DNA of 38,613 bases from Terriglobia bacterium. GTDB taxonomy: Bacteria; Acidobacteriota; Terriglobia; Terriglobales; Acidobacteriaceae. Positions 1 through 38,613 of this stretch are shown here, in pieces; position 1 is the first letter of the stretch, and every line of letters begins with the position of its first letter. Position numbers and translations under genes: made by a program. The notes beneath the pieces are model-generated. The model was not told where the DNA came from. It saw only the letters and a list, made by a program, of their open reading frames with translations, and ran no database searches. The stretch spans positions 1 through 38,613 of the forward strand of contig JAJPHW010000028.1 of the NCBI GenBank assembly GCA_021325035.1, written 5' to 3'.

Positions 1-16
1 ACAATAAAGCGTAAGC

Positions 17-94
17 AGGCCCGTAGCTCAGCTGGTCCAGAGCGCTTCCTTGACACGGAAGAGGTCGATGGTTCGAATCCATTCGGGCCTACCA
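17..94 (+). tRNA. tRNA-Val (anticodon GAC)
   Basis: Complete cloverleaf. The acceptor arms AGGCCCG (17-23) and CGGGCCT (84-90) pair fully, discriminator A is at 91 and CCA (92-94) is encoded. The anticodon stem CTTCC/GGAAG encloses the loop TTGACAC, giving anticodon GAC (valine). The T arm carries TTCGAAT. The gene sits 76 bp upstream of the CoA-transferase pair on the same strand; its promoter lies outside the window. Confidence 0.97.
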
Positions 95-170
95 TCCCTA
101 AATATTTTTTAAAATTAGACGTCCTGCGTTTTGGGCGTTATCGTCTTCTTTCATTTAAAATTCATAAGCG

Positions 171-866
171 ATGAACAAGGTCTATTCGAGCGCGGAGCAG
201 ACAATCGCCGACATTCCTGATGGCGCGACGATTATGGTCGGCGGCTTTGGATTGTGTGGGATGCCGGAAAATCTCATCCGCGCGCTGGCGAAGAAAGGCA
301 CAAAAAATCTCAACACCATCAGCAATAACGTCGGAGTCGATGGTCTGGGCATGGGGCTGCTGCTGGCCAACGGGCAGATACGCTCACACATTGGCAGCTA
401 CGTGGGCGAAAACAAACTGCTCGAGCAAATGGTTCTACAGGGCACGATTCAGTTGAGTTTGGTTCCGCAGGGAACTTTTTCGGAGCGCATCCGTGCGGGC
501 GGGGCGGGCATTCCGGCGTTTTTTACTCCTGCGGGAGTGGGAACAGTGGTCGCCGAAGGGAAAGAAGTTCGTGAGTTCGATGGGCGCACCTATCTGATGG
601 AACGCGCTCTGAAAGCTGATTTTGCGCTGGTAAAAGCGTGGAAGGGCGACCGGCTGGGCAATCTGGTCTATCGCAAGACGGCTAGGAATTTTAATCCGAT
701 GATGGCCGCGGCGGCGAAGATTACGATTGCAGAAGTCGAGCACCTGGTTGAGCCGGGAGAGTTGGATCCTGATTTAGTTCACACGCCGGGAATTTATGTG
801 AAGCGGATTTTGGTGGGCGAGACGTACGAAAAGAAGATTGAAAGAAGAACGGTGAGAAAAGCATAA
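171..866 (+). CDS. scoA: 3-oxoacid CoA-transferase, subunit A
   Basis: This is the alpha subunit of a family I CoA-transferase (succinyl-CoA:3-ketoacid/acetoacetate type), which moves CoA between succinyl-CoA and a 3-oxoacid for ketone-body or short-chain acid use in the cytoplasm. The 231-residue length is normal for a separate A subunit. The glycine-rich CoA-binding segment [13 protein letters not shown] starts at residue 24, and the family-typical N-terminus ([18 protein letters not shown]) supports the ATG start at 171. The B subunit follows 56 bp downstream on the same strand, so the two are almost certainly co-expressed as a heteromer. The exact acid substrate (acetoacetate or 3-oxoadipate) cannot be read from sequence; the succinyl/acetoacetate assignment is the usual one for this motif set. 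Confidence 0.93.
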
Positions 867-869
867 CTT

Positions 870-908
870 GCGGGCTTCGCCCGCACGGACGGCCGAAGGC
901 GGCCGTCC
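870..908. repeat. Two tandem hairpins between scoA and scoB (REP-like)
   Basis: Two perfect inverted repeats sit back to back in the 56-bp gap. GCGGGC (870-875) pairs with GCCCGC (879-884) around TTC, and GGACGGCC (887-894) pairs with GGCCGTCC (901-908) around GAAGGC. No T-tract follows, so this is not a standard terminator. It could protect or differentially stabilise the scoA part of the message, or be a dispersed palindromic element. Confidence 0.7.
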
Positions 909-922
909 CCACGCGAGCATCT

Positions 923-1612
923 ATGACGACGGCACCTAATCCCGGTAAAGAAAAAGATCACGAAAAACGCGAACGCATTGTTCGACGCATTGCGCAGGAA
1001 CTGCGCGATGGGTTCTATGTGAACCTCGGCATCGGCATGCCGACGCTGGTCGCTAATCATGTGCCGGCCGGCATGGATGTAATTTTGCAATCGGAAAATG
1101 GCATGTTGGGAATTGGGCCGTATCCGCAGGAACACGAAGTGGACTGCGACTTGATCAATGCCGGCAAGGAGACCGTCAGCGAAATCAAGGGCACGGCGTA
1201 TTTTTCCAGCGCGGATTCGTTTGCCATGATTCGCGGCGGACACATCGATCTGAGCGTGCTGGGCGCGATGGAAGTGGACGAGCAGGGGGACATCGCCAAC
1301 TGGATGATTCCGGGGAAAATGGTAAAGGGCATGGGTGGCGCCATGGATTTGGTGGCGAGCGCGCGGCGCGTAGTCGTTGCCATGGAGCACACGACGAAGG
1401 ACAATCAGCCCAAGATTTTGAAGAAGTGCACGCTGCCGCTGACTGGAGTAAAAGTTGTGAACATGATCGTCACCGAGATGGCGGTGATTCAGGTGACGCC
1501 GCAAGGTTTGGTGCTGGAAGAGATCGCGCCGGAACTTACTCCGGAAGATGTGCAGAAAGTAACCGAGCCGAAGCTGATTGTGAGTGCGAAGCTAAAACCT
1601 ATGTCCCTCTGA
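923..1612 (+). CDS. scoB: 3-oxoacid CoA-transferase, subunit B
   Basis: Beta subunit of the family I CoA-transferase, partner of the preceding gene. The catalytic glutamate that forms the covalent glutamyl-CoA thioester is visible as E58 in the motif [10 protein letters not shown]. The segment [15 protein letters not shown] (residues 34-48) and the later GGxMDL-type region match the family. At 229 residues it is slightly longer than typical B subunits because of a charged N-terminal extension (about 15 residues rich in Lys, Glu and His), so a later start is possible, though no other good methionine lies before the conserved core. The subunit pair indicates use of acetoacetate or related 3-oxoacids as carbon source, or recycling of CoA between acid pools. 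Confidence 0.93.
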
Positions 1613-1658
1613 CTGTGTATCTATGCTAGGTAACGTTCCAGTCTCTCCGGCAAATGCA

Positions 1659-1684
1659 TAGATCCTTCGCTTCGCTCAGGATGA
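1659..1684. repeat. Short palindromic intergenic repeat
   Basis: ATCCT (1660-1664) pairs with AGGAT (1676-1680) around the TCGCTTCGCTC core, in the gap between the convergent scoB and M28 peptidase genes. The core resembles short palindromes that recur between genes in many environmental genomes; copy number here cannot be judged from one window. It has no T-tract, so terminator function is doubtful. Confidence 0.45.
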
Positions 1685-1698
1685 CAATGCTTTAGGGT

Positions 1699-3378
1699 TT
1701 AGTTTTTACCTGTTGCTCCCATTCTCGCCTTTTCAAACTCATCGCCCTGTTCCCATTGAATCAGCTTGCTTTGCTCGGCGGCGGCCCAGCCGAGAGCGAA
1801 TCCGAAGCGTGCCATAGCGGCGTCGGCGGTGAAGTCCATGCTCGGGCTGTATTCGTCGCTGGGCTGATGATAGCGATGCTCGGTGTACTCTTCGGCCTGC
1901 TTCATTCCCCAAGCGAGGTCGTGTCCTTTGAACTTCATTCCTTCGCTTATGGAGAATGAAGGGATGCCGACGCGCGCGAGGCTGAAATGGTCGGAACGGT
2001 AGTAGTGGCCGGCCTCGGGACGCGAATCGGGGCGAATCGCCAGCCGGAAATCTTTGGCCATGGCCTCGACTGTGGGGTAGAAATCTGTCCGCTCGGCGCC
2101 GGAGACTTCGACTTCTTCGGGCGCGCCAAGAGGCGGTAGGTCGTCGAAGTTGAGATCCAGAGAAATTTTATTGGCAGGGATGGGCGGATGTTTGCCGAGA
2201 TATTCCGAGCCGAGCAAGCCTTGCTCTTCGGCGGTCACGGCAGCAAATAAAACTGAACGCTTTGGTTTCGCGGCGGATTCACTGAAGACTCGAGCGATTT
2301 CAAGGATCACGCCACAGCCGGTCGCGTTGTCGTCCGCGCCGTTGTAAATATTGTCTCCGGGCATATCGGGGCGAATGCCAAGGTGATCATAATGCGCGGT
2401 ATAGAGAACCGCTTCGTCTTTTATTTTTGTGTCGCGACCGGGCAACATGGCAATGACGTTATTGGAAGTGAAGGGCCGAACTTTACTGACCATGTGAGCT
2501 TTGAGCCTCACCGGAAGAGCGATGGGATGAAAGTCGCGTGAGCGTGCGTCCTGGATTAGCTTGTCAATGTTTAAGCTGGAGTCTTGAGCGATTTGCCGCG
2601 CTACGTCGAGTTGCACCCAGGATGCGACCTGCAACTTAGGCGAGCCATCGAGTTGCAGGAAAGATTTTTCACCAGAATTTGAGTTACGCACAACTTCCCA
2701 GGGATAACTCGCCATTTCTGTTTTGTGAATTAGGATCACGCCGACGGCGCCTTTGCGTGCAGCTTCTTCATATTTGTAGGTCCAGCGACCGTAATAAGTG
2801 AGAGCTTTACCCTTGAAGAACTTCACATCGTCGGAGGGCGGCTCGTTTACGAGCATCAAGAGAACTTTACCTTTAACGTCCACGCCTTTGTAGTCATTCC
2901 AGTTATATTCCGGAGCCTCGATGCCATAGCCGACATAAACAATCGGCGCATCTACATCAGATTGCGGTTTTTGGGTCTCGTCATAGGCAACATATTGATC
3001 AAGAGGCTTGAGATCGGTGGAGTGGGAATTCGTTACCAGAGAAAATGTCGTTGCATCGCCGGGTGTAATGCCGACCATAGGGACTTTCTGCAAATAACTT
3101 CCGTTTTCGCCCGCGGGCTTCAATCCGTAAAGCGCGAACTGGGTCGCAATGTATTCCGCCGCGATGTCGCCGCCACGCTGGCCCGTGCCGCGGCCTTCGA
3201 GTAAATCGTGCGAAAGAAAGCGGACATGGGCGCGGATATTTTCCGGGTTGACTTTTTGCATTGCCGAGAATGCCGGCCCCGAGAGCTTCACGGGTGACGA
3301 ACGTTTTTTCGACTGTGAATGACCCAAAATTGTGAGCGCGAATGTAAGAGGAAGAAAAAAGGTCAACCAACGGCGCAT
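1699..3378 (-). CDS. Secreted M28-family metallopeptidase with PA domain
   Basis: Zinc aminopeptidase or carboxypeptidase of clan MH, exported and acting in the periplasm or outside the cell. Residues 1-21 form a signal peptide (charged MRRW, hydrophobic core, then a polar stretch). A protease-associated (PA) insert lies roughly at residues 130-300, and the M28 catalytic domain follows. Metal ligands are recognisable: H329 and D331 in YTAHYDHLG, the bridging Asp in NGADDNATG (349-350), the catalytic Glu pair in TAEEQGLLG (384-385), and H464 in YRSDHFSLA. The 559-residue length suits PA-containing M28 enzymes. A GAGGAG ribosome site lies about 10 nt upstream of the ATG at 3378. It is convergent with scoB and 145 bp downstream of the thioredoxin-fold gene. 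The preferred substrate end and residue cannot be decided from sequence. Confidence 0.9.
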   Translation of the reverse strand: MRRWLTFFLPLTFALTILGHSQSKKRSSPVKLSGPAFSAMQKVNPENIRAHVRFLSHDLLEGRGTGQRGGDIAAEYIATQFALYGLKPAGENGSYLQKVPMVGITPGDATTFSLVTNSHSTDLKPLDQYVAYDETQKPQSDVDAPIVYVGYGIEAPEYNWNDYKGVDVKGKVLLMLVNEPPSDDVKFFKGKALTYYGRWTYKYEEAARKGAVGVILIHKTEMASYPWEVVRNSNSGEKSFLQLDGSPKLQVASWVQLDVARQIAQDSSLNIDKLIQDARSRDFHPIALPVRLKAHMVSKVRPFTSNNVIAMLPGRDTKIKDEAVLYTAHYDHLGIRPDMPGDNIYNGADDNATGCGVILEIARVFSESAAKPKRSVLFAAVTAEEQGLLGSEYLGKHPPIPANKISLDLNFDDLPPLGAPEEVEVSGAERTDFYPTVEAMAKDFRLAIRPDSRPEAGHYYRSDHFSLARVGIPSFSISEGMKFKGHDLAWGMKQAEEYTEHRYHQPSDEYSPSMDFTADAAMARFGFALGWAAAEQSKLIQWEQGDEFEKARMGATGKN

Positions 3379-3492
3379 TAGGTTGCTACTCCTCGGAAAG
3401 ATGACTGGAACTGATTATTGTATGAGAGTACAGAGCGTTGAGCTGCTAACCGAGGTAACAGAGAAGGTGCCGAGCGTTCCTGATTTTTTTGC

Positions 3493-3510
3493 AGCCTGCG
3501 ACCGCAGGCT
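3493..3510 (+). terminator. Hairpin with T-tract, oriented against both flanking genes
   Basis: AGCCTGC (3493-3499) pairs with GCAGGCT (3504-3510) around GACC and is followed by AATTTTT on the plus strand, the form of an intrinsic terminator reading rightward. Both neighbours read leftward, and an A-tract rather than a T-tract follows the stem on the minus strand. It could stop antisense transcription entering the thioredoxin-fold gene, or simply be a palindromic repeat. Confidence 0.5.
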
Positions 3511-3523
3511 AATTTTTCGACCC

Positions 3524-4021
3524 TCAACCGGCGCGGAATTCCGCAATTTTCTCGTCAGGTCGGAATAAAGCCGCTGGCGGCTGAGTGTAAATGCCGCGGA
3601 CTTTTTCATAAATCTCTTCGATTTCTTTCTTCACCCATCCGACACTGGAAACTTCGATTGTGCCGTCAGGGGCGATCCAGAAAATTGTGGGAACGTTGGT
3701 TAGGCCGTACGCATTCGACACGGGATAGGATTTGGCTTCATCCAGGAGAACTGGGAATGTCACTCCGAATTGCTTGACGAATTTTTCCGTGTCTTTGGCG
3801 TCGTTCTGCGAAATTCCGACAATTGTTATCCGGCTTCCATCTTGAGTCTTGTAAATCCGTTCCAAGTAGGGAAAGGCGAACTGGCATACCGGGCAGGAGA
3901 CTTTGAAGAACGCTGCGACTACTGGGCCTTTTTTCAGTGCATCAGACAATGAGGATGACGCGCCCCGAAGGGAGTTCAATTTGAAGTCAGGTGCCGATGT
4001 GCCCACGGTTAACGCTGCCAT
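3524..4021 (-). CDS. Thioredoxin-fold protein, AhpC/TlpA-like (peroxiredoxin or thiol-disulfide type)
   Basis: Cytoplasmic thioredoxin-fold protein of the AhpC-TSA/TlpA group: an N-terminal TVGTSAPDFKL entry strand typical of the family, then VAAFFKVSCPVCQFAFPYLE with an SCPVC redox pair, then a cis-proline-type NVPTIFWIAPDG segment. No signal peptide or membrane helix is visible, so it likely works in the cytoplasm reducing thiols or peroxides. A GGAGGG ribosome site lies just upstream of the ATG at 4021, which is why I prefer it. An in-frame ATG at 4054 would add 11 residues (MWLRN...) but has no ribosome site. It lies downstream of mutY on the same strand, 75 bp away, so co-transcription is plausible. 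The CxxC spacing suggests oxidoreductase rather than classical 2-Cys peroxidase activity. Confidence 0.85.
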   Translation of the reverse strand: MAALTVGTSAPDFKLNSLRGASSSLSDALKKGPVVAAFFKVSCPVCQFAFPYLERIYKTQDGSRITIVGISQNDAKDTEKFVKQFGVTFPVLLDEAKSYPVSNAYGLTNVPTIFWIAPDGTIEVSSVGWVKKEIEEIYEKVRGIYTQPPAALFRPDEKIAEFRAG

Positions 4022-4096
4022 GTCCCGCCCTCCGAAGATATTTCGCAGCCACATAAATTAGGCCTACATTGATTTTAACGGATTAGCGCCGGGCTT

Positions 4097-5083
4097 TTAT
4101 TGCAGAAATCTGCCCGCTTTTAATATCTTTCTGGTTAGTCCAGTGAGTGGGATTCGATCAAGTTTGGATGGGGAAATCCATTTCGCTTCGGCGTTTTGTA
4201 AGGCTACGTTTTCCAGAACCCGCACAGTGTAGTCGGTTACTGTGATGGAGTGTTTCAATGTAAGCCAGACTTTTGCCCCGTTGGGATTTGTGACCGCGGG
4301 CAGCTCCCACATGCCGGGCATAAGCGAAGCCGTGCGCGGGCGTTGTGTCAGAAGAACATTGCCATGGCGGCGATTCAATGTATAGAAAGCTTCTCGTTTA
4401 CGCTGAGAGACTTTGGACGTGTCAGACTTAATTTCTCCACGCGTAGCACAGAATTGTTCGACTGGGCATAAAAGACAGAGCGGCTGGCGCGGCGTGCAGA
4501 CGGTGGCGCCGAGCTCCATCATGGCTTGGTTGAAGTCACCGGGCCGTTTTGTGCTGAGAAGATTTGTAGCTTCCCGCCAGATCGTTTCGTCGGCGAGATT
4601 CTTTCCAAGCAGACGCTGAATAACTCGTTCCACATTGCCATCCACGACGGCAACAGGCTGATTGAAGGCAATGCTGGCGATGGCAGCCGAGGTATAGCGT
4701 CCAACTCCGGAGAGCTGGCATAGTTCTTCTGCGGTGGAAGGGAACTGACTATTGTGTTCTTTCACAACTTGCTTCGCCGCAGCATGCAACATTCGGGCGC
4801 GACGGTAGTAGCCCAAACCACTCCAGGCGGCGAGTACTGATGCTTCACGGGCAGCGGCGAGTTTTTGGACATTGGGAAATTTTTTAAGAAAACGCTGATA
4901 GTACTCGATGACTGCTGCTACGCGCGTCTGTTGCAGCATGATCTCCGAAATCCAGACCCGATAAGGGTCACGATTTTCTCGCCATGGGAGATCGCGCTTG
5001 TTCCGATCGAACCAGCTCAGCAGCCTTTTCCGAAAATGTGGAATAGTTGCTGGAGCGAGTTTCTTTTTTGCGGCTGAGCTCAT
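4097..5083 (-). CDS. mutY: A/G-specific adenine glycosylase MutY
   Basis: DNA repair glycosylase that removes adenine opposite 8-oxoguanine, part of the GO oxidative-damage system. Counting from the ATG at 5083, the catalytic Glu is in WISEIMLQQT (E47), the helix-hairpin-helix is LSGVGRYTSA (about 125-134) and the catalytic Asp is D148 in VVDGNVERVI. The 4Fe-4S ligands are C196, C203, C206 and C212 (spacing C-x6-C-x2-C-x5-C). A C-terminal MutT-like domain that reads the oxidised guanine occupies the last 100 residues or so. An in-frame TTG at 5104 is an alternative start adding seven residues; neither start has a strong ribosome site. Divergent from the 5241 gene with an inverted-repeat-bearing promoter region between. 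Confidence 0.93.
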   Translation of the reverse strand: MSSAAKKKLAPATIPHFRKRLLSWFDRNKRDLPWRENRDPYRVWISEIMLQQTRVAAVIEYYQRFLKKFPNVQKLAAAREASVLAAWSGLGYYRRARMLHAAAKQVVKEHNSQFPSTAEELCQLSGVGRYTSAAIASIAFNQPVAVVDGNVERVIQRLLGKNLADETIWREATNLLSTKRPGDFNQAMMELGATVCTPRQPLCLLCPVEQFCATRGEIKSDTSKVSQRKREAFYTLNRRHGNVLLTQRPRTASLMPGMWELPAVTNPNGAKVWLTLKHSITVTDYTVRVLENVALQNAEAKWISPSKLDRIPLTGLTRKILKAGRFLQ

Positions 5084-5146
5084 GAGTCTGCCAAATTCTA
5101 ACAAGCTCTGGCGTTGTCACATGGGTGCCCACGCCACGCAAAGAGA

Positions 5147-5180
5147 TTGACCTGAGTCTTTGATTCACGAATAATCAAAG
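5147..5180 (+). promoter_or_regulatory. Promoter with overlapping inverted repeat (candidate operator)
   Basis: TTGACC (5147-5152) and AATAAT (5170-5175) are spaced 17 bp and read toward the 5241 gene. An inverted repeat, CTTTGATT (5158-5165) and AATCAAAG (5173-5180) around a 7-nt spacer, covers the spacer and -10 element. A protein bound there would block RNA polymerase. It also lies in the mutY upstream region, so control of both directions is possible. No regulator is identified. Confidence 0.6.
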
Positions 5181-5240
5181 TGCTCTGTTATCCGCGGCAA
5201 CGCGTGCCACTTTTCGCGTTACCCATGTCGAGGAATAGCC

Positions 5241-5468
5241 ATGAACGACTTCAATCGCAAAGTCGAGGAAGCTTCTGCGCGTCTGAATCAGACCATCGCC
5301 GAAGTGACAGCTCGTCTGGAGAAAGAATCTGCCGACTTGATTACGCACCTGAACGATCAGGTCGTTCCCAAAGTTCGCGAACATTCGAGCAAGGCGCTGC
5401 GAACAGCCGCCGAGAAAATGAACGAGCTAGCAGAGTACATGGAAAAGCACACGCCAGTGCACAAGTAG
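5241..5468 (+). CDS. Small helical coiled-coil protein, unknown function
   Basis: A 75-residue protein I do not recognise. It is almost wholly amphipathic helix, rich in Glu, Lys, Ala and Leu with no Cys or Trp, with heptad-like spacing (NRKVEEASARLNQTIAEVTA, then ARLEKESADLITHLNDQV), and ends EKHTPVHK. The length, charge pattern and a GAGGAA ribosome site 6-7 nt before the ATG support translation, and the promoter at 5147-5175 points at it. Its 3' end meets the rlpA reading frame: the TAG at 5466-5468 overlaps the first codons of the RlpA signal sequence. It could be a small cell-envelope or nucleoid-associated helical protein, or an upstream ORF coupling translation to rlpA. Confidence 0.65.
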   Translation: MNDFNRKVEEASARLNQTIAEVTARLEKESADLITHLNDQVVPKVREHSSKALRTAAEKMNELAEYMEKHTPVHK

Positions 5469-6280
5469 TCGCAACCATTTCCGCACTGGTGTTCGCAATG
5501 TTATTTTTGGGTGCATGTGGGCATCACAACACTTCGCAGAACAATATCCCCCCGGCCCCCCCAATTTCCCCAAGCGCTGAAAACGCCAGTTCTTCACCGG
5601 AAGTAGATCATCCGGCGCAATCAGCCCGGACAACATCACCGCGAACTGCATCGCCGAAAAAGCCGCGCAGTGATGAAGATGAAAATGACGACGAGGAAGC
5701 CGGCAGCCTCGACGTTCCCTCAAACTCCAAATCTTTGCTTGTTGAAAGTGGACTCGCCAGTTGGTATGGGCCGCCTTATCACAACCGCCGGGGAGCCAAT
5801 GGAAAAATCTACAACATGAATGGGATGACAGCTGCCCACCGTACATTGCCGTTAGGTTCAATTGTGCGCGTGACCAACACAAAAACCGGAGATTCGGCTG
5901 TTGTAGAAATTACCGACCGCGGGCCATTTGTCGAAGGACGGATTCTCGATCTTTCACTCGCAGCTGCAAAGAAAACTGGTGTGTGGCGTGCGGGTGTTGC
6001 GCCCGTAAAAATGGATGTGTTGCGAACTCCTGCACCGATCGATTCCGGTGGCAAGTGGGCCGTGCAGATTGGCGGATTTGAAGAAGAACACACGGCGAAC
6101 AAGCTGGCCAGTCATCTTTCAAAGCGCTATCAAACAGCGAAAGTCTTATGCTTTAGCAGTCCAGTGGGCGAGTGGTGGGTTCGCGTGCGGGTGCCCGACG
6201 ATGAAAAGAAACGCGCTGAAGAAATAGCCCACAAAACCGAGTCGCCGGAAGGCGGAGTTTTTCTGGTTCGCCTCGATTGA
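5465..6280 (+). CDS. rlpA: RlpA-family septal lipoprotein (DPBB + SPOR); start codon unresolved
   Basis: Lytic transglycosylase-like lipoprotein of the outer membrane that acts on denuded peptidoglycan at the septum. From 5465 the frame reads VVATISALVFAMLFLGACG, a lipoprotein signal core with lipobox LGAC, then a Pro/Ser/acid-rich linker. Next comes a double-psi beta-barrel (GLASWYGPPYHNRRGANG to RILDLSLAAAKKTG, with the conserved Asp in ITDRGPFVEGR), and last a C-terminal SPOR domain (WAVQIGGFEEEHTANKLASH onward). No ATG, GTG or TTG lies in frame between 5225 and 5489. The in-frame ATGs at 5225 and 5180 run antagonistically through the whole 5241 gene with non-protein-like composition, while GTG 5489 would truncate the signal peptide. 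The coordinates given are the stretch with real coding character. Confidence 0.8.
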   Translation, partial: VVATISALVFAMLFLGACGHHNTSQNNIPPAPPISPSAENASSSPEVDHPAQSARTTSPRTASPKKPRSDEDENDDEEAGSLDVPSNSKSLLVESGLASWYGPPYHNRRGANGKIYNMNGMTAAHRTLPLGSIVRVTNTKTGDSAVVEITDRGPFVEGRILDLSLAAAKKTGVWRAGVAPVKMDVLRTPAPIDSGGKWAVQIGGFEEEHTANKLASHLSKRYQTAKVLCFSSPVGEWWVRVRVPDDEKKRAEEIAHKTESPEGGVFLVRLD

Positions 6281-6314
6281 CAACTAGGCTGTTTCAATTC
6301 CAAACTGACAACTT

Positions 6315-6656
6315 ATGAGCGATTGTTTATTTTGCAAAATTATTGCTGGTGAGATTCCGTCGAAGAAAGTCTACGAAGATGACTATGTCTATGCTTTCGA
6401 TGATATTGATCCGAAAGCGCCCACGCATGTTCTCATTGTTCCAAAGAAGCATATTCGCGGAGTAAAAGAGGCGACGGAGCAAGATGCGGAAATCATTGGA
6501 CGCTGCCATGTCGCAGCCGCGCGTATCGCCCGCGAGCGCAACATCGAAAACGGATATCGAACTGTGTCGAATGTCGGTCCCGGCGCAGGCCAGTCGGTTT
6601 TCCACCTGCACGTTCATTTACTGGGCGGACGCCCTTTGAATTGGCCGCCGGGTTAG
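6315..6656 (+). CDS. HIT-family nucleotide hydrolase (HinT-like)
   Basis: Histidine-triad protein hydrolysing nucleoside phosphoramidates or adenylated substrates in the cytoplasm. The triad is HLHVHLLGG with H97, H99 and H101; H99 is expected to be the nucleophile by family convention. The N-terminal CLFCKI (C4, C7) with the His of PKKHI (H46) forms the zinc site common in HinT-type proteins. The 113-residue length and WPPG C-terminus are classical for bacterial HinT. It starts 34 bp after rlpA on the same strand and is convergent with the pseudo-receiver gene, whose stop is 33 bp away. Confidence 0.93.
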   Translation: MSDCLFCKIIAGEIPSKKVYEDDYVYAFDDIDPKAPTHVLIVPKKHIRGVKEATEQDAEIIGRCHVAAARIARERNIENGYRTVSNVGPGAGQSVFHLHVHLLGGRPLNWPPG

Positions 6657-6689
6657 CTCAGCGGATCGAAACAAAATCAGAAGCGCTTA

Positions 6690-7361
6690 TTAAATTGCAG
6701 GTTGTTTTTCTTCAAGCTCATCGGGAGCGCCGTGCCGCCGCAGCAACTGCGGCAAGTTCTGCGAGAACGCTGACCGCGGCAATACCATATCGCAACCCAC
6801 CTCATGCGCTTTTTGCTTCAAGTCGCCTTGCACATGAGACAGGAATCCGATGATGGAAGTTCCGCGCTTGAGCTTGGTTTTGAGCTTGGGAATGAGTGTT
6901 AATGGTTTGGCATTCGAGTTGTTGAGATCGAAAATAATGAGCGACGGCTTCTCCTCGCCATTGTGCTTTAAGCGCTCGTTCAGATCTTTCTCTTCTTTTA
7001 CGAATTCCACTTTGACGTTTAGCTTGCGCGCAGTTTCGTTAATTTTCGCCTGGAAGAACAAGTCGTCCACAAAAGCAAAAATCCGCGAATGGGCTGCCTC
7101 ATCAAGTTGGGGCAAAGGCTCGGGCTCAGGTTGGGGATAAGACGTCGCGAAGCCGGGCCGCTGACGGCCAGGTTTTGAGCCGTTGTTGCCGTTTAGCGCA
7201 GCGCGGTAGCTATGATCCATGGGCGCGCTGTAAACGCCGCCAGCCAAAGATTGACGGTCGCGGCCGGATGGTTGGCCGCCACGGTTTGACGGACGCCGAC
7301 CTCGGCGCCGCCTGTTTCTCCCTCCACCACCACCGGAGGGACGTCCGGGTCCTGCATTCAT
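6690..7361 (-). CDS. Arg/Gly-rich N-terminus fused to a degenerate receiver (CheY-like) domain
   Basis: Two-part protein with no recognised name. Residues 1 to about 90 are low complexity: GGGGGRNRRRRGRRP and neighbours resemble RGG-type nucleic-acid-binding tails, followed by a Pro/Glu-rich linker (PQPEPEPLPQ). Residues from about 92 on look like a receiver fold: RIFAFVDDLFFQAKI supplies the acidic pair, LIIFDLNN the usual phospho-acceptor Asp, IIGFLSHV the Ser/Thr strand. The usual Lys-Pro near the end is replaced (VLPRSAF), so phosphorylation switching may be lost. Such an arrangement could be an RNA- or DNA-binding regulator; this is inference. It is downstream of a structured intergenic segment at 7537-7600 and of osmC on the same strand. 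Confidence 0.72.
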   Translation of the reverse strand: MNAGPGRPSGGGGGRNRRRRGRRPSNRGGQPSGRDRQSLAGGVYSAPMDHSYRAALNGNNGSKPGRQRPGFATSYPQPEPEPLPQLDEAAHSRIFAFVDDLFFQAKINETARKLNVKVEFVKEEKDLNERLKHNGEEKPSLIIFDLNNSNAKPLTLIPKLKTKLKRGTSIIGFLSHVQGDLKQKAHEVGCDMVLPRSAFSQNLPQLLRRHGAPDELEEKQPAI

Positions 7362-7536
7362 ATTTTTCTCGTTAGTGAAGTGAACTGCTGCAAATCACCC
7401 AAGGGGGATTTGCACTACATATTTCTTAGATTTCGATCCGATGATCGCAACCGAAATGCTTGATGTTCATAAAACCCAACGCGGCTGAACATTTTCAGGA
7501 ATGACTTTTCCGTTTCACTGTTTGAAGCCGATGGGT

Positions 7537-7600
7537 ACAGGGCCTGCTAGGCGCATGGCCGTTGGGAACACCACTATGGTAGCGCGACCAGCGGCCCTGT
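7537..7600 (-). other. Long interrupted stem bounding a 64-nt segment (candidate structured RNA)
   Basis: On the plus strand ACAGGGCC (7537-7544), a bulged T, and GCT (7546-7548) pair with AGC (7590-7592) and GGCCCTGT (7593-7600): 11 base pairs with one bulge. A smaller possible hairpin, TGGT/ACCA, lies inside. It sits between osmC and the 7361 gene, both on the minus strand, about 175 nt before the latter's start. No T-tract follows on either strand, so it is not a plain terminator. The rest of the 260-bp gap (7362-7536, 7601-7621) shows nothing recognisable. Confidence 0.5.
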
Positions 7601-7621
7601 GCAAGTGCCTAAAGTTTGCTT

Positions 7622-8047
7622 TTAGCCTTCCAGCTTGGCATTCATGCTGATGTCAGCCTTCAAAACTTTGGAAACCGGGCATCCTTTTTCCGCCGCCTCT
7701 GCAAACTTTTGAAATGTCGCTGCATCCGCTCCGGGTACGCGACCCACAACATCGAGATGCACCGCAGTGATGGTCCAACCTGCCTCTTGTTTTTCCATGG
7801 TGAGCGTTGCCGCAGTCTCAATGCTCGCAGGCGGCAAATTTGCGCCACTTAGTTGCGCCGAGAGCGCCATCGAAAAACAGGCAGCATGAGCTGCTGCAAT
7901 CAATTCTTCGGGATTGGTTCCCGGAACGTTCTCAAAGCGTGTGCTGAATGAGTAGGGTGTATTGTTGAGAATGCCGCTTGCGGAAGAAATGACGCCCTTG
8001 CCGTCTTTTAGTCCGCCTTTCCAAACTGCGCTGGCCTTGCGTTGCAT
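7622..8047 (-). CDS. osmC: OsmC-family peroxiredoxin
   Basis: Thiol peroxidase reducing organic hydroperoxides in the cytoplasm, usually reduced by dihydrolipoamide or thiols. The two catalytic cysteines are present: C57 in AAHAACFSMAL and C123 in EKGCPVSKVL, with the family-conserved NPEELIAAAHA preceding the first. The 141-residue length, the KASAVWKGGLKDGKG N-terminus and spacing of the cysteines fit OsmC rather than Ohr. AGGAGAG lies 6 nt upstream of the ATG at 8047. It stands alone on the minus strand between the zinc-ribbon gene (81 bp upstream) and the pseudo-receiver gene, near other redox genes. Confidence 0.93.
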   Translation of the reverse strand: MQRKASAVWKGGLKDGKGVISSASGILNNTPYSFSTRFENVPGTNPEELIAAAHAACFSMALSAQLSGANLPPASIETAATLTMEKQEAGWTITAVHLDVVGRVPGADAATFQKFAEAAEKGCPVSKVLKADISMNAKLEG

Positions 8048-8128
8048 AAACTCTCCTATGTAATGGGAATTGGATTGCGAAATTGTGGTTCCGACTCAAT
8101 AAAAGTGAAAGGTTCTGTTTTGATTGTC

Positions 8129-8344
8129 TCAGTAAAAGTCAGAACAACTCAAGTAGAAGCCGCATTGTGAACAACTCAGTTTGCAGCGTTTTTCGCTCAA
8201 AAGTGCAGAACAGTTCGGGCAAAACCGCGACGGATCAGGACTGACCTTGCCCACACCTGGAGCTTTTGGCTCGTGATCAGAACCAGACTGATTCAAAATG
8301 GGGGCTGGCATACATGCATTATTTTCGCCAGCCGCAATATGCAC
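8129..8344 (-). CDS. Zinc-ribbon miniprotein, unknown function
   Basis: A small protein of about 71 residues with a C-terminal zinc-ribbon-like cysteine pattern: [19 protein letters not shown] followed by [13 protein letters not shown], giving two CxxC knuckles and further cysteines. I prefer the GTG at 8344 because AAGG lies 5 nt before it; an ATG at 8311 is an alternative. A longer frame back to 8479 exists but overlaps the NTF2-like gene by more than 100 bp. It follows that gene closely (25 bp) on the same strand and was probably co-transcribed with it. The cysteine-rich tail may bind zinc and nucleic acid, or mediate a protein contact; nothing more can be read. Confidence 0.6.
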
Positions 8345-8369
8345 AATTACCTTGTTACATTCCTGGCGT

Positions 8370-8798
8370 TTAGCGGATGGCAGGCAAGTCGCTGTTCCAG
8401 GCGTTGGCTTGCAGGAGCCATGCTCCCAAACGCCGCCACACGTGAACATATTTGCCGCGATCCACAACGCTCGCGCCATTTTCCAGACTGATGGTCAGCG
8501 TATAGCGGCCGATTTCAACGGCCATGTCCCCGGATGGATCCACACGCTGAGTTTCGAAGCGAAGGTCTGCGTAACCTGAGTCGCCCAAACCACGCAAACA
8601 AAGTTCAATGGCTCTGGGGCCTTGCGCCAGTTGCCGGTTCGGCGCCATATATACCCCGTTGCTGGCATAAAGCGCGCCAACCTGGTCGTAATTGCCGGTA
8701 TTGAAAGCGGTGCAGTAATCCTGAGCTAGACCGCGAATTGTAGATTCAACATCAAGAAAGCTTGGGGAAGGGCTGACGGCTGTGGGCCGGTACATCAC
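8370..8798 (-). CDS. NTF2-like / SnoaL-fold (DUF4440-type) protein
   Basis: A 142-residue protein with the cone-shaped NTF2-like fold pattern: an N-terminal helix ([20 protein letters not shown]) followed by [17 protein letters not shown], then alternating strands [20 protein letters not shown] and [20 protein letters not shown]. Members either catalyse small-molecule isomerisation or hydrolysis or just bind ligands; no catalytic dyad is certain here. A strong AAGGAGG lies 6-9 nt upstream of a GTG-ATG pair (8798/8795), so either may start. It is divergent from the persulfide dioxygenase gene and shares the 171-bp intergenic region bearing two palindromes, which hints at common control. Confidence 0.8.
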
Positions 8799-8870
8799 AC
8801 TGCCTCCTTAAGACCAAAACTGGAGCACCACAAGTCTCGGCCGGAGGCTAGTGGCTGAGGCAAGATTCTA

Positions 8871-8945
8871 ACGCAAAATGCGTGTCACGAAACAAGCAAA
8901 TTTTCCACCGCGCAATTTTGACTCAAAATGCGCGAGGTTTATGAT
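8871..8945 (+). promoter_or_regulatory. Promoter of the persulfide dioxygenase gene with two related palindromes
   Basis: TTGACT (8918-8923) and TATGAT (8940-8945) are spaced 16 bp, directed at the 8970 start. An inverted repeat covers the -35: CGCGC (8909-8913) and ATTTTG (8915-8920) pair with CAAAAT (8924-8929) and GCGCG (8930-8934), 11 bp with one bulged A. A second palindrome, ACGCA (8871-8875) and TGCGT (8879-8883), shares the core CAAAATGCG at a 50-bp interval. This looks like a two-site operator for an unidentified regulator. Confidence 0.65.
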
Positions 8946-8969
8946 TGTTTTGTTATGGAGAGGTAAGCA

Positions 8970-10355
8970 ATGTATTTCGAACAGTTTTATTTCGGATGTC
9001 TGGCGCATGCCTCTTACTTGATTGGCTCCGAAGGCGAGGCAGCAGTAGTGGATCCGCAGCGCGATGTAGAGATTTATCTCAACACTGCCGCCGAACATGG
9101 ATTAAAAATCAGGCACATCTTTGAAACCCATTTGCATGCAGATTTTGTTTCCGGGCATCAAGAACTAGCCGCGCGGACTGGTGCGAAAGTTTATGTGGGA
9201 GCGAGCGCGGGTGCTACTTATCCACATGTGGATTTGCATGATGGATTCACCTTGAAAATGGGCAGTCTAAATATTGCCGCGTTGGAAACTCCAGGACACA
9301 CTCCGGAGGGCATTTCTCTGGTACTGACCGATTCTGAAAAATCCTCCCAACCCTATGCGGTACTCACGGGAGACACATTATTCATTGGAGATGTGGGCCG
9401 CCCGGATTTGTCGAAAACACACACTCCTGCTCAGCTCGCGGGGATGCTTTATGACAGCTTGCATAACAAGCTAATGAAGCTGCCAGATGCAACACTCGTA
9501 TATCCGGCACATGGCGCAGGTTCCTTGTGTGGGCGAAATATGCGTGCGGAACGTTCGTCCACCATCGGCACGGAGCGGCTGACGAATTACGCATTGCAGA
9601 TTCCGAGCCGTGATGAATTTGTGCGGCAACTTACATCGAACCTTCCCGCGCGTCCGGAATACTTCTCACAGGATGCAGAGATCAACCGCACGGGCGCCGG
9701 AGCCCTCGACTTGAGTGATTTGCCGGCAATCTCAGCTTCGGACTTGAAAATGAGAATGGAAAAAGGTGAGATCGCGCTCGATGTGCGATCTCCTGAGTTG
9801 TTTGCCGAAGGTCATGTTCCGGGTTCGATCAACATTGCTTTGTCGGGGCAATTTGCTTCATGGGCAGGAATAATTCTTGGCGTGTCTTCGAATCCGGTCT
9901 TGATTGCAGAAAATATGGATCAAATCTCTGAAGCGAGATTGCGGCTGGCAAGAGTTGGAATCGAGCATCCCGCAGGATATTTAGAAGGCGGTATTGCGGG
10001 ATGGAAAAGTGCAGGTTACGAACTGGCCCGGCTGAAACAAATTTCCGTGTCGGAATTGAATGATCGCTTGCAGAGCGTGAATGTGTTGGATGTGCGACGC
10101 GAACCGGAGTGGCAGGCAGGTCACATCGAAAATGCTGCATGGTGGCCCCTCGACAACTTCCGCGTATCGCCGCCGGAGGTGGATGACAGCGCGCCGCTCG
10201 CAGTGCACTGCAAAGGCGGCTATCGCAGCGTGATTGCATGCAGCCTGCTGGAGCGGGCAGGGTTTCATAACCTGCTCAACGTCACCGGCGGTTTCGATGC
10301 CTGGGAAAAAGCCGGGCTGCCGGTAACGCGCGAGCCAGCTCTTGCCACGAAGTAA
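8970..10355 (+). CDS. Persulfide dioxygenase-like metallo-beta-lactamase fused to two rhodanese domains
   Basis: Sulfur-detoxification enzyme of the ETHE1/CstB type. The N-terminal metallo-beta-lactamase domain (about 1-240) has FETHLHADFVSGH (H54, H56, D58), GHTPEGI and LTGDTLFIGDVGRPDL, the mononuclear iron set expected of persulfide dioxygenases that oxidise glutathione or CoA persulfide to sulfite. Two rhodanese domains follow. The first (about 255-350) has the ALDVRSPELFAEGHVPGS entry but no catalytic Cys where the loop should be (PVLIAENMDQ). The second (about 355-450) keeps HCKGGYRS with C414 and should transfer sulfane sulfur. GGAGAGG lies 8-9 nt before the ATG. The operator-bearing promoter and downstream terminator make it a single-gene unit. 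Confidence 0.92.
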   Translation: MYFEQFYFGCLAHASYLIGSEGEAAVVDPQRDVEIYLNTAAEHGLKIRHIFETHLHADFVSGHQELAARTGAKVYVGASAGATYPHVDLHDGFTLKMGSLNIAALETPGHTPEGISLVLTDSEKSSQPYAVLTGDTLFIGDVGRPDLSKTHTPAQLAGMLYDSLHNKLMKLPDATLVYPAHGAGSLCGRNMRAERSSTIGTERLTNYALQIPSRDEFVRQLTSNLPARPEYFSQDAEINRTGAGALDLSDLPAISASDLKMRMEKGEIALDVRSPELFAEGHVPGSINIALSGQFASWAGIILGVSSNPVLIAENMDQISEARLRLARVGIEHPAGYLEGGIAGWKSAGYELARLKQISVSELNDRLQSVNVLDVRREPEWQAGHIENAAWWPLDNFRVSPPEVDDSAPLAVHCKGGYRSVIACSLLERAGFHNLLNVTGGFDAWEKAGLPVTREPALATK

Positions 10356-10370
10356 GAAATACCGAAAAAT

Positions 10371-10394
10371 AAAAGCCCGCCTCGGCGGGCTTTT
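10371..10394. terminator. Bidirectional intrinsic terminator
   Basis: GCCCGC (10375-10380) pairs with GCGGGC (10385-10390) around CTCG, extended by AAAA (10371-10374) and TTTT (10391-10394). The symmetric A/T flanks let it end transcription from the persulfide dioxygenase gene on the plus strand and from the convergent M3 peptidase gene on the minus strand. Confidence 0.9.
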
Positions 10395-10412
10395 ATTATG
10401 TTTCAGCGGTTA

Positions 10413-12452
10413 CTAATTTTCCCCAGACGTGGCTGGATTCCCAGCGAATTCTTCTCCCATCCACTTCTGCAACGCCGTCATGTTCTGAGGACGTCCGAGG
10501 AAGTTCTTCACCAGATCGTTCGCAGACATCGAACCGCCTGGCTCGAGCACGACACGCCGGTAGCGCATGGGCGCATCACCCGCCAGCAAATTCGTTTGGT
10601 CGAACTGTAGAAAGAAATCTTCGGCGATGACTTTGTCCCACAGATAGGTGTAGTAAGCCGACGAATATCCGCCCAAATGGCCGAATGAAGCCCAGAAGTG
10701 TTCACCGTCTATGGGCTGAAACAAAGCATAGCGATGTGTCGCATCGTTGGTGACGGCATCGATATCAATATTCGCCGGATTGCTTTTATATAAGTTGTAA
10801 GAAATTGCGGTGAAGCCATTCTGCCGTGAAACCCAGTTCCCGCGTCCAAACGCCGACGCGCGATTCATGCGCGCCACGAGATCAGCCGGAATCGGTTCGC
10901 CGGTCTTGTAATTCTTGGCAAATTTTGCCAGCACCTGCGGGCTGCGAATCCACTCTTCAAGCATCTGTGAAGGTGCTTCGACGAAATCTGATTCCATGCT
11001 GATGCCCGCGATACCGGCCCACTCCTGCTGGCCTCCAAGAATGTGGTGCATAAGATGGCCAAATTCATGGAAGAAGGTCTGCACATCGCCATATTCCATC
11101 AATCCCGGATCAGTTGCCGTCGGAGCGGCGAAGTTGCAGACCAGAATTGCCTCCGGCAGTTGCTTTCCTTTAATACCGTCGAGCACAGGGGCCATTTCCG
11201 CATGGCTAAATTTGCCTGCACGCGGATGCAGGTCGAGATAAATTCGCCCGATCGCTTTGTCGTGGTCGTACACCAGCCACGTTTCTACGGCAGGGTCCCA
11301 AGAAGGGACGTTGGCTTCCTGCTTGAAGGTCACATGAAACAAATCAGCGGCGGTGTCGAGAATGCCCTGCTTGACTTGATTGAAGGGAAAGTAGGGACGT
11401 ACCGATTGCGAATCGAAATCGTATTGTGAACGGCGCAGTTGCTCCGAATAATAACCGCCTTCGTAGTCGTAAATCGCGGTTGCCCCTGGCATGTCTTTCT
11501 GTTTTTCTTTCAAAATCATGGCGAATTCGCGCAGGGCCAGCGGATGCGAAGCGTCATAAACCTGCTGAATGAAATCGGCGATGTTGCTGCCCTTGCCGAT
11601 CATTTTGTCGGCGGCGTTGTAGTCGGCCCATGAAGCGTAGCCGAGTGTTTGCGCAATGTCGTACCGCGTCTGCATCATGCTGCGCAACACGTCGCCATTC
11701 TTTGGATAAGCGCGGGTGTTGAAAGCCAGCATCAGCCGCTTCCGCAGGTCACCGCTTTTTGCGAACGTCATCGCAGGGATTAAATCGGGGTAATTCGTAG
11801 TAATCGTGACTTTGCCATCAGCGCCCGGCTTGTGCGCGGTGATGTAGTCTTGCGGCAATCCGGCGAGTTCGGCAGGATCGGCGGTCACGCTTTTCTGATC
11901 GTCGGAGATATTTCTATCGAAGGTGGATTGTTCCTCGGTGAGCTGCACATTCAGCTTTTGCAGCTTGGCGCGCGTGGCGTCATCTTTGTCCACGCCCGCA
12001 AGACGGAATTCGAGCAATTGCCGCTGCACGTAGTAACGTGTGGCCGCGTCGGCTTTGGAAACATCCAGCGCGGAAAGCGCGTTGTAAACATCGCGATTCA
12101 GCGACAAAGCCGACGTGGCGGCGCTGACCTTGCTGACCATCGCAGTTGCGCGATCGCGGAAAGCCGAATCCGGATGAACCTGCTGCATCAGTCCAGCAAA
12201 ATAACCTGCTGAGTTGAGTTCGCGAATCGCCTGATCGTAGACGGCGAGCGTGTTCCCGATGGTGCGTTTCTCTTTTACGCCGGTGAGCGCTGCGATTGCC
12301 TTATCGGCGGCGGCGAGATGATCGTTCTCAATCTTCTCGAAAGCGGCGACATCGGGTTTGGACGCCCAAAGGGGTCGCTGAATTTCCTGTGCCGCTAGGG
12401 ACAACGTAAAGAAGAAGCTGATAAGAGCGAAAAGAAGCGGAAGCCGGGACAT
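10413..12452 (-). CDS. Secreted M3-family zinc metallopeptidase (Dcp/thimet oligopeptidase type)
   Basis: Peptidase of family M3, which cleaves short peptides. The signature HEFGH is at residues 462-466 (FFHEFGHLMHHI), giving zinc ligands H462 and H466 with E463 as the catalytic base; the downstream Glu ligand is expected in the GISMESDFVEAPSQ segment. A signal peptide is clear at residues 1-22 (MSRLPLLFALISFFFTLSLA), so this copy is exported, unlike the cytoplasmic OpdA and Dcp enzymes. The length of 679 residues is normal for M3A. Its likely job is recycling of periplasmic oligopeptides. It is upstream and divergent from the tRNA-Pro gene. Confidence 0.92.
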   Translation of the reverse strand: MSRLPLLFALISFFFTLSLAAQEIQRPLWASKPDVAAFEKIENDHLAAADKAIAALTGVKEKRTIGNTLAVYDQAIRELNSAGYFAGLMQQVHPDSAFRDRATAMVSKVSAATSALSLNRDVYNALSALDVSKADAATRYYVQRQLLEFRLAGVDKDDATRAKLQKLNVQLTEEQSTFDRNISDDQKSVTADPAELAGLPQDYITAHKPGADGKVTITTNYPDLIPAMTFAKSGDLRKRLMLAFNTRAYPKNGDVLRSMMQTRYDIAQTLGYASWADYNAADKMIGKGSNIADFIQQVYDASHPLALREFAMILKEKQKDMPGATAIYDYEGGYYSEQLRRSQYDFDSQSVRPYFPFNQVKQGILDTAADLFHVTFKQEANVPSWDPAVETWLVYDHDKAIGRIYLDLHPRAGKFSHAEMAPVLDGIKGKQLPEAILVCNFAAPTATDPGLMEYGDVQTFFHEFGHLMHHILGGQQEWAGIAGISMESDFVEAPSQMLEEWIRSPQVLAKFAKNYKTGEPIPADLVARMNRASAFGRGNWVSRQNGFTAISYNLYKSNPANIDIDAVTNDATHRYALFQPIDGEHFWASFGHLGGYSSAYYTYLWDKVIAEDFFLQFDQTNLLAGDAPMRYRRVVLEPGGSMSANDLVKNFLGRPQNMTALQKWMGEEFAGNPATSGEN

Positions 12453-12552
12453 GATTGTTTCCTTATGCTATTGATTTACCGCGATTTGCGGGCGAGAAGA
12501 ATTTTACACGGAATCAGTCAGCTATAATTGAAAAGTTGTTTCTCCACAGAGT

Positions 12553-12629
12553 CGGGGCGTAGCGCAGCCTGGTAGCGCACCTGCCTTGGGCGCAGGGGGT
12601 CGTAGGTTCAAATCCTATCGCCCCGACCA
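12553..12629 (+). tRNA. tRNA-Pro (anticodon TGG)
   Basis: Full cloverleaf: CGGGGCG (12553-12559) pairs with CGCCCCG (12619-12625), discriminator A at 12626, CCA encoded at 12627-12629. The anticodon stem CCTGC/GCAGG encloses CTTGGGC, giving TGG for proline. A consensus -10 element TATAAT lies at 12523-12528, with a weak TTTACA 14 bp before it. Confidence 0.97.
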
Positions 12630-12643
12630 ATCTTCTTTCATAG

Positions 12644-14116
12644 TTACGGAATTACATAAAACGGTATGTTGCTGGTCAGCGATCCGGTCGGAGTCGTTAC
12701 AGTGACATATCCTGTCGTGACGCCGCCGGGAATTTGCACTTTTAATAAGGTATCGGAAACAACCTTAAAACTCGCCGAAGTCCCGTTAAATGAAACATTA
12801 GTCGTTCCCGTCAAACCCTGCCCCAATATGCCATCCATCTCATTAGCCTTGGCTGCATCGCGTATTAGTGTGACGAATGGTTGCAGTCCAAGATCAAACG
12901 AGAACACCGTCCCAGGGGTCGTACCATAAAAAATGCCGGTCGTCGCTTGGAAGAGTGCACCATCTGGATTCTCATCTGTACCATCAAAGTCGTGCAAGGT
13001 TGTCAATCCGGATCGACTCAGACTAAAAATCGTGCCACAACCGGCTTGGCATGTATCGGCGCCCCCCGACTGAGTAGTTCCGTATAAATCCCCATCATTC
13101 GCTAGAATCAAATTTCCAGACGGATAAGCGCCGTCACTGGTATCGTCGTTTTTACCAAAGATATACAACGTATGGAACACCCCACCTCGCGTGATTCCAA
13201 AGATCGTTCCAACTCCGCATCCGTAGTCGTTGCATATGCCTCTTCCGCCTTGATAAGTTGTGCCGTAGAAATTGCCATTCATGCCTTGAGTTAATCCAGC
13301 ATAAGGGTAATATCCCTCGATCGATCTGAAATTATGAAGAGTGGTTAGCTCGCCTTTGGATGTTATTTGGAAGATCGTTCCACAGGTCTGAGAGTATAGG
13401 TTTCCACTGCACGTATACATGCCTCCGTTCGTGGTAGTACCGTAAAAATTGCCATTCGTCGCTTGGACGAGTGCTCCAACTGGGGCCGCTCCGTCTGGAC
13501 AACCGGATTGGGAACAAAACGTATAAAGCGTAGCAAAACTGCCGTCTGGGTTAATTCTAAAAATCGTACCGCACCCTCCGCTGCATCGGAGATTACCGCC
13601 AAAAGCAGTAACGCCGTATAACGCACCATCGCTAGCTTCTAATAGCGGCCCCTCGGGCCAATTTCCGTCAGCGCAGCGGTCCAGTGCGCAAAAACTGTAA
13701 ATTGTTGTTAACGCACCACTCTGACTGAACTTAAAGATGGTACCGCTGTTGTAGGTTCCGCCCGTAGTCGTAACTCCGTAAAAATTTCCATCAAACCCTA
13801 AAATTAATCCCGCTATGGGGTATGAGCCGTCAAGACAATTAGGCGATTCGCAAAAGTTATAAAGCGTCGATAAAGAACCCGTAGACGTGATTCTGAAAAT
13901 GGTTCCACAACCTATTTTGCAGCTCCCCGTGCCTCCTTCTTCGGTTGTTCCATAATAATTTCCATCGATGCCTTGCACGAGCGAGGTGCTCGGAGTAAAG
14001 CCATTAGTTCCATCAAAGGTTACCAATGTTGTAAAAGTTTGGGCGAGGGCACATTGTGCGATTGTCAACCAGAACAGAATCGGAAGCATTCGCTTCGATA
14101 AATTCAACTTTTTCAC
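12644..14116 (-). CDS. Secreted tandem-repeat protein, Gloeo/Verruco (TIGR03803-like) repeats plus IPT/TIG domain
   Basis: Exported protein of unknown function. Residues 1-25 form a signal peptide ending around AQCALAQ. Seven repeats follow, each built on a core such as LVQGIDGNYYGTT or ALVQATNGNFYGTTTNGG, then CGTIFRI and a strand ending FATLYTF; the period is about 50-60 residues. The pattern matches the 'choice-of-anchor' repeat family found in Gloeobacter, Verrucomicrobia and Acidobacteria, probably a beta-propeller or beta-solenoid. The last 70-80 residues look like an IPT/TIG immunoglobulin-like domain. Paired cysteines inside repeats suggest disulfides in an extracytoplasmic setting. 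The start is GTG at 14116 behind GGGGGAG. The stop is only 14 bp from the tRNA-Pro 3' end. Confidence 0.82.
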   Translation of the reverse strand: MKKLNLSKRMLPILFWLTIAQCALAQTFTTLVTFDGTNGFTPSTSLVQGIDGNYYGTTEEGGTGSCKIGCGTIFRITSTGSLSTLYNFCESPNCLDGSYPIAGLILGFDGNFYGVTTTGGTYNSGTIFKFSQSGALTTIYSFCALDRCADGNWPEGPLLEASDGALYGVTAFGGNLRCSGGCGTIFRINPDGSFATLYTFCSQSGCPDGAAPVGALVQATNGNFYGTTTNGGMYTCSGNLYSQTCGTIFQITSKGELTTLHNFRSIEGYYPYAGLTQGMNGNFYGTTYQGGRGICNDYGCGVGTIFGITRGGVFHTLYIFGKNDDTSDGAYPSGNLILANDGDLYGTTQSGGADTCQAGCGTIFSLSRSGLTTLHDFDGTDENPDGALFQATTGIFYGTTPGTVFSFDLGLQPFVTLIRDAAKANEMDGILGQGLTGTTNVSFNGTSASFKVVSDTLLKVQIPGGVTTGYVTVTTPTGSLTSNIPFYVIP

Positions 14117-14166
14117 GAGAATCTCCCCCTATGGCATTTTGGAGAGACGGATTCTGATTGGGACAA

Positions 14167-14191
14167 GTCATTCTTGACGGCAAGGAATGAC
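14167..14191. promoter_or_regulatory. Inverted repeat in a divergent promoter region
   Basis: GTCATTC (14167-14173) pairs with GAATGAC (14185-14191), with a partly paired TTG/CAA inside. It lies 51 bp upstream of the repeat-protein start, in the region shared with the histidine kinase, and is a candidate operator or 5' leader hairpin. Nothing else in 14192-14358 is recognisable. Confidence 0.4.
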
Positions 14192-14358
14192 TAGATAAGT
14201 ATCGCAACTATAGTTTTGGATCGTGCCTCAGTCAACATTTTTTCTTCGAGAGTATCAAACAAACGCCTAGTCTTGAAAATCAGTGACCTAAGACACTCCT
14301 GATCTGGTTACCTGCGTGTCTGGTGCAGGTTAAAAGGCTCTCATAAGCTTTAGGGGTA

Positions 14359-16593
14359 GTGCCGCGAATCCTTTTCCATCATCTGCGGACCAAACTACTC
14401 GTGTCCATGCTAGGAGTAGTCTGTCTGCTCACGGCCGCCGTGCTCGTCATGGTACAGGCGAAAATGCGGGCGCACGTCCGCGAAGATCTAGTCTCCGATC
14501 TGCGTGCAGAATCCGCGGTCAATGCCGATTTTGTGCGCATGCGCAGAGAACAGACGCAGCAAAGTGCCGCCATGATTGCTGACCAGCCCAGCCTCAAGGC
14601 GCTGATGTCCACCAACGATCCGCTGACCGTCCAGGACGGCTCCGAACCTTTTCTGGAATCAAGCGGCGCTGATTTGCTGATTCTTGAAAATGCCGGTGGA
14701 AAAATTCTTGCTTCTCACTCGCGCATTGGCACTCCCATGGAAGCCTCCGAAGGCTTAATGCAGGTTTCGCGAGGTGAGCAGGATTGGTGGTTTACCGGCG
14801 GTCATCTTTACGACGTAAGTTTTGTGCCGATTATCGCGGGCGCGGGTTCTCACAACCGCGTATTGGGAAGACTCGCTCTGGGACGCGATCTGGGCGGGCA
14901 ATCACTCTTGCACAATATGGCCTTTGGAGAGGCTGAGTATGCCGTCGAACGCCATGGAACGGTGTGGCTCAGTTCTTTAAAGCCGGACTCAACCCACGAC
15001 TTTACTTCTTTTCTGCAAGATGGGACCTGGATTCAAGGCGAGGTTCGCGATCTCGATCTAGGTGGCGAACGCTATCTGGCAAACTATGTCGAATTGGCCG
15101 GAGATCATCCGGTCCGGTTGTATTGCCTGGAATCATTTGATCAGGCGACAACCTTCTTGCGGTCTTTGCATCAGGCATTGGCGATTCTTGGCGCACTGGC
15201 GGTGATTGCTGGAGCGCTATTGGCGTTTGTCATCTCACGGCAGATTACGCGGCCTCTGGAACGACTGGCCTCGGGCACGCAGCGCTTGAAGCAAGGGGAT
15301 TTCGAGTTTCAGATTCCGGTCCAGGGCGCGGACGAGGTCGCCGAACTCACGCGCGCCTTCGATGAAATGCGGAACAGCTTGCGTCAATCACGCGACAGCT
15401 TGCTACGCTCTGCTCGTTTGGAAGCTGTGGGCAGATTGGCGGGTGGCGTGGCCCACGACTTCAACAATCTGGTGATGATTATTAAAGGTTATAGCGATCT
15501 CCTGCTCGATACCGCAACGCCGGAAGCACGAGGCCATATCGAAGAAATCAAGAATGCCGGAGACCGGGCAAGTGCTCTAACGCGCCAGCTCCTCGCTTTT
15601 AGCCGTAAACAGGTGCTGGAACCGCAAGTTCTTGATCCGAATCAATCTGTCTGCAACATGGTGAAAATGCTTCGCATTTTGATTGGTGAAGACATCGAAC
15701 TGGTCACGAATTTCTCCGAGCAGATTGGGCGGGTGCTCGCCGATCCCGGACAACTTGAGCAGGTCGTCATGAACCTTGCCGTCAATGCACGCGATGCCAT
15801 GCCCGATGGCGGGAAACTCATCCTCGAAACGCAGCCCTGCACGCTTGACGAGCAATATGCTGCCACTCATACCGAAGTTACGCCGGGTCCCGCCGTCATG
15901 ATTGCAGTGACCGACACGGGCTGTGGCATGAGCAAAGATATTCTGGCGCATATTTTTGAGCCATTCTTTACTACGAAAGAAGCGGGCAAAGGAACTGGCT
16001 TGGGACTCGCCACGGTTTACGGAATCGTTAAACAGAGCAAGGGGCACATCTCGGTTTATAGCGAGTTAGGGCGCGGCACGACCTTTAAGGTTTATTTGCC
16101 GGCGCTCGCGAATTCGACGCAAGTCACTGCGCCAGCAAAGACGAGTTCGGCGCCCAAAGGCGCAGGCACCATTTTGTTGGTGGAAGACGAACCGGCGCTT
16201 CGCGTACTGGCGATGGAGTCACTGAAGAGGCTTGGGTATGAAGTTTTATCTGCCAAGGATGGAGTTGAGGCCCTGAAAGTGACGGACCAACATCCCGGCC
16301 AGATTGATGTCGTGGTAACGGACGTAGTCATGCCAAGAATGGGCGGTCCCGAACTAATAGAAAAGCTGCGCGAGAAAAAAGATGGGTTTGGCGTGATATT
16401 TATGTCCGGATATACAGAAACAGCCGCGCTCGAAAATGCCATGATCGCCCCGGATGCCTGCTTGCTCAACAAGCCATTCGCTTCAGAAGTGCTGGCGCAA
16501 AAGATACGCGAAGTGCAGGACGCTCGAACTCGTAATTCTGCATCACCCAATGCCAGGGCAGCCGTTGCCGGACAATCCAACGGCCTGAGCTGA
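14359..16593 (+). CDS. Membrane hybrid sensor histidine kinase (sensor-HAMP-HisKA-HATPase-receiver)
   Basis: Inner-membrane signal transducer. TM1 (about 13-33), an extracytoplasmic sensing domain of roughly 230 residues that I cannot classify with certainty (Cache-like is possible), TM2 (about 272-292), and HAMP (RQITRPLERLASGTQRLKQG). HisKA follows with the phosphorylated H366 in GGVAHDFNNLVM, then HATPase with N, G1 and G2 boxes (NARDAMPDG, DTGCGMS, GKGTGLGLATVYG). The C-terminal receiver has LLVEDEPALR and the phospho-acceptor D655 in VVTDVVMPRMGG. There is no HPt domain, so phosphate must pass to a separate protein not seen in the window, or the receiver is an internal brake. Start is GTG at 14359; AGGGG lies unusually close before it. 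It is followed by the efflux operon. Confidence 0.9.
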   Translation: MPRILFHHLRTKLLVSMLGVVCLLTAAVLVMVQAKMRAHVREDLVSDLRAESAVNADFVRMRREQTQQSAAMIADQPSLKALMSTNDPLTVQDGSEPFLESSGADLLILENAGGKILASHSRIGTPMEASEGLMQVSRGEQDWWFTGGHLYDVSFVPIIAGAGSHNRVLGRLALGRDLGGQSLLHNMAFGEAEYAVERHGTVWLSSLKPDSTHDFTSFLQDGTWIQGEVRDLDLGGERYLANYVELAGDHPVRLYCLESFDQATTFLRSLHQALAILGALAVIAGALLAFVISRQITRPLERLASGTQRLKQGDFEFQIPVQGADEVAELTRAFDEMRNSLRQSRDSLLRSARLEAVGRLAGGVAHDFNNLVMIIKGYSDLLLDTATPEARGHIEEIKNAGDRASALTRQLLAFSRKQVLEPQVLDPNQSVCNMVKMLRILIGEDIELVTNFSEQIGRVLADPGQLEQVVMNLAVNARDAMPDGGKLILETQPCTLDEQYAATHTEVTPGPAVMIAVTDTGCGMSKDILAHIFEPFFTTKEAGKGTGLGLATVYGIVKQSKGHISVYSELGRGTTFKVYLPALANSTQVTAPAKTSSAPKGAGTILLVEDEPALRVLAMESLKRLGYEVLSAKDGVEALKVTDQHPGQIDVVVTDVVMPRMGGPELIEKLREKKDGFGVIFMSGYTETAALENAMIAPDACLLNKPFASEVLAQKIREVQDARTRNSASPNARAAVAGQSNGLS

Positions 16594-16634
16594 TTTTCAG
16601 GTTCTCAACCGCCAACCCCGATTTCCTCATCAAA

Positions 16635-16664
16635 TTGCCTTAAGATGAATGAATTCATCCTATT
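16635..16664 (+). promoter_or_regulatory. Palindromic candidate operator upstream of the efflux operon
   Basis: GATGAAT (16644-16650) and ATTCATC (16653-16659) form a 16-bp palindrome with a 2-bp centre. It lies between a possible -35 TTGCCT (16635-16640) and a weak -10 CCTATT (16659-16664), spacing 18. This is the size and position expected for a MarR- or TetR-type repressor site, the usual control of EmrAB-like pumps, but no such repressor gene is in the window. Confidence 0.5.
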
Positions 16665-16778
16665 CGCGTGCTTCTCGCGAATGGTTTGCATCCGGCGGCA
16701 ACTTGTTGTAATCCATATATTTTTGGCGTCATCGCCCACAAAGAGCAACAGACGAAGATTTCGTTCGAGAAAACCAAT

Positions 16779-18236
16779 TTGAAACTCAGAAATTCATTGT
16801 TGATCTTACGGAAATTACTGATTTTTACAGGCTTAGGCGCTTCTTTCGCCGCCGGGCAGTCTATGCCAAATGCGCCCAGCGCATCAGGCTTGCCGGCCAG
16901 CAATAGCTTCAATCTCGGCCAATATACGGGCAGCGTACCCGAAGGGAAGGCAACTGGCCAGGTATTGCAGTTGTCCTTTCTGGACGCAATGGAACGTGGG
17001 CTGCGCAACAACCTGGGCTTGCTCATTCAAAGCGACAACACCTTGAATGCTCGCGGCGAAAAGTGGAAAGAGTTGAGCAATCTGCTGCCGAATGTTTCCG
17101 CTTCGGTCACGCAAAGCGCAGAGCAGATTGACTTGGCGGCATTAGGTTTTCGCATCAAGGCGCCGGGTTTTCCATCCGTGATTGGTCCCATCGGAGTTTT
17201 CCAGAGCGGCATATATCTCCAACAAACAGTCTTCGATCTTCACCAGTTTGATAAAACACGCAGCGCGCGGGCCAATGAAGAAGTGGCCAAACTGAATTAC
17301 AAAGATGCACGCGACTTGGTGGTTCTGGCGACATTGAATGCGTATTTGCAGTCAGTCTCCTACGAAGCGACGGTGGAGACTTCGCAAGCGGACGTAGATA
17401 CTGCGCAAGCCCTCTACGACAAAGCGGCCGATCAGCAAAAGGCCGGGGTTAGTCCGGCAATTGACACTTTGCGTGCGCGGGTCGAACTGCAAACCCGGCA
17501 ACAGCGGCTGATCGCTGCCAAAAATAATTTTGCCAAGCAGAAACTGACGTTGGCACGGGTGATTGGATTGCCCAGCGGGCAGGAATTTGAGCTGACGGAC
17601 AAAGCGCCGTATTCTCCCCTGACCCCGGACACGCTCGATCAGGCGTTACAGCGCGCTTACACTTCCCGCTCTGACTATCTGGCTGCGGTGCAGCAACTGC
17701 GGGCGGCGCAGTTGGCGCGGCGGGCAGCGACCGAAGAGCATTACCCCACTCTGGGAATTGCTGGAGATTACGGGGATGCCGGTGTGAATGTGGGCAACTC
17801 CCACGGAGTGTTCCAGGTCGGCGCGACGCTTACCATCCCTATTTTTGCCGGCGGAAAGACGCATGGAGATGTACTTGAAGCCGAAGCTGCATTGCGACAA
17901 AGCCGGCAGCAGCTGGAAAATCTCCGCGCGCAAATTGACTACGATGTTCGCTCCACCATGCTCGATCTGCAATCCGCTGCCGAGCAAGTAGAAGTGGCAC
18001 GTAGCTCGGTGGACTTGGCAAAGGAAACTTTGGCGCAGGCCCGCGACCGGTTTGCCGCGGGCGTCACCGACAACCTGGAAGTCGTGCAAGCGCAGGACTC
18101 GGTTGCCTCGGCAAATGAAGCTTATATCTCAAGTTTGTACGCACACAATCTGGCAAAAGTCGCGTTGGCGCGTGCCACCGGTTTTGCCGAAGAGGGTGTG
18201 AGACTTTATCTGCAAAGCGCACAACAAGGCAAATAA
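16779..18236 (+). CDS. TolC-family outer-membrane efflux channel
   Basis: Outer-membrane channel of the tripartite efflux pump encoded by the next two genes. The body shows two similar helical halves typical of TolC/OEP proteins: first half with NNLGLLIQSDNTLNARGEKW and long coiled helices, second half with LATLNAYL-type helices and repeated QARDRFAAGVTDNLEVVQAQ ending SSLYAHNLAKVALARATG. The signal peptide is best explained by the TTG start at 16779, giving MKLRNSLLILRKLLIFTG then GASFAAGQS. The frame is open back to GTG 16668, but residues before 16779 are not signal-like and would lie on top of the probable promoter. It ends 1 bp before emrA, so the three genes form one operon. Confidence 0.88.
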   Translation: MKLRNSLLILRKLLIFTGLGASFAAGQSMPNAPSASGLPASNSFNLGQYTGSVPEGKATGQVLQLSFLDAMERGLRNNLGLLIQSDNTLNARGEKWKELSNLLPNVSASVTQSAEQIDLAALGFRIKAPGFPSVIGPIGVFQSGIYLQQTVFDLHQFDKTRSARANEEVAKLNYKDARDLVVLATLNAYLQSVSYEATVETSQADVDTAQALYDKAADQQKAGVSPAIDTLRARVELQTRQQRLIAAKNNFAKQKLTLARVIGLPSGQEFELTDKAPYSPLTPDTLDQALQRAYTSRSDYLAAVQQLRAAQLARRAATEEHYPTLGIAGDYGDAGVNVGNSHGVFQVGATLTIPIFAGGKTHGDVLEAEAALRQSRQQLENLRAQIDYDVRSTMLDLQSAAEQVEVARSSVDLAKETLAQARDRFAAGVTDNLEVVQAQDSVASANEAYISSLYAHNLAKVALARATGFAEEGVRLYLQSAQQGK

Positions 18237-18237
18237 T

Positions 18238-19503
18238 ATGGCCCAGACGACAGAAACACCGACACAAGAAGCTCCAACAACCGGCCAACAGACGCCACTA
18301 CCATCCTCCGAGCGCGATCTGCGCCGGACTCCACCCAAAGCTGCAAATCCACGATTGCGCTTGTTTCTGATCATCGGCGCGGTGGTTTTGGTTGTGGGAG
18401 GAATACTGCTCTGGTTACACCTCTCGAGTTATGAATCCACCGACGATGCGCAGATTGACGGACACCTCAACCCGATCAGTACGCGGGTAAACGGCCACGT
18501 GACAAAGTTATTGGTCAATGACAATCAATATGTGGATGCAGGTACGCCACTGATTCAAATCGATCCCACCGATTATCAAGTCGCGCTCGACAACGCAAAA
18601 GCAGAATACGAAGACGCGCTGGCCAATGCTCGCGCCGCCCAAGCCAATGTTCCCGTCACGACGGTGAGCACCGGCAGCCAGATTTCCGGAGCTTCTGCGG
18701 ATGTTCAAAATTCTCAGGCGGGCATCGGCGCTGCAAAACAACAATACGATGCGGCCAAAGCGCAGCTAGTCCAGGCCCAAGCCAACAATGTGAAGGCGCA
18801 GAATGATCTTGTCCGCTACAAGCAACTCGTGGACAAACAAGAAATTTCACAGCAGCAGTATGATCAGGCCGTAGCTTCGGCGCAAGCGGATGCGGCCGCC
18901 GTAGAAGCGGCCCGCGCTTCGGCTGCTGCCGCCGAGCAGCAGGTCGTGCAGGCGCAAAGCCGCTTGGCGTCTTCAGAGGCAAATTTGCGTTCTGCGCAAA
19001 CTGCGCCCCAGCAAGTGACTGCTGTCCGTGCCCGTGCCGACGCCGCCCAGGCGGAGGTACTGAGCAAGAAAGCAGCCTTGGATCAGGCGCAACTCAATCT
19101 GCAATACACGCAAATCCTCGCGCCGGTCAGCGGAATCGTTACCAATCGCACGGTGGAAGTGGGGCAAAACGTCTCCATCGGTCAGGAGATGATGAAGCTT
19201 ATCAATCTCGACGATATCTGGGTCACGGCCAACTTTAAGGAAACTCAACTCCGGCATATGCAAGCCGGGCAGCCGGTGGAAATCTACGTGGATTCCAATG
19301 GCAAGACCTACAAAGGCCACGTGCAGAGCATTTCCGGAGCGAGCGGCGCCGTGACTAGTCTGCTGCCGCCGGAAAATGCGACAGGCAACTACGTCAAAGT
19401 TGTGCAGAGAATTCCAGTGAAAATTATTTTTGACGCGGGTGAAACCCGCGAGCACGTGCTGCGTCCCGGCATGTCGGTGGAACCCAAGGTCCAGATTAAA
19501 TGA
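18238..19503 (+). CDS. emrA: HlyD/EmrA-family membrane fusion protein
   Basis: Periplasmic adaptor joining the MFS pump to the TolC channel. A cytoplasmic proline-rich tail (1-37) precedes one TM segment (about 41-61, LFLIIGAVVLVVGGILLWLH). Then come the biotinyl-lipoyl strand STDDAQIDGHLNPISTRVNG, a long alanine- and glutamine-rich alpha-helical hairpin (about 115-280), the second lipoyl half (ILAPVSGIVTNRTVEVGQNV), and a beta-barrel ending near PGMSVEPKVQIK. The 421-residue length suits EmrA with a slightly extended N-terminus. Its stop codon overlaps the start of emrB in an ATGA, showing translational coupling. Substrate is unknown. Confidence 0.92.
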   Translation: MAQTTETPTQEAPTTGQQTPLPSSERDLRRTPPKAANPRLRLFLIIGAVVLVVGGILLWLHLSSYESTDDAQIDGHLNPISTRVNGHVTKLLVNDNQYVDAGTPLIQIDPTDYQVALDNAKAEYEDALANARAAQANVPVTTVSTGSQISGASADVQNSQAGIGAAKQQYDAAKAQLVQAQANNVKAQNDLVRYKQLVDKQEISQQQYDQAVASAQADAAAVEAARASAAAAEQQVVQAQSRLASSEANLRSAQTAPQQVTAVRARADAAQAEVLSKKAALDQAQLNLQYTQILAPVSGIVTNRTVEVGQNVSIGQEMMKLINLDDIWVTANFKETQLRHMQAGQPVEIYVDSNGKTYKGHVQSISGASGAVTSLLPPENATGNYVKVVQRIPVKIIFDAGETREHVLRPGMSVEPKVQIK

Positions 19504-21089
19504 GTTCGGCAAGCCTGACCATGGACGCGATGCCTGAATCGCGTCCAGCAATCAATCCCTGGATTATTGCCGTCGTCGTCACCATGGCTACGTTTATGGA
19601 GGTGCTGGATACCAGCATCGCCAACGTTGCCTTACCCCACATCGCCGGCAATCTTTCTGCCGGAACCGACGAAAGCACATGGGTGCTCACGTCATATCTC
19701 GTTTCTAACGCCATCGTGCTTCCGCTCAGCGGATGGATCTCATCCATCATTGGCCGCAAGCGTTTTTACATGACTTGCGTTGCCATTTTTACAATTAGCT
19801 CATTTCTTTGCGGCATTGCTCCTAATCTCGGCATGTTGATTTTTTTCCGCGTGCTGCAAGGTGCGGGCGGAGGCGGGTTACAGCCCAGCGAACAATCCAT
19901 TCTTGCCGATACATTTCCTCCAGCAAAACGTGGCATGGCTTTTGCGGTGTACGGTCTTGCAGTTGTCATGGCCCCAGCCATCGGGCCCACTCTCGGTGGG
20001 TGGATTACCGATAACTACAACTGGCGCTGGATTTTCTTTATCAACATCCCCGTGGGAATGCTCTCCCTGCTGTTGACGTCACGCCTGATTCAAGATCCGG
20101 CGAATGTCGTAAGAAAAAAATTCTCAGAAATGAAAGTGGACTATGTTGGCCTGGGCTTCCTCGCGCTTGGCCTTGGAACCTTGCAAGTCATCCTCGATAA
20201 GGGCCAGCGCGACGACTGGTTTGAGTCCCACTTTATTCTGACGCTCGCAGTTATTTCGGCTGCGGCATTGATTTTCACGCTTTTCTGGGAGTGGAAGCAC
20301 AAAGATCCGATCATTGATTTGCACCTGTTCAAAGATCGGACTTTCGCGATGGCCAACCTGATGATGTTTATGGTTGGTTTTACGCTTCTCTCGAGTACGT
20401 TGTTGTTGCCGCAATTCACGCAGACATTGCTCGGCTACACAGCTGAACGCGCAGGCGAAGCGCTTACTCCTGGCGGCTTGACGTTGGTGGTGCTGATGCC
20501 GCTCGTCGGCTTTTTGCTCACGCGCTATGATCCGCGGCGCCTGGTTGTATTTGGATTCATTTCGGTCTCTACATCATTGTTTTTTATGACGCACTTCAAT
20601 CTTGATGTGGATTTCCGCACGCTGACGATTGCCCGTATGCTCCAGGCCGGCGGCTTGGGTTTCTTGTTCGTGCCCATCAACACCATGGCTTACAGTTATT
20701 TGCCGCGAAATAAAAACAACAACGCTTCTGGTTTGATCAACCTTTCGCGCAACATTGGCGGCAGCGTCGGAATTTCTGTGGTTACCACCATGCTGGAACG
20801 GCGCACCCAGCATCATCTGGTGAACATGTCGAGCCATCTTTCTCCTGCCAATCCGAATATGCAGCGCACGTTGCAAGGCATGTCGCAAGCGCTTCAGGCT
20901 CGCGGCTTTTCATCGCCGGATGCCATGCACCGCGCTTACATGCTCATGCAGAATACCGTTTTCCGCCAAGCTGCCATGCTCGCCTACATTGATAATTTCT
21001 GGATGTTGGCAATTGGGATCCTATGCATGGTTCCCCTCGTGTTCCTCATGAAGCGGCCACAGGCAGGCGGAAGCATCGCTGTCCATTAG
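19500..21089 (+). CDS. emrB: DHA2-family MFS drug:H+ antiporter (EmrB/QacA type)
   Basis: Inner-membrane proton-driven exporter with 14 predicted transmembrane helices. The DHA2 motif D1 is visible in helix 1 (ATFMEVLDTSIANVALPHIA), motif A after helix 2 (GWISSIIGRKRFY), motif B in helix 4 (FFRVLQGAGGGGLQPSEQS) and motif C in helix 5 (VVMAPAIGPTLGGWI). The 529-residue length is normal for EmrB. It overlaps emrA by 4 bp. With TolC and EmrA it should pump hydrophobic toxicants across both membranes. The cytidylate-kinase-like gene follows 29 bp downstream and could share the transcript. Confidence 0.93.
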   Translation: MSSASLTMDAMPESRPAINPWIIAVVVTMATFMEVLDTSIANVALPHIAGNLSAGTDESTWVLTSYLVSNAIVLPLSGWISSIIGRKRFYMTCVAIFTISSFLCGIAPNLGMLIFFRVLQGAGGGGLQPSEQSILADTFPPAKRGMAFAVYGLAVVMAPAIGPTLGGWITDNYNWRWIFFINIPVGMLSLLLTSRLIQDPANVVRKKFSEMKVDYVGLGFLALGLGTLQVILDKGQRDDWFESHFILTLAVISAAALIFTLFWEWKHKDPIIDLHLFKDRTFAMANLMMFMVGFTLLSSTLLLPQFTQTLLGYTAERAGEALTPGGLTLVVLMPLVGFLLTRYDPRRLVVFGFISVSTSLFFMTHFNLDVDFRTLTIARMLQAGGLGFLFVPINTMAYSYLPRNKNNNASGLINLSRNIGGSVGISVVTTMLERRTQHHLVNMSSHLSPANPNMQRTLQGMSQALQARGFSSPDAMHRAYMLMQNTVFRQAAMLAYIDNFWMLAIGILCMVPLVFLMKRPQAGGSIAVH

Positions 21090-21118
21090 ACATTTCTTTT
21101 GATTAAAATAGGGGCGGC

Positions 21119-21790
21119 ATGTATAGCGTAATCACGGTCGAACGGGAATTTGGCTGCGGCGGCGGCGAGATCGCGGCAAAGCTCGCCCAGCGTTTGCAAT
21201 GGAAACTCTGGGACCAGGCCCTGACCGAAGAGATCGCCAAGCTCGCTGACGTGGATTGCGCAGCGGTGGAAAAAAAACAGGAAAAGATTGACAGCACCTT
21301 CCATCGCTTGGCGAAAATCTTCTGGCGCGGCAGCTATGAAGGCGCGGTAAAGACCGGAGCCGAGTTCTTCGACGCGGACTGCATGGTAGAAATGGGTGGG
21401 CAGGTCATGCAAAGGGCGGCGGCCGAAGGAAAGTGTGTAATTGTCGGACGCGGCGCGCCTTATTTTTTGCGGGAGCATCCTGACGCCTTCCACGTTTTTT
21501 TGTATGCCCCTTACGCCGAAAAATTACGCCGGCTGCGCGAAAACGGCAGCCGGATTCCGGGCAATCCCGAAACTCTACTAAATACCGTGGACCGCGACCG
21601 CATTGCCTTTGTGAAGCGCTATTTCAATGCGGACTGGCCCACGCGTTCGCTCTATCACTTGATGGTGAATACGGCGGTTGGCGACGAAATTGTTATTACA
21701 ACAATTCTCGAAGCCATGCGTTCGCTCGAGCGCAAACCGACGCAAACCCTGACCAGTTTCCCCCACCAGGGCGAACAAGCCAGCGTGTAA
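21119..21790 (+). CDS. Cytidylate kinase-like P-loop protein
   Basis: A 223-residue member of the cytidylate-kinase-like family (AAA_26 group) found in many bacteria outside the normal cmk locus. The N-terminus YSVITVEREFGCGGGEIAAK carries the variant P-loop, here rich in glycine without the usual GKS/T. A mobile lid-like Arg segment (VDRDRIAFVKRYFNADW) and the GRGAPYFLRE strand follow. True CMP kinases phosphorylate CMP/dCMP; these relatives have uncertain substrates. AGGGGCGGC precedes the ATG at 21119. It lies 29 bp after emrB and converges with the cupredoxin gene, 3 bp between stops. Confidence 0.82.
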   Translation: MYSVITVEREFGCGGGEIAAKLAQRLQWKLWDQALTEEIAKLADVDCAAVEKKQEKIDSTFHRLAKIFWRGSYEGAVKTGAEFFDADCMVEMGGQVMQRAAAEGKCVIVGRGAPYFLREHPDAFHVFLYAPYAEKLRRLRENGSRIPGNPETLLNTVDRDRIAFVKRYFNADWPTRSLYHLMVNTAVGDEIVITTILEAMRSLERKPTQTLTSFPHQGEQASV

Positions 21791-21793
21791 ATT

Positions 21794-22381
21794 TCATTTC
21801 GTGAGTGTGAAATCAGCCTTGCCGCTCCCCGCGACGTTGACGGGCTTGGTTTGTGACTTCGCACCTTCGTGCCATGCGACCACGCTATAAGCGCCATCCG
21901 GGACGTTGTCGATCTTGTAATTCCCCTCATCATCGGTCAGGGCGAAATAGGGTGTCGGCACCACAACGATGTAGCCAGTCATCTCTGGGTGCACATTGCA
22001 TAACAGCGGGACCGCACCCACAGTGTCGAACTTGAAGGCGCGCTTCTCGTTTTGCGGCCAGGTACCGAGATTATGCGCAAGCTTCTTGTTGCCCCCGATG
22101 GAGGGCCAGAAAACGTTGTGCGCGACACTGTCGCTGTTCAGAAATTCCACGGTGCTGCCCTGCTGTACCGGAAGAATGTGCGGCTGGAACATCAATCGCC
22201 TTTGTGCCATCACCGGGTGCTCCTCCGTAGCGGAAAAAGTTTTTCCGCTGATCGCATCCACGTAAACGACCGACGCTCCCGAAACTCCCGTGACCTTGCC
22301 GCTAAGTGTGGCGGCGCTGGCAGGCAAGCTCATCATTGCCGCTATCGCCATCGCCACTATTAAAATTAAACTGCGTATCAT
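21794..22381 (-). CDS. Exported cupredoxin with carboxypeptidase-regulatory-like domain
   Basis: Periplasmic or exported type-1 copper protein. A signal peptide occupies 1-23 (MIRSLILIVAMAIAAMMSLP, cut near ASA). The copper ligands are in the classic order: H88 in DSVAHNVFWP, then C128, H131 and M134 in LLCNVHPEMTG. The tail YFALTDDEGNYKIDNVPDG to YSVVAWHEG looks like a carboxypeptidase-regulatory-like (CarboxypepD_reg) beta sandwich, so the protein may be a fold fused around or after the copper site. It is the last gene of the three-gene minus-strand unit with the haem-motif barrel 45 bp upstream. Electron transfer to or from the cytochromes is inferred from context only. Confidence 0.85.
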   Translation of the reverse strand: MIRSLILIVAMAIAAMMSLPASAATLSGKVTGVSGASVVYVDAISGKTFSATEEHPVMAQRRLMFQPHILPVQQGSTVEFLNSDSVAHNVFWPSIGGNKKLAHNLGTWPQNEKRAFKFDTVGAVPLLCNVHPEMTGYIVVVPTPYFALTDDEGNYKIDNVPDGAYSVVAWHEGAKSQTKPVNVAGSGKADFTLTK

Positions 22382-22426
22382 TTTTCTCTCCTCGTCATTT
22401 CCTATTTGTGATTTCTTCCCTGCGCA

Positions 22427-23797
22427 TCAGAAAAGGATTTTTGCATCCAGATAAATCGTGTTGTTGGCGTTCGCGTTGCGGCCTGAACCGTCGTAGTTGG
22501 TCGCGGCGCCGTTGAAGCGCGTGTAACCGGTGTATTGCGCCGCGAGTTGCAAGTTCTGCCACGGCCAATACGAGACGGTCGCAATGTACCCGGCGCTTCT
22601 TGGGCTGGCATTGGCGAAGCCTGATACCGCAGCAGGTGCAAACAACAGCGCATCGGCAGTGCCGCTCGTATTGAACCAACCGAACGTGCCTGAGTAGCGA
22701 TTGCCGAAGTGATATTCAACATTGGGTTGAAAGGTGTTTAGGTGATGCGCGCTCTGCGATGCCGCGCCCGCAGCCACGCTCGCCAGCAAATCAGAGTTTT
22801 CACGAATGTATGTGGCCCGGAATGACAGCACGTCTTTGCGGAATAACGTCCGGTCAACCTGAGTATCCAGGGCCCAGTCGGTGTAATCATCTTCGAGGCC
22901 GCTGACCGCATTAGGGGTACTCCGCATGTGCATTCCATAACCGCCGATTTCATACTGCGTCTTCGCGGTTAATTCCTGCCAGGCGACGCGCCAGTAGGGA
23001 GCAACGCCACGGATGTTAAATGCAGACCCAACTCCAGGATTCGGCTGTGTCCCGCCCACGTGGTCAGAGCGGTAAATCGCTGCGTCTAAATACAGATGGT
23101 TGTTCCACATCGCATAGGCGCCAATTCCTGCAACATCCTGCCCTAAAGTCCCATTAATGATGGCAGCAGCGCCAGGGGTGGGTGCAACATCGCTTGCGAC
23201 CCAGGGATATCCCCATGCCGGTGTGCTATTCCAAAGATCTTCTACGGTCGGGTTGTTGTTGATGTCCAGGCCGTAAACCAGTTCCTTCCCATTGAGCTTT
23301 GTCTTATTCGCATAGCGGACATCCGTGTTATCAATGCTGAAATGGTCGCCTTGGGCGTCGTACGTCAATTGAACAAAGCTGCCGACATGGCTTGTCCAAG
23401 CTCCGGAAAGAAACAGCGATATATCCTGAGGAAATTCGAAGTTTCCATTTTGGGTAGCTGGCACCGGTGATTTGGTCGAGGTAAACGAAGTTTCGAACAT
23501 TACGGCAAGCGGCAGCGAAGCAAGAAGATCAAGCGCTGCATGCGTTCCGCTTCCATCCGCCGTGATGGTTTTAGTGTCAACTGCTCTATCCACGTATCCG
23601 AGCAGCTTGAATCTTCGTCCGGCAGGGTTGAGTTCCGGAGGGTTGTAGTGGCAGCCGCTGCACGGCAAGCCTGTCTGCCGCGCAAAACTTGGGACCGCCA
23701 ATGCACTGGGCGGATTCACCACCGCCAAAAAAAGCAAAAGTAAAACTGGAACTGTCGCAAGTGCTGTATGGAATGCTTTATTTGAGTGCTTCATCAT
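22427..23797 (-). CDS. Exported outer-membrane-type beta-barrel candidate with one CxxCH haem motif
   Basis: Large exported protein of about 456 residues. From the ATG at 23797 (GAGG 7 nt upstream, and a second ATG at once after) it has a signal peptide to about residue 34 (SALA), then CSGCH at C46, C49, H50 in the run GLPCSGCHYNPPELNPAG. The rest is rich in aromatic, Gly, Asn and alternating strand-like segments (for example VDRTLFRKDVLSFRATYI, QNLQLAAQYTGYTRF), suggesting a beta-barrel of porin kind. The frame extends back to 23905 but that part overlaps the upstream gene and lacks signal character. One haem-like motif in front of a barrel is unusual. Middle gene of the redox operon; 55 bp after the cytochrome gene. 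Confidence 0.78.
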   Translation of the reverse strand: MMKHSNKAFHTALATVPVLLLLFLAVVNPPSALAVPSFARQTGLPCSGCHYNPPELNPAGRRFKLLGYVDRAVDTKTITADGSGTHAALDLLASLPLAVMFETSFTSTKSPVPATQNGNFEFPQDISLFLSGAWTSHVGSFVQLTYDAQGDHFSIDNTDVRYANKTKLNGKELVYGLDINNNPTVEDLWNSTPAWGYPWVASDVAPTPGAAAIINGTLGQDVAGIGAYAMWNNHLYLDAAIYRSDHVGGTQPNPGVGSAFNIRGVAPYWRVAWQELTAKTQYEIGGYGMHMRSTPNAVSGLEDDYTDWALDTQVDRTLFRKDVLSFRATYIRENSDLLASVAAGAASQSAHHLNTFQPNVEYHFGNRYSGTFGWFNTSGTADALLFAPAAVSGFANASPRSAGYIATVSYWPWQNLQLAAQYTGYTRFNGAATNYDGSGRNANANNTIYLDAKILF

Positions 23798-23852
23798 CTC
23801 TGTCCTCAGATTGTGTAATTTAGAAAAAATTAGACCTTGTAAACTGGAGTGT

Positions 23853-25091
23853 TCAGGCGCGTTTACGTTCATCCTCCACAAGCTCGAATGCTTCAGCGTG
23901 TTCATGTGCGATGGCAGGGATCACGACTGCGGGCTTTCGCGTGAGCCGGGAAAATTCGCGTACGGTGAAAACGAATCCCGCGAATACGAGCCCGAGGGAA
24001 AAAGCTGTCGCGAGCGAAAAGACGACGGAAGTCATCCTGCTGAAACCGCCGTTTCCGCGCTGCGGGCCATTCGAAGTGCGCGTATTCCCAATAACGGCCG
24101 CAGATGAAGCCTGAGCGCGTTCAACAACCGGTGATTCCAGCGAAGGAGAATCTTCCGGAGGAAACTGCGTCAGATATAGGTACACATCCGCAGCTTCCTC
24201 TTCTGTGAGGTAACGAAAAACGGGCATCCTGCCGCTGGAAATCGTGTGCAATGGCCCCATGGCGATCGGCGCACCATGCGTCACTTTCCGGATCAAGCCT
24301 GCTTGCGTGGTTCTTGCCCTGAGTGTGCTTAGTGGCGGGATGGCTCCGCGTAGCAGATCTTCGGAACTTGGATTTATTCCGGTCGCATCGTGGCAAATAT
24401 GGCAGGTGGATTTAACAATCATTTCTCCTTTACGGGTGTGAAGCTCACTGATGGAAGTCTGCGCTTTCTCCGCGCCCGGCATGTCCGCGAGTTGCTTTAG
24501 GTATGCAATCAGAGCGCGAATTTCTGCGTCGCTTAAGTAATTAAAAGCAGGCATGCTCTCACCGCCGTTATGCAAGCGTTGCAATAACGCAGCGTTGGCC
24601 TCGCGTGCCATTTTGTATGCATCGGTTTTGCTCATCTCCATGCCTACACTTCTCATGCGTTGCAGGGTGAGCGGAGCAGATGTGGCTCGCACGGGATTGA
24701 TGACGGAATTGATTTCCGGTGGCGCGCCTTGCCCGGATGCGCCATGGCATCCCTGGCAATTCATGCGATAGAGATCGAAGCCAGAGATCACGTCCGCGCG
24801 GTTCGAAACGGACCGCTGCGGCAGCGCCATTTCGTACTGCGAATTAGACGAAGGCAAAATCTGTGAATCCGCCGGCCCCAACTGCCAGCTCGACCGTCCC
24901 ATGCTGGTCTGATCAAAGCTGCGATTCAGATGTTTCAACCAGCTCGGTCCTGAAACGGGCGTGACGATGGAATTGGTTTTAGGAGAAGTCTGCGCGTGCA
25001 GCGCTGTAAAAGTGACCAGTAATAGCGCTACCAATAATTTCCCGTTCGACTTTTCGTGTACAGATGTCTTTTGGAAAAACATGCTTGCCAT
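23853..25091 (-). CDS. Membrane-anchored dihaem cytochrome c
   Basis: Exported c-type cytochrome with two haem domains and a C-terminal membrane anchor. A hydrophobic signal segment lies near 18-33. Haem 1: C112, C115, H116 (NCQGCHG) with M180 in GGESMPAFNYLSD as likely sixth ligand. Haem 2: C230, C233, H234 (TCHICHD) with M289 in SGRMPVFRYLTEEE. Each domain ends in the YLSDAEIRALIAYLK or YLTEEEAADVYLYL helix common to class I cytochromes. A TM helix (about 353-376) near the C-terminus would hold the haems on the periplasmic side with a short cytoplasmic tail. The start may be M1 (25091) or M4. First gene of a three-gene minus-strand operon; the 272 bp upstream (25092-25363) is shared with the divergent Nudix gene. 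Confidence 0.88.
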   Translation of the reverse strand: MASMFFQKTSVHEKSNGKLLVALLLVTFTALHAQTSPKTNSIVTPVSGPSWLKHLNRSFDQTSMGRSSWQLGPADSQILPSSNSQYEMALPQRSVSNRADVISGFDLYRMNCQGCHGASGQGAPPEINSVINPVRATSAPLTLQRMRSVGMEMSKTDAYKMAREANAALLQRLHNGGESMPAFNYLSDAEIRALIAYLKQLADMPGAEKAQTSISELHTRKGEMIVKSTCHICHDATGINPSSEDLLRGAIPPLSTLRARTTQAGLIRKVTHGAPIAMGPLHTISSGRMPVFRYLTEEEAADVYLYLTQFPPEDSPSLESPVVERAQASSAAVIGNTRTSNGPQRGNGGFSRMTSVVFSLATAFSLGLVFAGFVFTVREFSRLTRKPAVVIPAIAHEHAEAFELVEDERKRA

Positions 25092-25300
25092 CCGCGCACA
25101 GCGTACTGTGGATGACAGAGGGCACTTGTCAGTCGTTCGTCAAAATTGGGTCATGCGCGAGTCACATTTTCTTCTGGTTCATGTCATCGGATAGAAAAAA
25201 GTTCAATCACAAGAAATCAACTATGGAAGCCCGTTTTCGCCTAGAAGCGTCCGCCGCGCCATAAACTCTCTTGATTACTAAAGTCTTATTTACTGTCTGT

Positions 25301-25316
25301 TTTCACATTCGTGAAA
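25301..25316. promoter_or_regulatory. 16-bp palindrome between the cytochrome and Nudix genes
   Basis: TTTCAC (25301-25306) and GTGAAA (25311-25316) flank ATTC. It lies 48 bp before the Nudix start within the divergent region. Promoter hexamers around it are weak, so I treat it only as a candidate operator. The rest of 25092-25363 shows nothing I recognise. Confidence 0.35.
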
Positions 25317-25363
25317 TATCTTATGGATAGAATCGTTAAGGTTGTATTTTCCGGGGAGGCTGG

Positions 25364-25888
25364 ATGGCAACGCCGAAATTGCTGCGTTTTGCACTGCCCA
25401 TGCAAGTCGCCGCTGTGTGCTACCGCCGCCGTGGAAACGGAGTTGAATTCTTGCTGGTCAACAGCAACGGCGGGAATAAGTGGACCTTCCCCAAAGGATC
25501 TCCGGAAACAACCATGTCTCACAGCCGGGCCGCCGAGAAAGAAGCCTGGGAAGAGGCGGGCGTGCGCGGACGTATTGAAACCCGCCATTTTCATCTTTAC
25601 TTACATTCCAAAGGCGTTTTCTGGAAGCCGCCCGGCGTGCGCGAATTCGTCGTCAAGTCGTTCTTGATGGAAGTGACGGAAAACGGGCATCCCCACGAAA
25701 ACGATCGCAATCCGACCTGGTTCTTGCCCGAGAATGCCCGGAAAATTTTGGCCAAGGGCCGAGAAGTCAAATACGCCAAGGAAATTCAGTCGGTGATTGA
25801 CCGAGCCCTGGAATTGATTTCACCTCCTCACTCGGCTGGCCGCGTAAAACGCGGGACTGACGATCTTTTTTCCGCGCCTATTCTGTAG
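25364..25888 (+). CDS. Nudix hydrolase with partly degenerate Nudix box
   Basis: Cytoplasmic Nudix-fold protein of 174 residues, closest in layout to the diadenosine-polyphosphate or diphosphoinositol-phosphate group. The box begins GSPETTMSHSRAAEKEAWEE: the metal-binding EE pair and following AGV are intact, but the conserved Glu at position 7 of the box is Met and the usual Arg before the catalytic Glu is Lys. The residues before it, KWTFPKGSPE, match the family. The substrate is unknown and activity may be changed. GGGGAGG lies 5 nt before the ATG at 25364. The ABC-F gene follows 43 bp downstream on the same strand. Confidence 0.85.
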   Translation: MATPKLLRFALPMQVAAVCYRRRGNGVEFLLVNSNGGNKWTFPKGSPETTMSHSRAAEKEAWEEAGVRGRIETRHFHLYLHSKGVFWKPPGVREFVVKSFLMEVTENGHPHENDRNPTWFLPENARKILAKGREVKYAKEIQSVIDRALELISPPHSAGRVKRGTDDLFSAPIL

Positions 25889-25931
25889 CTCTCTTCAACG
25901 AAATCCCCGCTCATGAGACGATTGAAGCAGC

Positions 25932-27866
25932 ATGATTCAGTTGTCGTCAGCCGGAAAACGCTTTGGCCATAAGCTCCTCTTTGAGGGAGTGGACTGGATG
26001 ATTACCTCCCGCGACCGCATTGGCCTGGTTGGCGCCAACGGAACGGGGAAGTCCACTTTGATGAAGGTCCTGGCTGGACTCGAGACCCTGGACTACGGGT
26101 CCGTCAGTATCGGCAAAGGAATCTCTGCCGGCTATTTGCCGCAGGATGGCCTGACTCTCTCTGGCAAAACGGTCTTTGCCGAATGTATGTCGGTGTTCTC
26201 AGAGTTGCGTTCCATGGAGCAGGAGATGGAACAACTCACTGCGAGCATGTCCGAGTTGGACAGTACTTCCAGTGAATATATGCAGGTGGCAGATCGCTAC
26301 CATCGCCTGGAGCACGAATTTCAGGCCCGTGATGGCTATGCGATCGAAGCGCAGGTTGGCAACGTTCTCGGCGGGCTGGGTTTTCGCAAAGAAGACTGGA
26401 ACCGTCTCACCGACGAATTTTCCGGTGGATGGCAAATGCGGCTTGCCCTCGCCAAACTGCTTTTGCAACAGCCCAACTTACTCTTGCTCGACGAACCCAC
26501 GAATCATCTCGACCTCGAAGCCCGCAACTGGCTGGAAGAATATTTGACGCATTATCCCAATGCCTTCGTGTTGATTTCCCATGATCGCTACTTTCTCGAC
26601 ATAACCGTCAACCGCATCGCCGAAATCTGGAACAAGCGCATCACGGTCTATCCCGGCAACTACGAAAAATATCTGTCGCAGAAGACGCAGCGTCTCGAGC
26701 AACTGGAAGCCGCCTACCGCAACCAGCGTGATCGCATCGAGCAGTTGGAGATGTTCATCAATCGCTTCCGCTATCAGGCGACCAAAGCCAAGCAGGTGCA
26801 AAGCCGAATTAAGGAACTTGAGCGCATCGAGCGTATCGAAATACCGGAAGAAGAACGGACGATTCACTTTTCCTTTCCGCAGCCCAAGCAGAGTGGGCGG
26901 ATCGTGGCCGAATTTCAAAATGTTGCCAAGGCTTACGGCGAAAAACTGGTTTTTCGCGGCGTCAACTTCATGATCGAACGCGGAGATCGCATCGCGCTTG
27001 TGGGCGTCAACGGCGCTGGCAAGTCAACGTTAATCAAGTTGTTGGCCGGAGAAGAAAAGCTGACTGAAGGCGAATACAAGCTCGGCCACAATGTTCAAGT
27101 GGGATATTTCGCTCAGGACCAATACAAAGAACTCGATGTTAGCGCCCGCGTAATGGATGATTTGGGTCGGGCGGCGCCAAAGTCCGGGGAAACGGAACTT
27201 CGCAGCCTGCTCGGATGTTTTCTTTTTTCCGGCGACGATGCTTTCAAAAAGATAGGCGTGCTCTCCGGTGGAGAACGCAACCGCTACGCGCTCTTGCGCA
27301 TGTTACTCGATCCCGCCAATTTTCTTCTTCTCGACGAACCGACAAATCACCTGGACATGCGCGCGAAAGATGTTCTGCTCGACGCGCTCGCAGCTTATAC
27401 CGGGACCGTCGTCTTCGTTTCTCATGACCGTTACTTTATTGACAAGCTGGCGACGCGGGTTTTTGAAGTCGGCGATGGCCGCGTCGAAGTCTATCCCGGC
27501 AACTACGAAGACTTCATGTGGCGCAAGCAAGGGGGCGCCGAAGTCCTTCAGGAAACCATCGCAAAATCCGTCGCCAAGCCTTCTGTAGCGGAACCCTCCA
27601 ACGGAAATCGCCCATCAGCCTCTTCAGAAGCCAAGGGCAAGCGCATGAATCCCATCAAGCGCAAACAAATGGAAGAACGGGTGCAGGAGTTGGAAACAGA
27701 AATCGCCGAATTAGAAACCGTCATTGCCGAACATGAAACTTCTCTGCTCACTTTCGTCAGCGCCGAAGAAACTGAGCGTCTTTCGCGCGAATTGAAAGAC
27801 CATCAGGCCGATCACCAAAAACGCCTCGCCGAATGGGAAGCGCTCTCTGAGGCATTACAAGCCTAG
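25932..27866 (+). CDS. ABC-F family ATPase (ribosome-associated type)
   Basis: Soluble protein with two ABC ATPase cassettes and no membrane domain, as in Uup, EttA and YdiF. Cassette 1: Walker A GANGTGKST, signature FSGGWQMRLALAK, Walker B LLLLDEPTNHLDLEA. Cassette 2: Walker A GVNGAGKST, signature LSGGERNRYALL, Walker B FLLLDEPTNHLD. The inter-domain linker (about 240-320, charged and helical: QLEAAYRNQRDRIEQLEMF) would reach the ribosomal P site, and the C-terminal 70-90 residues form a coiled coil (MEERVQELETEIAELE). Together these point to translation-factor or antibiotic-protection roles; which one cannot be told here. Length 644 fits YdiF/Uup-like members. Confidence 0.93.
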   Translation: MIQLSSAGKRFGHKLLFEGVDWMITSRDRIGLVGANGTGKSTLMKVLAGLETLDYGSVSIGKGISAGYLPQDGLTLSGKTVFAECMSVFSELRSMEQEMEQLTASMSELDSTSSEYMQVADRYHRLEHEFQARDGYAIEAQVGNVLGGLGFRKEDWNRLTDEFSGGWQMRLALAKLLLQQPNLLLLDEPTNHLDLEARNWLEEYLTHYPNAFVLISHDRYFLDITVNRIAEIWNKRITVYPGNYEKYLSQKTQRLEQLEAAYRNQRDRIEQLEMFINRFRYQATKAKQVQSRIKELERIERIEIPEEERTIHFSFPQPKQSGRIVAEFQNVAKAYGEKLVFRGVNFMIERGDRIALVGVNGAGKSTLIKLLAGEEKLTEGEYKLGHNVQVGYFAQDQYKELDVSARVMDDLGRAAPKSGETELRSLLGCFLFSGDDAFKKIGVLSGGERNRYALLRMLLDPANFLLLDEPTNHLDMRAKDVLLDALAAYTGTVVFVSHDRYFIDKLATRVFEVGDGRVEVYPGNYEDFMWRKQGGAEVLQETIAKSVAKPSVAEPSNGNRPSASSEAKGKRMNPIKRKQMEERVQELETEIAELETVIAEHETSLLTFVSAEETERLSRELKDHQADHQKRLAEWEALSEALQA

Positions 27867-28024
27867 AGTTGCCCAAAACCAGTTGTTCGTTGTTCTTCCG
27901 TAACCTGTCCTGACACTAAAGTCCATGCGATAGTCGGAATGGCCGGTTGGCCACAAGATTATCCACCGATTGCGGCGCTGCCTGACGGAGTCGAAGCCGC
28001 ACGGACCATGACGAGGACGAGCCC

Positions 28025-28510
28025 ATGCTGCAAGCACCCGAAAACAACGCCAACAAATTTTCTCCAAACCAGAACGCTTTTACACCCACCAAAACCGTAA
28101 CCGTCCCCACAGAACAAGCCACCATCGGCCGCTCGCTCGTAATCAAGGGCGAGGTCAGCGGCGCGGAATCGCTCTATGTGGATGGGCGCATTGAAGGCAC
28201 CATCAATCTCGCGGACCATCGTGTCACCGTTGGCCGCAACGGCAATATTCACGCCAACATCAATGCCAAAGAAGTGGTCATCATGGGCAAAGTCACGGGA
28301 AACGTGGAATGTAGCGATCGCGTGGATATCCGCAGCGAAGGCTCATTGACCGGCGACGTCATCACCCACCGCATCAGCGTGGAAGATGGCGCATTGCTGA
28401 AGGGCAGCGTTCAGGTTCGTGCAGAAGAGAAGAACAACAAGAAAGACCAGTCAAGGCCGAGCATCGTGGAAACACCGAAAGCGGCAGCTGCGACAGCCGG
28501 CAACGCATAA
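28025..28510 (+). CDS. Bactofilin
   Basis: Cytoskeletal protein that polymerises without nucleotide into filaments and helps position cell-wall enzymes or define cell shape. The central right-handed beta-helix is visible in repeated short strands, for example IGRSLVIKGEVSGAESLYVD, GRIEGTINLADHRVTVGRNG and DRVDIRSEGSLTGDVITHR. Disordered tails flank it: a Thr/Asn/Pro-rich N-terminus (1-33) and a Lys/Glu/Ala-rich C-terminus after residue 135, as usual for the family. It starts 158 bp after the ABC-F gene; no ribosome site stands out. A terminator follows. Confidence 0.93.
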   Translation: MLQAPENNANKFSPNQNAFTPTKTVTVPTEQATIGRSLVIKGEVSGAESLYVDGRIEGTINLADHRVTVGRNGNIHANINAKEVVIMGKVTGNVECSDRVDIRSEGSLTGDVITHRISVEDGALLKGSVQVRAEEKNNKKDQSRPSIVETPKAAAATAGNA

Positions 28511-28531
28511 AACCAGATTCATATTCGTGCG

Positions 28532-28565
28532 GGGCGGACTCTCTTGTCCGCCCTTGATTTTTTTG
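28532..28565 (+). terminator. Intrinsic terminator after the bactofilin gene
   Basis: GGGCGGAC (28532-28539) pairs with GTCCGCCC (28546-28553) around TCTCTT, followed by TTGATTTTTTT. It is 22 bp past the stop codon and ends the plus-strand unit. Confidence 0.88.
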
Positions 28566-28854
28566 TAAGAGCGATTAGCCTGCTTTCAAAGCGGCATCCT
28601 CTCAAGAAAATTTCCACAAACATCGTTCCAATCCTTGTGACGAATGAACATTTTTCACCCGAAAACCTGTGGAATAGTCGCTACGTAAAAGGCTGATAAT
28701 AAACATGTTACGCATGGCTGTTAAAACGTTTCAATTCCTCGCAGGAGCGCGCTTTTCGCCGGAAGATTCCTTAACCATATCCATGGATTCCTTTACGCGC
28801 CAGGGGGCATAGAAATCGCAATACGGGCTATTCCAGAAAATGGCCGGACTCGAC
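28566..28854. other. Intergenic stretch with no recognised feature
   Basis: About 290 bp between two terminators, one for each convergent transcript. I find no ORF with protein-like composition, no RNA fold that I recognise and no repeat beyond short A/T runs. It may be plain spacer. Confidence 0.5.
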
Positions 28855-28883
28855 AAAAACGTGCGGGCGAGGGACGCCCGCAC
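28855..28883 (-). terminator. Intrinsic terminator after msrB
   Basis: Nine perfect base pairs: GTGCGGGCG (28861-28869) with CGCCCGCAC (28875-28883), loop AGGGA. Read on the minus strand it is followed by GTTTTTGTC (T-tract at 28859-28855). It is 7 bp past the msrB stop. Confidence 0.88.
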
Positions 28884-28890
28884 TCCATGA

Positions 28891-29331
28891 TTACTTCTTC
28901 TCCGACTTCGAATCGTTGTTTGGTTTTAAATCCAGCGAAGCTGAATTGATGCAATAACGCAACCCCGTGGGATTCGGGCCGTCATCAAATACGTGTCCTA
29001 AATGCGCGTCGCAATTCGCGCAGCGCGTTTCCGTCCGAACCATCCCGTAAGTTTTGTCAGTTTTCTCAACAATCGGCGCCGAATCCAGCGGTTTGTAGAA
29101 GCTGGGCCAGCCGCATCCGGAATCAAACTTCGTCTCCGAACTAAACAATGGCGCTCCGCAGCACACGCAGTTGTACGTGCCCGCATCTTTCGTGTTCCAG
29201 TATTTGCCGGTGAAGGCACGCTCTGTGCCGGCTTCGCGCGCCACATGATACTGCTCAGGGGACAATTGCTGTTTCCACTCAGCGTCACTTTTTTGAACCT
29301 TTTGAACTTGAGTTTGAACTTTCTCGCTCAT
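28891..29331 (-). CDS. msrB: Peptide-methionine (R)-S-oxide reductase
   Basis: Repairs R-methionine sulfoxide in oxidised proteins, reduced by thioredoxin (a trxA gene lies 1 kb away). Zinc is held by C55/C58 (CVCC) and C104/C107 (RCANC). The catalytic C127 is in [10 protein letters not shown]. The core segments [28 protein letters not shown] and [14 protein letters not shown] are diagnostic. The 146 residues include a Gln/Lys-rich N-terminal extension and a polar C-terminal tail; no signal peptide is seen, so it is cytoplasmic. It runs divergent from lexA with 118 bp between; a weak inverted repeat of 5 bp is present there. Confidence 0.95.
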
Positions 29332-29423
29332 AAGGAAATCTCTCTTTCTTTTTTATGATGTCTAAGTGTTAGATCATTCTTAGCGAAAAAGGTTCCATCA
29401 GCGGGAGCAAACCACATAAACTC

Positions 29424-29451
29424 TTGACTTCGCCTTTTATTCGCTTACAAT
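29424..29451 (+). promoter_or_regulatory. lexA promoter
   Basis: TTGACT (29424-29429) and TACAAT (29446-29451) are spaced 16 bp, like the persulfide dioxygenase promoter. The expected transcription start (about 29457-29460) coincides with the second in-frame ATG of lexA. I could not recognise a LexA box; operator sequences differ widely between phyla. Confidence 0.6.
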
Positions 29452-29458
29452 GGCGGAC

Positions 29459-30082
29459 ATGGCTATCACCCGGCGTCAACGGCAAGTCTATGACTTCATT
29501 TCAGACTTTGTGCAGAAGCACGGTTATTCACCATCTTTTGAAGAAATCGGCGAAGGGCTCGAACTGAATTCGCTCGCTACCGTGCACAAACACATCACCA
29601 ACCTCGAGAAAAAAGGCTTGCTCACGCGCGACTACAACAAGAGCCGGTCCATTGATCTTTTACCCCCCAAAGGCCGTCTCAAGCAAGCCATGTCGGTGAA
29701 TACGACCATGGTGCTGCCATTGCTTGGCCGTATCGCCGCGGGCCAGCCGATCGAAGCCGTGCAGAATCCGGAGACGATTTCGCTGGCCGACTTCGTTCGG
29801 TCTAAAGAAGTTTATGTCCTCGAAGTGCGCGGCGATTCCATGCAGGACGAAGCCATTCTGAGCGGAGACTATGTTTTAGTCGAGAAAGCCAAAACTGCGC
29901 ATAACGGCGATATCGTCGTTGCGATTGTGGATGAAACCGATGCAACGCTCAAGCGTTTTTACCGCGAGGGAGACAACATTCGTTTACAGCCATCGAATGC
30001 GGCCATGAAACCGATTATCGTGCCCGCGGCGAATGTGCAGATTCAGGGAAGAGTAATTGGGGTGTTGAGGAAGTACGCCTAA
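29459..30082 (+). CDS. lexA: LexA repressor, SOS response regulator
   Basis: Self-cleaving transcriptional repressor of DNA-damage genes. The N-terminal winged helix (TRRQRQVYDFISDFVQKHGY, then LATVHKHITNLEKKG) binds the operator. Numbered from the ATG at 29459, the cleavage site is A94-G95 in IAAGQPIE, and the S127/K165 dyad is in RGDSMQDE and TLKRFYRE. The length is normal. I prefer ATG 29459 (MAITRRQ) because the -10 element overlaps the upstream ATG at 29450, which would add MAD. No ribosome site precedes either, so the message is probably leaderless or nearly so. RecA stimulation of cleavage is known for the family; no recA is in the window. Confidence 0.93.
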   Translation: MAITRRQRQVYDFISDFVQKHGYSPSFEEIGEGLELNSLATVHKHITNLEKKGLLTRDYNKSRSIDLLPPKGRLKQAMSVNTTMVLPLLGRIAAGQPIEAVQNPETISLADFVRSKEVYVLEVRGDSMQDEAILSGDYVLVEKAKTAHNGDIVVAIVDETDATLKRFYREGDNIRLQPSNAAMKPIIVPAANVQIQGRVIGVLRKYA

Positions 30083-30097
30083 GATTCTGCTCTTTGA

Positions 30098-30161
30098 TTT
30101 ACCGCCGAGTACGCTGGGCAAGTGATTCGTTCTCTGCGGGCTCAGCGCCCTCAGCGGTAAA
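30098..30161. repeat. Imperfect nested inverted repeat between convergent lexA and trxA
   Basis: TTTACCGC (30098-30105) pairs with GCGGTAAA (30154-30161), and inside it CGCTG (30112-30116) pairs with CAGCG (30143-30147). It spans most of the 114-bp convergent gap. No long T-tract is attached. It may be a dispersed palindromic element acting as a barrier or bidirectional terminator. Confidence 0.55.
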
Positions 30162-30196
30162 AGATTCGATTTTACTGATATACAAGCTAGGTAGGC

Positions 30197-30529
30197 TTAC
30201 ACTAGGTGCTTGTCGAGCGCCTGCTTGATCTTCTCTTTCGGCACGTAGCCGACGATCTGCTCTTTCACCTGCCCGCCCTTGAAAACTAAAAGGGTCGGAA
30301 TGCCGCGAACTCCATAACGCATGGGCGTGGCGCTGTTTGCGTCCACATCCATTTTGCCGACCTTCACTTTGCCCTGATAGTCCTTCGCGAGTTCTTCGAC
30401 GATGGGAGCAATGGCGCGGCAAGGACCGCACCAGGTCGCCCAGAAATCCACGAGAACCGGCGTGTCGGACTTGAGCACGTCCTGGTCAAAATTCGCGTCG
30501 TTTACTTCCATAATTCCATTGCCTGCCAT
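30197..30529 (-). CDS. trxA: Thioredoxin
   Basis: General cytoplasmic disulfide reductase. Canonical active site WCGPC with C34 and C37 in [14 protein letters not shown], cis-Pro in [12 protein letters not shown], and the conserved [10 protein letters not shown] strand. The 110-residue length is standard. GGAGG lies 5 nt before the ATG at 30529. It would supply electrons to MsrB, peroxiredoxins such as the OsmC or AhpC/TlpA-like proteins here, and ribonucleotide reductase. Single-gene unit, convergent with lexA. Confidence 0.96.
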
Positions 30530-30678
30530 ACTTCCTCCGGTTGTGCCGCGGGGAGCAAATAAATCAATATGAAAATCTCCGAACGGCGATTCTATGATTG
30601 CGAGCTGTACATTTCAGCTATTCAATCGTAACACTTGGATATAGATGCGTGAGGAGTGTTTTCGGTGCAATCGAGATT

Positions 30679-30703
30679 CCAGGTGTGAGTCAAACTCTGA
30701 CCT
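30679..30703. other. Hairpin in the long gap upstream of trxA
   Basis: CAGGT (30679-30683) pairs with ACCTG (30699-30703) and GAGT (30686-30689) with ACTC (30693-30696), with a GT/TG internal loop. It lies 150 bp upstream of trxA, just beyond the minus-strand terminator. Purpose unknown; the T-tract needed for a terminator is absent. Confidence 0.35.
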
Positions 30704-30708
30704 GAGGG

Positions 30709-30744
30709 CAAAATAAAAAGCGCCCTAAACCAATGTTTAGGACG
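30709..30744 (-). terminator. Strong minus-strand terminator inside a 487-bp gene-free gap
   Basis: Read on the minus strand, GCG and CCTAAAC pair with GTTTAGG and CGC (plus positions 30719-30729 and 30734-30744, one mismatch, loop ATTG), followed by TTTTTATTTT (30718-30709). The nearest gene ending upstream on that strand is the anti-sigma gene at 31017, 270 bp away. Either that operon has a long 3' UTR or a small RNA is made from about 30745-31000; the intervening sequence shows no known RNA family that I can identify. Confidence 0.75.
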
Positions 30745-31016
30745 CCCCGGCAGCCCTCCCCCAGAACTGCCAAACCACGAGTGGATGGTAAGACGGCGTG
30801 CATTTCCTGTAAACGTCACGGAGGTAACGGGTTAATTCCCGGTAGTCATTCGGGGAAATTGACTGAAGTAACCGGACAAAACCAGTGAATAACAGGAATG
30901 GATACGACTAAGCGTTTGAAACGGAAGGGCCTGAGTGATCACAGCTTTTGGAGCGCGAATCGGTTACTGAATCGGTGTTTTTTGGGTGGTTTGAAAATTT
31001 GCACAGCGGTTCGAAG

Positions 31017-32012
31017 TTACTGCTTCTGCCAGCTCTGCCCGGCATCGGCTGTTGCCCAGGTTCCAGTCGAGGTTGAAATCGTCCCATGTTGGGCGTCGCG
31101 GAATTCGAGCGCGGTGATGTCGGCGTTCAAGGCCACTCCGTTGGAAGAGGGCGTAACCTGCTCCCAGTGCGAACCGGCATCTGCGGAGTGGTAGAGCGCG
31201 CCTGCCGCGCCACCGACCCAGATATCCGAGCCAAAGGCGGTTACGGCGCGAAAAACTGTCCCGTTGGCGACTGTTATCGGCTGCCAGGTTTTTCCCGCAT
31301 CGAGAGAGCGCTGCAATACGCCATCTGGAGTCAACGTCCATCGCGGCCCAACGGTTTTGGAGAAGACCATGGCATTAGCCGCGCGATTTTCTGCCTTCGC
31401 ATCGGGAGCAAAGGCCATGCGGCTGGCCATGGCGCCAGAAGTCGGTGTGTTCGCTTCCATTGAATCGTGAGAGGCCGGACTTGAAGCAGGAGCGACGTCC
31501 GCGGCTACGGTTTTCTTTTCATCCAATCTTGGTGTGCTGGAGCTTTGTTCCTCGGCCTGTGCGGTTTCTGCCGGTGCGGAAGAGGCCACAGCCGGGGCGG
31601 GCGGAAGTACATCTTTTTGAATTGCGGGCGAAGGCTTTGCAAGTTGTGCAGTCGTTACCGGCGGAATCGCCGTAGCCATCTGATTGGTCGCAGGCTGTTC
31701 GCGTTGATAAAACGCGATTGCTCCGCCGACAACAACCACACATGCCGCCCAAACTGCCCAGCGGAAGCCACGCCAACGCTGTATGGACGTAACCGGCACA
31801 CGTGCATCCAGAATAGATTCAATCTCGGGCTGTGCCAGAATGGCGATGTCGCGGCAATCGGTGCATTGCGACAAATGCCGCAGGAGTCCAGCATTCTCGG
31901 CATCGCTTAGAGCTTTTTCAGCAAAGGCGCTTAGAAGATTCGCGTCAGGATGGTTTTCGGTATCCTTCGCTATCTGCAACCGCTGCTGCACGATTTTTGG
32001 AATTTGCTCCAT
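31017..32012 (-). CDS. Membrane anti-sigma factor (zinc-finger type) with extracytoplasmic Ycf48/BNR-like domain
   Basis: Paired regulator of the sigma factor just upstream. Cytoplasmic residues 1-80 hold an anti-sigma zinc-finger motif, H46-x3-C50-x2-C53 (RHLSQCTDCRD), with an upstream His (H21) as possible fourth ligand. One TM follows at about 84-102. Next is a long Pro/Ala/Ser-rich linker (about 105-215). The C-terminal 110 residues resemble Ycf48/BNR repeats (for example QRSLDAGKTWQPI, YHSADAGSHWEQV, ATADAGQSWQKQ), three Asp-box-like turns expected to lie outside the cytoplasm. The combination suggests a sensor: the outer beta-propeller-like part reacts to a signal, and the inner zinc domain frees the sigma factor. 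It starts 14 bp after the sigma stop. Confidence 0.85.
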   Translation of the reverse strand: MEQIPKIVQQRLQIAKDTENHPDANLLSAFAEKALSDAENAGLLRHLSQCTDCRDIAILAQPEIESILDARVPVTSIQRWRGFRWAVWAACVVVVGGAIAFYQREQPATNQMATAIPPVTTAQLAKPSPAIQKDVLPPAPAVASSAPAETAQAEEQSSSTPRLDEKKTVAADVAPASSPASHDSMEANTPTSGAMASRMAFAPDAKAENRAANAMVFSKTVGPRWTLTPDGVLQRSLDAGKTWQPITVANGTVFRAVTAFGSDIWVGGAAGALYHSADAGSHWEQVTPSSNGVALNADITALEFRDAQHGTISTSTGTWATADAGQSWQKQ

Positions 32013-32026
32013 GGAATCTGTGAATC

Positions 32027-32923
32027 TCAGCCCTTGTTCTTTGGGAACGCCGTTGCGCCCGTTTCTTGCGCCAAACTCTTGCGAATATTCACGTTTAAAT
32101 CCCTTACGTCCACTTCCATCGCTTCCTGCGCCTGCCGGCGGCTCATTCCGCGCTTGATGAGTGCGGCTAAAATGCTCTTCCTTAAAGACTTGGCGAGCTT
32201 ATCGAGCTTCCGGCTAATGGTAGATTCGTGTACGCCTAGCGTCTTTGCAATCTGCGCCAAAGTTCTATCGTCGAGGTAGTAGGCTGCCAGAACAAAACGA
32301 TCCTCGGGGGCAAGCTCTTCCAGGACTTCGTCGGTCACCGCGTCAAGGCGCGATTCCGTAACTTGTGGCGTGACTTCGGGCGCGGCGAACTGGACGCCTT
32401 CCTCGCTTTCTTCGTCCAAACTGACCAATCGGCGCTGCTTGCGGTAGCGATTGACGTACTCTTGCGCCAGCACAGTGCGCAGCCATCCTTCGAGAGAACC
32501 TCTTCCGGTGTATGAAGTCAGTTTCGATACGCGCTCTCCCTCACGGGTGCTGACCCCATAAAGATCGGCATAAAGCGAATCAGCCAATTCCCGCGCGGCG
32601 GATTGTTCACGCGCAATGTAGGCCGCAACTTCGTAGAGCTTTTCGCGGAAACGGGTGAGAAAGACTTCCCATGCGCGTTCGTTGCCCGCTGCACAGGCGC
32701 GGGCTAAAGCCAGATCTTCAAGGCGGAGGGAGGTCAACAGAGTGCGGAATTCTTTTTCGATCGCATTGTCACTTATGTATTTCGAGGCAACGGTTTGCAG
32801 GATTTCGCAGAATTGTGCGCTGCTGATAGCGAACTCGGCCGCCCGGCTTTTGCCATAGAGCTCTGCCATCAGCGATGCAAGGCTCGCCGGAATCTGCGCG
32901 GATTGACCTGAAAGTTTTGGCAT
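32027..32923 (-). CDS. ECF-like RNA polymerase sigma factor with extended N-terminus
   Basis: Alternative sigma factor directing a regulon under control of the anti-sigma protein encoded next. The region 2-like part is about 80-175 (ARACAAGNERAWEVFLTRFR to SLEGWLRTVLAQEYVNRYRK). The region 4 part is about 205-260 (LEELAPEDRFVLAAYYLDDR, then LAQIAKTLGVHESTISRKLD, a clear helix-turn-helix). At 298 residues it is about 100 longer than typical ECF factors because of an N-terminal domain (1-80, helical, unknown) and a C-terminal tail. I use the ATG at 32923; a TTG six bases earlier is the alternative. Two-gene operon with the anti-sigma gene. Confidence 0.88.
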   Translation of the reverse strand: MPKLSGQSAQIPASLASLMAELYGKSRAAEFAISSAQFCEILQTVASKYISDNAIEKEFRTLLTSLRLEDLALARACAAGNERAWEVFLTRFREKLYEVAAYIAREQSAARELADSLYADLYGVSTREGERVSKLTSYTGRGSLEGWLRTVLAQEYVNRYRKQRRLVSLDEESEEGVQFAAPEVTPQVTESRLDAVTDEVLEELAPEDRFVLAAYYLDDRTLAQIAKTLGVHESTISRKLDKLAKSLRKSILAALIKRGMSRRQAQEAMEVDVRDLNVNIRKSLAQETGATAFPKNKG

Positions 32924-33118
32924 GAACAATGCAGCCGCACTGATGCTATCAACTTTTCAGATGCAAGAGATTGCTTTTTTGCCGTTCTTGATTATGAGTA
33001 GAAAGACGTGGTGCGGCTGTCCGCCGGTTTCGGTTTTGCAGTGACATGCTTCCGAACTTCTGCGGGCGAAATACTCGTAGCGCGGGCAGTTGCACCGCAC
33101 CAGCGTGCGATTTGTGCA

Positions 33119-33346
33119 TTAGCGGGTAAGACGAATTCGCAGGCTGTGGACGAAACCCGCCCACGCGGCATGGGCCGTACCACTCTCCAGATAAGGCGCG
33201 CCCAGGAAGGCGCCGGCTGCGCTTACAGCCCATGTTTCCCAATTCTTGATTCCCAGCGGCAATTCTTCTGCTTGGGAAGCCGGTGAAGGCTTCTCAAGCA
33301 GATCTGTATCCGAAGACATTCCGGGCTGATTTTGCGAGTGGTCCAC
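33119..33346 (-). CDS. Possible small hypothetical protein
   Basis: A 75-residue frame starting GTG at 33346 (or ATG 33319): an acidic, polar N-terminus (MSSDTDLLEKPSPASQAEEL) then a semi-hydrophobic segment (WAVSAAGAFLGAPYLESG) and a basic end (RIRLTR). The composition is protein-like, but the start has no clear ribosome site and a comparable plus-strand frame overlaps it (33008-33286). I do not recognise a family. The flanks, 32930-33118 and 33347-33374, hold nothing I can name. Confidence 0.35.
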   Translation of the reverse strand: MDHSQNQPGMSSDTDLLEKPSPASQAEELPLGIKNWETWAVSAAGAFLGAPYLESGTAHAAWAGFVHSLRIRLTR

Positions 33347-33374
33347 ATTGGCATATTCGACGAGAGTTCGAAGT

Positions 33375-33407
33375 ACGTAAAGTTACGTCGGGGACATTCC
33401 GCATGTC
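33375..33407. promoter_or_regulatory. Two palindromes upstream of the ferredoxin reductase gene
   Basis: ACGTAA and TTACGT form a perfect 14-bp palindrome around AG (33375-33388). GACAT and ATGTC form a second one around TCCGC (33393-33407). They lie about 150 bp before the reductase start; CATAAT soon after (33419-33424) may be a -10 element. These are candidate binding sites for redox-responsive regulators. Confidence 0.45.
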
Positions 33408-33547
33408 ACTAAAGGGCCATAATAGGGACGAGCATTTTTTAGAACATTTCTCGAATTTCCGGCAGTGTTCGTGAGCAGGACATCTCAATTTGCTGTAAAC
33501 TGAGGCGCTTGCGCGGTTAAAGGTATGACGGCTCTTTGTGAGGAATC

Positions 33548-34324
33548 ATGACCACTGGCGACGATAAGTTTTACCGGGTCAAAATTACCAAGCGGGTGGA
33601 TTTTGCGCCGGACCTTTGGATGATTAGGGTACAGGCAGGCGGGGCCTTCAATTTTAGTCCCGGCCAGTACGCCACGCTCGGCGTGGATGGGCCGCAGAAA
33701 CGCCACGAGAAGCCCTACTCCATCGTTTCTTCGCCATATGAAGATGAAATCGAATTTTTCTTTGAGCTGGTGCCGCAAGGTGAATTGACTCCGTTAATCT
33801 ATGCCCTGCAAGTCGGCGATGAGATGTGGATGCGCAAAGCCGCAAAGGGCCGTTTCACTTTGGACACAAAGAGCGGCCGCACGAACCACTTTTTAGTTTC
33901 TACGGTTACCGGCCTCGCGCCTTACGTCAGCTACGTCCGCACTCTTTACAAAGATTGGAAGGAAGGCAAGTTTACTGGCGAGCATAAACTGTTTTGTTTG
34001 AACGGAGCCAGCCGCTCGTGGGAGTTGGGTTACGTCGAGGAGATGCAGAAGTTCGCGGCAGAGGTTCCGTGGCTGACTTATATTCCGACGGTCAGCCGCC
34101 CCTGGGACGACGAAAAATGGACCGGTGAAAAAGGCCGCGTGGACGAATTGATCCGCAAATACACCGACATGTGGGGGCTGAACCCTGCAAACAGCACCGC
34201 TTATCTATGCGGCCATCCTGACATGATCGAAAATGGCAAGGGGATTCTAAAGCGTATCGGCTTTACCAAGGACCACATGAAGGAAGAGATTTACTGGATT
34301 CCGGGTAAAGAAGTGCCCGCGTAA
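33548..34324 (+). CDS. fpr: Ferredoxin(flavodoxin)-NADP+ reductase
   Basis: FAD-dependent oxidoreductase passing electrons between NADPH and ferredoxin or flavodoxin. The FAD-binding barrel has the motif KPYSIVSSP (variant of RxYS) in HEKPYSIVSSPYE and FFFELVPQGELT; the NADP domain has TVTGLAPYVSYVRTL (from GTGLAP) and the YLCGHPDMI motif. The end EEIYW with a near C-terminal aromatic stacks on the flavin in this family. The 258 residues suit the plant-type bacterial Fpr subgroup. GAGGAATC precedes the ATG at 33548. It converges with the cupin gene with one base between stops. Confidence 0.92.
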   Translation: MTTGDDKFYRVKITKRVDFAPDLWMIRVQAGGAFNFSPGQYATLGVDGPQKRHEKPYSIVSSPYEDEIEFFFELVPQGELTPLIYALQVGDEMWMRKAAKGRFTLDTKSGRTNHFLVSTVTGLAPYVSYVRTLYKDWKEGKFTGEHKLFCLNGASRSWELGYVEEMQKFAAEVPWLTYIPTVSRPWDDEKWTGEKGRVDELIRKYTDMWGLNPANSTAYLCGHPDMIENGKGILKRIGFTKDHMKEEIYWIPGKEVPA

Positions 34325-34325
34325 G

Positions 34326-34664
34326 CTAGGAAGTTTCCGCTGGGGCGAAAAAGACGAGCACGGTCAAATCTTCTTGAACGTCGTAGAAGCGATGTTCAAC
34401 ATTCGCGGCCACAAAAATCACACTACCCGCGCTAACCGATTGATCTTCGTCGCCGGCTTTCATGCGCGCCCGCCCGCTGACGACGTAATACAGCTCATCT
34501 TCACGGTGCGGAGATTGCAGGTCTTTCTCTCCAGTCTTCAGAACGTACACGCCCGCGCTCATGGTTGGAATGCGGAGAAATTCGAGATAGCGCTTGTCTC
34601 TGGTGGTGCGTTCCTGAAGCAAGTCCGAAATGTGGAGGAAGTTCTTCAAACTAGTGGTTACCAT
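34326..34664 (-). CDS. Single-domain cupin protein
   Basis: A 112-residue beta-barrel of the RmlC-like cupin fold, with a first motif at HREDELYYVVSGRARM (the Glu and His positions only partly kept: H-x-E-D-E) and second motif near AGSVIFVAANVEHRFYDV (final His kept). Such proteins are either small dioxygenases or isomerases or ligand-binding regulators; this one has a plausible metal site of H, E and H. The start is ATG 34664, with GTG 34667 an alternative; no clear ribosome site. Its start lies only 8 bp after the stop of the HTH/TPR gene on the same strand, so it is probably translated from that gene's message. Confidence 0.85.
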   Translation of the reverse strand: MVTTSLKNFLHISDLLQERTTRDKRYLEFLRIPTMSAGVYVLKTGEKDLQSPHREDELYYVVSGRARMKAGDEDQSVSAGSVIFVAANVEHRFYDVQEDLTVLVFFAPAETS

Positions 34665-34672
34665 CACGAGAT

Positions 34673-36511
34673 TTAAGGCAAGCCGATTTTATGCACCAGT
34701 TCTTCAAACCGTGGATCGGAGCGAAGAGGATCCAGCAGAAAGTCCGTTTTCAAGGCGGTCAGCAGCCAGTCGCGTTCTTGATACGCGGTATCGAGCCACT
34801 CGAAGGCTCGATCTTTATCGCCCAAGTCAGAGTACAAGGCGGCAATGCCGAATGCTGACGAGTACCCGTTCTTGCGCTGCTGTTGCCGGATTTCTATGCC
34901 TTTGGCAAGCGCGCCTTTCCAGCCGCTGGATTGAAACCCCTGATCGAGTGCGGCGGCAAAGGCCGCTTCCCGCGTATCACCAGAGAGCTTGCCGAATGCT
35001 TTCCATTCTTCGATTACCTGCGGATACATCCGCTTGCCCCAATACGCGAGCGCCAGGCAGTGATGCGCCCGCGCAAAGGTGGCGTCGTCGCCGGCTAATT
35101 TCTGACAGACGTTGATGGCTTCGTTGAAACGACGCGCCATGTTATGCACGTCCCCGACCTGGCTGGTAATGACCGACGACAGCGGATCGAGCTGATGCGC
35201 GCGCGTGATTTCCGCTAGTGCTTCCTGCTCCCGGCCGCCAATCATGCCCATTTTTTCGGCATACCACTCGTGCGAAGTAGGATCGTTGGGGTCGAGCTCG
35301 AAGGCCTTTTTATATTCAGCTTCGCCTCCGGCGAAATTCCAGTCGTACTCCATCTCGCTGCCGCCAAGTACCGCATGAGGGCGAGCCAAAGTCGGATCCA
35401 ATTCGAGTGCCCGGCGGGCGGCCGCGCTGGCTTTGGGATCATTGTCGCTCGGCGCGCCACTGAAGGTGGGTTGCCTTACGTAATAGGCATCCGCTAATCC
35501 GGCGTAAGCGGAGGCATAGCCAGGGTCTTTGGCGATGGCTTGATTGAAATAAGAAATAGCGGTTTCGAGATCGGCGGTAGTGCGCTTGTTCCAGGCGTAG
35601 CGACCCTTTAAATACAACTCGTACGCTTCAGGATTCTGGGTCCCTTGTCTTGTCACTTGCTGCTTTTCGGAAGGGCTGAGCTTGGAGCGCAATTTGTCGG
35701 CGATGTCGCCGGCGATTTGCTGCTGCAACGAGATGATGTCGCCGCTTTTGCCGTGATATTGCTGACCCCAGATTTCAGTGTTATCGCGGACGTCCGTGAG
35801 CTCTGCGGTGACTTCGATATTGTCGCCCTGCGGTACTACCTTGCCAGTGACTAGAACCGCCACGCCGAGTTCATTGCCAACCGTTCGCGCGTCAACGTCT
35901 TTACCTTTGTAGCGAAAGACCGAGTTGCGCGATTTCACTTTGAGTTGTGGCACATGAGTGAGGTTGTCAATCAGGGATTCAGTAATGCCGTCGCTTAGAT
36001 ACTCGGTGGTTGCGTCTCCGCCTCCATTGGCAAAGGGAAGTACGGCGATGGAGTCAGGGCCGGGGGAGTGATGCAATAGCGTTACACCCAGAATTGAAAT
36101 CGCAAGTAAGATGGCGGCGAGCCCACCGATTTTCCAAAGACTGTTGCCGGGAGCCGGCTTAGAAATTGACTTGAGCGCCTCAGTCCGAATAGGAGATTTA
36201 GCAGGGAGCGTTTCCACGGCGCTGTGGCCGTCAATGAATGCGATGCGCGTACCTTTGCCGTTGGAGTCCGGTGCCGCCTGATTGGCCCGTGACGCAACTT
36301 CTGCGTTCCGAGACATTTCCAGCCATGCGGTGAGTTCTTCGGTATAGGCGAAAACTTTCCCGCCAGCGCCGCCGGGAGCCCGGTGGACGGGCAGACCACG
36401 CTGCTTTTCCCAACGCCGCAGGGTGCGCTCGTCGCATTCGAAGAACGCGGCGATCTCTTTCCACGAACCAAGGCGCCGGTTAGGCGGTTGAATTTTACTC
36501 AAACTGCTCAT
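34673..36511 (-). CDS. Membrane HTH/TPR regulator (CadC-like topology, excisionase-type HTH)
   Basis: One-component membrane transcription regulator common in Acidobacteria. Residues 13-70 form an excisionase/MerR-like winged helix (LGSWKEIAAFFECDERTLRR, WEKQRGLPVHR) expected to bind DNA. A linker leads to a single TM (about 128-146). The outer part begins with a TolB/adenylate-cyclase-associated N-like domain (DSIAVLPFANGGGDATTEYL and ITESLIDNLTHVPQLKVKSR), then TPR-type helical repeats (for example AISYFNQAIAKDPGYASAYA, AEYKKAFELDPNDPTSHEWY). The 612-residue length is normal for the group. It is divergent from the HAF-repeat gene; four tandem near-repeats lie in its leader. The signal sensed is unknown. 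Confidence 0.88.
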   Translation of the reverse strand: MSSLSKIQPPNRRLGSWKEIAAFFECDERTLRRWEKQRGLPVHRAPGGAGGKVFAYTEELTAWLEMSRNAEVASRANQAAPDSNGKGTRIAFIDGHSAVETLPAKSPIRTEALKSISKPAPGNSLWKIGGLAAILLAISILGVTLLHHSPGPDSIAVLPFANGGGDATTEYLSDGITESLIDNLTHVPQLKVKSRNSVFRYKGKDVDARTVGNELGVAVLVTGKVVPQGDNIEVTAELTDVRDNTEIWGQQYHGKSGDIISLQQQIAGDIADKLRSKLSPSEKQQVTRQGTQNPEAYELYLKGRYAWNKRTTADLETAISYFNQAIAKDPGYASAYAGLADAYYVRQPTFSGAPSDNDPKASAAARRALELDPTLARPHAVLGGSEMEYDWNFAGGEAEYKKAFELDPNDPTSHEWYAEKMGMIGGREQEALAEITRAHQLDPLSSVITSQVGDVHNMARRFNEAINVCQKLAGDDATFARAHHCLALAYWGKRMYPQVIEEWKAFGKLSGDTREAAFAAALDQGFQSSGWKGALAKGIEIRQQQRKNGYSSAFGIAALYSDLGDKDRAFEWLDTAYQERDWLLTALKTDFLLDPLRSDPRFEELVHKIGLP

Positions 36512-36522
36512 GCACTCGGCGT

Positions 36523-36563
36523 ATGTCCGTAGATGTCCGCAAGATGCCCGTAGATGTCACTTG
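36523..36563 (-). promoter_or_regulatory. Four tandem 10-11 bp repeats in the leader of the HTH/TPR gene
   Basis: Plus-strand copies: ATGTCCGTAG (36523-36532), ATGTCCGCAAG (36533-36543), ATGCCCGTAG (36544-36553), ATGTCACTTG (36554-36563). The period of 10-11 bp equals one helical turn. They lie just upstream of the start codon at 36511. A -10-like TATACT is on the minus strand at 36591-36586, so the repeats would be in the transcribed leader. An array in phase with the helix suits cooperative binding by the HTH protein itself. Confidence 0.6.
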
Positions 36564-36601
36564 CGGGGGAGGGAGCTGCCGCGCCAGTATAGCCGAGTCA
36601 T

Positions 36602-36634
36602 AAGCGGTTTACTACCGTTTTTAGTTAACCGCTT
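36602..36634. promoter_or_regulatory. 8-bp inverted repeat near the -35 of the HTH/TPR promoter
   Basis: AAGCGGTT (36602-36609) and AACCGCTT (36627-36634), 17-nt spacer, in the centre of the divergent region between the HTH/TPR gene and the HAF-repeat gene. It overlaps the expected -35 position of the minus-strand promoter. Candidate operator for either direction. Confidence 0.5.
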
Positions 36635-36732
36635 GTGATTAGTGGTCGCGTCATCCAAACGGGGATGTGCAAATTATTGCACTCTTCGAATGGGTCGCGG
36701 CAAGCTTCTCGACCAATTCAGGAGACCATGAC

Positions 36733-38448
36733 ATGAATTGCATCAATGGCCACGCTGTGGACTTTCAACCTATCGCCGACTCTCTTCCTAGGCGAACATT
36801 GCGGCCCCGGTTCACCGGGCTGCTGTTCCTACTGATATTCACCGTAATTATCCTATCCAGCACTTTTAGCGCATTTGGCCAGGGCTTCCAAATGACCCAA
36901 TTGATCGTTCCGGGCGCGCAGACAGCAAGCACTTTCCCGTTAGGCGTGAATGTCAGCGGTTCTGTGGTTGGCTATTACACCAACTCGTCAGGCGCGTGGG
37001 AAGGGTTTCTGTATTCGGCCGGCACTTACACGGCAATCAGCTATCCCGGAGCCACCGCTTATACGCGCGCGAGTGGAATCAACGATTCGGGAATTGTGGT
37101 GGGTGATTATCAGATCAATGGCGATAACGTGATCCACAGCTATACCTATTCGGCAGGAACTTACACTCCATATGGCGACTACAAAGGGCTGTCCACTACA
37201 CTCTCCGGAATCAATAACGCGGGCGATAAGGTCGGATCGGTCGGCGGAAACGGAATTGTTGAAGGCTACATTGACATCGGCGGGCAGTTCACTACGTTTT
37301 ATGCTTCCGGCACCGATGCTACTTATGCCTTCGGCATTAACAGTTCCCGGGAAGTGGTGGGTCAATTTTTCACTTCCAGCGGCAACTACCATGGCTTCTC
37401 GCGCACTGCGAGCGGAGTCATTACGCAAATCGATTATCCCGGTGCGCAGAACACGGTATGTTACGGAATTAACGACGCCGGAGAAATCACTGGAACATAC
37501 ATCAATTCGTCAGGTTTGCCCTACGGTTTCACTTATGCCAACGGCAAGTTCGCAACTACTGACTTCGCAGGTACTCGCGGCGTAAACAGCAAAGGCGCCT
37601 ACGATGGATTCTACTGGGGAGTGGATGGAGTCGCGCAGGCCTATCTGGCAGTGCCGCAAGTCTTCAAGTTGACGGGCACAAAAATCCCCAAATCCCAACA
37701 GGGCGCATTAAACGCGGTCAATAAGGCGCAAGTGGCCGTGGGCAGTTACGTTGATTCCACTGGCAAAGCGCATGGCATGATGGCGACGCTGACCACCTTG
37801 AAGAACATTGATGACGCGAAGGGAGTTAGTACGACTTGCCTGGGGATTAACTCAAGCAACGTGATTGTTGGCGATTATTTCGACACGAGTGGCAATCCGC
37901 ATGGATTCGAATACAGCGGCGGTACATTCACCGACATCCCCGGGCCATCGGGCGCACTCTCCAGCGATGCGACCGGCATCAATGACGCCGGCGAAATCTC
38001 TGGAGACTTTTACTCCGGTTCCGATGGCCTTCATCACGGCTTCGTGCTCAAGAGCGGCGTGTACACGCAGCTTGATGTGCCCGGCGCCATCGAAACCTTT
38101 GGCGGCGGCATCAATGCCTCCGGCTCGATCACATTCTTCTGGGTGGATTCCGCAGGCTACATACAATCGTCGCTCTACAACGGAACCAGCTATACGACGA
38201 TCGATGTTCCGGGCGCTGCTTCGAGCTACGCACAGGGCATCAACACTGCGGGTGACATTGTCTTCATTTGGTTCGACCCGTATAGCGTTGAGCACGGAGC
38301 ATTGAAAAAAGGGAATTCTTATTTTGTATTCGATTTCCCCAACGGCTCAAAGACAGTAGCCAGGGGCATCAACGACAACGATCTGCTGGTTGGGTCTTAT
38401 GTGCCGGCAGGCCAAACGCTGCCGCAACCGTACTACGGTACGGAGTAA
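36733..38448 (+). CDS. Secreted HAF-repeat protein
   Basis: Large exported protein of unknown function with about twelve HAF-family repeats. From the ATG at 36733 (AGGAGA 7 nt before) an N-terminal cytoplasmic stretch of 30 or so residues is followed by a long hydrophobic segment (RFTGLLFLLIFTVIILSSTF) and a cleavage-like AFGQG, so it is a signal peptide with an extended n-region. Each repeat contains a core such as GINDSGIVVGDY, GINDAGEITGTY, GINSSNVIVGDY or GINDAGEISGDF, then HGF and a strand ending in IDYPGA or similar; period 40-50 residues. Repeats 6, 10 and 11 are degenerate. The family is thought to form beta-propeller-like surfaces. Divergent from the HTH/TPR regulator, whose product may control it. 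Confidence 0.85.
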   Translation: MNCINGHAVDFQPIADSLPRRTLRPRFTGLLFLLIFTVIILSSTFSAFGQGFQMTQLIVPGAQTASTFPLGVNVSGSVVGYYTNSSGAWEGFLYSAGTYTAISYPGATAYTRASGINDSGIVVGDYQINGDNVIHSYTYSAGTYTPYGDYKGLSTTLSGINNAGDKVGSVGGNGIVEGYIDIGGQFTTFYASGTDATYAFGINSSREVVGQFFTSSGNYHGFSRTASGVITQIDYPGAQNTVCYGINDAGEITGTYINSSGLPYGFTYANGKFATTDFAGTRGVNSKGAYDGFYWGVDGVAQAYLAVPQVFKLTGTKIPKSQQGALNAVNKAQVAVGSYVDSTGKAHGMMATLTTLKNIDDAKGVSTTCLGINSSNVIVGDYFDTSGNPHGFEYSGGTFTDIPGPSGALSSDATGINDAGEISGDFYSGSDGLHHGFVLKSGVYTQLDVPGAIETFGGGINASGSITFFWVDSAGYIQSSLYNGTSYTTIDVPGAASSYAQGINTAGDIVFIWFDPYSVEHGALKKGNSYFVFDFPNGSKTVARGINDNDLLVGSYVPAGQTLPQPYYGTE

Positions 38449-38470
38449 ACGGCAGAGCAAAGTTCGGGGG

Positions 38471-38517
38471 AGTGCCCTCTGGTTTCGCGCAGTATGCGAG
38501 ATTGGTGGGCACTTTTT
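38471..38517 (+). terminator. Intrinsic terminator after the HAF-repeat gene
   Basis: AGTGCCC (38471-38477) pairs with GGGCACT (38507-38513), with an inner TCGC/GCGA hairpin, and a TTTTT run follows (38513-38517). It is 22 bp past the stop codon. Confidence 0.8.
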
Positions 38518-38557
38518 AGTGCTTACTTTTCGGGAATACGAATGCGGGAAGAATTTC

Positions 38558-38613
38558 TGGTGCCGGGAGGGGGGGTCGAACCCCCAAGGGCCGAAGCCCG
38601 GCGGATTTTGAGT
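38558..38613 (-). tRNA. tRNA-Leu (anticodon CAA), 5' part cut by the window end
   Basis: Read on the minus strand, the 3' half is complete: CCA encoded at 38560-38558, discriminator A at 38561, acceptor 3' strand TCCCGGC, T arm GGGGG-TTCGACC-CCCCC, a long variable arm with GGGCTTCGGCCC as expected for class II tRNAs, and the anticodon loop CTCAAAA followed by stem TCCGC. The anticodon is CAA. The D arm and 5' acceptor strand lie beyond the window. Confidence 0.93.

Follow-up and report, generated by a model that had tools for sequence, protein, structure and literature searches.

Gene content of the locus

The window, a stretch of 38,613 nucleotides from a soil Acidobacteriota genome of 3.86 Mb, contains three genes in close succession on its minus strand. 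They encode a dihaem cytochrome c, a predicted fused cytochrome-porin and an exported cupredoxin, and are separated by gaps of 55 bp and 45 bp. An earlier note on this DNA had described these closely spaced genes, and their open reading frames and gaps proved correct. The haem motifs, membrane anchor and copper ligands that it had reported are likewise all in place, with the anchor at residues 356-374 in our reading. Opposite-strand genes unrelated to the trio lie on either side of it, and the genes inspected in the window include no oxidase or complex III gene adjoining it. The features are as follows.

16668-21089, opposite strand: efflux set, beyond the nucleotide-kinase-like gene (named by reading the sequence)
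21119-21790, opposite strand: nucleotide-kinase-like gene (named by reading the sequence)
21794..22381, minus strand: exported type-1 cupredoxin gene, 195 aa (Pfam, alignment)
21803..21955, minus strand: C-terminal carboxypeptidase-regulatory-like domain of the cupredoxin (PF13620, E 2.2e-8)
21980..22000, minus strand: copper loop C-N-V-H-P-E-M (C128, H131, M134), a short CxxHxxM (motif and alignment)
22427..23797, minus strand: predicted Cyc2-family fused cytochrome-porin gene, the middle gene, 456 aa (signature, model)
22433..23509, minus strand: predicted 16-stranded beta barrel, residues 97-455 (AlphaFold2 model, PDB comparison)
23648..23692, minus strand: Cyc2 signature with haem motif, P-S-FARQT-GLP-CSGCH (pattern search)
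23853..25091, minus strand: dihaem cytochrome c gene, 412 aa, C-terminal membrane anchor (open frame, Pfam, homologues)
23970..24026, minus strand: hydrophobic anchor, residues 356-374 of the dihaem cytochrome (sequence and homologues)
24390..24404, minus strand: second haem motif CHICH, residues 230-234 (motif reading)
24744..24758, minus strand: first haem motif CQGCH, residues 112-116 (motif reading)
25364-25888, opposite strand: Nudix-like gene (named by reading the sequence)

Elsewhere in the window, a plus-strand gene at 8970-10355 has metallo-beta-lactamase and rhodanese domains and, from a reading of its sequence alone, the look of a persulfide dioxygenase.

Pfam models Cytochrome_CBB3 and Cytochrom_C each match the dihaem protein twice (Cytochrome_CBB3 with E 1.8e-19 over two stretches). 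The cupredoxin matches Copper-bind at 22.8 bits, against a cut-off of 21.2, and its best NCBIfam matches are amicyanin/plastocyanin models, far below cut-off. All four copper ligands (H88, C128, H131 and M134) are present, and an alignment of 48 cupredoxins shows them conserved in 47. The carboxypeptidase-regulatory-like domain is an addition to what was previously noted. The short CxxHxxM loop presumably differs from that of rusticyanin. Three comparisons indicate that these features are more than chance: the middle protein has relatives, its haem Cys and His residues are conserved, and so are the copper ligands of the cupredoxin.

The middle protein is a predicted Cyc2-type porin

A profile search of Pfam and NCBIfam matched no family to the middle protein, which therefore looks anonymous. 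A sequence search for related solved structures also found none; its sole match, a cadherin, was dismissed as chance.

Keffer et al. defined Cyc2 by the motif AXPXFAR[Q/K][T/Y], which they found unique to this family, a single CXXCH, a PXL four residues downstream, a 16-strand porin and a length of at least 365 residues (PMC8406198). After its signal peptide, the middle protein begins with AVPSFARQTGLPCSGCHYNPPEL. Upstream of the haem site it carries AVPSFARQT, which matches the motif. Its only CxxCH is CSGCH at residues 46-50, PEL at residues 54-56 is a PxL four residues past the haem motif, and the length is 456 aa. Three residues (GLP) separate the T of the motif from the first Cys; how this relates to the published "5 amino acids upstream" depends on the counting convention (PMC8406198). 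A relaxed form of the Cyc2 signature, searched for as a DNA pattern, gave just three hits across the 3.86 Mb genome, the one in the middle gene among them, and no hit in the reversed control.

Relatives with 52-76% identity occur in 80 Acidobacteriota loci. The strict motif is present in 13 of them, with F/Y or A/S variants in 55 more, and the haem Cys and His residues as well as PEL are invariant across 16 aligned relatives.

We used the alignment of these 16 relatives as input for AlphaFold2, which predicted exactly 16 strands (pLDDT 67, pTM 0.73). A comparison of the model with the PDB returned porins throughout, and the best rows are 16-strand porins with Z of about 20.5-20.7 and rmsd of 3.5-3.8. 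Among these are OprO (4rjw; Z 20.6, rmsd 3.5, 313 aligned) and OprP (2o4v), the folds or templates on which Cyc2 was modelled (PMC8406198). Rows less than 1 apart in Z count as ties; because the best values tie, the model shows a porin fold but not any particular porin. The earlier note had called this protein a barrel candidate, and the prediction bears that out. The N-terminal haem segment has a pLDDT below 50, so the placement of the haem is outside the reach of the model. Judged by its sequence and predicted fold, the middle protein is a member of the Cyc2 family, in which a monohaem cytochrome is fused to a 16-strand outer-membrane porin.

More distant relatives (31-37% identity, at least 80% of the query covered) are plasmid-borne, in Acidithiobacillus ferrooxidans, Acidiphilium, Caballeronia and others. 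None of these is the characterised Cyc2. The A. ferrooxidans example (CP084173.1, 7890-9257; L105) is a Cyc2-like barrel annotated as a hypothetical protein, with the variant signature AIPAFAAQTG..CSACH and a c-type cytochrome gene downstream; an Acidiphilium cryptum plasmid has an equally good match. A c-type cytochrome is near most of the plasmid-borne relatives that we read, and Caballeronia also has a gene for a high-potential iron-sulfur protein.

Gene neighbourhoods across Acidobacteriota

A cupredoxin of the same family is encoded within 1 kb of the porin, on the same strand, in 41 of the 80 Acidobacteriota loci, and elsewhere in the examined stretch in 14 further loci (55/80 in all). 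These and the following neighbour counts over the 80 loci are lower bounds because contig ends cut some loci.

In 35 of the 80 loci, the contig stretch that carries the porin also encodes an FAD/4Fe-4S NAD(P) oxidoreductase, a Rieske protein, a b6-like cytochrome b, a subunit IV-like protein, an octahaem cytochrome c and a monohaem protein. This set takes the place of the dihaem gene in most relatives whose neighbourhood is intact. Other porins have a Rieske/cytochrome b-c set (8 loci), an ACIII-like set (6) or cox genes (4) nearby, so that respiratory-complex genes accompany the porin in 53 of 80 loci. A single run of Cyc2 porin, cupredoxin and Rieske/octahaem set is seen at L150 (4059-13043) and also at L027, L037, L050 and others. 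The cytochrome b and subunit IV-like proteins of such runs matched models of ExtP and ExtQ, from a selenite/tellurite operon, below the cut-offs.

Homologues of the dihaem cytochrome are present in only 3 of the 80 porin loci (L030, L032 and L055), and a search of 61 genomes gave matches in only four of them. These seven loci are the basis of what follows. The membrane anchor is found only in the window, L030 and L032, and is missing from L055, L137, L138 and L139. A cupredoxin gene adjoins the dihaem gene in all seven loci and was called by similarity in six. The seventh (L137) is a weaker case, because the gene caller preferred an antisense frame there; its cupredoxin is deduced from 0.7 kb left open between the porin and dihaem genes and from the antisense pattern seen elsewhere. 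A porin with the Cyc2 signature lies by the dihaem gene in six of the seven loci. At the exception, L139 (G005:C9, 8931-10451), cupredoxin and dihaem cytochrome occur together with no adjoining Cyc2 porin. The L137 and L138 porins belong to a different Cyc2 subfamily (AIPAFSRQYG..CSTCH), and at both loci the Cyc2-cupredoxin-dihaem set is followed by a gene for an exported protein of about 440-460 aa (L137 1921-3303, L138 4103-5416).

Given the constant presence of the cupredoxin, we rejected the view of the dihaem cytochrome as a chance neighbour, and given the rarity of the dihaem gene, that of a fixed three-gene operon. The earlier note had made its proposal depend on the three genes staying together in homologous operons. 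The porin-cupredoxin pair does so in about two thirds of the 80 loci, whereas the whole trio falls short of that standard because of the dihaem gene. On the porin tree, the window porin is placed within those of the Rieske/octahaem type, and at least three changes are needed to account for pairing with a dihaem cytochrome. For these reasons the dihaem cytochrome looks like an exchangeable outlet and no part of a fixed design.

Other Cyc2 and respiratory gene sets in the same genome

The genome that contains the window has two further loci with a Cyc2-type porin.

Contig C160 (L102, G000:C160), 91-8884, minus strand: operon with a Cyc2-like gene, dihaem c, cupredoxin, coxB, coxA, two coxC-like genes, a small coxD-like gene and ctaB (last few names by similarity and reading)
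Contig C128 (L101, G000:C128), 2655-4031, plus strand: third Cyc2-signature porin, 60% identical to the window porin

The C160 Cyc2 is distant from that of the window (ALPAFARKYG..CSACH), and its arrangement with cox genes recurs in about ten related genomes, with small gene-calling gaps. The C128 porin stands alone at its locus; close relatives of it (L056, L060, L070) adjoin genes for a c-type cytochrome, a Rieske protein and cytochrome b. The one Rieske/cytochrome b-c set of the genome is on C122, apart from the C128 porin. An ACIII-like set and an oxidase are on C17, and another oxidase is on C8. The only cytochrome b of the relevant Pfam family is of another type than that of the Rieske/octahaem set. 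We detected no RuBisCO in this genome, and Calvin-cycle autotrophy is therefore not indicated.

Comparison with known systems

Known members of the iron-oxidase family Cyc2 include Acidithiobacillus Cyc2, Mariprofundus Cyc2 PV-1 and Leptospirillum Cyt572 (PMC8406198, PMC7029218). The window porin shares with the family a signal peptide, AxPxFAR[QK][TY], one CxxCH, PxL, a predicted 16-strand barrel and a length above 365 aa, but belongs to an acidobacterial clade with partner genes of its own.

The rus operon of A. ferrooxidans comprises cyc2, cyc1, coxBACD and rus (PMC10654088). Like the window trio, it brings together Cyc2, a dihaem cytochrome c and a copper protein, although the gene order differs, the window dihaem cytochrome is anchored at its C-terminus and the window cupredoxin has an extra C-terminal domain in comparison with rusticyanin. 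Genes for an aa3-type oxidase are not beside the trio; the cox genes are instead at C160, whose operon adds coxBAC and ctaB and thus matches rus in content. The earlier note had proposed a different design, in which a barrel has its own N-terminal CxxCH and a copper partner. However, a barrel of this kind is what defines Cyc2 (PMC8406198), and a copper protein accompanies Cyc2 in the Acidithiobacillus rus system (PMC10654088). Both the fused haem-barrel and the copper partner of Cyc2 are therefore already known.

MtrAB, PioAB and MtoAB also provide a barrel route for electrons through the outer membrane. They do so with a larger, haem-free barrel that has a decahaem cytochrome inside, whereas the window protein has one haem motif fused to a predicted 16-strand barrel. 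The MtrAB type is recognised by a multihaem cytochrome together with a large haem-free barrel; here, the barrel has a haem motif and its partner is dihaem.

The operon found in 35 of the 80 relatives recalls complexes of the anammox bacterium Kuenenia, in which Rieske/cytochrome b proteins occur with hexa- or octahaem c and an NAD(P) oxidoreductase (PMC12954380). Both have a Rieske protein, b6-like cytochrome b, subunit IV-like protein, octahaem c and FAD/FeS NAD(P) oxidoreductase. This is a resemblance of parts: the acidobacterial operon adds the Cyc2 porin and cupredoxin, and it is absent from the window.

Proposed function and direction of electron flow

The earlier note had seen in these genes the parts of an electron path across the outer membrane, which the predicted barrel and its partners make plausible. 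It had the electrons leaving the cell, but characterised Cyc2 proteins take electrons in. Inward flow is thus most likely, as it follows from the Cyc2 identity, and in Acidithiobacillus, Cyc2 likewise has a dihaem cytochrome and a copper protein as partners. We propose, with a probability of roughly 0.6, that the trio is a Cyc2-type electron-uptake module through which a donor in solution, most likely Fe(II), supplies electrons to an oxidase in the inner membrane. Once inside the barrel, the reduced donor would pass its electron to the haem, close to the periplasmic opening. From there, the cupredoxin and the dihaem cytochrome, in either order, would carry the electron across the periplasm to the oxidase, and that of the C160 Cyc2 set would be a good candidate sink. 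The dihaem cytochrome may stand in for the Rieske/cytochrome b/octahaem complex of many relatives.

By analogy, Fe(II) is the best candidate donor because its oxidation has been shown for one Cyc2 of every published cluster (Keffer et al., PMC8406198). The same authors called the function of cluster 3 "most uncertain" (PMC8406198), and earlier work assigned Cyc2 matches in environmental metagenome-assembled genomes to this cluster. The same barrel with the same inward flow might instead serve Mn(II), reduced humics or another soluble reductant as a supplementary energy source for a heterotroph. The apparent lack of RuBisCO would suit such a life, a role for Cyc2 in the Mn(II) lithotrophy of Manganitrophaceae has also been proposed, and the diverse family has many members in organisms without known iron oxidation. 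Given that every biochemically tested Cyc2 oxidises Fe(II), however, we regard a different donor as unlikely.

Flow in the outward direction, with the dihaem cytochrome and cupredoxin passing respiratory electrons via the barrel to Fe(III) or humics, is less likely, and we consider it quite improbable. The porins of relatives do lie beside complexes that oxidise quinol (Rieske/cytochrome b, ACIII-like) and could push electrons outward, and Acidobacteria in peat are suspected iron reducers, on the grounds of decahaem cytochromes. Yet the single haem, the narrow barrel, a typically high-potential copper carrier and the terminal oxidase in the sister operon all fit uptake, and the potential of Cyc2 PV-1 (+208 mV) also argues against export. 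We know of no outward conduit with a Cyc2 barrel. Finally, the solitary C128 paralogue and the lack of an adjoining oxidase or complex III gene at the trio could point to a periplasmic redox or metal-handling set with no respiratory role, for example copper or iron detoxification with a haem-tagged channel. The respiratory-complex genes that accompany the porin in most homologous loci make this very doubtful.

Implications for soil Acidobacteriota

Previous work noted Acidobacteria among Cyt572 homologues (PMC10654088). The literature that we searched has no account of the acidobacterial operons described here, which is weak evidence as its journal coverage is partial, and it seems to say hardly anything about Cyc2-based electron uptake by soil Acidobacteriota. 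We tentatively suggest, as a possibility short of an even chance, that soil Terriglobales have a large separate Cyc2 clade whose members exchange partners and use at least four outlets. These would be a dihaem cytochrome c (as in the window), a cytochrome c oxidase, an ACIII-like complex and a Rieske/cytochrome b/octahaem complex with an NAD(P) oxidoreductase.

Few soil bacteria are more abundant than Acidobacteriota. What part they play in the iron cycle has mostly been guessed from multihaem cytochromes, which point to iron reduction. The opposite claim, that dissolved Fe(II) or a donor like it supplies electrons to many of these bacteria, becomes testable with a Cyc2 barrel that has its own copper and haem partners and comes in several versions per genome. 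Variable outlets beside one porin clade would reveal the rewiring of such paths, and the Rieske/octahaem outlet, if our suggestion is true, would link the uptake of external electrons directly to the production of NAD(P)H. Extracellular electron uptake would then be a common, so far undescribed trait of abundant soil Acidobacteriota.
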